Assembly (NCBI GenBank): GCA_030374765.1
Contig: JARGXX010000088.1
Span: 2,604,001 to 2,668,000 of the forward strand
Length of the DNA: 64,000 nt
Source: Agarophyton chilense
Taxonomy: Eukaryota > Rhodophyta > Florideophyceae > Gracilariales > Gracilariaceae
Direction of reading: 5' to 3'
In this document: positions 1 through 64,000 of the stretch, in pieces
Layout: each line of letters begins with the position of its first letter
Numbering within the stretch: position 1 is the first letter of the stretch
The notes under the pieces: model-generated
What the model was told of the DNA's origin: nothing
What the model saw: only the letters and a program-made list of their open reading frames with translations
The model's database searches: none
Position numbers and translations under genes: made by a program

Positions 1-262
1 CGCCAAGATGCGCTACTAAACCATCTCCGCATCAGTCCAACGGCCAGATTCGCGTTTATGCGGCATCATAATTAAAGTTGACAAAATTGATCCACCCTCC
101 CCCGCCCCCTACTGTAACTTACGAAGGGTAAGCAATCTACATCCCCCCGGTGCCTCCGCCCCGCCCACCTCACCTCGCTGGAGCTCGCTGGGGCTCTCCA
201 TCGCTAACAAACGCTCAAACAAGTCCGCACCGCCCTCCCCCTCCAACTCAACCGCACCCAAC

Positions 263-2173
263 ATGCGTTCCACTCAACCGCCACACCCCGATCTACCGGC
301 CCCGCCGGCCACGCCGCCGTCCCCACAAGTTCTCAACACTCTTCTCTACCCCTACGAACGCCAGCTTCGCCAGCGCGTCTTCGATCTTCTTGAAGAGCCT
401 CTCTTCCGCCGTCGCACCCAGCTCACGCTCCGCGAGCATCGCGACCTAACCACCGCGCGCATGAGGCGCGTCCAGCAGGCCGGTCTGCTCTCAAACACCA
501 TCTCGCAGCAAAGTGCCGCCGGGTCGCGTCGCTACGACGCTGTCACTTCCGTCGTCTCCCTGTTGGACCACTCCATGGAGGTCAAATTCGGCGTTTGCTT
601 CGGTCTCTTCGGCGCCGCAGTCCACCAACTGGGCACCAAGGCCCAGCGCGACTCATGGATCCCTCAGCTGGAAACCATGAAAGTGTTTGGCTGCTTCGCG
701 CTCACAGAGCTCGGACACGGCAGCAACGTGCGTGGCATCGAGACCACAGCCACTTACCACGCCGATGCCCAGCAATTTGAGATTCACACTCCCCACGAAA
801 CAGCCCAAAAGTACTGGATTGGCGGCGCTTCCGAAAGTGCTACCCATGCTGTCGTCTTCGCCAAGCTCGCCATCAAAGGCGTGCAATACGGCATTCACGT
901 CTTCATTGTTTGCTTGCGCCGTCCGGACGGCAGTACCATGCCGGGTATTCGCATCGAGGATTGCGGGGAGAAGGCGGGACTTAACGGCGTCGACAACGGC
1001 CGAATATGGTTTACACACGTGCGCATTGCGCGTGAGCACATGCTTTCAGCCATGAGTCAAGTGGCGCCGGACGGCACTTATTCATCGACCATACCGTCGG
1101 CAAACGCGCGATTTGGTGTCATGTTGGGCGCATTGACGGGCGGTCGCGTCTCAATGTGCTTTCTTTCCGTCACCAACGCCATGCTAGGTTTGTCGATCGC
1201 CATTCGCTACTCGTTTGTCCGACGCGCGTTTGCGCCATCCCCAGACGCCGCAGAGGTTCCCTTGTTGTTCTACACGAGCCACAGACGGCAGTTGATGATT
1301 CCGCTCGCTACCTCGTACGTATACGCCTTGTGCGGAAGAGATTTGACCAACACATGGTACCGCGCAATAGACGACGGCGTGGTTTCCAAGCACGTGCACG
1401 TCACATCGGCCGGCTACAAGGCGCTCTTCACCTGGTTCATGCAGGAGGCGCTACAAGCAGCGCGAGAAGCTTGCGGCGGACAGGGCTACAAGTCCGACAA
1501 TTGGATAGCACCGCTCAAAGCCGATCGCGACGTCATGCTGACGTTTGAGGGCGCCAACAACGTGATGATGCAACAAGTCGGAAAGGCTCTTCTCACCGAG
1601 TTTGGCGTCGCTGCTCGAAACAGAGGGCGTTTTGACGACAGCTCCATCTTATCCGCGCTGAACAAGGCGCCCAGCACGTCCGGGTCGGCCGCCTCGCTTG
1701 ATGCCGCCTTCTTTCACGCTGCGTTCTGGCGGCTGGAAAAGAAACAAGTCGGTCTCCTGGGCAAACGATACGCGCAAGCGCTGCGGGAGAGAAACGCGTC
1801 CGCATTCCATGCATGGAACGATTGCTTAGCGCAGGCCGAAAGCGCCGCCCGAGCGCACATGTGCAGGGTGATTTTGGACGCTCATCGAATGCACGTGAAG
1901 AAGGCGCTTGCGATTGATAAAGCTACCGGAGATGCGGTGCGGCTGTGCGGGCAGCTTTGGGCTGTGGAGACTATGAGACGGAACTCTGACTTTTTGCGGT
2001 TGGGATGCATATCGCGCAAGGACGCAACCGAAACGGCGCAGCGTATCGACGCTTTGTGTGAAAAAGTGACTGCGATTGCGCCGCAGCTGGTGGAGGGAGT
2101 CGGCATCCCTGACCGATTGCTCGCCCCCATCGCAATCGACTACGTGCGCCACAACTCGCGAGCGAGACTTTAG
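263..2173 (+). CDS. Peroxisomal acyl-CoA oxidase
   Basis: This single-exon frame encodes 636 aa, typical for acyl-CoA oxidases, which carry out the first step of peroxisomal beta-oxidation (acyl-CoA plus O2 to trans-2-enoyl-CoA plus H2O2, FAD-dependent). Seen: TELGHGSN at residues 148-155, a family hallmark near the flavin site; CGGQGY at 404-409; and TFEGANN around 427-433, whose Glu429 sits where the family has its catalytic base. The last three residues are ARL, which fits the PTS1 peroxisome import pattern [SAC][KRH][LM]. The ATG at 263 is the first in frame and is followed by a Pro-rich leader of about 20 residues. The 3' end of the gene is repeated twice downstream (see the 189-bp repeat). 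The next gene, a CCT protein, converges on it. Family call very likely; substrate chain length unknown. Confidence 0.93.
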   Translation: MRSTQPPHPDLPAPPATPPSPQVLNTLLYPYERQLRQRVFDLLEEPLFRRRTQLTLREHRDLTTARMRRVQQAGLLSNTISQQSAAGSRRYDAVTSVVSLLDHSMEVKFGVCFGLFGAAVHQLGTKAQRDSWIPQLETMKVFGCFALTELGHGSNVRGIETTATYHADAQQFEIHTPHETAQKYWIGGASESATHAVVFAKLAIKGVQYGIHVFIVCLRRPDGSTMPGIRIEDCGEKAGLNGVDNGRIWFTHVRIAREHMLSAMSQVAPDGTYSSTIPSANARFGVMLGALTGGRVSMCFLSVTNAMLGLSIAIRYSFVRRAFAPSPDAAEVPLLFYTSHRRQLMIPLATSYVYALCGRDLTNTWYRAIDDGVVSKHVHVTSAGYKALFTWFMQEALQAAREACGGQGYKSDNWIAPLKADRDVMLTFEGANNVMMQQVGKALLTEFGVAARNRGRFDDSSILSALNKAPSTSGSAASLDAAFFHAAFWRLEKKQVGLLGKRYAQALRERNASAFHAWNDCLAQAESAARAHMCRVILDAHRMHVKKALAIDKATGDAVRLCGQLWAVETMRRNSDFLRLGCISRKDATETAQRIDALCEKVTAIAPQLVEGVGIPDRLLAPIAIDYVRHNSRARL

Positions 2174-2550
2174 CGAGAGTACAGCAACAAGTGCAAGAGT
2201 GCTTGACTCGTGTGCGGCGCGGCGAATCGACGCTGGATGCGACAAGGCGCGCGCGGTTGCGCCGCGGCTGGTGGAGGGAGCCGACCGGCATCCCTGACCG
2301 GTTGCTCGCCCCCATCGCAATCGTTAGTGTGTGTCAGTCACAACTCGCGAGCGAGGCTATAGCGAGAGTACAACAACAAGTGCAAGAGTGCTGGACTCGT
2401 GTGCGGCGCGGCGAATCGACGCTGGATGCGACAAAGCGCGCGCGGTTGCGCCGCGGCTGGTGGAGGGAGCCGACCGGCATCCCTGACCGGTTGCTCGCCC
2501 CCATCGCAATCGTTAACGTGTGTCAGTCACAACTCGCGAGCGAGGCTTAA
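1986..2550 (+). repeat. Tandem 189-bp duplication of the acyl-CoA oxidase 3' end
   Basis: Three head-to-tail copies are visible: the last coding segment of the oxidase gene (about 1986..2172), then 2173..2361 and 2362..2550. Landmarks are the sequence coding GIPDRLLAPIAI and the sequence coding the NSRARL terminus, both present in each copy. Copies 2 and 3 are closer to each other than to the gene copy and their landmarks are 189 bp apart (63 codons). Between gene and copy 2 the spacing is 185 bp at the GIPDR landmark, because copy 2 has 4 extra bases that shift frame. The extra copies are not fused to the gene, since TAG at 2171 stops it first. The middle copy again has a stop after the NSRARL codons; in the third that stop codon is AAG. 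Confidence 0.85.
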
Positions 2551-2952
2551 GCGAGGAGTACAAGTGCGAGTGAATACTTTTTTTTTGTTTTTACAAGTTT
2601 CGAAGCAATAACCCTTTTCTTACACCGAAGCACAGAGCAAGCGGCGTGCGTGCACATTCAAAGCCACCATTCCGTCGATAAACAAAGCCGAAGAGTTGAG
2701 CACCAGGAGGCTGCCATGCTCTCTGGGCATCACTTTTGCGCGGGTGCTTCATTAGTGAAAGAACTGTTAGATACTGCGTGATGGGCGTAACTGGGAAAAG
2801 CCCGAAGCCCGATGCGGGCTTCGACACAACCAAGCACACAAGGGGCGTTTGCGCGGGCCGTCAACAAAAAAAAGAAGACTATACAATGTCAGGTGCAGAT
2901 AGTGTAGTCAGCAAAGAGAAAGAGAGGAGTCAAGCAGAGAGTGGCGCACTGC

Positions 2953-4335
2953 TCATCGTGCGTTGAGGTTGGGAACAACTTGGACCGACTCGGACTCATC
3001 GTCATGAGCACTTGTCTTCAGCCTCACAAAGCGCCCCTTGACGCGCGGTCTGGCGTCGGCAAGCTTTTTACGGCAATCATATCTGATGAGCTTTCCAAAT
3101 CTTCTCTCGCGTCTCTTCTGTCTAAAGCGCACAAGCGCAGCCTCCCTTGTCTTCTTCTTAAACTCTCGAATGAGCTCCTGCTTCTCATTCTCGACGCGCA
3201 CCTTTCTCTCGTTGGGGGTCTCCTGCTTGGCGGGCACAACGCGCTGCGGGACGAGCGGCTGCGGAGGATGCATCATCATGCCGGGTTGCGGCATCATGTG
3301 CTGGGCGCTAGGGAAGACCATCATGCCGGGCGGGGGGGGAGGGTACATGCCCGGTGGCGGGGCCATCATCATGGGGGCGTGCTGGCCGAGCATCATCATG
3401 TGCGGGGGCGGCTGGGCGTGGGGAAAGAAGAAGGGGTGCATGTGCGGGTGTTGCGGGTGGCGCTCATTGTTGTGGGCTGACGGTTGGTGTTGACTGCTCG
3501 ACTGCTCGGAGGACTTGTTCTTCCGTTGCGAGCAGGTGGAGTGTTCTTTTTCGGGCACCTTGGCGTCGCTGGGGGTGGAGACGGTGCTGTGACTGGCGGC
3601 CGGTTGCGTGCTCTCCGTGTGGGAGGGGTCAACGGGGTTGGACTTGGACTTGGACTTGGACCTGGTGGCGGGGGTGGTGGTGGTGGAGGAGGAGGCCACC
3701 TGGTCGCCGGTGTTGGCCACAACCTGCATAGAGTACTTTGGCGAGGCGGGGTTGGGCTGGGCGGCGGACTCCGGGCGCGAGGCCGGTTGGTGGTGGTGGT
3801 GGTGCGGGGGAGAGGAGGCCGGGGCGACATAACTGGGCATGTTCATGAACTCGCGGCGCACGGCCTCGCGGGCGGCGGCGGCCAAGTACGGGGTGCGATG
3901 GGAGGGGTCAGAGGGCGGCGGAGACGGGAGTGCGGCAGCATTGTGGGCGGGCGAGAAGGACGGAAGCAGTGACGGGGACGGCGGCACCAAGCCCGGGGTG
4001 GCGGTGGCGTTGAGAAACGGGGTGAGTCCGGAAAAGGACTTGCGCGGGTGCAAGGCCGGGGTGGCGGACACATTGTCCGGGTGCGGACTGAAGAGAGTCT
4101 GGAAGGAATTCTTGATGCCCGCGCGGTCCAGACGCGAGATGAAGGGCGTGACGGAGAAGGCGGCGCCCTTGGGCGTGGCGGCGGAGGCGGAGGCGGCGGA
4201 GGCGGAGGCGGCGTCGAGCGCGGCGGGGGTGAAGGCGGGCGGCGCGGCCGGCGTGTAGGCGGAGGGCGGCACATGCGTGGGAGACGCGCTCGTCCAGTGT
4301 CCGCGCGAAAGGTCGGGCGTTTGCAAGAACTCCAT
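2953..4335 (-). CDS. CCT-domain regulatory protein
   Basis: This frame encodes 460 aa from the ATG at 4335. The frame runs further upstream to 4653, but that extension is low-complexity, and the MEFLQTPD start fits better. A C-terminal CCT motif lies at residues 397-439 ([19 protein letters not shown], then [11 protein letters not shown]). This basic module is known from CONSTANS, CO-like and TOC1 proteins and serves in nuclear import and in DNA or NF-Y binding. The rest looks disordered: Ala/Pro/Ser-rich N terminus, a His run, Lys/Ser repeats, and a Met/Pro/His-rich stretch ([14 protein letters not shown]) before the CCT motif. No B-box zinc finger or response-regulator domain is seen. Likely a nuclear transcriptional regulator; its target process cannot be told from sequence. 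It is divergent from the opine dehydrogenase gene and converges with the oxidase gene. Confidence 0.85.
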
Positions 4336-5541
4336 GGAGGGGGAAGGCAGCGGGAAGCGCGCGAAAATCGGCGAAAGCAACGAACAAGACGGCCGTGAAG
4401 AAGGGCGCGTGTGGTGAGCGGGTGAACTCCAGCGCTTCTTTGACGCGGCGTCGTGTGGTGGGGCGGCGGAACGGCACGGCAGCTCGGAGTCGCACAGCAC
4501 CGCGGCGGCGGGTGGCACTTTGTACGTTGCGCGACGCTCGACGCGCAACGCACAAACGAGCGCCGAGCGAACGGCGGTGGGTGGTGAAATGAGCGCCGCA
4601 CGTTTGCGCGCGCGCGGCGGAATATCGAAACGCGCCGCCGGCGCATGCGCCAATCACGCGCGGCGTGCGAGAGATTCGCGCAGATTGCGGCGCCGCCGCG
4701 GGGGGGGCGCCGATATTTTGGCTCGCGCGGGAAGCGTGGACGGCGTGGTCCGCGTGGATTGCGTGGCCCGCGTGGATGGCGTGGATGGCGTGGATTGCGT
4801 GGATTGCGTGGACAGCGTGGTCCGCGTGGAACGCGTGGAACGCGTGGCCGGCGTGTTTTGCGTGGAACTCGTGGAATGCGTGTATGAGGCGTGTATATGA
4901 GGCGGGGACGGCGCGGCGGCAACAACAACAACAACGTGGCGAGAGCACTCGCCAACCAAGGTGGCGCAGAAAAGGCAGCGGCGGCAGCGGCGGCGGCCAC
5001 GCGCACCAATGGACGCGGCGCAAGACGCCGTTGAGATTTTGTGCGTGAAACAAAAAAAGTTTTTGCACGCAGCAGGGCGCACGCGCGCGGCACGCGTGTG
5101 CGCGCGCAGAGCGCAGCGCGACCGTTTCAGTCGGGCCGCGCGCGTCGGCGTGTGTTGCGCTTTTGTTTCGATCCGCCAAACAAAGCACAGCGCAAAGCGC
5201 AAACTCCTTCCCGCGCCGCGCGTGCGCTCCTTGTCGCCCTTCGCTTTGCCCTGCCCCGCCGTTTGTGCTCATTTCATTGCTTGCACCGGCGGCGCATGGA
5301 CACGTCCTGCGCGCGCGCCGCGCGCGCCGTGCGGTGGAAGCATACTGATACATTGCCATGTACTACGCGCGTCGTCGTCGCCGTTTATAACGCCACGTCT
5401 GTGTGCGCGCCCACCGTCGCTTTTGTCACTCCCGCCCTCGTCTCCCCGCGTTCAGCCGTGCGTTTCAATTCCTTGAGTCGCCCTAGTCGTAGTCGTCGTC
5501 ATCCTCATCGCGCCGTCAAACGAGTCTCCGCGCGCTGCGTC
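4336..5541. promoter_or_regulatory. Shared divergent promoter region (CCT gene / opine dehydrogenase)
   Basis: About 1.2 kb of very GC-rich DNA separates the start codons of two divergent genes, so both promoters and 5' UTRs must lie here. It contains the 9-bp minisatellite at 4734..4895, many CGCG and GCGC stretches, and a TATA-like TTTATAA at 5391, about 150 bp before the opine dehydrogenase ATG. Long open frames cross it on both strands, but they are Arg/Pro/His-rich low-complexity translations of the repeats and I do not treat them as genes. Confidence 0.5.
4734..4895. repeat. 9-bp minisatellite, GCGTGGNNN
   Basis: About 18 copies of a 9-bp unit GCGTGG followed by three variable bases (GAT, ATT, TCC, AAC and similar). 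The core is fixed while the last triplet varies, and the period stays at 9 throughout. On the minus strand it would read as His-Ala-X repeats, but it lies upstream of the chosen CCT start. Confidence 0.85.
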
Positions 5542-6792
5542 ATGTGGAAACCGCATCAGATCAAGACCGTGTGTGTCGTGGGCGGCGGCAACGCCGCCCA
5601 GGTGCTGGGCGCCTTGCTTGCCGACGCCGCTGCCCACGGCTCGCACGTTCAAGTGTCCTTGCTCGCCCCGTTTGGCGATGAAAGCGACCGACTGCGACAA
5701 AACGCCGCTGAGAATGGCGGCATCACCCTGGAGAATCCTGACGGTTCCACCATAACTGCCATGCCGCACCTCATCACCGCCGATCCGCGTGCCGCCCTGC
5801 AAAACGCACAGATTGTGCTGCTGCCATTGCCCACCTTTGCCATCCCGCCCATGTTGCGTCTCATCGCCCCGCACCTGCACACCGGTGCTTGGGTCGGTGC
5901 CCTACCCGCTCAAGGTGGCTTCCAGTGGATTGCCGCAGATATTCTCGACACGTCGGAGCAGGGAAAGAACATCAAGATCTTTGGTTTTGATAAGTTGCCG
6001 TACAACTGCCGCACCGTGCAGTATGGAAAGCGAATTCACGTGTTTGGCTACAAGGAAGACTTGGCCCTGGCCTGTATCCCCAACAAACTGGGGCTGGCCA
6101 CAACTATGGCCTCCACCATCTCCGAGGTGATCCCCAAGCTACAGCTGTACACCGCCGCCAACTTTCTGGTGCTCACGCTGGCCACCAGCAACCAGTGCAT
6201 CCACCCGGCCCGCATGTTCGGCATGTTCTCCAAACGCACCGACGTGGATCGCATCCCGCTCTTCTACGAGGAAATGGACGACTATTCGGCCGAACTCATT
6301 GGGCGTGTGTCGCACGAAATCATAGCTATTGCACGCGGCATAGAGAGCAAGTCGCAACAACTGCACCAACCGTTGAAACTGGACGGAGTGTTATCCATCG
6401 CAGATTCCACGCTCAAGGTGTACGACGTGGCCGACAAAAGCTCCCTCAAACGCATCTTCCAGACGTGTGCCGGCTTTGAGGGCATTGGTACGCCGCTCAA
6501 GAAGGGCGTCATGCGCGAGGACGGCGTGCAGATGTACGAGGTGGACTGGAAGTGTCGCTACTTTACTGAGGATGTTCCGGCGCTGTGTGTGTTGCGCGGC
6601 GTGGCTCAGCTTGTGCAAGTTGCCACGCCTACCATGGACATGCTCATCACGTGGGCGCAGGCTAACATGCCTGGTGGTTACCAATTCCTCACCAAGGACG
6701 GCTGCCTTAACGATGACCGTAAGGCGCTCATGTACACGCCGCAGTATTGGGGTATCTCTGACGTGCAATCGCTCGTGCGCTTCCACGCGTGA
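5542..6792 (+). CDS. Opine dehydrogenase (octopine/nopaline dehydrogenase family)
   Basis: The call is a 416-aa NAD(P)-dependent opine dehydrogenase, which reductively condenses an amino acid with a keto acid such as pyruvate and reoxidises NADH. The start is the ATG at 5542 (MWKPHQIKTVCVVGGGN), 13 residues before the dinucleotide-binding motif GGGN at 14-17, as usual for the family; the frame upstream is low-complexity and left out. NQCIHPARM at 217-225 matches the conserved His-Pro motif of the substrate site (His221). FYEEMDD lies around residue 247 and precedes the all-helical C-terminal domain. Length fits the family (about 400 aa). No introns, no clear targeting signal, so cytosolic action is likely. 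Family call firm; amino-acid and keto-acid partners cannot be read from sequence. Confidence 0.9.
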   Translation: MWKPHQIKTVCVVGGGNAAQVLGALLADAAAHGSHVQVSLLAPFGDESDRLRQNAAENGGITLENPDGSTITAMPHLITADPRAALQNAQIVLLPLPTFAIPPMLRLIAPHLHTGAWVGALPAQGGFQWIAADILDTSEQGKNIKIFGFDKLPYNCRTVQYGKRIHVFGYKEDLALACIPNKLGLATTMASTISEVIPKLQLYTAANFLVLTLATSNQCIHPARMFGMFSKRTDVDRIPLFYEEMDDYSAELIGRVSHEIIAIARGIESKSQQLHQPLKLDGVLSIADSTLKVYDVADKSSLKRIFQTCAGFEGIGTPLKKGVMREDGVQMYEVDWKCRYFTEDVPALCVLRGVAQLVQVATPTMDMLITWAQANMPGGYQFLTKDGCLNDDRKALMYTPQYWGISDVQSLVRFHA

Positions 6793-7314
6793 TGCCGTTG
6801 CATCATCACCCCCCCCCCACGTCCGTCCCCTTCTCCATGGCCTGCGCAGCTTGTAACACTAAAAGTATCTCTAGTGGCCCACATGTCATCAATTGCAACC
6901 TTACTTGTCTTTTCCTCCACCTCCGCATGTAATGCGTTGCAGATTTCTACCTGCCCACGTTACACAACAGCTGTGTTGTGTAACCCAAAAAAAAAGGTTT
7001 TTTCTCTGGCTTGCAAAACAGCCGCGTTTTGTTACACACCCGACTGTTTGTGTAAACGTTTCGAGCAATTTGGTTCGCTTGCTCACGTGTTTGGAATGCG
7101 GTCATCCGAGAAAGACCATAGCGACAAAGACACAAATACATGTCCTGAAACACGTCCTACAGTTACAGCGTAGGTACGAGTAAGTTGAGTGTGAGATACA
7201 GAGAAAAATTGGCTACCATGCGTTTCATCTGCACGCATGTTTCCATGGCGTGTTGACGCCACAGCTGCTGCGAAACACGTACCACGTGCCAACGCAACCG
7301 TTTCACATTCCTGA
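6793..7314. other. Intergenic, no gene seen
   Basis: This holds the likely 3' UTR of the opine dehydrogenase, including a C-run after the stop, and then unremarkable DNA. A 17-bp stretch at 7102..7118 recurs inverted at 11570..11586. Short open frames here are not supported by codon pattern or similarity. Confidence 0.5.
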
Positions 7315-7629
7315 AGACGCGCGACCCCGTCCAAATTACAAAGTAGCTCTAATTCGCAGCCAAACCGCATCAGGACCGCGCCTTTATGTCGCTCCCAACC
7401 ATCGTCAAGGAAAGAAAACGCTCACTCCCGCGAAGGTGCCCTAAATTATTGGACGGAAGACGTCGACGTCGTACTCCACACAGTAGCCCATTACGAGCCG
7501 CATTCTAAAAACAATTGGGAGCTGGTCAAAGCTGATTTAAAACACTGGGCCGCAAAGAAAAAGAGCCCTACAAGTAGTCTGAAAACGTACGGAAGACCCA
7601 AAAATACACCCATAAGAGCAACGACCTAA
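7315..7629 (+). pseudogene. SANT/Myb-like domain fragment
   Basis: The frame is open for 104 codons but has no start ATG; it begins after a TGA and ends at TAA 7627..7629. It contains LNYWTEDVDVVLHTV, then NNWELVKADLKHW and GRPKNTPI. This is the Trp-spaced pattern of a Myb/SANT-like helix-turn-helix of the kind often found in transposon-linked proteins of algae and oomycetes. Codons after the stop still look related in a shifted frame, so this is probably a decayed copy. It is followed by about 1 kb with nothing recognisable. Confidence 0.4.
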
Positions 7630-8642
7630 AAGTCGTCTATCGCAATATACAGTTCAAACAGCTCCCAGAAGTTTGAGGGAAACCAGACAATAGCATGATC
7701 CCTACTACAAAAGTCCACCACCAATTTTGATACCAGCATAATGTAATAGGCGTTCGCATGAGAAAATTAGAAGCAGACCTAAACACCAATAAGAACGTCA
7801 AACAACTGGATCTAACTTCGTTGCAACTATCAAAAGCAATGAAAAAGCAGAAAATCAGATTTACTTATTTTTGGAGCACAAACTACACATAGATGTCGTC
7901 CGGCACATTTAAAAGATGTCTTTTGACATGCTTTTTGTGGTTAAAGTCATCAACAAATCTCAGAAGCGTCAAATAACTACAACCACAACAGATCTTCGAA
8001 ACAATATTCGCCAACACATACTGGCCATTCTGCAGCCCCCGATATCTTTGAACGCATAAGAAAACGTATCAAGAACTGAAAATGAACCTCATACATCTGA
8101 CTTTGATATCAACCCGCTTCGTTCGTTTTTCTTTTCTTCCCACACTAGTACAAAGCAAATAAGTCTCAATCGGGTTGTGGTTTATTGTCCGAGTCGTAAG
8201 ACTCAGGAGCTGACAACAAAATGCGATGATGCAAAATTGGTGCAATGTGACAGCTATAATTAAGCGCATTAGTGGTTTAAAAGAATGGCGGAGTGCAAGA
8301 ATGTCCCTTTCTGCAGTTTGTTTTCTTAAAGTATAAATATTCTGCAATATCATATCCATTACGTTCTTATCAATAGATCTTTGCAATTATCTTTCATTTG
8401 CTTCCAGTAATCGCACTCACCTTCCATTTTCAATAGTCTTGTTACAAGCGAGTGCCTGTCGCTCAACAAACAAAACTCAATAGGAGTCATTCTTGTAGAG
8501 CAAGGAGTGCGCGTATAACAGGTCGGGGCACCATTAATATAATATCCGATATATTGAGGACCACGTCACGTCATTTAAGAGAAACATTATTTTTTAGTAA
8601 TTTAGACCCCTTAGAACGTATGTTCTTTAAGTCTCTACAGTA
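7630..8642. other. AT-rich stretch with no recognisable gene
   Basis: About 1 kb of moderately AT-rich sequence. The longest frame is 105 codons on the minus strand (8069..8386) and has no motif I know. It may be decayed transposon DNA trailing the SANT-like fragment. Confidence 0.4.
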
Positions 8643-8987
8643 GTACGGTAGTGAACGGATGAACGTGCAAAGCTAGGGTTACACACATGATAAGTGTATC
8701 GACCAGGGTTGGTTTACCCTACTATAGTCTACACTTGTAGTTCACTGTCTAGAATATACTTAAGCGATGGCTTCATCGCTATCGCTACCTCCAAATAAAT
8801 GGCACCCGAGTGCTCAGCTCTAGATTATGTCGCCTACGCGAGTCTCCATCTCTTAACGGAAGGAACCGCGACCGGTTTGACTAATATACCCCCTCGAGAA
8901 GTTCAAGCTTCACGATACCATTCTTTTTGGTGTGTTTCGTTCTCATGTTGGTTTTCCTGTGTTTAGGTCAGTACACCGCCCGTATAT
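8643..8987. repeat. 340-bp direct repeat, left copy
   Basis: This copy is about 90% identical by eye to 9903..10245 in the same orientation. Shared landmarks include GATGAACGTGCAA near the start and GTTTAGGTCAGTACA near the end. It directly abuts a single LTR at its right edge. I do not recognise it as coding. Confidence 0.75.
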
Positions 8988-9902
8988 TGTAGAGCAACGC
9001 CCAGTTAGGGGATACTTGAAGATGCAACTCATAGAATGAGGATTGAACCCTCCGAGGGTTATGACTATGATCCCCTCTAAGGTGTGCTGAGGTGGCACTG
9101 TTTTCTGGTTATATTTCGCCTATAAAGGGGAAATTCGGATGGACCATGGTTGGATTGGCCCCGTGATACACGTAGCTTAATTTTGGCACCGATTTTCGGA
9201 TATTTGTTAGAACGTTGGGTTTTTGGGCCCTGGCAGTGGGATCTCCACGTGTATGGCTCTGAACAGGTGTGCACTACTGTAGAGTTTAGTTAGTGGGCCC
9301 TACTTAGGGAGGCGAGATCTGACAGTCCGAGCTCAGAGTAAATGACAACCAAGGTTGGTCTTCGATACCTTTAGAGGTTCTTCGTCGCCATCGTTTCGGC
9401 CTTACAACCCGGAACGGGCTCTCGTTAGCAACGCCTGCGTAGGGACACGACTCCACTTGGAGAGTGCCCACGTTTGGGTTCCGTACAACCACCCCCTTGG
9501 GACCGCTCAGACGACTTGCATGCACGATACCCCGTGGGGGTTCGGCTTACTTGTTGCGTGCTTTTTGTGTTTCCTTTAGAGGACAGGTTTTCGCCCCTGT
9601 ATTGGGTTTCTTTTGTTGTTTCGCCCCTTTTCTGGTTCTCGGGTCCGGTGCCTGTCAGTGCCCGACCCTCGCCCCGTTTTTCCTCTTCGCCGGATTTTCC
9701 CCCATTCTTTGGGATACCCATACCCATTCCCGATCCAACGGTTTCTACCCCTCACCTCCGTCGGTACTGCCGGAATCCCCCGTGGGAGTTACACCCCACA
9801 CTACGGGTGGAACGGAGGGCTCTGTCTCTGAGTCTGCCTCCCCCAGGGAGCAAGGCTTCGAACACCTTGAGAGAACTTCCCGTCGCCGGTTTTTGCTCCA
9901 CA
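8988..9902 (-). mobile_element. Solo LTR of the Gypsy-1 family
   Basis: About 915 bp, reverse-complement match to the 925-bp LTR at 59531..60455. It starts TGTAGAGCAACGCC and ends GGTTTTTGCTCCACA, the inverted ends of that LTR. No internal gag-pol sequence is present. No target duplication is visible: the flanking bases are TATAT on the left and GTACC on the right. Fossil. Confidence 0.85.
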
Positions 9903-10245
9903 GTACCATAGTAAACTGATGAACGTGCAAGGCTGGGGTTACACACATGATACGTGTATGGACCAGGACTGGTTTACCCTACTATGGTCTACACTTGAAG
10001 TTCACTGTCTAGAATAGACGTAAGCGATGGCTTCACCGCTATCGCTATCTCCAAATAAATGGCAACCGAGTGCTCGGCTCTAGGCTATGTCGCCTACGCG
10101 AGTCTCCATCTCTTAACGGAAGGAACCGCAACCGGTTTGGCTAATCTATCCCCTCGAGAAGCTCAGACCTCACGTTACCAATGTTTTTTGTGTGTTTCTT
10201 TCTTATCTTGGATTTGCTGTGTTTAGGTCAGTACATCGCTTGTAT
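9903..10245. repeat. 340-bp direct repeat, right copy
   Basis: Second copy of the repeat at 8643..8987, starting directly after the solo LTR. The two copies differ by scattered substitutions. After it the sequence turns T-rich to about 10430 with nothing recognisable. Confidence 0.75.
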
Positions 10246-10624
10246 ATAGGGTTGTTTTTACCCGTATTTTTTTCACTTATTCAGTGTAGATATCCCTTTC
10301 ATAGGTCTGTACGCGTAGTCGTGCGTCCTATTCTGCCTTTCGTTTTCGCTCTACATTTTTCTTTTGTCTACTGAATATCGTTTTCCTTGAATCCCCTTTT
10401 GATTCTTCTCCTCTTCCTTTGTTGACGAACTTTTTAGCTATTTCCGGAACCACTGTGGTCTTATACCCGCGCAGCGGTGGAACAAAGACTCTTTCGCTGA
10501 CTTACCTCTGTTTACGAGAGCGGAACTCGAACACTCGAAAGTTATCACCCCATCTGGAATTTCTCTAAAATCTTCAAAAATCGAGGCCAGTAAAGACCGG
10601 AAACACCGAAAACTTTGAAGCCTG

Positions 10625-11410
10625 CTAAAATCGAATATAATTACAGGCAGCGTCAATTAGATACCCGTTAAAGTTCCAAACAAAGAATTTTACCACTTCA
10701 ACTCTTTGTGAAAACCAGTTATAAAACTCATTCTGTGTTCGGCTTTCTTCTAGTAGAGAAAATGGCAAGCGCGCGCCCAAGGCGTCTCTTAACACGCAGT
10801 GCCAATATTCTGCTGTCACCGGTCGTGATTTTGACAAAATGTTTGCGGATGATGCCATTTCAGGCGGGGTTGAGCACTCTTTGCGTCACAGTGGCATGAC
10901 ATTTGACAGAATGACGTCGTACAATAAATGCATTCCCATCCTGAACCAGTCGCTAAGAGTAGATAAAACCATTTCAAATATAGGTCAGATTGAATACATA
11001 GCGTCAACGGTACGCATATTAAAAAGTATCATGCCAAGCACGTCCAAGGCACGGAGAAGTTTCATATGTTCTTCTTTGCTGTCGATTTTTTTGTAGGTTG
11101 AGGATGACAGCCGAGTATTGAAAATGTATTTGAAATGAGGAAGATACTTTGAATTCAAATCCGGTTTAGTAATATTCAACGCCTCCACAAAATGGTCTTC
11201 TTTTTCACAGGACAAAAGTTGATGCCATGGCGTCGACATTTGGCTCCATAGGGCTCGTAATAACGTACAACGAGGATAATTTATGGTTTTGGATATTCGG
11301 CGGCGTGCGGGCGGGTGTCGGAATACGAAAGGGATCATGCTGAAATCAGAAGCGGCCGAGCCCTGACAGAGTAGTAACCATAGTAGGAGAGTACTATCTG
11401 GGATCTTCAT
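10625..11410 (-). pseudogene. Unrecognised minus-strand reading frame with two in-frame TGA codons
   Basis: One minus-strand frame runs 262 codons from ATG 11410 and is broken only by TGA at 10985..10987 and TGA at 10886..10888, ending at TAG near 10625. The first 20 residues (MKIPDSTLLLWLLLCQGSAA) look like a signal peptide. Later parts have non-biased composition (for example FYNWFSQRVEVVKFF). An overlapping frame at 10438..10656 continues in another phase. I do not recognise the family. Options: a decayed host gene, a gene with one unrecognised intron covering both stops, or chance. UGA recoding is possible but unsupported. Confidence 0.35.
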
Positions 11411-11856
11411 TGAATTAGAGACGATATGTGAATAAAGAAGGCAAAGGGTTCGAAGCTTGCCGTCAAGTTAGGATTGTCACAGAACGCCGCTCTGAATTGA
11501 CAATCTGCAGTTGCTCACGATACGATTTGGGCGGCACCTATTGGTCAATATGTGTCAGTGTGTCAATGTGGTCTTTCTCGGATGACCCCAATAAGGAGGT
11601 GGGTACGCCTCTGTGTACTTCGATGTGCGCGTGTTCGCGTGTTCGAGTGGCAACGTGTGCCCGTGTGCACGCGGTGACGTGGCCACGGCGCACGCGCCAC
11701 CCCCGCCACCCACCGCGCCAGCCGCGTGGGCGCGCGACGTAGGTTACGACGGGATCTACTACTACTAGAGAGAGCAAGCGGCGCTCGCGGCCGCGACGCA
11801 CGCGCCCGCGCGCGACGCCAGCGCACCGCGCACCGCGCCCGCGCGCCATCATCGTC

Positions 11857-11928
11857 GTCGTCGTCGTCTTCGTCGTCGTTGTCGTCGTCGTCTTCGTCGT
11901 CGTTGTCGTCGTCGTCTTCGTCGTCGTT
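11857..11928 (+). repeat. 24-bp tandem repeat in a GTC/GTT-rich tract
   Basis: Three perfect copies of a 24-bp unit made of GTC, TTC and GTT triplets, set in a wider imperfect trinucleotide run from 11851 to about 11960. It ends just before the ATG at 11965, so it probably lies in the 5' UTR or core promoter of that gene. Confidence 0.85.
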
Positions 11929-11964
11929 GTCGTCGCTGTTGCCGCTGTTGTCGTTGTTGCTGTC

Positions 11965-13114
11965 ATGGAATCATCGTCGCAGTCGCAGTCGCAGCCGCGG
12001 CCGCCGTCGCGGTGCGGGATGTGTGGCGCGTGTGACGCTATGCCGCCGTGGGCGCCGGAGCGCATGCGACTTTTATCGCCGCAGCAACGCGACGCGCTGC
12101 TCCGCCGCATGGCCGCGCGACAGCGCCGCTTCGTCATGCTTCGCGACGCTGCTCGCGCTGCTCACGCTGTCGAGCCGCGCCGGGACGCCGCCGATGCCGA
12201 CGCTGCCGCCGATGCCGCCGATGCGGACCGCGGCCTTGGTGCCGACGCTGCCGCCCGCCGCCGCGACGCCGACAGCGATGCCGATTCGTTCCACACCGCT
12301 GAAGAGAACGACGCCGATCGCTCACCCTTGCGGCTGCCGCCGTCGCCGCCGCCGCCGCCACACGCGCTCCCGCCGCCATCTTCCCCACCGCCGCCGCCGT
12401 CGCCGCCGCCGCCGCCGCCGCCAGAGCCGCTTACCGGCGACGTGACGCCCGACGCCACCGCCAACGGGCCCCACGCCCAGCCCCCATCCCCACCACGCGC
12501 ACCCCCCGTGCTGTCGCAGCTGCCCAGCGAAAACCTGGAGCACACGGTGCTCTTGGCGCGCCGCCAGCCGCACCGCGCGCCGCTGCCCACCAACAACCAT
12601 CCCCCCCACGACCCGCACGACTTGCACGACCCGCACGACTCGCATGACCCGCACGCCTTCCTGGAGCAGTACCACCTGCCCTCCGATCTCGTCGCGCTGC
12701 GCTCGCAAAATTCGTTCAACTCGCCGTCTTCGTCGTCCGCGTGCGCCGACTGCCAGCGATGGAGGGCGCGTGTGCAACAACTCGAACTCAAATTGGAGGC
12801 ACTCAATGCGGCGCTTACCGCGCGCGAGATGCAAACTTCCGCCATGAGGGCGCGCGCCGCTTCCGCTGTCAGACACCAGCGACTGCCGAAGACCGCCGCA
12901 CAGCTGGCGGAGGAGTGTGATAACCTACGTGTTACCACCGAGTTCTTGGTACGCTTTTGCTTGCTTTGTTTCTTGTTTGGCCGTCGCTGTCTTGTTTGTT
13001 TGTTTGGCGCCGTTACTGACCGCTGTTTCTTTTGTTTTGCTCCACCGCTTTCAGTTTCACAAACTTGAACGCTATGAACGTGCCGAGGCCAACGACACGC
13101 ATCACGGCCGGTAG
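11965..13114 (+). CDS. Pro-rich coiled-coil protein, two exons
   Basis: Predicted as exons 11965..12948 and 13055..13114, 347 aa. The 106-bp intron starts GTACGC and ends TTTCAG after a T-rich tract, and falls between codons; exon 2 adds FHKLERYERAEANDTHHGR, which extends a helix begun in exon 1. Seen: a CGMCGAC motif near residue 17, a long Ala/Asp-rich then Pro-rich disordered stretch, a His-Asp repeat (DPHDLHDPHDSHDPHA) near residues 213-230, CADC at 260-263, then a charged coiled coil to the end (VQQLELKLEALNAALTA). I do not recognise the family. The C-terminal coiled coil suggests dimerisation or scaffolding. Its stop is one base from the stop of the convergent neighbour. Confidence 0.7.
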
Positions 13115-13115
13115 C

Positions 13116-14255
13116 TCACGAGTAGAAGGATGTCAGCTGCGGCGGACGGAAAGACGTGCACCCCATGCACGGGTGAAACCCCTGCGCCTCGCATTGCGGA
13201 CACTGTTGAAACTCGGGGCATATCACAAACGTATACCCGTTGCATCGTTTGCATGTCACCACCTTCAAGTCACCGCATTGCTCGCACTCGCACGCCTGCT
13301 GCGCGTGCGTCTTCGGCTTGCGCACCACCACGCGCCTCGACAGCGCGCGTGCCGCCGCATTTCCAAATCCCGCCTCCAGCTGCGTCGCAACCTCCCCCGC
13401 CGTCTCCTCGCGTTGCAAGTGCTCGCCTGCAAACGACAAGCGTTGTAACTTTGCATGCTGCTCGCTCATCTTCTGCCGCACGTAGTCGATCACGCCGATG
13501 CGTCTCTTCAACGCCTCCATTTTCGCACTGGTTATGCGCCCGTCGTGCGTGTACGGACAGTGTCGACAACGATGCGTGCGTTCGTACCCTTGCGGCGTGT
13601 CCGTCACTTTGACTCCGCAGCAACTCCCCCGTTTGAGATGCGCGTAGAACGTGAACACGGTGTACGTTGTCGCGGGATCTATGTACGTCACGTCCCCCTC
13701 CGCGTTGCACACCGCATGTAATAAACGAATCGCTGCCTTGCTTGATAGTCTTTCCCAATGTTCCCCCTCGCGTGTGCGCGCCACACGCTCCTCGTCCACG
13801 TACCGCAACGCCGCCTCCTGCAGTTGGGCGCGGTCCCATATGTTGTGCGGCAGAGATAACCCCTTGACGTTGTTGAAGGCCAACAACTCGAGCGTACTCA
13901 ACTGCGCCGCGCGCCGTGGTAGCAGCTTTGTTGCCCGAATTGCCGCGTTTGCTATGTCAACTTCGTCTGTTGTCAGACTCGACGCGCTTGCGCAAGTGTG
14001 CCACCGCGCGTCACTTGGATGCGCGTCGCGTGCAAACCGTCGCGCTGAGAAAGACGGCGAGGGAAATGTCCAGGCCGCGGGCGCGACGCGCATGGGAGTT
14101 GCGCGATTCCACGGCGTTGCTGCGTCACTTCGCCCGCGTCGCGCGCTTTGGTTGCGCGGCGGCATCACGGCGGCTCGTCTGCGGTGGGCGCGAAACGCTT
14201 GGCGAAGGGGATACGTAACTTTACTACTGACTGCGGAGGAGAAGAAAAGCGGCAT
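13116..14255 (-). CDS. CxxC zinc-ribbon protein of unknown function
   Basis: This frame encodes 379 aa from ATG 14255; the frame is open further to 14438, but the leader MPLFFSSAVSSKVTYPL followed by Arg-rich sequence resembles an organelle-targeting peptide, so this start is preferred. The C terminus holds four CxxC pairs: CEQC 324-327, CKRC 335-338, CPQC 352-355 and CMGC 363-366. This spacing resembles the zinc-ribbon tail of plant glutaredoxin-like proteins and DnaJ-type cysteine-rich modules, but no glutaredoxin or J domain is visible. A second Cys cluster (GSCCGVKV, then RCRHC) lies in the middle. Likely two zinc-binding sites with a chaperone-like or redox role, an inference only. It converges on the coiled-coil gene and is divergent from the ABC1 kinase gene. 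Confidence 0.65.
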   Translation of the reverse strand: MPLFFSSAVSSKVTYPLRQAFRAHRRRAAVMPPRNQSARRGRSDAATPWNRATPMRVAPAAWTFPSPSFSARRFARDAHPSDARWHTCASASSLTTDEVDIANAAIRATKLLPRRAAQLSTLELLAFNNVKGLSLPHNIWDRAQLQEAALRYVDEERVARTREGEHWERLSSKAAIRLLHAVCNAEGDVTYIDPATTYTVFTFYAHLKRGSCCGVKVTDTPQGYERTHRCRHCPYTHDGRITSAKMEALKRRIGVIDYVRQKMSEQHAKLQRLSFAGEHLQREETAGEVATQLEAGFGNAAARALSRRVVVRKPKTHAQQACECEQCGDLKVVTCKRCNGYTFVICPEFQQCPQCEAQGFHPCMGCTSFRPPQLTSFYS

Positions 14256-14503
14256 CGACCTGCGGTGTTGGGAGTGGCATCGGTCGCCGCCACACGTGTG
14301 TCTCAGCACGGACTGTGTTTGTTGATCCGCGCCGCCACACGTTGTCACAAACCCCCCGTGAGCTCCTCGCACCATCTGCCTCCGCATGCGCCTCCGAACA
14401 ACTTCTCCGTTCCCGTCAGTCGCTCCGCCGCCTCCCATCCCATGGCCAACCTCTGAGGGCCCGCCTGTCGCAAGCGCCCCGAAACACCGCCACGTCTTTC
14501 CTC

Positions 14504-16381
14504 ATGGTGGTTGCCTTGTCGCCCGGGCTGTGCCCGTCCAGACGCCCCCGCTCCACGCTTGTCTCAGTTCCCCCCGCCGCGTTTCTCCACTCCACTTTCG
14601 GTCGTCTCCGCGTTGTGACTCAGCAGACAAGCCGTTCTTTGCAGTTTTGGACGCGCACGCTCGCCATATGGCTGTCGTTCAAGCTCACCCAGGCAAACGT
14701 CGCCGTCCAAAAACCGTATAGATCCCCTTCGTGGCCCCAAACCACTTGGGCGCTTCAACATCAAAAAGCTGGTAAAGTACGTTTTACTCCATTTGTCCGC
14801 ACCGTCTTGCGTATGCTGTCTTCGGTTTTTCAAACCGCCTTCTAATATCTTTTTTCCCCCCTTCGTTTCTTACCAAGATGATGTTGAACCTGTGTACGGA
14901 GATGAAGGTAAGGCTTCCTTCAGGGCTCCATCTAGAAACGATTGCTTCTTTTTTTTAAGAAAGGTTTTTTCTGACAAGTACGGATATTGTACCCTCGCCT
15001 TCATCTTGCAGGGCTTCTACGTCAAAGCTGGTATGTATAGCACCGCGTGCTCTATGCCACCCAACACACATGCAACGGCGGCCAATTTTTGACACCCCCT
15101 TTCTCCTTGTTCAGGTCAGATTATTGCTCTCCAGGCCTTTGTACCAAAGGTGATCAGAGATACTCTTAGAGTGCTTCAAGACAGTATGCCGCCCATGGAT
15201 GCGCGCACGGCGTATCAGGTCATTCAGCACGAGCTCGTCAACTTAGGCTTTTCAATGGATGTGTTCGAATCCTTGGACGTTGACAACGTGCTGGGCAGCG
15301 CCAGTGTAGCCCAGGTCCATCGCGCCCGTCTTCGAGACTCCAAGCTTGACGTTGCAGTCAAAGTTCAGTTTCCAAACGTACAAAGTCTCATGATGACCGA
15401 CCTTGCCAATTTTCGCGTGCTCGGCGAGATCTTACAGCGTACAGAGCTCAAATTCGACCTTGTCAAACCGGTACAAGAACTGTCTCGTCAGCTCGCTTTG
15501 GAGTTTGATTTTAACAATGAGGCGAGGAACATGGCTGAGATTCGCTACGCATTACGAAAAGTGAGGCAAGTCTCAGTTCCAGAGGCTATTCCCGGCCTTG
15601 TGTCCAGAAGACTACTGGTCATGACTTTTATAGACGGCATACCGCTCACCAGGTTGGATGGTACTTTGGAGAAAAGAGGCAGACGTGCTGTACGTCTGGT
15701 AGGCCGGAAAATCATGAAGAACTTGACTGCCTGTTATGGAAAAATGATTCTCACCGACGGTTTCTTCCAAGCTGATTGTAAGTGCCATGCTTCCTGTCGT
15801 AATGTTGACCCAATTTTGCTCCACTTCTCTGTGTTTAACGGCCGAAATGCGTGCGTGTCTTAACGCTTTGTTTCTGTTTTTGTACAGGCCATCCTGGAAA
15901 CATAATTGTACGAAATGCTAATGTTGATATCGGACTCGTGGATTTCGGTCAAACCAAGCGATTCTCAAATGAGACGCGACTGGCTTTTGTGAAGCTCGTC
16001 GATGCCATGGCAAGAAAAGACACCACCGGGGTCGCTGTTGGATTAGACCAACTCGGCATTCGCATTGGGCACAAACCGGTACTACAACCGGGAAGAGCAC
16101 TTGCAAAGCCCGCGCTCACGCTTGAAGAGAAATTGGCGTACACCATGTTCGACACCGCCTCGATTCCTGGTGTGAATGACAACCCGTTTGGAGAGGGAAG
16201 TACCATGAAGGAAGGTTCCATTGATAACCTTCCCAGAGACTTGTTTTTCTTGCTGAGAACCATGCAAATTCTCAAGGGCTTGTGTCATGCAACTTTCAAC
16301 TCTGACTTTTCTATGATCTCGTCTTGGGGTAATATTGCAAAAGCAGAGTTGAACAGATCTAATTGGAGATTATCGTTCTGA
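14504..16381 (+). CDS. ABC1/UbiB-family atypical kinase, five exons
   Basis: Predicted exons 14504..14776, 14878..14907, 15012..15030, 15115..15777 and 15888..16381 sum to 1479 nt, giving 492 aa in frame. All introns are GT-AG and about 84-110 bp. Seen: KAGQ at 106-109 (the KxGQ motif of the family), an Ala-rich loop GSASVAQVH from about 168, VAVK with Lys190, catalytic-loop QADCHPGN ending at Asn333, and DFG at 347-349. ABC1/UbiB/ADCK proteins sit in mitochondria or plastids and support ubiquinone or other prenyl-lipid metabolism through ATPase activity. The Ser/Arg-rich N terminus could be a transit peptide. Odd: Gln replaces the usual His in the HxDxHPGN motif, and exons 2 and 3 are only 30 and 19 nt. 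The first intron boundary (donor GTACGT, acceptor ACCAAG) is the least certain. Confidence 0.82.
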
Positions 16382-16936
16382 ACAAAGTTCATGCCGAGTA
16401 GATGGCGTACAAGACGTGTAAGGCTGAGAATGGGCAAAAGGTTTACTACTATTCTGCTCGGTTGTATTGCAAACAAGTCAAGGGAATGGAGGAGGTAGTG
16501 TCCATGAAATCTGTCTACGACGACACTGGTAAGCTTTTAAAAGTTCACCGTCACCCTTCAGTTTTGCTCGTCGATTTGACCTCCCGCGGGAGCAAGCATG
16601 CCTTCAACGGTGGGTAATGTCCTTCATTGTGACACATACACGAAGAAACACACCATCCAACTCGTTGTGCGATGCCTTCCAACAAAAGAATCTCGCCACG
16701 GCAAACAATTATGTGACAGCCTCTTTTCACTCTGTCTGTGACATCATTTCTCTCTACCACGCCAGTCAACCCGTTGAGTAATCGCCTACTCACCCTCTCG
16801 CTACGCGGCCATTTTCGAAAGCCGGGTGAGCCTTTGAATCCACACAAGCTGTGCTTCTGCCTCGGATTGATTGGAGTCCTCTCTTTTCCATTCTCCCGGC
16901 CTTAAGCTCTTACTTGGAGAGGTATTTGCGAAGGTA
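16382..16936. other. 3' flank of the ABC1 gene, no clear gene
   Basis: A 71-codon frame at 16402..16617 begins 21 bp after the kinase stop and contains a GTAAGC donor-like site, but it matches nothing I know and may be 3' UTR. The rest shows no coding pattern. The gene island ends here and repeat-rich DNA begins. Confidence 0.4.
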
Positions 16937-17300
16937 AAGTGTGTTTCAAAAACATATCCCTCGCACCAAAATTTCGATAAATGGCTTTTTGACTACAGTA
17001 CAGCTAATAAAATCAACACGACAAAAAAATGGAGTCAAGATACTATTTCATAAGCATCGCATTTATTGCATCATACTCTCTGTAGCGCAAGTTCAGTAGT
17101 GTTTATATTCGCTCCTTTGGCCTGAATGACACTTACACAGCGTCTTGGCATTGATTCAATAAGGGCACGACAACTCTAAAAAATGGTTTGCGTGACTGCC
17201 ACCAAAACGTCTGAGTCGGTCGGTCGGCAAAACAGTGGCAAACGGGTCACGTGAAAAGGGATGCCTTGCAGAAAGGTCAGAATCGCAGAAAAGCGTAAGT
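16937..17300 (-). mobile_element. Tc1/mariner relic, transposase 3' end
   Basis: The reverse strand of 17090..17170 reads LIESMPRRCVSVIQAKGA, the standard C-terminal signature of Tc1/mariner transposases. Left of it lies AGTGTGTTTCAAAAACATAT at about 16938, which matches the terminal sequence of the mariner copy at 60634..61823. The reading frame has a stop (TAG) a few codons upstream of LIES and no helix-turn-helix or catalytic region could be found to the right, so only the 3' end survives. Confidence 0.65.
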
Positions 17301-18196
17301 AGGTTCTCTGCAACTCTTATTCTCCAGCAATATTAGTCTGAGTGGTGACGAACACGCTAAACAGCAATCAGAAATTGCTGTCGAATGTGCACATCACTCG
17401 TCACATTGTGATCAGATTTTCGAATGCTACCCTTCCAAAGAGAACATTTTTCGACATGTACTCCACCACTGTTATCAGGACATGGTATATATCACGAAAC
17501 CCATTCTGTTTTATGTCCCCGAATGCTCGGCCCTCTATACCTACACTTTTCAGTTCCTCTATTCCTATTGTTTGAGGACTGCAGAATGAACAGCGGCGTC
17601 TTAGTTTAGAGACGGGGCTGGTATCGAGCGAAGAGTTTAGTCGTACAGACGTGTTCGACTAGGACATTTTTCGTATTCAGATATATATATTGTAGGGCAG
17701 TATTGCTTCAGAGAGTGATTGGTTCCGCACTTCTCCCAAGTTTAAAATTACTACTTTGCTATGCACAACCTAAATTGCTGCCATCTTCTTCACAACAGGA
17801 AACCTTCGTAGGAACAAAATTGTAGGTGACCTCATCTTAAAATACCAACATGCCGTTCGGCTCTTTTACAAATGTGATTTTCCTTTCAAGATGTGTCGTG
17901 GTATAATATTTTTTAATACCAAGAAACCTAAATCAATTCTACGTGAGACATATTGTATATTATAAAGTATTTAATGTTCCGAACGAGTTCTTCTCCTCTT
18001 TGAAAAGCAAATGTGTCTGGTACACGAAGCTGACAAATATCTGAACGTAACGACTTCTCTTATCAGTCAACTCATAGAACTGCAAAGTAAGTAGAAAACA
18101 TCGCCAGTAAATTTTGTGAACCGTAGAGATAACGTCTTGAAATAAGTTCTCGTTTACGACATATCCCACTAGTGCGCCCTTCGCCTTCGTTCGATT
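17301..18196. other. AT-rich sequence with nothing recognised
   Basis: About 900 bp without credible frames, repeats or motifs. It could be the eroded remainder of the mariner relic on its left. Confidence 0.4.
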
Positions 18197-20735
18197 TTAA
18201 GATACGATACAGCTTTCACTGCAGAAAAACGTGGCCTCAGGTCCAATAGAGGCAAGTTCCTGTGGCATTAAGTTTGGTTTCAAACCTAAATAGTTGCAGA
18301 GATTATGGAGCCCTAGGTTTCTACTGGGACACAATAAGTGTTCGCAAATATGCGATGCTACTTGAGGCTCATTCCATTTGTTCAAGTTGCACTTTACTGG
18401 ACCTGCAGAACAATAGAGTATCATAGAGAGCACACAAGCGGCAAGTTGCGGTAGACATAGGTTCGACTCCGTCTTATCTTCTCTGTCGGGAACCGAACCA
18501 GATAGAGCAACCGTGCCTCGCAAAGTTTGAGAACATGTGGGAACTATAGTGTCACATTGTGGTTCTTGGGAACCATAGTCGTCCCCGAGAGAAGTAACAG
18601 GAAGTCTTTGAAGGTTGACTCGATCATTTGGCCTTGCTTGAAGGTCAATGCCCGTTTTGTGCACTATCAATGTATGTTGGGGATGGGCTTCTTTTCCTGT
18701 ATTCTGCATGACACGTCTCCTCTTCAAAATGGAGTTTTCTCTTGAGTCTGGTGAAGGTATGGTTGGGGGTTCATCACGCACTCCGCTGCACCGGCATTAC
18801 TTTCTCTCGATTTGCTGGACTTCAGACGTTTGCCTGGAACAGTTTCCGACAGCAACGCTGTACTAGTATTTCTCTTCCTTGTTCGCGGGTATCTGGGCAG
18901 GCTTTCATTGCGGTACTATGCGCAGTAAGGTCTAGATACTTGCGCTCTTGTGGAACCACCATTGCCAGTGTTATTATTATGTGGGCGTCTTGAAGCTCTG
19001 TCCAAGGTCCCCTGACTTCCGCAGAAACAACAAAGCATCTTTGAGCTGTCTCAAATGTGCGAGGAAGTGAAAACCGATTCTTCGATTGGGTTATCACAGC
19101 ATATATCTGTATGCCCATAGACACGCTTTCTTATCACGGAGAGGGTTTCGTCAGGGTCAGCTACCTTTTTCTCAACAATTGCGGGGTGACGAAGCAATGG
19201 GGATGAATGCGTATGTGTCAAGTTGTCAGAAAAAACCGACAGCGAGCCACAAAAAAATCGTATGGTATTATCCGAGGCCTCCAACAATTCTGAACATGCT
19301 GCAAAATCAGCTTTCCGTCTATAGTAAACATAGTAAACACCTCGTTTCTTATTGCAGTTCTTGCATTGTACTAAGCCTCGACAAACAGTAAAACTCATCG
19401 CTTCTTTGACTCAACGAGGCGCGAGACTCGCTCTTGATCCAGACGGCGGGTTTTTGGCGTTTTGCTTTCCGTACAGTTCGTCAAAAGGTTTGTAGTATTC
19501 GTGCTCTCCCATGATTGGAAACGCCAGAGGATGCATCTGACTGATAATTTGAGACGGTAGTCGATTATCCATCGGACAAAGAGGGAAAGTTGATAGACAC
19601 GGCTTTCTTCCCACTGTCACAAGCCGCTTGCGCAAGTGGAAATATTACCTGTTGCTCTCCACTTTGTGCTCCCCGAGAATGCGCTCTGCACTTGTGCCCT
19701 CTATCATCGATGCCTGGAGCTTCCCGACATGCAGATCTGGACTTACTTGGGCTTGTATCTGATATGTGATCAAGATAGACGTTGACACCATCAATCAATG
19801 CGGCCACAGAACAAAAGAAGGCTTCCGTCTTCCGAAAACTATTGCCAGTATTCGGAATTTAAGAGGTAGATAGTAGGGAACTGAGAGCATTTCGCAGCGC
19901 TCTGACTGTTGGTGCTAAATTCGCTTCTGAAAGCCTTGGAGTTGGTTTTTTCTGAGCAATACAGTTCTTGTAAATGCATTCATGTACGGTATTTCCAATG
20001 AATTTCCCGAACCTTTGGGCCTTCGAGGACAGCTTCATACGGCCCTAAATAACGTAAAGATGTCCATCCAGCTTCCACAAAAAGTGGCAAGGTTCTCGGA
20101 AAACAACACTTGCTTTTTCCACTGATCTTCGATACACTTGTACGTCCTATGAAACTGTATGTGCCAGAACATCTCGTAAAAGACCAGTCCTTGCATTCCA
20201 TTCGCCATTACCTCCACGAAACTTAAAATATGTCTCTGGTACTAAGACTAGATCTGTAGCAAATCCAGCTTTAGATGGCCCCTATGAGTAGGTCAAAGGC
20301 GTTATAAGCCATGTTTTGCTGTCCATTTCTCCAAATATTTGCAGGAGTACTACAGATTTTTAAACGTGTTCAAATCGGAATAGAAAAATCTGTCGATGTA
20401 TCTCGTTCTTGAATATCAATACTCGATTGCTGATTTCGGATGACGATAAATTTTACAGCAGTGTAGTGATGTACGCCTCGAAAAACGCTTAGAGCAAAAG
20501 ATTGGAGACCTTTGCCAGACACGGTGGCCTTTGAAACTTTAGCACCCGATACACATGCTTCAAAAACAGAGTTGTATTCACCAAGAGATTCTTGTTTGGT
20601 TTGTAATGTGGCGTAAATCTCTAGCAAAGTCATTGATAAAGGTACTTGTAGAAAGGTGTTACTCGCTACTGAGAGACAGTTGCAAGGAGCAGATCGTAGT
20701 ATATCTGCGGAACATTTGATGAAAGTCTCCATGGG
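18197..20735 (-). mobile_element. Possible old copia-like relic
   Basis: Several minus-strand open stretches (within 18197..18781, 19411..19807, 19980..20217 and 20370..20732) lie in one orientation. The rightmost has a weak by-eye similarity to the gag region at 63320..63998. Many breaks; no RT or integrase motif was found, so the family is a guess. Fossil. Confidence 0.3.
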
Positions 20736-23017
20736 GCATTTTGATGCCTAAAAAAAGGGTGCGTCGGTTAGGTAGAGAAACACATCAAGTTGTGGTATCC
20801 TAAAAGATTCAAAAGAATTAGAGCTGAGTTTGTCCCAATAACCCTTAACACAATTTTTCAATTTTAAAAACTGTACTAATAGTGAGGCGTGTGAAACGCA
20901 CGATTGAAACGGGCACCGCTTCGTGTAAACTATTGTAAGCGACGCAGGTCGGTCCTACAGTTGCACTCAACTAATATAGGAATTAAGCTATTATTTGGAC
21001 TTATCGCTGTAGAAACAATATTTATATAAAGCCACAAATTCTGTCCATAACGCAAATGCGTTCGGCGTCGGGTAAGACGCACAATTAGGGACAGGCTGGC
21101 AGGTGTCGGACCGGAAGCATGACTTCTCGCGCCGGCTTGTCTCCAAATTGTTTCTATAAAATTGGCCTCGGTCGACTCCAACCAATTTCGGTCAAGTCAG
21201 CCCTACTAACGCCGCTAGCTCCTACTCCTCCGTTGAAACCAAAATCATATCTTAGCACAGTCTCTGCCTCTCTTTCCATTAACACTCTGCTTTTTTTCTA
21301 TACTTGGGGGTTGAGTTTTCTCTCTACCGCGAATGTGCCATTATTCTCTGCAAAACCGCCACTCATCTGGGACAGTTTTAGATTTCCTGTTGTTAACAAA
21401 ATCGCGTGATATGGTGTAGTTCTCAAACTCTACGATAAATTTGTCATTCGTTCAAGAGCCAGTGACTCTCACTGTTCTTTGTTATTGATTGAAAGTACTA
21501 AAGTTTGTCTGTCTTCCATATAGTGCCAACTTCTGCTATACCATCGAGCGAATATTCAACTGTGCAAGGTTCTGATTCGTAAATGGACACCGTCAGTGTC
21601 ACTAAGTAAATAACATCCCTCACCAACTCTTCAACTTGTCCCGAGTTCCATAGCCACTCGCGCGTCCGTCACATTCTTCGAGCCTTTATTTAACTTGAGA
21701 AGCGTCGCCGCCGTTTTCCATTCCGTAAGCTCTCCTTGAAGCACTGTACCGTCTCCAGCATCAACTTGCAGAGCGAGCTTCAATTGACCGTACACCAAGG
21801 AGGCTGTAAACACCAAAAAGCACTATGAAGTGCTTATTACAAACATAATGATGTCTTGTGCGGCGTTTGTGAGGTCAAGCTTCCTGAAGCGCACGATATT
21901 TGGGTTCATTATAAATAGCGTCCTCATCGTGCTGTCGTTAGAAAGAAGAACAATACCATTTTCTATAACCTTTTCAATATATAAATCCAGTCTTTATATC
22001 TTTTTATAAGCCTTTACAACTTTCATTCTATTACATCACGTCTTTATGCCTTTGTGTTTGCCTGCCACATATATGTTTATCATTCACACTGTCTACCTAT
22101 TATATTCCTTCTTTCTGCCGTTTCCTTTTGACTTCTTTTCTTTTCCCTATTCTGGGCTGGTATTTTCAAGAGCATATCTACGACTTTTTTCTCCTTTGGT
22201 TGTAACCTTCTGCATTTTGTATCTTAACTACTTTGAACGGATGTGACTTTTATACAGAATTACCTCTTTTGCGCACGAACTGTGAGGTGAAACTGCGTAC
22301 GGCCAAACGTGGTCGAAATGTTTCTCGAACTATGCTCTAGGGCAAATCCTGTGCAAACAGAGATGATTTTCAGAGAGTAGAGTAGCTGAAGCGAAATCTA
22401 CCTTTTTACACAAGATTGAAATTCTCACTGACTTAGCCTAGCACAAAAACCCAAATCTCGTCTCCAATCGCCGCTTTTACTGTAGGCTCTAGTCAATTTG
22501 AACAGTAAGAGGTCAATCTAGAACAGGTAAACCAATTAAAATTGAGGCCTCGAGCCACAAAAACTGACCGTCCCGGTCGGGGTTGCAAATTACTCCATGG
22601 CATTCTTCTTTGCCTTTAAACCAAATGAAAGGCTGTAATAATTCACTGACTCAATGTTAGCTTCAGCCTACTCACCACCATTGACTCTGCTTGAACTGTA
22701 GCTCAAAGTCATCTTTGAGATTACAAAATATAGTAAACATTTTAACACACCAACGAAACTTTTGAAGTCCCCCTACGCTTTCGTTCAGAACCTAACAAAT
22801 TCTCGAAGTCACCTTTGGCTTTTGCATAAAATCAATGAAACTTTTGAAGTTTCCCTTCGCTTCCGTGGAGAAGCTACTAATGTTCAGAATGTGGTGCAAT
22901 TGCCGTACCGCAATTTAATGAATCGGTACCACTATCTGCGAGACGAGTTTACACATAAACAAGTTGATGGTCGCTTACTTCAAAACAACGCCTAACGCGT
23001 GGCATAATCTATTGAAG
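20736..23017. other. AT-rich stretch, no recognised gene
   Basis: About 2.3 kb with scattered short frames. The best is 22762..22995 (77 codons, +). Next to it, the phrase AAACTTTTGAAGT occurs at about 22756 and again at about 22840, followed by similar sequence, so there is a short direct repeat here. None of this is recognisable. Confidence 0.4.
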
Positions 23018-23934
23018 TGCAACCCTCGTGAGGGCCGTTTTCCAGGACTTGGTTGTTTTTCCGCCTCGGGCGATACTTGTGAGATCTATTGGTAATACCG
23101 CTACTAGCGGGCTGGCGTAGCCAGGTGTATACGCGTTGTACGCGAAGTGCACCGGCGGCCGTGCGCCGTGGCCCCGATTCGGGTGTGACTTACCCACGTG
23201 TACCACGGGTGGCCCAGGACAGGTTGGCACAGCATAGCTGGATATTTCTCTATTTATTTAGCTTTATTACACTAGGTTAGGGAGCTCTTTACAGTATTCT
23301 ACACTATATAGTGCCAGGGCGATCTCGCCCTGACACTCAGTAAACCTCCCCAACCAGGGTTCTTGGCTCTAAGTCTTTTTCCGCTTTCGCGAGTCTTCCA
23401 CACTCTACGGAGGTGAAGCCGCGTTACTAACGGTAGACTTATCCACCCTGCGTCAACAGGAGACTCACCGCTGTTAGCGTGTATATCTTTCATACCACTG
23501 CCGTTTTCTCGCCCCAGTATTGGGTTTGCTACATATTTCTTTTGGCTCTCGTGGCCTATGCCCGCGATCACCCCCACTGGGTGGTCCCCCCTTTTATCGC
23601 TTACCCACTCTCGTGGTAGCTCCCCCTTTTGCTTTGTGGTTGGTTATTCGTGCCGCTCGCGCGTGTGCCGCGCCCCGGCTTACCGGGTTTACCGCCATTC
23701 CTGTGGGTGCATTACTCGATCTCGAGACTTGCCCACTCCCTTGGAATACAGCTCATACCTGGTCTGCTCCCTTCTAGCATCTCGCACTCTCCCCGCTTGG
23801 CGTGCCAGTGAACCTCGGCCTTACACCCCGACTTAGTCGTGTTCACTCCGGAGAGGCTCCGTCGCCGTGCTACCCTCCTTGGAGGAAGACTCGGACATCT
23901 TCGTGTGTTCCGCCGCCCTTGGCGTTGCACTACA
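23018..23934 (-). mobile_element. Single LTR-like sequence, gypsy type
   Basis: About 917 bp bounded by TGCAACC on the left and GCGTTGCACTACA on the right. It shares phrases with the Gypsy-1 and solo-LTR families (a CCAATACTGGGGCGAG-like segment on the minus strand). Flanks are TCTATTGAAG on the left and TCTATATTGAAG on the right, an imperfect duplication. No internal coding region. Fossil. Confidence 0.5.
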
Positions 23935-24435
23935 TCTATATTGAAGCTCTCCAATACGTTCATTGAGGACCACATACTATTTTCTTTACATTCTACAAAC
24001 TTCACTACCATCCTCCAAGCCAACAAACATGCAAAGATTTCCAATGATTTTCTTCAGTGAATAACACAGAGGAACTACTAGGTCTTACGTATCAGCTGCC
24101 TTTTCACCGATCGTGTCACAAATAATTGACCTTCGAGATTCAAAAACACTTAGGAACATGACTTTGACCAAGACTTTACGCTCGGGAAAGACGCTTAAGC
24201 TTATATTCCTCTGCAAACGCTGCCAAAAAGGGCACTGTGGCACTGAATCATGTTTCTTCGTTCGTGCTTGAAGCATTAGGATAACGCGCGAGATGCGCAA
24301 GACCATCCTAGAAGTGAGGAAAGGACGTTTATTTTTTCATGAATCCAGTAGAAACCACCGCGTGACGATTGCTTTGCTATATCATGGGTACCATCTATTT
24401 GACTTGAGGAAAACTCCGGAACGTAGCAACCGCCG
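23935..24435. other. Unassigned spacer
   Basis: No credible gene. A plus-strand phrase CKRCQKGHCGTESC at about 24225 resembles a degenerate zinc knuckle and may be a shred of a retroelement gag. Otherwise nothing is seen. Confidence 0.3.
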
Positions 24436-25795
24436 TAACGCAATGACTGGTTGGTCAACGTACTGGTCTCAACCTGAGGTAGAGTGGTAGAGCGGTTACT
24501 AAGGTTCGTATCCTTGACGGAGGCACTCCCAGAGTACTTGGTGCAATGGGCTGGCCTTAACTACGTAGTCCTACAGGTCAGTGTAGGACAACGCTTGGAG
24601 CGAAGATACTACGAAGATGTTCGGGATCTTCTTCTCTTGAGAGACACGCCTCAGGCGGAGGAGACGCGTCCCAGCGGAGCACAGAAACAGAGCCACTCTG
24701 GAAAGGCACGACGGAGTCGGGTGTAAGACCGAGGCCAATCCGGCGGGATATCCCTAGAGTGTTTAGGTGAGCACGGCACAGTCTGGGGTGTGACCAATCC
24801 TAGGCGGAGCGGTACCACGGCGATTGTCGGAAAAGGAGCGAGGAAACACTCGTATGAGGTGGACGAGCGGGGTGAATGGGGCGGCCACTCACGAGAGCCA
24901 AAAAGGAGAACAAGAGGGAAACGGGGGCGAAACCCTATACAGGGGCGAGACTACGACAAGTGTCGGCCATTAAATATGAACCCACGGTGGTGGTAGCACT
25001 CTGGTTGAAAGAGGGGTGGATGAATTAACGTGCAACGGGCGCTCACGCAGTATGCGGTGAAGACGCGCCGAAGGCGAAAAGTTCAGAGCCAAGACTCCCT
25101 CCTTGGGATCTCCCAAGAGGGTGTTCACTGGGGAGCAGTGCTCAACCTCCTAAGTAGTGTGGCGCGCGGCCCTGACAGTGGGTGCGCGCCCAAAAAATAG
25201 ACACTAAATAGCGATAGCGTAGCTAAATAAATACTAAAAATTACTAAATAATACTAACCATTAGGTACAATCCGGGCCACGTGTGGCACGCCTCGCACTC
25301 GAGCGTCGGCATCCGTGCAGTCCACGTGTTCCACCAGTGTGCACTTCCGGTCCTTACCGGCCGTCGGCACGCAATAGCGGTATAGCTTGTCATAGACCAA
25401 GCTAGTCCTCAAGCGAGCGAACTCTTTAAGTCCTGGGAAGAAACCCCCTTGAAGGGCATTTTCCTTCAGTCAGAGCTACGGAAACGATGGTTTGAAGATC
25501 AATTGGTAGAACTAATGTACGGAAGGGGGTATTTTAGTATCCTAACGGTGCCTACCTTACTCTAAGGGAGAAGCGTCACTCGAGCCAAGTAAATAGTACT
25601 GGCGAGGGGCTGGGATCTACCTGGCACTGTAATGCTATTCTATTACACTAATTAAAATAACTTAATAATCTACATGAGTCCACCTGAGGTCGACCAGTCC
25701 ACGTGGCGTCTGTAAGATACCTCAGGCCCCGGCTGCTTACAGAAATCAACCGTTATCGTTGCTCCTTCACAACCGCTTGCAATTTAGAAAAAGAA
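24436..25795 (+). repeat. Left terminal inverted repeat (carries a solo LTR)
   Basis: This arm matches the reverse complement of 27130..27574 apart from the inserted LTR at 24582..25468. It contains a tRNA-like pair of phrases: GTGGTAGAGCGG at about 24484 (A-box-like) and GGTTCGTATCC at 24503..24513 (B-box-like). Confidence 0.75.
24582..25468 (+). mobile_element. Solo LTR with GTCAG target duplication
   Basis: 887 bp, starting TGTAGGACAACGC and ending TTCCTTCA. The flanking 5-bp duplication GTCAG lies at 24577..24581 and 25469..25473. It is inserted in the left arm of the pogo-like transposon. A second member of this family lies inverted at 41466..42333. Fossil. Confidence 0.9.
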
Positions 25796-26769
25796 GAAGA
25801 ACGGCTCGTTCTGGACACAATTAACCACCATTCAGATTCAGGTGCGTACATGACTCGCAATGATCTTAAGGATGCCGCTGAAATGCTTGTCTAGAATTTC
25901 TCTCATGAATGCAAGATGAAAGTAAGATTTCGTAGTGAGCGTCTGGGTGATGGTTGGTGCCGTGGGTTTAAGAGTAGACACAAAGATACTTTAATGTACC
26001 GCATGGTATCTATGATGGAATCAAAGCGCTACATTGCAACAAACGCTGAGACGTTAGTCTCTCACTTCGCCAAGATCTCCAAACTCATTCGCCGCCACCA
26101 TATTGATCATTCTCGTGCGTTAAATTTTGACGAAACGGGATTCTCTGTAAACAAGGAAGATAGAAATCCCGTAACGTGCGCCATAATATGAGTATTTATG
26201 ACGTCCCAGATCTCCAAGAGGCATCGATTCGAAATGTATCTCGTATTACTTTGTTGACTTGTGTCTCTGCCGACGGTTCTGGTGCTTCCTCAACGTTTAT
26301 GTATCAAGGGCATCGGGTCAGATTTCGGACTCTGAACGAAAACGACACTGAAAGAGTGCAGCCAATACATGAGGTGCTTCCCAAGGGGTTTTTCGTCACA
26401 GCTCGTCCCAACTTTGCAAGCATTGATACGGAAATTTTTCTGCAATGGGTTCGGCACTTCGTGAAAAAAAAGCAATCGTTGATGAAGGTGAACAGGCATA
26501 TGCTTCTTGTACACGACGGGTTCTGTTGTCTCCTCTTTTAAAAATTACTCGAACTTTTGAAGTCGAATCGCACCATTGCCTACACTCTTCGACCACATTC
26601 AAGTGCGACATCTTCACCGCTTGACGTCACCTTGTTTGGACCGCTTAAGGCGAAATTCCGTTATCTTTTCTCCGCCTGTGCTAAAATTTCGTCACTTTTT
26701 CAATTCCTATTGGACGTCTTTGGCAGCTCTCAAATTATCACAGAGGTGTACATGTACACTGTCGCGTAG
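25703..26769 (+). pseudogene. pogo/Tigger-like transposase, broken
   Basis: Four plus-strand frames follow in order: 25703..25894, 25916..26191, 26176..26541 and 26557..26769. The second holds DGWCRGFKSRHKD, matching the DNA-binding W-x-x-x-F-x-x-R-H motif of CENP-B/pogo proteins, and NFDETGFSVNKED, carrying the first catalytic Asp. The third holds LLVHDGF, the second Asp region. The fourth holds TLRPHSSATSSPLDVTLFGPLK, close to the family motif in which a His-Ser run is followed by the third acidic site and FGPLK. A TAG at 25892, the frame change near 26180 and a TAA at 26539 break it, and residues between frames 3 and 4 appear lost. It is inactive. Confidence 0.7.
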
Positions 26770-27129
26770 AACAAAATCCCCGCAGAATTCGCCGAAATAA
26801 GCCTCTTCCCGATAGATGAATACCATCCCTTCGGCAAATTTCGTTCCCGTAACGCCGAGCCAGTGACCAAAAGGGTGGAACTTCGGAAAATGATTCGCAT
26901 GCTCCAAGAACAACGACGGCAGAAGGCTGTAGATATTCTTGTCGAGGTGCAAACAATGAATAATGGTTTCATTGATACCTCACAGGGTGCAGTTTTGACC
27001 AGAGAAGCTGCATTTGCAATTATTGAGGAGCAAAGTGAACGTTAGAAGGCCCGTAAAACAGTGCAACAAGCGGTGGAGGCCGCCAAAGTAGCAAAGGGGC
27101 GCATTTCTGCGAGGGCGAACTGTGCCGCA

Positions 27130-27574
27130 TGTGAAGGAGCGACGATAACGGTTGAGCCTTGTAAGCCGCCGGGCCCTGAAGAATCTTATAGTCGCCACGT
27201 GGACTGGTCGACCTCAGGTGGACTCATGTAGATTATTAATTTATTTTGATTAGTGTAATAGATTAGCATTACAGTGCCAGGGAGATCCCTGCCCCTCGCC
27301 AGTACTATTTACTTGGCTCGAGTGACGCTTCTCCCTCAAAGTAAGGTAGGCACCGTTAGGATACTAAATAACCCCCCTTTGATATATTAGTTCCACCAAT
27401 TGGTCTTCACGCCATCCTTTGCGTAGCTCTAACCTGTAGGACTACGCAGTACACGCCAGCCCATTGCACCAAGTACTCTGGGAGTGCCGCCGTTAAGGAT
27501 GCGAACCTTAGGACCCGCTCTACCACGCTACAACCGGTCGAGACCCGTACGCTGACCCACCCGTCATTGCGTTA
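27130..27574 (-). repeat. Right terminal inverted repeat
   Basis: Reverse-complement partner of the left arm. On the minus strand it carries GTGGTAGAGCGG and GGTTCGCATCC (27497..27507) at the same places as in the left arm. It ends in GCGTTA at 27574. Confidence 0.75.
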
Positions 27575-28249
27575 CACCGCATACAGCATGCATACTTTGA
27601 AACAGGTTCTTCGTCGCTTACATGAATTTTTTGAAGCATTGACACCGACAAGATCTCTTGTCGCACGCCATGAGACAGTGCGCAGGAGGACCAACACTAA
27701 GGCGCAGATTTCTGTTCAGAATTGAGGGTTCCTGTATACCGTGCCAGGTCGACTACAAGTCTGTATTTGAGAGTGATCCCGTTCTAAACACGTTGGTAAA
27801 CAAGAACTAGGATATTTCGTTATTACTTTGACTATTTTTCTGTATTAAGTGAGCTTGTTTTCGGGGATTTGACTCCACGACAACATCTCTCTCGTAAATG
27901 CCTTATAACTTCGGTTGTAATTCTTTGTTTTCGTTGATTTTATGAGTTTTAAATAACACTGATCGAGACTTATTCAACGAGCTATTTTAGGATTTAGAGC
28001 ATTCTATACTTTCTGAACAGTCAGATTTACAACTGCAGTTTCTCTATTTTGACCCTAGGCTGCAGAATAGGCTTTAAAGAGGCCTTCGAGGGCTCTCCAG
28101 AAGCTTCCATAAGCCCAGTCCGCTATGCCTTACTACAGCCACGCAAAGTACACTACTAAAACCTACGTCAACTGTACACCGACACTACAGCAGCGTCGCA
28201 CACATACGTTCGAAGCGCTCTAACAACTTTTCCAGCAAAAATATCAGAC
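27575..28249. other. Spacer with nothing recognised
   Basis: About 670 bp without credible genes. It becomes AT-rich toward the mariner relic on the right. Confidence 0.4.
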
Positions 28250-29800
28250 GTATCATAACATCATTATCAACTTGCCCTGCTTGGTTAGGAAATTTTTGTT
28301 GATCCTTTTCGGAAATAAACGACCTGTATTTGGCCGGCGTGCTAATTTAATATAAAATCACACCATATGCACGCATTACAAGCCATTTTTGTGAGTAATG
28401 CTAAGATTTTTTGGATAAAATTTAGATCAGGAGAACGTACTGGCCATTCCATTACAGTTATTTCTAAATATTAAACCCCTGTTTCATAGCATTTGACTTA
28501 TGTACCGGTTCATTATCTTGCTAAAAATAAATTATTCGCCCTACGTGCCGTATGAAAAATGTAGTGACTAAGTTTCTAGTGCGTCAGTGTAGTATTCTAC
28601 TTATGTAGTATTCTACAATGTTGGGGAATCCGATATGTTGGTTTTTCGCGAAGTCACGGTTGGAACTCATAAGTGAGTGATGTCCTCAAACTTGTGATAT
28701 GAAACGGCACACCGCGTAGGATGCCTAGAGGCAGAATGTCTTAGAAGGACACGTGGTATCACGAGTGGAGTGGCTTGCAACGGCGCATGTAGTGGCGATC
28801 CACGTGGCTGGTTTTACTGCCCTTTGTAGCTAGACGTCCGTTAGGGACCATACCCACACAGTGGTTTGGCTAAGTGGCTGACCACTGGGTATTATTTATA
28901 TATTTATTTGGGCACTCACCCTGGCACACAGTATATAGTGTACCAGAGGTGAGCGCCGACTACAAGTAAAGGAGACAACATGGGCATCATGACTATTCTG
29001 TTCCTCGCTTAGGATTCCCTAACCGGAGATCCGGACGAGCTATAATAGATAGTCAGCCCCCAACCACTTCACGAGCCGTCTCATACCTACGTTCCATCAA
29101 CGTTTTACAGTTGCACTGTTCACCCTCGCTGGCGAGTAGTGGCCTTACACCCCACTTCCAGCTCGCTGGTGTTGTAGCTCTACCACCCCTTTTCCTTCGC
29201 CGCAAGCAACCCATCGGCAGTGCGAACGCTGTCGCAGGTGTCTGCTCTCTCCGTTAGAGCGGATACTACAGTCAGCATACTGTTACTGTTCTGACGCTAT
29301 TTTATTCTAAATAAATGCAATATCAGTTTTTTCGTTTTTACATATTTTCTCTCCAACTATAGTTGAAACGCAATCAGTGCCTCGATTAAAAATCAATTGT
29401 TTCATAAAAATAAGACCAAAAATGTTTTCCATTCAAGACCGTCAAATTAGAACTTTTTATCAAAAAATATAACTTTGTACCATACCCTTATCTAAAGAGC
29501 TTTTCCAGCACAACATTTTACTCGACTTTTCTTCTTATTTTCGTTCAGAAAAACACTCTTTTTTTCATTCTTCAATACTCGAACAAATTTTGATGCTTGA
29601 CTTCGGTCTATATTGTAGATCCAAAAATATTAAGATGATCTTTGTTGAAATTTTTCACGAAGTGATATTGCCGCATAGCTGCCTTTTTATTTTACGTTTT
29701 TAAGAATTTGGAAGAGAAAAATGACTGCATGTCGAACGCCTAATGTCGTAAGAAGTATGATTTTTGATGAAGTTGCTTAGATTTTTTGCGATGTTTCTTT
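28250..29800 (-). mobile_element. Tc1/mariner relic interrupted by an LTR-like sequence
   Basis: 28390..28540 parallels 60970..61120 (GCCATTC, ATTATCTTGCT and surrounding words), and 29390..29640 parallels 61300..61500, both in the same order and orientation as the better preserved mariner copy at 60634..61823. The two halves are separated by the LTR-like block 28636..29270. No frame is left open. Confidence 0.45.
28636..29270 (-). repeat. LTR-like block, about 635 bp
   Basis: It begins TGTTGGTTTTTCGCG and ends GGATACTACA, TG...CA ends, and is more GC-rich than its surroundings. No target duplication is visible and no second copy is in the window, so the limits are uncertain. Likely a single LTR of an unidentified element. 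Fossil. Confidence 0.4.
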
Positions 29801-29814
29801 GTCTTCGATGTGAA

Positions 29815-30256
29815 GGAATGGTGATAGCGGTTGGGCCCTGTAAGCCGCCGGGCACTGAGGTATCTCACAGACGACACGTGGACGGGCCGACCTCAGGTGG
29901 ACTCATGTATATTACTAATTTGTTTTAATTAGTGTAATAGATTAGAATTAAAGTGCCAGGGAGATCTCAGCGCCTCGCCAATACTATTTACTCGGCTCGA
30001 GTGACGCTTCTCTCTCAGGAGTACGGCAAGCACCGTTAGGGTACTAAATAACCCCCTTTTGTGTATAAGTTCCACCATTTGGTATTTAAGCCATCGTTTC
30101 CGTAGCTCCAACCTGTAGGACTACGCTGTAAACGCCAGCCCATTGCACCAAGTACTCTAGGAGTGCCGCCGTCAAGGATTCGAACCTTAGCATCCGCTCT
30201 ACCACGCTACCACCGGTCGAGATCCGTACGCTGACTCAGCCCGTCATCGCGTTACA
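29815..30256 (-). repeat. Isolated arm of the pogo-like transposon family
   Basis: Same orientation and content as 27130..27574, with scattered differences, ending CGCGTTA at about 30253. It carries the minus-strand B-box-like phrase GGTTCGAATCC (30177..30187), here a perfect consensus, and GTGGTAGAGCGG. No partner arm or transposase is attached. Confidence 0.75.
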
Positions 30257-30479
30257 GGAAGGAGGGTATGAAAACACAATCCGACAAATTCGTTAAGGAC
30301 AAGCAGGTTACAGACAACTCACACGCCAAAAGCAGAACTATCTCGTTGTTAAGTGATATATAATCCCCCAAATAATTACGTCGCCCTGCCAATGCTCACA
30401 CGGGAGATGCGATCCACCCACATTTCCGGTACTTTCGCGAAAGCTACACCAAGACTTTGGAAGAAGACGTCAGAAACGG

Positions 30480-30840
30480 TACTTTGCGTTCGAACTCACC
30501 CACAACAATGCAGCGCAAGCCCTCGTGGAAGGAGGCGTAACACATCACGGTGCGAAGCGCTCTCAGCCGTCAATTGTAACGCCCACGTGACACAACCGCC
30601 TTGATCTCGGGAGTAGACCAATCTGCGCCCAAGGCGGTCAACGCCTCGGGGCACGGCGCAAACTGGCACAACCGCCTCCGTCGTCAACTTTCTCACCGAT
30701 CGGACGGAGAGTAGCCCGTAAGCTCGTGGAGAGAGACCATTTAACCCATCCCGGAAATGAGTCTGCGGCACAAACCAAGCCCAGTTGGAAGGTCTACGAG
30801 CAGGAATTCGTCATCGACCACATTGCGGAAGACTCATATC
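30480..30840 (+). mobile_element. Ty3/gypsy pol tail and chromodomain remnant
   Basis: The plus strand reads KVYEQEFVIDHI near 30800, the start of a chromodomain like that of Gypsy-1 (KVYPQEFVIDRI on the minus strand near 52140). Weakly similar integrase-tail sequence precedes it. It is cut off where copia sequence begins. Fossil, broken. Confidence 0.5.
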
Positions 30841-30849
30841 TCAGATAGT

Positions 30850-33800
30850 CACATGCAATACTTTATCTACAAGAGGGACTCGCTTTCGGTTGTCAGAGAG
30901 GTTGGTAAGAACTTCATCCTGCTTTTGAACGTGAATATCTCTAACAATGAATCGTTCCGCAATTTCGAACTTAGATTAGAAGCACAGGCGCCCAAGTTTA
31001 ATGCCCATTCTGGATCCACCAATTTACCGGAGTCGCTTACAGCTTTCATGCTTTTGGCCAACTCAGCTGTCGAAAACGGGCAGTGTGTCTCTGTTCTAGC
31101 GGCGGCATCAACCAACAGCACCCTGACTGCTGCGGCCACGACGATGGATTATCTCAATGCAGTGAAGTATGAGAAAATGGCGTCTGTGCTTCGCCAGTGT
31201 GATGACGTCTTTCATACACACACTACCGGCTCTCCTAAGTTGCTTCCGATCGCTGCATGTGCGGCACAACTACCTCTCTACAGCCACAACCGCCGGGATC
31301 GTCCCAGCAAGAGTGTGGCGCCCTCCATGGGATACCTTTGCGACATCTGTGGGAAGTTTTGCAACTGGAAGAAGAACCAAAACGCCGATGGTTCCTTACC
31401 CTCGCATGTTTGATGCCTTGATTCCGCTGCCCCTTCCTAGACCAGCCCCCCGCTGGACAACTTCGGGCAGCAGTAAAATACCCCGAAGAAGTCTGTGTCC
31501 TTCAATTGTTCCACCCTTTCAAGCTCGATGGCGCCAGTCTCTGCAAGCTACGCACTCGCCCATCTCAGTCCGTTATCGGAGGACGGCGCACCGTACAGTG
31601 CCATTGGAGAAGTCGTGCTGCACTTGCTGTCTAGCGATCTCGGTTTCTCTTCTCTTGGAGTGCTCGGCCGATTCTCACCTCCCTGAACGGCAACACCAGG
31701 TGGAAGTATGGCGTTGGTGCGCATGCCGGCTCCCAGCGCAACATCCTCGGCTCGATCGTGTTGAAAGCGAAGTCCGACCGAGGCAATGACATCAACATCA
31801 CTCATTTAGTGCTCGAAGAATCGTCCCAGTGGGTGAGCGGGAGAAATATTACCCGCAAGGCGAACATCGTTCACATTGGTATGTATGCACTGTGTTTCGA
31901 TGCCCAAGGCACAACTGATTCTCTAGAAATCGTTGATGACTAATTTCTCTCGTACATCCCAGTAGACCGCTTTATGTCGTCTACTGGTCATCTTGGATCG
32001 ACGCTCTACAGCCAATCCGCAGTCACGCTCGAGAAATCTACATGGGCCGACGTAAAAGCCATTGTTGAAAAGTTACACTCGCATGGCCGCGGTCACGCTT
32101 GTTTTTTAGAGTTCAATTTGTTGCAACGCAACAAGCTCTGGAACCTCACTGTGGCCAACTATGAGGCAGATATGGTGAAAGACTGCACTGCATGCCAGTC
32201 TACCGCTGTTACACCTCCCACGCGGAAGGTTCCAATCAGCACGCTGAATCAAGTCTTCAACGAAGTGGTATGCATCTATCACTTGTTCTTGGACTATTTA
32301 TGTGTACTGCAATCGTTGGACCTCTTGTCTCGCTATTAATTCATCCATGTGGTCAAGTTCACATCCATGTAAGAGGCAGTCACAGGGTTTGAAGCAAGCA
32401 GGGATCCGCCCGGACCGTGCTTCGACGCCATGTCTCGTCTAACGCCAACATTATCAGCAGCTATACCTTGTAAAAGGGCAAGCACAATGACGATGGCTCA
32501 TTGGGTCTCAGGGCGAGGATCGCCCTCCATGAAAACGAGGAGGACTTAGGGGCATGCTATGCAAAGATTGCGCAACCTGTACGCCCACTGGTTTACAAAG
32601 CTTGGAGAGTATCACCTCCCTGCAAGGCCGGACGCTCTACAAGGCTGAAGTAACCGCAGCCTTCCTCCAGACAGGTAAAGCGCAGCGCGATGTCTATGTT
32701 CGCCCGCCAAAGGAGACCAAGATGAAGTCAATACATGTTTGGCTCCTGCTAGCGGCTGCTTTTGAACTCGTTAATACCAACGCTAAATGTCAGCACGCCT
32801 CTGATCAAGCTATGAAGAACATCGGCCTGATGCATTGTGCAAACATTCCGCTACTCTTTTATCATAAGGCAGACGGAAAGGTTGTACTTATTGTAGCCAA
32901 GATTGTAGACGACCTCAAGGTTGCCGGTGCTGGAGACAGGGCACAACGATTCCTTACTGAATTCAATGAACAATTCAAGTTCGGCGTTGTGAGAAATGGT
33001 ACCGGGAAAATGAGGTCTTTTGGTATAAACAACATTCACCATGAAGAATACGCCAATAAAACCAATGCCGAGAACAAAAGTAACGGTATAATAGAATACC
33101 AAATCACTCGTGCCGATCGCAAGGAATCTGAAAGAAGCCTCAACAAGATTGAGCAAGCTTCATTTTCATCCATCAACAGTTCGTTGAGTTGGATTGGTAC
33201 GGCAGTTTCTCCATTGTGTTCGTTTTACAGTAGCTACCTCCAGCAGAGAGCCCCCGATCTGTGCGTTTCGCATATCGTTGAGCAGGTGACTACTGTTCGA
33301 AAGCCAAAGAAACTGGGGGCTGTGATTGCATACCCACAGCCTATAGACCAGCGTGAATACGAACTAATTGTTTTACTTTTCTTTAATGCCTCTCTTGTCA
33401 ACGAGATCGGTACACTCGGCGTCGTGACTGGTCTTCTTGTTGGCAGCATGCACAAGGATGCTATGTATCACGTTACGTCATGGATCTTTCACAAAGCGAG
33501 GCGACCTGGAAAAAGTGTTCTTACGGCTGAAATATTCGCCGCACGGGAAGGGATTGATGAGGGTAAGAAGGTGCGCAGTGCTTTTAATGAATTGCTCAAT
33601 GTTGAGGTCAAGGGGCGCAGTGCTTTTAATGAATTGCTCAATGTCGAAGTCAAGGTGCGCAGTGCTTTTAATGAATTCTCAATGTCGAGGTGAAGCTCCG
33701 CATTCTCGTTGACGCAGAAGACTGATCTACGTCCATGTTAACGCAGAAGAATTCTGTTGATAAGTCGAGAAGGGGTAGGGTAAGCAGCATACGTTTGGAG

Positions 33801-33960
33801 TTCGAAACTGGCAATATGGAGTGCATCTCGTGGATCCCTGGCTCTATCAACTTTGCCAATTCCCTCACAAAGAACTACAGCTGCTCAACTGAAGCACTGC
33901 AGCTTACTCTGTACTCTGGCAGACTAAGAATTGACTTCGAAGCCGCAGCTGAGTCGAAGA
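30850..33960 (+). mobile_element. Copia A, Ty1/copia element remnant
   Basis: Parts in order: a gag segment near 30880..31150, similar to the gag at 63320..63998; a protease-region phrase ESSQWVSGRNIT near 31825; an integrase zinc-binding segment with His and Cys pairs near 32070..32200; an RT segment near 32640..32960 (VRPPKE, then WLLLAAAF); and an RNase H segment near 33500. No LTR pair was found. Broken, with many breaks; old. Confidence 0.7.
33571..33690 (+). repeat. 42-bp tandem repeat in the copia RNase H region
   Basis: Three units start at 33571, 33613 and 33655, each containing GCGCAGTGCTTTTAATGAAT. The 42-bp period equals 14 codons (motif VRSAFNELLN). It lies just after the RNase H phrase AAREGIDEGKK. 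Local slippage within a dead element is the likely origin. Confidence 0.85.
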
Positions 33961-34149
33961 GCTCTGAGAAGTAATTCAGCTAGCAGAAAGAAAGATGAAT
34001 ATGAATGTCGACAGTTATTGACATTATGCAATGTAGTGCGCACGCCAGGACTCCTGCAATCTGACGCCCGCATAGTCTTGCATTTACAGTTAGTGCATTT
34101 ACGTGAGAGCTCCTGCAGTCTGACGACCGGTAAGTCTTGCGTTTGCATT

Positions 34150-35230
34150 TAGTGCATTTACGATAGCATTTGCTACTTTGCTACTGTCTATTTAAAAACT
34201 GTACGATAACTCCGCAGGTCATCCGACTCATCTTTTGAGAGAAACATAATTACAGTTGCTATACACCTCATACATACTGTCTCCGACATTGTAGAATTAT
34301 TTTTCATTAATTTTGAGAGTCGAATCCTCTGAAATTCTTGAAGAAGTCTGGCTTTTTGCTCTTCTGATGTGCACGTTCCTACCATTACCAAACCCATATC
34401 TTCGTAGATTGGCAGCTTAGCCGAATGCGAGGCAAAGAAAAAGAGCGCTGGTTTATCGAGTTTTGGAATAATTGAGTCTCTACGACCATCTTCTATAACC
34501 TTACAGAACTGTGTAAGGATTTCGAAAACCTCCAGTACTCATCAAGTCTCCGTCGAAACGCACACTGAACTTCTTATGACCTTTAAATGCCTTGGAGAGG
34601 TTCTGTACCACAGAAAGTGTTCCTGTTTCTCTCCTGTCTCCATTTCTTTTGATGCAAATACTATGTCTTCCGTATTCCGTATCGTGGGTGATACCTGTTG
34701 TACTCGAAGCGCTGTTAAAGCTTTTCGAAGTTTTGGAGGTCACAACTGCGTGTTCCTGCGCATTTGCTCCGGTTTGTGAGCTTCACTTTCTGTGAGTGGC
34801 TCGGTTGATTGTGCGTTGTTGCCTAGTAAATTGGCCTGTGGTGTTTTTAGGCACCATTCGGCGAAGTACCAATTGATCAGTGCAGTTATGCGGGGCAGTT
34901 CTCTTCGAGATTCGACATAGAAATCGTTCATTATCAGAGTATCCCTAACCATAAAAAACTGCGTTGGATCCAAATTAGATAGTTGTTCTTGGGAAAAATC
35001 ATCAACAAAATCGTTCCCTACCAGCTTTGGGTCCGAATATCTGAGCTGTGGTCGCGCTGGGCACCATTCGGAAGCATATACTCGCAAGTCAGCAAGGTAT
35101 AGTTTTCTCTGTTCTTATCCATCGTCTTTCGCTGGTAGTATTGGATCATTCGTTGTATGAAATCGTTCTGTTGATGCAGCGGCACGTTGTGGAGACTCCG
35201 AACCGTTCGCCATTGTCTGTGGGTCCGTAA
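34150..35230 (-). mobile_element. Copia C, gag-only copia remnant
   Basis: Minus-strand gag-like sequence, with phrases such as NDFVDDFSQEQLSNLD near 35000 and FKGHKKFSVRFDGDL near 34570. It starts close to the LTR-like zone on its right and is not followed by protease, integrase or RT, so only the 5' part is present. Broken; old. Confidence 0.5.
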
Positions 35231-35969
35231 CTATAGCTCGAACTTATATAACTGTTGAGAAACCTAGAAGAGATGTGTAGAGTAAGTGCAAGTTAGTTCA
35301 GAGTAAACGACTCGGAGTACTCGGCGCGTGTTGCGTTCCAGCCTGGTATTTCAAGATCAGATCTGGAGTAATCAGCGCTAGGTAATTTTTTCATATCCAA
35401 TCAAAAACGCCGTCGCTTCGGAAAATTGGAGCTTTCTGGGCCCATAACTATGGCAAAACAGTTTATCTTCTATTATTTATTCTTAAAGACGCGGCGATAG
35501 TTCAGTCTTTTGTCTCCGTCTGCTCTTTTTATCTATAGAGCTAAAAGTCGCAGAAGTACTTATAGGATCCATGAAGTCCTCTCCCGCACAATGTGTCAGG
35601 TAATGCTACAGCAAATGCACTCTCCTTATGAAAAGTGCGGTTTGTAAACAAGAACACAACTGTTTAATACGCGTGGGAAGCACTACTTGGGTCCCTCGAC
35701 CTGTCGAGCTCTCAACGCTCACAAAACTACGAAGTACTTAAGCTAATCCTGCCATAGAACTATAGGTCAAAACTATGCAGAAGACTACCTGTCCGATTAT
35801 CCAACTCGGCACAAAGTAGATACACAATACCATGTTTCAGGTAACACTGCAACAAATCCCATGCATTATGTCAGCTGAAGCCAAGAGGACACGGCATTCA
35901 CACTGACCTCTTTTCGTAAATTAGTTACCCTGTGGATGTGTTTCGATGATTTGACAGCGCGTAATAAAA
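35231..35969 (-). repeat. Probable copia LTR zone
   Basis: No frame is open here. It lies between the RNase H end of Copia B (right) and the gag start of Copia C (left). It shares AGTGCGGTTTGTAAACAAGAACA (about 35634) with 63945, just upstream of the Copia B gag, so 5' leader or LTR sequence is present. The TG...CA limits could not be fixed. Fossil. Confidence 0.45.
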
Positions 35970-38392
35970 TTAAACGGAAATCTTACTGGTGTAAAGCATG
36001 AGGTAGAGTGCTTCAGTCATAGGACTGTCAGCCTTGGTCAAAAGATAAGAATAGCTATAATTGCTCGGAATCCACATCATGCGGGCAATTTTTCCGGTTT
36101 CAAAATCATAACCGATGACGTGTACATCTCCGCGATTTGATCGATCAGTTGCATTCCGAAGATATCCTTTGAGTTCACTAAAATCCATAACTCCACCTTG
36201 TTACCAAGGAAACTTACAACGCGTTGCTTAAAACCTTCCCTTCGTCTATAGACTCGCCCGCAGCGAGGGTTCCAGCAGATCCGACGGACTTAACTGGGCG
36301 TTTGGATTTGTGGGAGAACCAGCTGAGTGTGTGGAAAATGGAATTGATTGACAAGTTCCCGAGCAGTATACCAGCCAAGAATCCTAGTTGTCCATTATCG
36401 CTACTTCTGCTGGCACCAGAGAATATTACCAGTGACAATTCATTCTCCTTGTTATCTGAAGGCTTACAGTACCAAATCAATGAGCCACATCTCTTGAGGT
36501 CTTTAAGCGCATTGTTTTGTGACACAATGTCTCTTACCAGTAACATAGAACCCTTCTGCTGAACCCAACTGGATTCATAAGCACAAAAGGGCGGAGCAGC
36601 AATTCCTAACAACCAAATTGCGCCGTTGAATAAACAGAAGGCACATTCCTCAATTCTATTCACAAGCTGTTCAGACCGCTTACGTCTTGGTTTGCTGAAC
36701 TTATACGCTTCGTATTTGTGCCACTTTTCCTCACCATCAACAGTGATAGTACCGTCGTCGTACTGCTGAACTAAAAATACATAAAAGTGTAGTTGGACCT
36801 GTCCGTAGACAATAGTGCCGAGCAGGTACTCTTCAGATATTTTATTGATCACTGCTGACAATATCTGCCCTTGCGCAACGAAAAGAATGTCACCGACCAC
36901 CTCAACAACCAAGATACATGTACGACCATTGCTGATTTGATAGAACAGCTGTAAAACGTAGATTAATTGCTGAAAACCGTATCCGAGCAGTACGTTGTCA
37001 CTAAGTTGCTGCCACTTCGCTCCTGCATTTTTGAGGCCGTATGCTGCGGACAGAAGTAACCAGTAATAGTTATACACGAGTGGCTCCGTAGCGTGCTTTG
37101 CACGCGTTTGACAGTTTACAAATGTTGAGAAAAAGCTTTGAAAGTAGATTGTAGCGTTTGTAAATTAGAATCGGCTTGTACGATGAGGCGCCATTTCACT
37201 CATACGCAAGATGTGAGAAACCGTTCTCTATGTGAAGAAACGTGCTCTGTGTGAGAACCTGTGCTCTGCGGACTTTGCTTGCAATGCCCATGTGAGCAAT
37301 TGTGTGCCTAGCGGTAAACACGCAGTAAGGTGCCACTGCACGCGGATGGCTAGTTCATAAGATGTAGAGAGGCATAGGAAGACTTCGAAAAAAACAAAAT
37401 GTCATCCTCTACGATTTAGTATCCAAGACCTTATGAGGGCAGAATTTCTGGCAAGCCCGCACAAAATACTTTTCTATCATTGCTTTTCACGCATGTTTTG
37501 AGGTTGAAATGTACTATGGGAAAGAGTGACATAGAGCAGGCCGTGAAGAAAGCAGTTATCTTAAATATGGAACTCAACCCTTTTACCAAACTATTGCCCC
37601 TGTACGATATTGGTAGTCAGGGCAAAGCCTTGAGACGAAAACTATAAAAGTATCGTCTTTAGGCTCGCAGGGATTTCTTGCCAAGCAAAAACGCTGTCTT
37701 TTGTACGAACTTGTGACTAACCGTAATTAGAAAGACTGATTGTTTTTTGTTCCGCTTAATATATTGCCCCATTCATTGTTCTCTTTGCAATGTCCACCTT
37801 TTGCAGAAAACGTAACATGATTCCATTTATCAGCTTAAAAATTGATCAAGAATGACAGATTTCGCGCTGAGTGTATTCAAAACCTTCACTTACGCGCGAG
37901 CGCTATTTCTGGGGTTTAAATTCTCTACTTTGAGAAGAACTCTGTTTTTCACTCTCGAATCTTGTCTGTCGCTTTTTAGTGGTCCTATTTGCACCTTGTT
38001 TCCTGACTCTTTTTCCATTACGTCACCTGCGTTTTTTAGACTGTTCTGCCGTTTCATTTCTTGGTCTTACGGCTGCATGGTCACGCTGTTGTCTTCTCAA
38101 AACTTTAGATGCTTCGATTAAAGGTATATTCGGCACAATTGCGCAAGGCATTTGGTTTGTGTCCGTGAACGTGTCATGGTGTACCTCGTTCAAACCGACA
38201 AACACCCTGAAAGCTCACCCTCGCAGCGCTTATGAGCTGAGAAACCGTGCTCTGTGTCAGGAACCGTGCTTTGTGTGAAAAGCCGTGCTCTTTGGACATT
38301 TCTCGCAGCGCCCATGTGCGCAATTGTGTATCCAGCGGTAAGCGCGCAGTAAGGCGCCATTGCACTGAAACGCTGTGTGTCAGGAACTCTCC

Positions 38393-38756
38393 TCTCTGAG
38401 CTTGTCTTGGAGCGGGGTGAAACCCCTCCCCTGCACTTCGAATTGTTCCGAAGCGGGGTTCAAAAACCGTGCTCTTGCACTTTTTCACTCACACGCAGTG
38501 TGTCAGAAAACTTTCCCTGTGAGCCTGTCCTGGAAACCCCCTGATCTTCTACTTGTCCCGAAGCGGGGTGCAAACACCGTGCTCTTGCACTTGTCCCAGA
38601 GCATGGTGGAAAACCCGTGTTCTCTAAACTCGTCCTGGAGCGGGGTGGGAAACCCTGCTCTTGGACTCGTTCCGGAGCGGGGTAGAGAAACCCTGCTCTT
38701 GGAGCTGTCCCGGAGCATGGTAGAAAACCCTGCTCTTGGAGTTGTCCCGGACCAAG
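38393..38756. repeat. About 37-bp minisatellite in copy 1
   Basis: Roughly nine imperfect units, best seen at the right end: each has GGAGCGGGGT or GGAGCATGGT, then AAACCCTGCTCTTGGA, then a TCGTTCC or TGTCCCG variant. The same array stands at 40376..40741 in copy 2 with unit-level changes. Confidence 0.8.
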
Positions 38757-38828
38757 GTGTGCAACGGCACGCGATTGGTCAAGTGTTACACACGTGTCAC
38801 GCTCAGCACTGTACTTCCGCACAGCCGA

Positions 38829-38896
38829 GTGCCACGGCACGCTATTGGTCATCTGCTACACGTGCGTCGCCGTTGACCAATCTGATGCCGTGGCAC
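38829..38896. repeat. CCAAT-box inverted repeat in copy 1
   Basis: Arms GTGCCACGGCA plus ATTGGTCA (38829..38851) and the reverse complement TGACCAAT plus TGCCGTGGCAC (38874..38896), separated by about 22 bases with CACGTGCG-like sequence. A third ATTGGTCA lies at about 38774. The layout resembles a compact promoter. The same structure is at 40814..40881. Confidence 0.65.
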
Positions 38897-38936
38897 TCTT
38901 GTTCCGCGGCCAAGTGGCCCATTCGTATCACACGCA

Positions 38937-38938
38937 GC

Positions 38939-38970
<32 letters not shown>
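38937..38970. repeat. (CA)n microsatellite, copy 1
   Basis: About 17 CA units near the 3' end of the 1.9-kb repeat, followed by AAACATGTGC. A matching run lies at 40924..40955 in copy 2. Confidence 0.95.
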
Positions 38971-38974
<4 letters not shown>

Positions 38975-40375
38975 TGTGCTTTAGTAGTTAGAGACGAGTG
39001 GCTCTGTAGCGTGCTTTGCACGCGTTTGACAGTTTACATATATCGAGATAAAGCTTTGAAAGTAGTCTGTAAAGTTTGTAAATTAGAACCGGCTTGTACA
39101 ATGACGCGCCGTTTCATTCATACGCAAGATGTGAGAAACCGTTCTCTTTGTAAAGAACCGTGCTCTGTGTGAGAACCCGTGATCTTCGGACTTTTTTTGC
39201 AACGCCCATGTGCGCAATTGTGTGCCCAGCGGTAAGCACGCAGTAAGGTGCCATTGCACGTGGATGGATAGTTCATAAGATTTAGAGAGGCAAAAGAAGA
39301 CTTTGAAAGAAACAAAATGTCAACCTCTACGATTTAATATCGAAGACTTTTTCAGGGCAGAATTTCTGGAAAGCCTACACGAAATAGTTTTCTTTCACCG
39401 CTTTACACGCATATTTTGAGTTTAAAATGTACTACGGGAAGGAGTTACATAGATCAAGCCGTGAGAAAAGCAGTTATATTAAATAACGAACTCAACCCTT
39501 CTCCCAAACGATTGCCCTTGTACGATATTGGTAGTCAGGGGAACGCCTTAAGACGAAAACTGGAAACGTATCGTTTCTAGGCTCGCAGGGATTTCTCGCC
39601 AAGCAAAAACGCTGTCCTCTGTACGAACTTGTGGCTAACCGTAATTAGAAAGACTGATTGTCTTTTGTTCCGCTAATTATACTGCCCCATTCACATATCT
39701 CTTTGAAATGTCCACCTTATGCAGAAAATTTAACATGATTCCCTTTATCAGCTTAAAAAATTGATCAAGAATGACAGATTTCGCGCTGACTGCATTCAAA
39801 ACCTCCATTTACGCGCGAGCGCTATTTCTGGGGTTTACATTCTCTACTTTGAGAACAACTCTGTTTTTCACTCTCGAATCTTGTCTGTCGCTTTGTAGTG
39901 GTATTATTTGCACCTTGTTTTCTGGCTCTCTTTCCATTGCGTCACCTGCTCTTTTTATTCTGTTCTGCCGTTCCATTTTTTGGTCTTACGGCTGCATGGT
40001 CACGCTGTTGTCCTCTAAAAACTTCAGCTGATTCGATTGAAGGTATATTCGGCACAATTGCGCAAGGAATTCGGTTTGTGTCCGTGGATGTGTCATGGTG
40101 TACCTCGTGTAAACTGACAATCACCCTAAAAGCTCACCCTCGCAGCGCGTATGAGCTGGATGAGAAGTCCAGCGGTAAGCCCGCAATGAGGCGCCGTTTC
40201 ACTCATAGGCAGGATGTGAGAAACCGTGCTCTGTGGGAGGAACCGTGCTCTGTGTGAAAAGCCATGCTCTTTGGACTTTGCTCGCGGCGCCCATGTGCGC
40301 AATTTTGTGTCCAGCGGTAAGCGCGCAGTAAGGCGCCATTGCACTCAAACGCTGTGTGTCAGGAACTCTTCTCTC

Positions 40376-40741
40376 TGGGCTTGTCCTAAGGCGGGGTGAA
40401 AACCCCCCTGCTCTTCGAATTGTCCCGAAGCAGGATGCAAAAACCGTGCTGTTGCACTTTTGCACTCACACGCAGTGTGTTAGAAACTTTTCTCTCTGGG
40501 CTTGTCCTGGAGCGGGGTGAAAACCCTCTGCTCTTCTACTTGTCCCGAAGCGGGATGCAACAACCGTGCTCTTGCACTTGTCCCAGAGCATGGTGGAAAA
40601 ACTGTTCTCTGGACTCGTCCTGGGGCGGGGTGCAGAACCCTGCTCTTGGACTCGTTCCGGAGCGGGGTAGAGAAACCCTGCTCTTGGAGCTGTCCCGGAG
40701 CAGGGTAGAAAACCCTGCTCTTGGAGTTGTCCCGGACCAAG
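40376..40741. repeat. About 37-bp minisatellite in copy 2
   Basis: Same array as in copy 1 at 38393..38756. The right-hand units are nearly identical between the copies, and the left-hand units differ more. Confidence 0.8.
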
Positions 40742-40813
40742 GTGTGCAACGGCACGCGATTGGTCAAGTGTTACACACGTGTCACGCTCAGCACTGTACT
40801 TCCGCACAGCCGA

Positions 40814-40881
40814 GTGCCACGGCACGCTATTGGTCATCTGCTACACGTGCGTCACCGTTGACCAATCTGATGCCGTGGCAC
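40814..40881. repeat. CCAAT-box inverted repeat in copy 2
   Basis: Same arms and spacing as in copy 1 at 38829..38896, with one change in the loop. A further ATTGGTCA lies upstream at about 40759. Confidence 0.65.
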
Positions 40882-40923
40882 TCTTGTTCCGCGGCCAAGT
40901 GGCCCACTCGTATCACACGCAGC

Positions 40924-40955
<32 letters not shown>
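40924..40955. repeat. (CA)n microsatellite, copy 2
   Basis: About 16 CA units at the same place in copy 2, followed by AAACATGTGC. Confidence 0.95.
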
Positions 40956-40959
<4 letters not shown>

Positions 40960-41465
40960 TGTGCTTTAGTAGTTAGATTGTGCTGCATTCTCTCGGTGGG
41001 ATCATGTAGATGCCTCTCTCAGCCTCAGTCTGCGAAAAGGCGCTCTTGAAGTCGATTTTCCCTAGTGTCCAATTGAAGATCACTGCAAGGGAAAGCAACA
41101 TTCTAATTCCGACAGGGGCGCATATGGCAGATTCTGTGTTAGGCATGTCTCTGTCTCTGTCTTTGTTCTCATGTACGGCAATGCATGCTTTCAGTGTGAG
41201 AGAATCATCTTCACACCTGTTCAAATTGTAAAATACATGACTAATCACAATGTTTGCATTCGAAAGGACGTATTACATAGGAATCCCTCTTACAATCCTC
41301 TTAAAGGAATTCTCTTCTTTGGCGTACGCTATTTCCGTTGCGTAAAAAGGGAGCCCCTGGGGATGGTGCAGCATGAACTCCGTTGTCCCGAAGGCCTCGT
41401 AGTAGGTACGAATGATCTCCTTCTTAATACTGTGAAGTTTTTGTCCTGGTGAAATTTGTACTACT

Positions 41466-42333
41466 TGAAGTGCAATGCCCTTCAGGGAGGTTTCTTCCCA
41501 GGACTTAGAAATTTCACTCGCTTGAAGACTAGCTTGGGCTATGACAAGCTATACCGCTATTGCGTGCCGACGGCCGGATAGGACCGGAAGTGCACACTGG
41601 TGGAACACGTGGACTGCACGGATGCCAACGCTCGAGTGCGAGGCGTGCCACACGTGGCCCGGATTCTACCTAATGGTCAGTATTATTTAGTATTATTTAG
41701 TATTTATTTAGCTACGCTATCGCTATTTAGTGTCTATTTTTCGGGCGCGCGCCACACTACTTAGGAGGTTGAGCATTGCTCCCCAGTAAAAACCCTCTTG
41801 GGGGATCCCAAGGAGGGAGTCTTGGCTCTGAAATCTTCGCCTTCGGCGCGTCTTCACTGCATACTGCGTGAGCGCCCGTCGCATGTTAGTTCATCCACCC
41901 CTCTGTCGACCGGAGTTCTACCACCACCATGGGTTCATATTAAACCGCCGACACTTGTCGTAGTCTCGCCCCTGTATAGTGTTTCGCCCCCGTTTTTCTC
42001 TTGTTCTCCTTTTTGGCTCTCGTGAGTGGCCGCCTTACTCACCCCGCTCGTCCTCCCTCATACGAGTGTTTCCTGGTTCCTTTTCCGACGATCGCCCTGG
42101 TACCGCTCCGCCTAGGATTGGTCACACCCCGGACTGTGCCGTGCTCACCTAAACACTCTATGTATATCCCGCCGGATTGGCCTCGGTCTTACACCCGACT
42201 TCGTCGTGCCTTTCCATAATGGCTCTGTTTCTGTGCTCCGCTGGGACGCGTCTCTTCCGCCTGAGGCGTGTCTCTCAAGAGAGGAAGATCCCGAACATCT
42301 TCGTGGTCTCTCCGCTCCAAGCGTTGTCCTACA
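41466..42333 (-). mobile_element. Solo LTR with CTACT target duplication
   Basis: 868 bp, the inverted relative of the LTR at 24582..25468; on the minus strand it starts TGTAGGACAACGC and ends GCACTTCA. A 5-bp duplication CTACT lies at 41461..41465 and 42334..42338. It is inserted in Copia B. Fossil. Confidence 0.9.
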
Positions 42334-43031
42334 CTACTGCTCCTTTTAGTACTTCCTTTGATTGAGTTCCTCCTTCCCGTTGCGGTCAGATCCTGATACT
42401 TTCTTCTTTTCTTCTTCTGTTGAAAACTTTCATTCTTCTTTGTGAATGCAGAGAACATCTTTATCTCCATCAAAAGAGTCCACAGAGTACTTTTCGGTGC
42501 TCTGGTTGTGTGTTGTGACCGTACCTCTGTAAAACTGCTTGTCATCTGGCCAATAAAGCTTAATCTCGTCTTCCACGTGTGGAGCAAAACCTGGCGACGG
42601 GAAGTGCTCTCAAGGTGTTCGAAGCCTTGCTCCCTGGGGGAGGCAGACTCAGAGACAGAGCCCTCCGTTCCACCCGTAGTGTGGGGTGTAACTCCCACAG
42701 GGGATTCCGGCAGTACCGACGGAGGTGAGGGGTAGAAACCGTTCGGTCGGGAATGTGTATGGGTGTCCCAAAGAATGGGGGACAATCCGGCGAAGAGGAA
42801 AAAACGGGGCGAGGGTCGGGCACTAACAGGCACCGGACCCGAGAACCAGAAAATGGGCGAAACAACAAAAGAAACCCAATACAGGGGCGAAAACCTGTCC
42901 TCGAAAGGAAACACAAAAAAAGCACGCAGCAAGTAAGCAGAACCCCCACGGGGTATCGTGCACGCAGGTCGTCTGAGCGGTCCCAAGGGGGTGGTTGCAC
43001 GGAACCCAAACGTGGGCACTCTCCAAGTGGA

Positions 43032-44209
43032 TGTAACGCAATGCACTACTCGGGAGACCAGCCGCGGGCGGCGAGAGCTACGCACAGGCAGAGCCTGGAA
43101 AGCCGGGGTCGGCTATCTGGCCCTAGAGTCCGCAACGACTCAAGAGAAGCGTAGTCTCACAGGCGAGGAGTGTCGACTAGACACAGACTCCTATCGTTCC
43201 ACAGGAGCTGTTGGCGTCCGGAAGACGTGCTCGGAGTGGTGTCGATCCGACACGAACCGAAGTGATCGGCCTGGATATACGCCGCGTATGACGAGTAGCC
43301 GGGGCGAGCCCCAGGATTGTACCAGAGCCCGGACGAGCGCCACGGCCCTAACGTCGGCAACGACGCACCAACCACTTCACCCAACGGGTGGCGATAACAA
43401 AGCAGGGCAAGCCCTGAGATTGTACCAGCGCTCAGACGAGAGCGTCTGCTTGGCTATGCCGACTGGCGCCACAAAGTGGTAATCACTCACACCCAACGGG
43501 TAACGATAGCAAAGCAGGGCAAGCCCTGGGATTGAACCAGCGCCCAGACCAATGCGCCTGCCTGGCTTTGCCAGCTGCACCTGGAAGTGATACTCACTTA
43601 TCCGAGGCTCCCGATCCACACCTCGGTATCCAACGGATACGGGTCTACAATCTGCTCGGGCAGTAGAACTGCCAGCGGTCCAATAGACCGAGCGAAAGTG
43701 CAATGCGCCACGCGGCGACCGATGGCCGTGAGGGAAAGGACTGGAGGGGGATACTCGATAGGCTAAAACGCGAGAGATACCTCTGCACCAGTTGATCAGA
43801 CTGCTGCCTGTCTTGTCGGCGTCGACTGGGAACGAAGGTCTGATAACCCTATAGTCTCAAGACACGAACTACTAGTTCGGAGGCGTCTCTCCCGCCTTGG
43901 ACTTTACTTCGGTCTAGCCCCCGGCGACCCGGCGCTCAAGTACCGCCGGCTGCTTAGCAGTTAGCCATTACGATAGATTACAACTAATAAATACAATTAA
44001 AAATTACAAGGCAACAGTGCAGAGCACTGTATGGTGCCAACCACACGAACTAGCTGCCGTCCATGGCCACACGTATGACACCTAGCGCCATGCACGGTAT
44101 TCCATCCTGGCAGTATGCCAGCTATTACGGCGTCGTCACCGCTGAGTGTAAGGAGGTCGGAGGAGGGTGGCTACTTGTCCTCAATAAGGGACCGGCGCGT
44201 TGCGTCACA
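43032..44209 (-). repeat. Gypsy-2 3' LTR (left)
   Basis: 1178 bp, from TGTAACGCAA to TTGCGTCACA, an inverted-end pair. On the minus strand it is preceded by GAGAAGGGGGTGA, the polypurine tract at 44210..44222. Confidence 0.95.
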
Positions 44210-44313
44210 TCACCCCCTTCTCAGCTTGTAGCGTCCCCGCTACAGCCAAGAGTGATCCCGATCACAAGACAGCACAGCATCGCTGATAGTGCTTCAACTG
44301 TGTAACGAACAGT

Positions 44314-46134
44314 ATGATAAGAACGGATCCCTGCAAGCGCCGCCGCGATGGCCACCGTGAACCGCTCTTCGATCGATCGCTTCAACGGGTTCGCTGGGCC
44401 TCAGAGACAACCTTGTTTCGTCCGGAAGTCCCAATAGGACTCGCGAAAGTAGCCACATGGCTACGAGATGTCGCAGAACTCGAAGAGTGCTTCCGCTCAT
44501 ACACCTTCAGAGAGATGGCTAGCCATCCTTCATCGGACCTGACCGTGTGGGGTCGCCGTCACTTCTTGCGACTGCTAATCGAACGACGAGCGCGTCTTGC
44601 CGCGTTCCGCCGCTTAATTTCCGATGACTTCATCGGCCGGGTAGACATCGAGTTCTACCGACGTCCGGCGGATGAGCCGTACGTAGCGAGGACGCTACGC
44701 GAAAGCTTCCTGAACAGGGTTGAAAGTTGGGAAAACGACCGCCCTCTGGTTCACAAGCTTTGCTTGCCTTTCCCGTACCTCTGCGAGGATGCTGAGGGGA
44801 TTCCCTGGCTGACCACCTTCGAGGAAGTCCACAACGGCATGGGTGCCGAGGAGATTGAGCGCATCCTATGGAATCCAAAAATACTCCGGGTGCTGCCTCC
44901 GACGGTCATCCGTGACAACGGAGCCAATTGGGTCCTCGACCCCTGTAGACGCGATGCGTCAGGCGGCTTTGTCGCAAGGGTACTACCTCCGATGGACGCT
45001 TGGCTCGACCAAATCATGACGTACACGCCACATTCTTGGCGACAATTCGAGCGCATGCGCCGCCATAAGTACCAGGTTCTGGTAGCCTACCACCAAGTCG
45101 AGGTCGACTGCTTCCAAAAAGATGTCATCCGCGACATATCATAGCCTTTGCCATCGTGGTGGGAGGAAGTTGAAGTCCCCTACGGGTTCTTCAACGAGAT
45201 TCCGCCGGTAGTCGTCTACCGTGGCTCATACTTCACCACGTATCCTGGATACCAAACAGTGCTCCGCACTGAATGGGCCTGCTCGGTGGCACGCCATCTC
45301 ATCTATGAGGCCCGCGCGGGTCGCTTATGGTGGATCCCTCCACCGGTACGCAAGGACATAAGAGATCTTAATCTCACTGGCGTCGAGCCCGATCTGGCTG
45401 ATGACGAGCGACGCAACGCCGAAGCGAAGAGTCTGGAGACTCTACTCGAATTTATCGACAAGACCTGGTGGTCTTCTCTTCCAAAAGACGGGGTGTTTCC
45501 TGACTTCCCTGCGACGCCACGCGTCCGAATGTTTGGCGCAATGCGCCCTGCCCACAACGATGGAGCAACTCCGGTGCATCGCGGCTGTGATTGGGTTGTC
45601 TTCAACCCAATCCTTTGGACTCTGGACATTCCAGAACAATACCTAGTCATCCATGACCAAGGAGGCAACCTCGTGGTGGAGAATCCGCGGGCGGACTTCA
45701 TCGCTCCTCTCTCTGTAGGCCGGGTATCTACCTCGTCGAACTCGACGAAATCGGTACGCCTTGCAGAATGGCGTCGCCAACAACTAGCGAAGCTAGCCTC
45801 CGAACCGAAGGATGTCGACATGGTCGACCAACCGTTGGTTAAACGGCCAAAACTTGGATTGGTGCCCGCACCGCCAAGTGAGCTTGCAAAAGAGAACTCC
45901 GCTGCAACTCTTCTGGATGCCCTCAAGGCCTACGGGGTGACGAGCCTTGCTCAACTCCAGGCCAGGATGGCCAACAACCCTTCGTCAACTCCGGGACCTG
46001 CTGCAGTAGCCGTACCAACCACTTCGACTACGGTGGCTATCCCTGATATCAGCAGCACTGCCGTGCCTGCAGGGCCGTCGACGGCCCCTGGGGACGAACT
46101 CCTAGGTAGTGAGGAGGAATTATCTCAAGTGTAG
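44314..46134 (+). mobile_element. Antisense accessory region of Gypsy-2, related to that of Gypsy-1
   Basis: Plus-strand coding sequence, opposite to integrase, between the 3' LTR and the chromodomain. Its middle part has WWEEVEVPYGFFNEIPP, WACSVARHL and WWIPPPVR, matching the Gypsy-1 accessory protein in order and spacing. Its N-terminal part has FIGRVDIEFYRR, comparable to RFDVAYYRTY there. The C terminus is Pro/Ala/Thr/Ser-rich, as in Gypsy-1. No known domain recognised. It looks broken, by about one break. Confidence 0.7.
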
Positions 46135-46309
46135 CTGTCCAAACCTTCTTTTCATAAAACAAATGCGTTCCCTTGAACACCTGCTTGCCTCCTTTGCTCT
46201 ACCTTTCCAATAGGTTAGCCATCTAGCGAATGTGTTGGGATTGGGACGGGCTCTGCTCCGGCCGCAATAGCGGGGAGCCCGAACAGGTCCAACAGTTTCA
46301 GTGTAGTGT

Positions 46310-47548
46310 TTACACTTGCGAGTTTGCCTCAGCGGGTTCCACTAGGTCATGAGTGGAGCCATGGTTAGATCGCAGAAGTATCTCATCCCGGTTGGGGACG
46401 CTGATCTTTTGTCGTCGGCAGTAGCGAGCCACGAGGTTCCACGGCAGGCTATCAGCGGTGTGGAAGGTGTCTTCCTCTGCTGTATATCCGAGCCACCGAA
46501 CTTTGTACTCACGTTTCTCTGCCGCTCCCTGTGTATGACCCACTATCTTGTCTATGACGCTTTCGTCATCTCCCGTCACCGCGGGCGGCTTAGACGCCCC
46601 AATGACTACGTGGTCCAAGTTATGACGCTCCTTGAGTCCTTCGTTCTCAATAAGGACCGTGTGGTTTTCCTCGTCACCGCAGATGACCTTGTAAGGTCCG
46701 ACGACCTTTCGTCTCAATTTACGGGAGATCTTCTCACCTGGAACCTCTGGCTCCCTAGGGTCTAAGTGCCCTTGCAGGTACACATACGTACCGGGTTCCG
46801 GAATTCGCTTCTCAACGACGCGAGCATCGTACCGCTGCTTGTAGCGTTGCTGCGCTTTAGTTAAGGCACCGGTCGCGCGCGACAGCAGTTGACGCAGCTG
46901 TGTCAAAAACTGCATCTTAATCTCGCGAGGAGCCTTCCCTTTTAGGGTTCCGAGTCTCTGTAGAGCCAGCGGCTCCGGGGCGTTAGCGAGTACCAACTCG
47001 AACGGGAAATGGCCGGTGCTAGAATGGACTTGTGTATTGTACCCAAAGGTTAGCGCATCGCTGTAAAGGTCCCAGTTGTGCTGATGCTCAGCAACATAAT
47101 GCCTCAAGGCAGACAACATGGTTCGGTTGAACCTTTCGACTTGACCGTTGGTCTGCGGATGGTACGTGGACGTGAAGAGGTTCTTGATGCCAAGGATTTG
47201 GCAGGCGCTCTGAAAGAACTTCGAGGCGAAGTTAGATCCATTGTCCGACAGAACAGTGACGGGTGGTCCGTAGACAAACACCCAATGGGTGCAGAACGCC
47301 CTTTCAATTGCGAACGCATCGGTGTTCGACAAAGGGATGGTCTTCGTCAACTTTGTGAAGCGGTCACAGATCACCAGCAAGTAACGATTACCTCTACTCG
47401 TAGTCTGAAGTGGCCCCAGGATGTCGATCGCGACACTTTCCAGCGGTGCGGTCGCCGGGAACAGCTTCAATCGGGAGCTTTTTCTCACAAGAGAAATCCT
47501 CTCCTTCACACACGAGTCGAGTGAATTCCACCCTAGGCGAGGTAGCAA
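46310..47548 (-). mobile_element. Gypsy-2 integrase and chromodomain
   Basis: Minus strand: integrase core phrases VAIDILGPL (about 47425), VLSDNGSNFASKFF (about 47250) and NGQVERFNR (about 47140), a GPY-like segment (LRRKVVGPYKVI near 46690), then a chromodomain (YKVRWLGYTAEEDTF near 46490). Part of a fossil element. Confidence 0.88.
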
Positions 47549-47944
47549 GAGCTACCGATGGTGTGTTCACTGGCACACTAGGACCTGCGGGTCCGGAGGA
47601 AGAAGGTTCTTCCATGACTGGGGAGGGTGAGAAGGCAGCTTCTCTCGCAGTCGCTGACTGCGCCTCCCCCGGCTTCGGGCCATGGGCTAACTGGGCAACT
47701 CGGAAAAGTTTCGGGGGTTTGCTTCCGCTGAGTTCTGGGGCGTTGTTCTTTGAAGAACTAGACTCTCGACCACTGCCCGAAACGGACTGATTGTCGTTCG
47801 AAGCCGAACGCCCGAAGGAAGCACCTGATCGGGTGCTCATGACTGGGTCCGGGTGACGACCTGGGCAAAAAGACGAGTATCTCCTTGAATTTGAAGAAGT
47901 GAGACTGCGTAGTCTCTTGTGTTTCTAAGTCGGGAAACCAGAAA

Positions 47945-49122
47945 TGTAACGCAATGCGCTACTCGGGAGACCAGCCGCGGGCGGCGAGAGCTACGCACCG
48001 GCAGAGCCTGGAAAGCCGGGGTCGGCTATCTGGCCCTAGAGTCCGCAACGACTCAAGAGAAGCGTAGTCTCACAGGCGAGGAGTGTCGACTAGACACAGA
48101 CTCCTATCGTTCCACAGGAGCTGTTGGCGTCCGGAAGACGTGCTCGGAGTGGTGTCGATCCGACACGAACCGAAGTGATCGGCCTGGATATACGCCGCGT
48201 ATGACGAGTAGCCGGGGCGAGCCCCAGGATTGTACCAGAGCCCGGACGAGCGCCACGGCCCTAACGTCGGCAACGACGCACCAACCACTTCACCCAACGG
48301 GTGGCGATAACAAAGCAGGGCAAGCCCTGAGATTGTACCAGCGCTCAGACGAGAGCGTCTGCTTGGCTATGCCGACTGGCGCCACAAAGTGGTAATCACT
48401 CACACCCAACGGGTGACGATAGCAAAGCAGGGCAAGCCCTGGGATTGAACCAGCGCCCAGACCAATGCGCCTGCCTGGCTTTGCCAGCTGCACCTGGAAG
48501 TGATACTCACTTATCCGAGGCTCCCGATCCACACCTCGGTATCCAACGGATACGGGTCTACAATCTGCTCGGGCAGTAGAACTGCCAGCGGTCCAATAGA
48601 CCGAGCGAAAGTGCAATGCGCCACGCGGCGACCGATGGCCGTGAGGGCAAGGACTGGAGGGGGATACTCGATAGGCTAAAACGCGAGAGATACCTCTGCA
48701 CCAGTTGATCAGACTGCTGCCTGTCTTGTCGGCGTCGACTGGGAACGAAGGTCTGATAACCCTATAGTCTCAAGACACGAACTACTAGTTCGGAGGCGTC
48801 TCTCCCGCCTTGGACTTTACTTCGGTCTAACCCCCGGCGACCCGGCGCTCAAGTACCGCCGGCCGCTTAGCAGTTAACCATTACGATAGATTACAACTAA
48901 TAAATACAATTAAAAATTACAAGGCAACAGTGCAGAGCACTGTATGGTGCCAACCACACGAACTAGCTGCCGTCCATGGCCACACGTATGACACCTAGCG
49001 CCATGCACGGTATTCCATCCTGGCAGTATGCCAGCTATTACGGCGTCGTCACCGCTGAGTGTAAGGAGGTCGGAGGAGGGTGGCTACTTGTCCTCAATAA
49101 GGGACCGGCGCGTTGCGTCACA
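47945..49122 (-). repeat. Gypsy-2 5' LTR (right)
   Basis: 1178 bp, the same length as the left LTR and nearly identical to it. The primer binding site TGGTTTCCCGACTTAGAA (minus strand, 47923..47940) lies four bases inside. Confidence 0.95.
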
Positions 49123-49599
49123 GTGGAGTCGTGTCCCTACGCAGGCGTTGCTAACCAGAGCCCGTTCCGGGTTGTAAGGCCGAAACGATGGCGACGAAGA
49201 ACCTCTAAAGATATCGAAGACCAACCTTGGTTCCCATTTACTCTGAGCTTCGGACTGTGAGATCTCGTCTTCCTAAGTAGGACCCGCTAACTAAACTCTA
49301 CTAGTTACAGTAGTGCACACCTGCTCAGGGCCATACACGTGGAGATCCCACTGTCAGGGCCCAAAAGTCCAACGTTCTAACAAATATCCGAAAATCGGTG
49401 CCGAAATTAAGCCACGTGTACCACGGGGCCAATCCAACCATGGTCCATCCGAATCCTTTCTTCCTAGGCGAACTCTAACCAGAAAACTGGGCCACCTCAG
49501 CACACCTTAGAGGGGATCATAGTCATAACCCTCGGAAAGTTCAACCCTCATCCTATGAGTTGCATCTTCAAGTATCCCCTAACTGGGCGTTGCTCTACA

Positions 49600-49612
49600 T
49601 CTCCCCCTCCTT
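49600..49612 (-). other. Gypsy-1 polypurine tract
   Basis: On the minus strand, AAGGAGGGGGAGA directly precedes the 3' LTR, as expected for the primer of plus-strand DNA synthesis. This confirms the minus orientation. Confidence 0.75.
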
Positions 49613-49680
49613 AAGACGAAGAAGAACATTCCGAGCCGCGGGTGTCTCGCTTTCCGGTCACTATATATACTTCTCTCCCA

Positions 49681-51495
49681 ATGGGGTCCTTCACCACTTC
49701 TGAGGATCGCCACAAAACCGGCACATCGGTACAACTTTCTTCTACGCCTCCGACTTTCGGCGATAAGCAACTTCTCGCAACAGCAGTCCCAACCAGCCCT
49801 CTCAAGAAAAAGAACCCATACGTCAGCAACCAAATCTCGGGGCCGTTGGCCTCCGCGCCGGCGGACAACGAAGCACCCCAGCAGGGTGGATATCTCTCCG
49901 GTTTTGATGCGGCTCCGTCGGGTACCGAACCTTCCGCCTCGGCGAGCAACCGACATCCTCAGGAGGATTTGGACATTAACGCGGTGGCGTGGAACTCCGC
50001 TCATGCGATGCCCTTGGTAGCAAACTCCAGAGGTTGGATCTCAAACGAATCCTTTCGAAGGTGGAGTCCCCTTACCGATCCGGTGATACATTCCCGCGCT
50101 CCGTGGTTCCATCCGGCAGCGGTTCGCGACGATGAGCTCATCGACTCCTACGTGGAGGACGGCTTATTGCCGGGTGACCTACCTATCGAGGTTGTACGTT
50201 CTCCCGATTGGAGGGCGCGGGTAGCCATAGAGCCTCAGTATCTATACCGCGGTCGCGGGGAGTCCCTAGACAAGGCGCGCGCAGCGGTGGCGGCTCTGGC
50301 CTACCAGCGATTGGAGAGGTCACGCTTTGACCATCTGGTTCCCCCGGAGTACAGGTTCGATGTCGCCTATTACCGCACGTACGGTGAGGTCTCCTACGGG
50401 GATAACCTGGCACCCTTTCCCGAAGCCGAGTTCCGCGGACCGGGTTTTCCTCTTCGAGAAGATATGCTCCAATGGAGTCGTCCCATCCTTCCGGCTGAAT
50501 TCAGGTACCTTCAACGGCAGTTTACCCAGTATGGGTTCGATCGACGCGTGCGCTTCGAGCGCCGCTCGCGCTCCCGTTTCGGGTTCCTTGTCCCGTATCC
50601 TCACGTGGAACTGGAGCGTATCCGTAACACGGCGAAGGTTGGGCGATTCGTGCCCCTTCCAGCTTGGTGGAGTAAGGTCGACGTCCCCCGAGGGCGCTTT
50701 GCTGAACTTCCCCCGTGCATCTACTATATCGGGTCTCGTTTGATGCACGACCCGAACTCGGGATACTGGGCCCTCGTTGCAGCCGATTGGGCAGCCCGCG
50801 TAGCGGCGCACCTCCTCTGGGATGCTCATGACCATTTCCGTGTCTGGTATATTCCTCCGATGCTACGGACCTTCATGCGTCAGATCGACCTTGTCTCAGC
50901 GTTGGGTTCGGTCAGCAACGTGCAAGACCTGTATCCAATCTTGGACGTGATCGACAACACCCAATGGGATCGAGTTCCAGTGGAAAATCAGCCCGCAGGG
51001 GAAAGATCTGCGCAAGACAAGTCTCCTGGCCGGTACGATCCGGTCTCCGGTAACTGGGTCTATTACAATCCCTTCGAAGGGGTTCGCATCAGCGCGGCGC
51101 AAGCACGGGCGCTGATGGACTCGCCTCGACCGATGCCGGTGGGACACCCGACGGGGTTCATTTATACCGACGATTACGAGTGCGAGCCTCCAGTAGACCT
51201 GGACGATCCAGCATTGGATAACAACATGCCAGCTCCTAGTGGAGTACTCCCTGTGGAGCCATCTGCACCCTTCCAACCAGTGGGAACGACCTCAGCTGCG
51301 GCGGCGAATGCATCCGGTGGCGGTCCATCTGCTCCCCCCGGGTGGGGTGTGAACACCCTTGCGCAGGCGCCGGTTGCCACTCCGCAAGCGGATAGTGTGC
51401 GACAAGGCCTCGTGAGCGCGGGCATTCCGATTCCCCCGGGTATGACGGATGTGAGCCAGATGTTGGCTTTCGCCTCGGCGTACCATCAGGGTTAG
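49681..51495 (+). CDS. Antisense accessory protein of Gypsy-1, unknown family
   Basis: A 604-aa frame on the strand opposite to gag-pol, between the chromodomain and the 3' LTR, running away from that LTR. The frame opens earlier with GTG at 49642; the first ATG is 49681. A TATA-like CTATATATAC lies at 49661, only about 20 bp before the ATG. N-terminal 90 residues are low-complexity. The middle has aromatic, Arg-rich sequence (FDVAYYRTYG) and a core of PAWWSKVDVPRGRF, then WAARVAAHLLWDA and WYIPPMLR. The C terminus is Pro/Ala/Gly-rich. The core matches the antisense region of Gypsy-2 (WWEEVEVPYGFF, WACSVARHL, WWIPPPVR). No known domain recognised. Part of a fossil element; this frame looks whole. 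Confidence 0.75.
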   Translation: MGSFTTSEDRHKTGTSVQLSSTPPTFGDKQLLATAVPTSPLKKKNPYVSNQISGPLASAPADNEAPQQGGYLSGFDAAPSGTEPSASASNRHPQEDLDINAVAWNSAHAMPLVANSRGWISNESFRRWSPLTDPVIHSRAPWFHPAAVRDDELIDSYVEDGLLPGDLPIEVVRSPDWRARVAIEPQYLYRGRGESLDKARAAVAALAYQRLERSRFDHLVPPEYRFDVAYYRTYGEVSYGDNLAPFPEAEFRGPGFPLREDMLQWSRPILPAEFRYLQRQFTQYGFDRRVRFERRSRSRFGFLVPYPHVELERIRNTAKVGRFVPLPAWWSKVDVPRGRFAELPPCIYYIGSRLMHDPNSGYWALVAADWAARVAAHLLWDAHDHFRVWYIPPMLRTFMRQIDLVSALGSVSNVQDLYPILDVIDNTQWDRVPVENQPAGERSAQDKSPGRYDPVSGNWVYYNPFEGVRISAAQARALMDSPRPMPVGHPTGFIYTDDYECEPPVDLDDPALDNNMPAPSGVLPVEPSAPFQPVGTTSAAAANASGGGPSAPPGWGVNTLAQAPVATPQADSVRQGLVSAGIPIPPGMTDVSQMLAFASAYHQG

Positions 51496-51936
51496 AATCC
51501 CAACGGTGGGGCGGGTCCCTCCTCGGGCTTTCCGTAGTTCCGCCTTCGGGCAATTGTGAAGTCCATAGCTTGGAGACAATAGTAAACTTCTGATATTTGC
51601 ATAACTTCTTTTCTTCTTCCTTCATAAGATCTTAACTTCTACTTCTTTTCTTCTTCCTTCTTAGGATCTTCTTCATCTTCGTCTTCATCTTCTTCCCTTC
51701 CTAGGGTCCAATCTTCTTCTTAATCTTCTTCTCCACTTCGTGGGTCTTCTTTTCCTTTTTCATCATAAACTGTCCCGATAACCGGTGCTGTGTTCCCCGG
51801 TTAACGGCGCTAGGCCGAGGGCCAGTAGACATTCCCTCTCAATAAGTGTTCTTCGAGATACTCTCCTCAATTCCTCTTCAGAGGTCCAACATATTCCTCA
51901 CTTCGAGGTCCCATCCACACCAGCTCCCGTGGTGGC
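51496..51936. other. Gypsy-1 spacer between accessory frame and chromodomain
   Basis: Between the two converging frames lies a strongly CTT/TTC-rich stretch (about 51600-51770) on the plus strand, i.e. a purine-rich tract on the minus strand. No gene is seen. It could hold 3' ends for both transcripts. Confidence 0.5.
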
Positions 51937-52227
51937 TTACCCGACTTGGGCACGATCCAGATTTGGAGGCAAGGTTACCCGAGCGCGTCGGTGACAGGAT
52001 AAAACCTTAGACCTCGGAAGGTGCTCAATGGGTTCCACTGTATCCTCATCAGGCGAGAATCCGTACCATCGGACTTGGTAGCGAACTTCTCCCTCGAAGG
52101 TGTAGATGTGACGCACGATGCGATCGATAACGAATTCCTGCGGGTACACTTTTCCCTGTTCGGGCTTCTCTTCCATCTTGGAACGCTCCAGTTCCCTTGA
52201 GGGTGTCAACGTAGGGTCTAGACACAC
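51937..52227 (-). mobile_element. Gypsy-1 chromodomain
   Basis: The minus strand reads FVIDRIVRHIYTFEGEVRYQ, followed by VRWYGFSPDEDTVEP, the canonical chromodomain pattern with its aromatic residues. Chromodomains at the integrase C terminus define chromoviruses and are known to steer integration to particular chromatin. Part of a fossil element. Confidence 0.85.
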
Positions 52228-52752
52228 CCCGGTGGGTTCTTTTCCGTGTTGCGAGCGGGTCTCAGCACTTCGTCCAAACGGCGCCGAGTGGCCTGTGGGC
52301 TACGTTGTAACTTCCGTCTACGGAATCAAAACGGCCCAGTTTCGGATTCTTCTCAAGGCTGAGATCTTCCCGATAACAACGGTGTTCTTAGATTCCGTGA
52401 CGGTTGAGAAACCGCGACGCGGTAGCGTCTCCAATCTCAGGGGAGTAAGACTTCAACGTCAACCCGAGCTACGGGGACGAAGGTTGCTCCCGTGCAATGC
52501 GCCGTGCGACGGAGGCGGTTTGCGCGACGGTTGGTCGTCAGAGCCTTTTGATTGGCTCGGTGCCATTCGACGTGTGCCACACAAATGCGCGGGCGCCCCG
52601 TGCGGGGTGACCGTTCCTTGTGCGGGAAAATCTGCATATGCAGATGTGAGGTGGCGGTTTCGACACGCGCTAGCACTCTCCTGAGCTGTCCCCGACGGGT
52701 CTCACTCATTTCTTTCCCATTCCTGAGGGTTCCAGTGTCTCCATAGGAGTTC

Positions 52753-55700
52753 TTATCCCCATTCCATAACGGAGAGCCAAATTTGGTCAACCTCGTCGTC
52801 GAGATCTTCCACGTGCGAGTCCGCTGACACAGCTCGTTCCCGAGAAAGCGGGGTTTGAGTGTGCGACACCTCAGTGTCTCGTCCGCGGCGGCGGGTGATC
52901 GTCGGCTCTGTAGGCGTTCCGGGTGCGGAGTTCTCCACACGACTCTCCCTAGGCGCGGTTTCGTCATCTTTTCTGACGTCGTGCTCGGCTGGGTCGGCGG
53001 TGATGTCGCTACCCATACGCTGGGGTTGTGACTTCTCTATCGCCGGTTCGGTCGGGCTCGCCGTCTCACTGTGAAAAATAGATTCCCTGTTAGGGCGACT
53101 GGCTGACGCCGAAGCATCGTCCTGCGAAGGAACTAAGTCCTCCTCCCCCTCCTTAGGCGGAGAGCCAGGAGGCTTGATTACCTCCGGTGGGGGAGTAACT
53201 CTGTAAGAGTTCGCTGACTGGGCCCTTGAGGGAGCGGGCCCAGGTTCGGGAGTATCCGAAGTTTCCGGTAGGTCGGTTAAACCACGTTCCGGGTGCGGAA
53301 GTATAACGGGGCGGGTGTTCGAATCTCCGCCTGACGGGTTAACTTCCGTTGAATCATCCCCTGTGGAGGGCGTTGGTGCCGACACCACTTCCACATTTGG
53401 GTTGGGCGCTCGTGTGATGCGGTCCCTGGAGATCCGTTCGTGGCGGTTAGCGATATCCAATACCAACGTGTCCGGGTCTACAGAAACCACACGATAGTGT
53501 CCGTCCACAATTGGCGAAAGCTTGTGCCTACGTTCCTTTTCAGGATTGTAGTATTCCTTTCGAAGGAAGACGAAGTCGTCGGGCTCCACCTGAGGTAGAG
53601 GTTTGCGAACCCGATTGTCAAAGTCCTTCTTCTAGGCGCGTTGAGCTTTGTCCATTGCTTTCCGGGCTATCGGTACCATCTTCGTAAGTCACTCCTTCCA
53701 GGCTTCTCGGTACAATCCCAGTGACGGGTACGTCGACAGCGTCGGTTGAGCCTCGATGGCGACCGGCGGCGGTGTCCTCGACAGTACCAGTTCGAATGGG
53801 GATAACGATGTAACCCGATGAAACTGGGTGTTGTATGCATACGTGATAGCGTCTGTGTACAAGTCCCAATTTTTGGGGTGATCCGCAACATGCGATCTCA
53901 AAGCGTTGAGTATCGTACGGTTAAACCTCTCCACCTGGCCATTCCCCTGACGGTGATACGTAGTAACAAATAAATTCCTTACATCAAGGACTCGACATAC
54001 ATCCTGAAAGAACTTTGATGCGAATTGCCCTCCGTTGTCGGATAACAACTGCACCGGCGGTCCATATACCAGCACCCAATGGGTCACGAACGCTTGCGCG
54101 ACGGTAGCGGCGGTGATCCGCTTCAGCGGCACAGTTCTCGTTAGCTTAGAGAATCTGTCAGAAATGACAAGCAGATACCGATGGCCTCGGGACGTCCTGA
54201 TAAACTCCCCTAGGATATCTATGGCCACGAATTCGAGTGGAGCCCGTGCCGGGAACAGAGTCAACTTCTTAGAGTGCTTCCGAAGTTTGACGTCATTCTT
54301 GGCGCAATTGGCGCAGGCCCGTCTGACGGGGTAACAATCGAATGCCATTGCCGGCCAGTAAAAGTCCCTTCTCAACGTGAGGTACTGTTTTCTTCCCCCG
54401 GGGTGGGCGCCAACCTTCACATAGTGAGTGAGGTGTAATACCCTCTGTTGTAGGGTGTGCGGCACCACTATCCTCGGGCGAGGTCCAACGGTCCTGATTA
54501 GGTAACCCTGATCGTCGTCCTCGAAAGGTAACTGAAATCCTCCGTTGAGGCGAGCCCGAATCCGTGTACAGAATGGGTCGAGCTGTTGCTCGCGTATCAT
54601 CTCCTCTGGAGAGATAGGTATAAAAGAGCCGGTCGGCGAATCCAGACTCTCGTTGACGAGTATATCGTCACAAACATCATCCGTCAGTGGTTGAGCTCCT
54701 CCCTCGAGGTCCGATACCATAAAACATGGGATGTCATCGTCCTCGTAGGGTTCCGTTTCCGCTGTGGTTCCCAAGCGGGATAGTGCACCAGCCTGAGTGT
54801 TCAGCTTCCCTTTCTTGTACAGGATCTCAAAGTCGAATTCCGACAGTCGGAGACGCCAGCGCATAAGGCGGCCCGAGGGTTCGGAGATCTCCAGGAGCCA
54901 ACGCAAGCATGCGGGGTCCGTATGGACTTTGAAACGAGTACCCATCAGATAGGGGTGAAGTGTAGCTAAGGCCCACACAACGGCTAAACATTCTTTCTCG
55001 GAGACCGAGTAGTTCCTTTCATTGACATTCAGGGAACGTGACCAGTACCCAATAGGGTGACGTTCACCATCCTCAGAGGATTGGAACAGTGCACACCCTA
55101 CTTGGTTTGCACTAGCATCGGTGTCCACTTCGTAAGAGAGCCCAGGATTGGGTAGAGCCAAGATTGGCGGTGATGTTACGGCATTCACCAGTGCCGTGAA
55201 GGCAGACGCTTCCGCGTCGCCAAAAGGTTCCAGTTCAACTGATTGTCCCTTCGTCAGGAGCCTGTTGAGGGGGGTGGCAATATCCGCAAAGTTCGGGACG
55301 AATCGGCGATACACGTTACACAAACCTAAGAAGGATCGCAAATCCGTTTGAGTTTTCGGGTGTTTTGCTTCCTTCAAGGATTTCACTCGCACTTTATCGA
55401 TTAAAAGCTGTCCGGGACGGATGATATGACCCAGATACTTAACCGAATCGGTGAAAACTCGCACTTCTTGAGTTTCAAGGTGATTCCCGCGTCGCGGAGT
55501 ATCTTCATTACGTCCCTGACGTGTTGGAGGTGGTCATCCAGGTTGTTGGAGAAGACAATAATGTCGTCTAAATACACTAGACACGTCTTCCACTTGAAGG
55601 GAGCCAACAGAAAGTCTATCGCCCGTTGAAACGTTGCGGGGGCATTTGTAAACCCAAAAGGCATCCTCCGGAATCGGAAAAGTCCTTGATGACACACGAA

Positions 55701-57284
55701 AGCCGTTTTGTCTCGATCTTCCTCCCTAATAGGGACTTGCCAGTAGCCCGAATTGGCGTCAAGGGTAGAGAAAACAGTAGCGCTCCCAAGGGAGTCGATG
55801 TATTCGTCCATCCGAGGGATCGGGTACACATCCTTAATGGTTACCTCGTTCAGGCGTCTGTAATCGATGCAGAAACGCCACGATCCATCCGGTTTCGGAA
55901 CTAGCACCACTGGTGAGGCCCAAGCGGACTGGGCAGGTTCAATTACGCCCGCTTCAAGCATCTTCTCCACCTGAGATTTCTCCTCTTCCCGAGCTTTCGG
56001 TCCAGCACTGTAAGGGTTTTGGGCAATAGGCCGAGTGTTCGGTAACAAGTCGATGCGGTGTTCTGTAATCCCAATAGTTCCAAGGGAACCATCCCACATG
56101 GGGGTAAATTCACGAAGTATGTGCCTCAGCTTCTCCCGATGAGATGCGGGTACATGGTTGAGATCCCATTTCTCCAATTCCTGAACAGGATCCGTCTGGT
56201 CTGCTCCTGTGATAGGGGCCGTAACCTCCTGAGGTTTAAAGTGTTCAGCGTGTGGAGCTGCAGTCGTATGCTCACCGTCTTCCGCGATTTCGGCAGTGTC
56301 CTCCCCCTCCTTAGGGTCCGCCACCCCAAGGACCTCTGGGATAGAGATCTTTGTAGGTACGATCGCAAGCGGGTGTGGAAGAACAGAACCCAGGATCTGG
56401 TGTTTGACCAAATGCTGCGTTGTCTTTCCAAAGTTAGCTACCAAAACCTTGAAAGGTTTATCCGGTTCCACGGAGACAACCCCATTCGCAAGGGCGAGTT
56501 GACGCCGCGTATACAGAGACGGGTTCGGTTGTACCACATGCACACAAATTTGCTTGGTAACAACTGTGACCCAAATTTGGGTTTCTGGCGGGATAGCCAC
56601 TGACTTCGCAACCTTTACCCGTGTAGACACCGGGTCCTTCTTCACAGATTCCTGCGCGACAGGGAGAGGAACGCGTGTTCGCGCTGCTCCCCGTAAGGGT
56701 TTACGAACGATTGGGATCGTAGACCCGTCTTCGAGTTCCACAGTTCTATTCCGAGGATGGATGGCTTCCACGAAGCGGTCGCGAAAGTCACAACCCAGTA
56801 TGACTGGTGCTGCAAGTGACTTGCATACAATAAACTCTAGCTGAACGAGATAGGAGCCTAACCTCACCATGAGGGAAATTGTACTCGGTGTCCGTAGCGG
56901 GTTGTTGTTCGCATCGGCGATATCCAAACGTGGACCGGTACGAACTTGAACCCGGAGCAGCGGGGGTAACAATTCAACATGAATTAAGTTAGGAGCGGCT
57001 CCTGTATCCAGGACAGATATTTGACGAACCATAAACTGGTTGGACAGGCCGAAGTCGGCGAATACTTTATAATTCCGCTTGGCCATTACCATAACTCGAT
57101 CCGGAATACGGAGATTACGGGACCGTATCCACGGGCGACGGAGGACACTAAAGTATCCCGAGTTAACGTCGGTGTCAGCCGTTCTCCTTGAAAGGATAGT
57201 CACAGCTGGGGAGCGAAGCTGGAGCGCCTCGGGCGTCTTCAACTCCGGCTTAGAAGACGCCCCTCCCGCAGGGGAGACTCCCAA
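52753..57284 (-). mobile_element. Gypsy-1 pol region: protease, RT, RNase H, integrase
   Basis: Domains in minus-strand order: aspartic protease (VLDTGAAPN near 57010), reverse transcriptase (VYLDDIIVFS near 55565), RNase H (YEVDTDASANQ near 55125), integrase zinc finger (HYVKVGAHPGG near 54415 and a CANCAKND pair), integrase catalytic core (FVAIDILGEF near 54220 and LLSDNGGQF near 54040), and a GPY/F-like C-terminal module (VFLRKEYYNPEK near 53560). The domain order is that of Ty3/gypsy. Broken, with a small number of breaks. Confidence 0.9.
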
Positions 57285-57286
57285 GT

Positions 57287-59317
57287 TTAGTTTTTCGAAG
57301 CGGACCCCACCGAATTCGGTGCAGCTGCCTCGAAGGGGATCAGTTGTTCCCCGTTCGCGGGTACAAGTTCTGTATCCCTGTCAGCAAGGTGAGCTCGGAG
57401 TATCCTTTGTTCCTCATAGGACCTACTCGGGACTCGAGCTTTCTCCTCAGGGGTCAGAGCCTCGTACTGAGCGATATTTCGTGAACCCTCCCGCAGGCGA
57501 AATGTGCAGTCTGGTGCTTTGTGACCACAGAGGTAACACAAATAGCAAATTAGCTCTGCCGGGTTCGGTTGTGGACGTGAATCCACGCGACGTGGTGCTG
57601 TATCGCTCCATCCGGGGCGAGAGAACCGAGCAGCGGTATTCGCAAAATGTAGCGATGCGGCTGGCACCCTCCGTCCTTGGGTATAAAGCGCAGGGTCTTC
57701 ATCCGTAGTCGGAGCGGATGTCGACGGCAACTCAGACGTACCCATAGATTCGGGGTTACTTCCCATGAAGTGAATGTTATCATTGACCCCCACAGGGGCA
57801 GGGCCTCCTGCGAGTGACAACGACGAGTTACCTCCATCGGCGAAGAGTGCACGTGTCGGCCGACTCTTTCGGTTCTGCCGGGCACGGAGAGTATCCCCCT
57901 CAGCCTGGGCGTACTGAACCAGTTCCAAGTAGGTCAGCTTGCGCTTCTCTTCCCGATGTCGGGCAACCAATGCCCTTATCGAGGGGTCCAAACCATCCAC
58001 AAACATGGTGCATCTCTCGTAGGCGGGGAATACATTCCCGCATCGGTGAAACGCTTTATTCAAGCGAGTTGAATACACCGTTTCGGTTTCCATCGGCTTC
58101 TGCCGCGTATCCCTTAAGGCAAGGATTGCTTCCTGAATCGCATTTCCAGTAGCGTATGACCTCAAGAGGTACTGCACCGCTTCGGGCAAGCACGTGACTC
58201 CCCCTTCCGAGGCTCGGGATGATCCACGGACGGAGCTGAACTGGTCTTCAGCCATCCCCTTTAAGAAATAGGGTAATGCAAGATACGCTTGCGCTTCACT
58301 CATACCAAGGATGTCAGCCTCCTGGACGAACCTCGCAAGGAAATCGAGCACCAGAATTGGGTCTGTTCCTGTGAACTCCCTCTTCTGTAGGGTGATGCTC
58401 AGCCTTTTGATGTAGTCCTTGACCTTACCCGTTCCGTGGGATGTTCGATCTCCCGAAGGGTTATCCAACCGGTAATAGCGGTACGATAGCAGCTTCAGAT
58501 AGAGAGGATTCGTCGGCTTCAGCTCCCTTAATCCAAGGTGTTTCCTACACTTCTTCCGGGTACGGATTGCCCCTTGAGAGGTGTAAGTAGCCTTCGACCG
58601 AGTCGCCCGGGATGACCGGCGTCCATCTTCACTATCCGAAGATTCGGAGGACGAACTCGATGAAGAGCGATTGGGATCAGAATCCGATAAATCCTCTTGG
58701 AGGTGAACCCTCTTCTTGGACTTACGGCGGTCCCGTTCAGCGGAGCGGTGTTCTTCGTCTTCCGAAACGTCGGGTTTATCCTTCGAGGCTTCTGTGTCTC
58801 CGTCCATACGGATAATGGCCTCGAGGGTGTCCAGCCGAGCTCGGAAGCGTTCCGCTTGCACGCGGTGTTCCTCCACGAGGCTCCGGTACTCCTGGATAAA
58901 GACCCCAGGGGTACAAAAGCTTTCCAAAAGAGAGTTTGCATCCCTCCTCAGGGTACGAAGGTCATCGGCGACTCCCCGCTCCTGGACGTCCTCCACTTTG
59001 CAGCGGAGGGTAGTAACCTCCTGAAGGAGCTCGACGTGAGCCGCGTTGGCGATATCGATTCGAGTCTCCAGGCGCTGTAATTCAGGGTCGGCCCGACTTC
59101 GGGGTGCTGCTGAGGGGGTCTCCACCACTGGAGCTGGGCCCACAGCCACGACCTCTCGAGGACCTGAAATCACTGAGGGTGCTCTCCGAGTGTCCGGATC
59201 GATACCGGAATCGTTCCGATCTTCGGGAATTGAGCTCCTCGACCTAGGCGGGGCCGGGGGCACTGAATCCGCTTGACGGTTCGATCCAGTCCTGGAACCA
59301 CGGGTAGTCGGCGGCAT
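57287..59317 (-). CDS. Gypsy-1 gag-like polyprotein
   Basis: A minus-strand frame of about 676 aa starting MPPTTRGSRTG. It has an N-terminal disordered part, a coiled-coil-like helix (LQEVTTLRCKVEDVQE), a Ser/Asp-rich stretch, a capsid-like helical middle region, and a C-terminal zinc knuckle CYLCYLCGHKAPDC, which fits C-x2-C-x4-H-x4-C. It would form the particle shell and bind element RNA. Treated as part of a fossil element; this frame looks whole. Confidence 0.8.
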   Translation of the reverse strand: MPPTTRGSRTGSNRQADSVPPAPPRSRSSIPEDRNDSGIDPDTRRAPSVISGPREVVAVGPAPVVETPSAAPRSRADPELQRLETRIDIANAAHVELLQEVTTLRCKVEDVQERGVADDLRTLRRDANSLLESFCTPGVFIQEYRSLVEEHRVQAERFRARLDTLEAIIRMDGDTEASKDKPDVSEDEEHRSAERDRRKSKKRVHLQEDLSDSDPNRSSSSSSSESSDSEDGRRSSRATRSKATYTSQGAIRTRKKCRKHLGLRELKPTNPLYLKLLSYRYYRLDNPSGDRTSHGTGKVKDYIKRLSITLQKREFTGTDPILVLDFLARFVQEADILGMSEAQAYLALPYFLKGMAEDQFSSVRGSSRASEGGVTCLPEAVQYLLRSYATGNAIQEAILALRDTRQKPMETETVYSTRLNKAFHRCGNVFPAYERCTMFVDGLDPSIRALVARHREEKRKLTYLELVQYAQAEGDTLRARQNRKSRPTRALFADGGNSSLSLAGGPAPVGVNDNIHFMGSNPESMGTSELPSTSAPTTDEDPALYTQGRRVPAASLHFANTAARFSRPGWSDTAPRRVDSRPQPNPAELICYLCYLCGHKAPDCTFRLREGSRNIAQYEALTPEEKARVPSRSYEEQRILRAHLADRDTELVPANGEQLIPFEAAAPNSVGSASKN

Positions 59318-59510
59318 GCTGCAGACACGACACCGACGATTCGGGGTATCACGAGATTCCCGGAGAACGGATGACGTAACACAAAACAAAAATAAAAACC
59401 AATTCCACCCTTTTCAAAGGAGACCAATACAACAAATCTTTACGACGGTGCTTCCTCTTCCAAGAGATATTCCAACACGTGGATGACCAACCCAAAAGTC
59501 CGAGAACGGA

Positions 59511-59528
59511 TTCTAAGTCGGGAGACCA
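59511..59528 (-). other. Gypsy-1 primer binding site
   Basis: On the minus strand, TGGTCTCCCGACTTAGAA lies two bases after the 5' LTR. It begins TGG, as expected for pairing with a tRNA 3' CCA. Gypsy-2 has almost the same site (TGGTTTCCCGACTTAGAA). Confidence 0.7.
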
Positions 59529-59530
59529 CT

Positions 59531-60455
59531 TGTGGAGCAAAACCCGGCGACGGGAAGTGCTCTCAAGGTGTTCGAGGCCTTGCTCCCTGGGGGAGGCAGA
59601 CTCAGAGACAGAGCCCTCCGTTCCACCCGTAGTGTGGGGTGTAACTCCCACAGGGGATTCCGGCAGTACCGACGGAGGTGAGGGGTAGAAACCGTTGGGT
59701 CGGGAATGGGTATGGGTATCCCAAAGAATGGGGGAAAATCCGGCGAAGAGGAAAAACGGGGCGAGGGTCGGGCACTGACAGGCACCGGACCCGAGAACCA
59801 GAAAAGGGGCGAAACAACAAAAGAAACCCAATACAGGGGCGAAAACCTGTCCTCGAAAGGAAACACAAAAAAAGCACGCAACAAGTAAGCAGAACCCCCA
59901 CGGGGTATCGTGCACGCAGGTCGTCTAAGCGGTCCCAAGAGGGTGGTTGCACGGAACCCAAACGTGGGCACTCTCCAAGTGGAGTCGTGTCCCTACGCAG
60001 GCGTTGCTAACCAGAGCTCGTTCCGGGTTGTAAGGCCGAAACGATGGCGACGAAGAACCTCTAAAGGTATCGAAGACCAACCTTGGTTCCCATTTACTCT
60101 GAGCTTCGGACTGTGAGATCTCGTCTCCCTAAGTAGGGCCCGCTAACTAAACTCTACTAATTACAGTAGTGCACACCCGCTCAGGGCCATACACGTAAAG
60201 ATCCCACTGTCAGGGCCCAAAAGTCCAACGTTCTAACAAATATCCGAAAATCGGTACCTAAATTAAGCCACGTGTACCACGGGGCCAATCCAACCATGGG
60301 CCATCCGAATCCTTTCTTCCTAGGCGAACTCTAACCAGAAAACTGGGCCACCTCAGCACACCTTAGAGGGGATCATAGTCATAACCCGCGGAGGGTTCAA
60401 CCCTCATTCTATGAGTTGCATCTATAAGTATCCCCTGACTGGGCGTTGCTCTACA
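59531..60455 (-). repeat. Gypsy-1 5' LTR (right)
   Basis: 925 bp with inverted ends: TGTGGAGCAA at 59531 and TTGCTCTACA at 60455. It matches the left LTR and the solo LTR at 8988..9902. Confidence 0.95.
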
Positions 60456-60633
60456 CCACGCTTAGACATTTCTGTCCGACGGAGGAACTGTCTTTTTCTG
60501 GCAACTGATGTACTGGAGTGCGGATATGTACGGTGTCATTGTCAGGCTGTGCGTATAGAGTGCGTACCGTCTACATAATTGCCTCTTTAAGGATTCTGTC
60601 TATGTCTTCGACGGCATCCTGTACAGCAGAAAC

Positions 60634-61823
60634 CAAAGTCTGTTTCAAAATTATACACCTCGCTCAAATTTTCTAAAATTAGACGTTTTGGCTAAAGTAA
60701 ACCAAACGAAATCAGTGTGAAAAAAGTTTCAGAAAAAGTGCTGTTTCAAAAACTCGACCTTTATTGCATCTCTTTTACTCTAATGCGAGTTCAGGAGTTC
60801 ATTATAGCTCTTTAAGCCTGTATGCCGCTTATGAAACGCTTCCGAATTGATTAAAAAAAGGATTGATAACATTATTGTCAATTTTTCCCCGACAGTCTTT
60901 GATACAATTTTTCAAATCAGAAACTGCATCAAAACCTTTTTGCTAAAAAGTCATTCAAGACAACATTTGCCAACCGTTTTTGATAGATTTCGGGTCAGGA
61001 GAGCGCACAGGCCATTCTATTATAGACATATTTAGACTATTAAGCCACTGTATTATAGAATTAGACTTATACACAGGTGAATTATCTTGCTGATATACGG
61101 ATTCTTCTCTGTGTATACATTATGTTAAATGTAGCAAATAGTTTTTATGAACCTAACCATACATCCCAGAGTCAATATTTGGTGCAACAAAAACTATTTT
61201 AGTTGCTTCTTTTGTAGAGATTCCAGCTCGAGACATGACTGATGCTCACCCTGAATGCCTCGTGACAAATTTCTTTTTTTTTGGTAGGTCATGCCAAAAA
61301 AATTAATAGCATTTCGGACCGTTAATTTTGAACTTTTTTTCGTCATAAAAGATATTTTTATTTCATTCAGTTTTCCAAAAAGATTTTTCGGCACACTATT
61401 CTAAACGGTTGTTCATATGATGCTCTTTTAAAAAAACGTTTTCCTCATTTTTTTTGTACCTGAACACATATTGACAGTTAACGTCACGACATGTAGTAGA
61501 TCTTGACAGAGGCACAGTTAGTTTTTTTAAATTTTTTATGCAAGATGAGATGTTAGACTAGAATTGTCGTTTAATTATACGTTTATCGGCTGAAGAAAGT
61601 GACGTAGATTGTCCGGTTGATCGCTTTTTCCGTACGTAGCGGGGATTTTGATGAGGTTGTTGATTTTATTAGCTGTGCTTGTGTTTTTGCGCTATTTCTG
61701 CTAGAAACATACCTTGACCTACTAGTTCCATGATTTGCAGCTGTTCAGTACGCGTAAGGGGGGCCCAGGGGCCATGATTGAGCTAATGATCGTATGAAGG
61801 ATATACTTTTGAAACAGAGTTTG
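60634..61823 (-). mobile_element. Tc1/mariner transposon, decayed
   Basis: The ends are inverted: CAAAGTCTGTTTCAAAA at 60634 and, on the minus strand, CAAACTCTGTTTCAAAAGTA from 61823, giving 1190 bp, close to the usual 1.3 kb. The minus strand near 61740..61660 reads LTRTEQLQIMELVGQGMFLA, the helix-turn-helix start of a mariner transposase, and the 3' part near 60790 still has the ELAL word shared with the relic at 17090. Frames in between are broken by stops and runs of A or T. A second end of the same type (minus strand CAGTGCGTTTCAAAAATATA) lies at 61925, so another copy may be nested here. Confidence 0.7.
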
Positions 61824-61925
61824 GGACGACATGGTTTTTATTTGGTGTGAAATGTGCTCTACAGTACATGAAATGCCTTTTTGGTGCAGTTTTTGTGAAG
61901 GGATATATTTTTGAAACGCACTGTA

Positions 61926-64000
61926 GTTCATCCGTGCGAGTAGCTGGTCTTACATCTTCAACGGCTGCAGTAACCTTGCCGGATGTCCCTGGTACTGTTA
62001 TGGTTCTGCTGGACATGTCAAATGAAAGTACCGATTTTGGAGGTGACCATACCGCCCCCCTCTTCTGGTGTTGACATTTTAAGTAATCTTTTATAATGTC
62101 CCCAACAGATATTGGAAAATCCTCGAAGTTCTTTGAGCGGAGAATGAGGCTCAGCTTGCGTTTTCCCAAAAGCTTTTGATGTGCTTGGACCACTTCTTGA
62201 GGCAGCAAGGTGGGTGGCTGGCCTGATTCAACTGGCCGGGCGTATCCCTTTGCATGTTCGTGGGCTGACATTACATCATTTCCGTAGAGATGGTTCGAGA
62301 TTCGAATAGCTTGAGTGACAAGCAAGGGAGAGTATTCTTCGTAGCCAGAGGAGGAATCTTCTTTCGGCCGTAGGTAAATGTCCCGTATGACTCTGTGCTT
62401 AGGTTCTAAGACGTTCTTGCTGTGTCTACGTGACTTTCTTCAGCTCCTTCCAAGGCCTTTCTGAATTTCCATCATCCAGACGAGCAGTAGCACAGAACAA
62501 AACAGACCAGTTAATTGTGCTCAAGTTCTGATACTCGCATACAAACATCGAGTGGGGAATATAGGTGTGCATGTCCACATCTATGAGCGATATAGTAGGA
62601 TGTTGTCCTCCTTGCTGCGTTGACGGTAATTTTAGAACGTTGCCATTCAGATGGAGGATGTCACAAAGACTCGTAAGATTACGTCCAACAACCCACTGGG
62701 ATGACCCTTCAATGACTAAATGTCGAATTTGGACAACTTGGCCTTCATCCGAATGTACTGAGAGAAGGATAGAACCAAGTATCTGTCTTGGCTCACTGCG
62801 ATGGTTTCCTGATCCATGCTGCCAATTAGTCATGTCTGCTACCGCAGGTGGCAAAGGATCGAGCGTTCCTTTTTAGTCTGGACAGACAATATGCTTGATG
62901 AGTTTCAGTTCGTCCAATCCAATTCCACTGTATGGAGCAGCATTATCCAAAAGTGGTCCATTAGAGCCGTTAAATTCGGTATTTGGATTGTCCTTCTTCT
63001 TCAGTGTGGCCATATTCAGTGTTATGAAGATCTCTTGGTGTTTTTCTTCACTTCCTGGGGCGTCTAGGGCCTTGAAACCGGGCTTGATAAACCCATCTCA
63101 ACTATGATCGTTGGCCCAGTGACCGTACTTACCGCAGCGATGACATTTCGTTTTTGTCTTCAGCTCGGTTACTTTTTCGGGGTTCAGTCTTTGTTTACTT
63201 ATTTTTGGTTCCTTTCCGCCACCAGGGCGGGATGAAGAAGCAAAGGATGCGTTGGTCGACAACTTGTTCATGGAGGAGAAGGCAATCGCCGTGCGAACTC
63301 TGTCACATTGTCGAAGAACCTATGCAACTGAATCGTACGACACCGCTTTCAAAAAGTCGTTCTCTTTTGACTTAAGAGATAAAGAAAGACTCCTTGGGAG
63401 AAAAGTGGGATAGTACAAACACTCTCTGATTACTATCAACTTAAAAATTCGCCAAGAGTGTGATTGCGCCAAGAGTCTCTGACAGTTTGGCTTGTTCTCC
63501 GTGCGCATTAACTCTCGAAACACGTGCCTGGAACCTCGACTCAAAGTTCTTGAAAGTCTCATTAGCATTCCTTTTCGTGATAAAAAGCGCCAGTAAATCT
63601 TGATAAACGTCGAAGACGACCGCAAGAGGGTGACGTTTGAAAAGTGCGTCGACAATGGCCTGCGTGCCAGTCTCAGAGCGAATTATTTCTGTCAGGATTG
63701 ATCGGCAGATATCGCAGGCGAAATTGTAAAGCTGTGACTACACCGTGATGCCTTGCACAGCCTTGCATATCTTGTTATCATTTGAGTCGGATAACGTGTC
63801 ATGAAATGCTAGCCAAAGCGATATGGCGTTTGCATACTGTTCCTGGTTTCTTTTCCCGTCCGCCAACGGAACATTTCGTATGTCCCAGGAAAAGCGCGAG
63901 CGCGTTGGCTGGTCGCTTGATGAACTCTCAGGGCCCATATCTGTGAAAAGTGCGGTTTGCAAACAAGAACAGAACAGTTTACTTCGCGTGGGTAGCACTA
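61926..64000 (-). mobile_element. Copia B right part: gag, zinc knuckle, protease region
   Basis: Minus strand: gag start MGPESSSSDQP at about 63938, and a capsid segment with ANETFKNFESRFQARV near 63560, homologous to NESFRNFELRLEAQA of Copia A. CHRCGKYGHW near 63150 is a zinc knuckle. Protease-region phrase IEGSSQWVVGRNLT lies near 62710. A segment TITVPGTSGKVTAAVEDVRP near 61980 is of the kind seen between integrase and RT in some copia lineages. Leader sequence begins at 63945 and runs to the window edge. Broken, with several breaks. Confidence 0.65.

Follow-up and report, generated by a model that had tools for sequence, protein, structure and literature searches.

The arrangement of an antisense gene near the 3′ end of an LTR element is already known from plants, from the fungal element Boty and from deltaretroviruses. 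According to excerpts of two papers (PMC7264820, PMC11963269), the antisense ORFs of the plant Tat lineage (TRP28 of Retand, gene23 of Grande and that of RIRE2) lie between pol and the 3′ LTR, are kept in most copies and have no known function, a trans-acting role on the element having been proposed for them. Retand belongs, by the same excerpts, to a non-chromovirus lineage of flowering plants, in which the TRP28 domain (PF04195) is nearly always present (PMC7264820, PMC11963269). Excerpted accounts of Boty, from the ascomycete fungi Botrytis and Sclerotinia, give brtn as an antisense accessory gene, which we compare here by arrangement alone. HBZ of HTLV-1 and APH-2 of HTLV-2 are described, in an excerpt of a further paper, as antisense 3′-end genes that are driven from the 3′ LTR and regulate the virus (PMC10186651). 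The gene reported here shares this arrangement; its protein family and the phylum in which it occurs are new, and the open-access literature text that was searched held no account of this family in red algae.

The window, that is the whole stretch of 64,000 nucleotides analysed, contains in its right part two nested Ty3/gypsy elements on the − strand, Gypsy-1 (G1) and Gypsy-2 (G2); G3, G4 and G5 denote further groups in the same genome. The features are as follows.

42578..60455, − strand: Gypsy-1, whole element, with the 5-bp target duplication CCACG at both ends
59531..60455, − strand: Gypsy-1 5′ LTR, target duplication CCACG at 60456-60460
57287..59389, − strand: Gypsy-1 gag-like frame, by position
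55401..57284, − strand: Gypsy-1 pol frame, reverse transcriptase (Pfam RVT_1)
53689..55464, − strand: Gypsy-1 pol frame, RNase H and integrase (Pfam)
52753..53589, − strand: Gypsy-1 pol tail frame, open, without a Pfam match
51961..52149, − strand: Gypsy-1 chromodomain (Pfam Chromo, E 1.1e-7)
49681..51495, + strand: Gypsy-1 antisense accessory gene, intact, 604 aa, ATG at 49681
50545..50886, + strand: its most conserved core from alignments, residues 289-402 (ER..R, WW, VPxGxF, WAxxVA, IPPxxR)
51385..51489, + strand: its predicted C-terminal helical hairpin, residues 569-603 (AlphaFold2 pLDDT about 57-76)
49123..49599, − strand: Gypsy-1 3′ LTR, inner piece, opening with the GTGGA duplication left by Gypsy-2
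42578..43031, − strand: Gypsy-1 3′ LTR, outer piece, target duplication CCACG at 42573-42577
43032..49122, − strand: Gypsy-2, whole element, target duplication GTGGA, inserted within the Gypsy-1 3′ LTR
47945..49122, − strand: Gypsy-2 5′ LTR, from LTR comparison
46310..47548, − strand: Gypsy-2 integrase and chromodomain frame (open frames, Pfam)
44314..46134, + strand: Gypsy-2 antisense accessory gene, with one in-frame stop at 45142-45144 in this copy
43032..44209, − strand: Gypsy-2 3′ LTR, 105 bp from the Gypsy-2 antisense ATG

The elements are chromoviruses (chromodomain Ty3/gypsy): a chromodomain stands at the C-terminal end of pol in G1 (E 1.1e-7) and G3 (E 1e-5), both above the Pfam cut-off, and in G2 at E 1.8e-4, below it. 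Since Pfam gives no gag match, the identity of the Gypsy-1 gag frame is inferred from its place; in the window copy of Gypsy-2 no gag or reverse transcriptase frame was seen in the open-frame list or by Pfam. The LTRs of the two elements are clearly different, as the original prediction had it, with lengths of about 925 bp (Gypsy-1) and 1178 bp (Gypsy-2) and separate target duplications (CCACG and GTGGA). The Gypsy-2 LTRs differ from each other at 7 of 1179 aligned positions and the inner Gypsy-1 LTR piece at 18 of 478; having fewer differences, Gypsy-2 is the younger insertion. The host is a red alga, as indicated by its phycobilisome linkers and by the nearest named relatives of the antisense protein, which are from Gracilariaceae. 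The linker family occupies 13 genomic places, seven on contig C39, which is taken for the plastid, and six on other contigs, with one place on the window's own contig (C88, 3.1 Mb); among 14 control genomes, matches to it were found in Synechococcus only.

Frame, LTR and Pfam positions confirm that both antisense frames lie opposite to gag-pol, between the chromodomain and the 3′ LTR. They start 82 bp (Gypsy-1, from the inner 3′ LTR piece) or 105 bp (Gypsy-2) inside the 3′ LTR edge and end before the chromodomain end of pol; the corresponding ATG of G3 is about 170 bp from an LTR edge that was judged by eye. A long coding region had been claimed for each element: that of Gypsy-1 is indeed open over 604 aa, but that of Gypsy-2 is interrupted in the window copy by the single in-frame stop. 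Between the LTR and the pol tail of Gypsy-1, the longest stop-free run was 626 codons, against a maximum of 444 and a mean of 182 in 1000 dinucleotide shuffles, whereas the longest open piece of Gypsy-2 (329) barely exceeded the shuffle maximum (315, 1000 shuffles). The arrangement likewise bears out part of the proposed link to the plant Tat elements, the red-algal frame also being antisense and between pol and the 3′ LTR. The remainder of that link did not hold, since the red-algal elements carry chromodomains, the host is no flowering plant, and TRP28 (PF04195) was found by Pfam neither in pieces of G1 and G2 (E 0.1) nor in G1, G2, G3 and the database protein P0001 (E 1).

We then considered the other copies in the genome. 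The Gypsy-1 protein has at least 71 near-full places scored among 1854 candidates; protein identity is 100% for the window copy and 91-94% elsewhere. For Gypsy-2, 37 rows were obtained among the matches listed, 31 of which span at least 90% of the piece used as query. The G1 set comprised 21 copies (the window and 20 of the other 70 places) and the G2 set 30 loci including the window, seven near-identical or tandem loci being dropped before the omega (dN/dS) counts; the copies were picked by protein similarity, which biases both sets toward intact ones. In 13 of the 21 G1 copies the frame is unbroken by stops or indels; the remaining eight have stops at codons that differ between copies. Six of the 30 G2 loci are free of stops and indels (L010, L012, L023, whose alignment is one base short, L024, L026 and L030), and some G2 stops are common to several copies, chiefly tandem ones.

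Variants found in a single copy gave an omega of about 0.72 in G1, which is mildly constrained (reached in 1 of 500 simulations), and of 0.98 in G2, close to neutral. For variants present in two or more copies omega was about 0.54 (G1) and 0.61 (G2), each value being reached in 8 of 500 simulations, a modest test; for variants in four or more copies it was 0.48 (G1, n=11) and 0.47 (G2, n=28), numbers too few for significance. As a control, shared pol variants gave 0.62 in the G1 family (5 of 20 copies excluded for too little pol) and 0.65 in the G2 family, neither significant alone. The pol frame of the window Gypsy-1 differs in length from that of other copies near its beginning; with the window row removed, 560 codons of G1 pol gave 0.81 for single-copy and 0.48 for shared variants (53 of 500 simulations, not significant). 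The pol tail frame gave 1.34 and 0.60, respectively. The omega pattern across copies therefore points to a gene that is selected in active elements and decays nearly freely after insertion. Comparison with G3 extends this to a greater distance: over 353 codons, G1 and G3 are identical at 0.56, 0.65 and 0.33 of first, second and third codon positions, as against 0.27, 0.25 and 0.29 when shuffled, with a dN of 0.59 and a saturated dS of 2.98. Together with the shared-variant omega, this codon-position pattern supports the original prediction of retention by selection, and we conclude from these substitution patterns that the protein sequence of the antisense gene is kept by selection.

These data also bear on whether the frame is a by-product, in which the DNA would be maintained for an RNA structure or for cis signals, the frame being due to chance or mirroring a sense gene. 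Sense-strand frames of 126-171 aa do overlap the G1 gene; however, none over that gene exceeds 171 aa, the 626-codon run lies far beyond the 444 reached in shuffles, and it is in the antisense frame that second codon positions are conserved and third positions near random. A by-product is thus hardly credible.

The two window proteins share a core, as had been claimed, with 32% identity over 193 aa (E 7e-22, single comparison). When the C-terminal half of G2 was compared with the genome, its own family of 37 rows came first and at least 85 further rows followed, with identities of 37-42% and E values from 4.5e-17 to 2.3e-14; many of these further rows lie at Gypsy-1 places. Reading downstream of one integrase match with 70% identity (L060) revealed G3, which has a chromodomain and, on the opposite strand, a relative with 43% identity over 290 aa to G1 (E 8e-77); the G3 frame is interrupted in L060 and open in a second locus, L061 (search restricted to the best 92 of 2116 candidates scored). 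G5 (L062), known from its accessory gene alone, encodes an intact protein of 608 aa with 36% identity over 469 aa to G1 (E 2e-82). G4 is known as matches alone: 39 of 98 listed rows have 47-51% identity to P0009, and in 18 of these the frame is open over 651-652 aa; of the 39, C105 at least is probably a G1 copy. In all, the antisense gene has at least 332 places in the 80 Mb genome.

The pairing with pol was assessed from a Gypsy-2 integrase search, of which the best 150 of 3143 candidate places were scored. Among the matches listed, 83 of these 150 integrase matches have a downstream antisense-gene match on the opposite strand (seven of the 83 pairs involve G4-type matches), a single one, on contig C7, is paired with a same-strand match, and 66 have no antisense gene, so that the gene is possibly absent from some element families.

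Relatives also occur in other algae. The protein database search with G1 returned P0001 (48% identity), and with G3 as query five database proteins were obtained, including BWQ96_03215 of Gracilariopsis chorda (71% to G3) and FGB62_50g12 of Gracilaria domingensis (47%; part of the core is missing from this predicted protein). Besides these two, four unnamed database proteins belong to the family. In a tree of 12 rows, two of them on long branches, the G3 copies, the G. chorda protein, P0006 and the G. domingensis protein form one clade (100/100), the branching order inside it being unsettled, and P0001 is the partner of G1, with a support (86/94) short of the customary threshold. From the groupings in this one tree, the gene lineages seem older than the algal species. 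Of the three outcomes that the original prediction had named as speaking against it, two, a dN/dS near 1 across many copies and the lack of a homologue in other elements, were not obtained: shared-variant omega is about 0.5-0.6, like that of pol, and homologues exist in further element families and in other algal species.

The protein is 550-608 aa long across the open copies read. A variable low-complexity start is followed by a middle region with APWFHP, DWR, RPILRAEFRY and ER..R..GYFVPY, and then by the tryptophan-rich core with WW..VPxGxF..ELPP, EWAxRVA and WYIPPxxR. After the core come F[ND]P[FW] and a PRxxPxxHPxG stretch, a proline/alanine-rich linker and the predicted C-terminal hairpin; a stretch similar to the latter is present in G3, in G5 and in those database relatives that retain their C-terminus. 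G2 has the core region in common with the family (184 aligned columns, profile-profile 99.3%) and a possible, shorter terminal hairpin; no convincing alignment was obtained between the N-terminal halves of G1 and G2. Two AlphaFold2 models were poor (mean pLDDT 33 and 42) except in the C-terminal hairpin and in helical stretches of and after the core. No domain had been recognised in the original prediction, and profile searches of Pfam, PHROGs and NCBIfam, as well as PDB by sequence, agree in giving no match. Specifically, these database searches recognised no DNA- or RNA-binding domain, and Pfam gave no bZIP match in G1, G2, G3 or P0001. HBZ, in contrast, is a bZIP-type protein, and what it shares with the red-algal gene is the antisense place at the 3′ end; antisense transcription from the 3′ LTR would be a further parallel.

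Lying between pol and the 3′ LTR, the gene occupies the place of env, which raises the question of an envelope-like or cell-to-cell spread protein. It is, however, on the opposite strand, and no membrane stretch was found in any of seven proteins examined, whose best 19-residue hydropathy is 0.93-1.45. The usual mark for a membrane stretch is about 1.6. An envelope function is accordingly very improbable. The protein might also be a second gag-like component, supplied from the other strand to build or assemble the particles of the element; its length of 550-608 aa, tryptophan-rich core, proline/alanine-rich linker and terminal hairpin would suit a scaffold. Yet the antisense protein has no similarity to the Gypsy-1 gag-like frame, and an independent antisense transcript would be a curious means of matching gag dosage; we regard this role as unlikely.

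We therefore prefer regulation, over an envelope because a membrane stretch is lacking and over a particle part because there is no relation to gag and the transcript would be separate. What is established is that the gene exists, where and on which strand it lies, that it has homologues in further element families and algal species, and that its protein sequence is under selection. We put at roughly 45% the reading in which this conserved antisense gene of several red-algal chromovirus families is expressed as a trans-acting regulator of element expression or persistence. An antisense mRNA would start from a promoter within the 3′ LTR or close to it, the protein would be made from this mRNA, and it would control, in trans, how the element that encodes it is expressed or persists, by a logic like that of HBZ, with production from the element's opposite end. 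As judged from composition, a classical DNA-binding regulator is spoken against by mild acidity (pI 5.5-6.4 in four proteins) and by the lack of nuclear signals, lysine/arginine clusters of that type occurring only in G2 among seven proteins; for the same two reasons, the sequence does not favour a nuclear regulator.

The protein might instead suppress host defence, acting as an anti-silencing factor on host chromatin or RNA silencing and not on the LTR. The VANC proteins of plant VANDAL elements are a precedent for anti-silencing. Such a role would fit the big families of similar, often open copies, and a gene on its own strand would work while the sense promoter is silenced. On the other side, no domain match was found, and, across the copies, C to T changes at CpG are just 1.3-2.2 times as frequent as at the remaining cytosines, which gives little indication of strong CpG methylation for such a protein to act against. 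We consider this role somewhat unlikely and, by a narrow preference, place a regulator of the element ahead of it.

More widely, we propose, tentatively, that red-algal chromoviruses may have independently evolved a second coding strand like that of deltaretroviruses: an ancient, fast-diverging, domain-novel regulator expressed from the 3′ LTR end, inherited since before the split of Gracilaria and Gracilariopsis and needed for the elements' success. If true, a second coding strand of deltaretrovirus type would have arisen independently in these elements. The family unites proteins filed in databases as 'hypothetical protein', and its at least 332 places, with relatives in other Gracilariaceae, make the function of such proteins directly testable. 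A large case under clear selection, spread over several element families of a red alga and involving a protein that lacks any recognisable domain, points to repeated use of the 3′ end of LTR elements as a second coding strand.

On two contigs of the A. chilense genome, C5 and C78, copies of the chromodomain element Gypsy-2 follow one another head to tail, regularly one every 9,734 bp. These copies look as if they formed a tandem array in which neighbouring elements have LTRs in common. Regular series were also observed on contigs C68 and C77 for G3, a third element family with a relative of the antisense protein.

Positions of copies in series
C5: 10306, 20040, 29774, 39508; Gypsy-2, period 9,734 bp
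C68: 3138019, 3147216, 3156413; G3, period 9,197 bp
C77: 295826, 305075; G3

The Gypsy-2 copy of the window (43032-49122) retains the integrase, the chromodomain and the antisense gene; neither a gag nor a reverse transcriptase frame was seen within it, likely reflecting an internal deletion. Elsewhere in the genome, a single integrase and antisense-gene pair among the matches listed lies on the same strand (contig C7, 693202-697581), and may have arisen by rearrangement or from a second element nested there.

Two features of the window lie outside the gypsy elements.

2953-4653, minus strand: frame encoding 566 aa, CCT motif at E 7.4e-17
37064-40902: direct repeats, each at least 0.2-0.3 kb, spaced ~1.9-2.0 kb, 89-97% alike

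The CCT-motif frame is flanked by an acyl-CoA oxidase gene on one side and an octopine-dehydrogenase-like gene on the other, and the repeats are a duplicated stretch.
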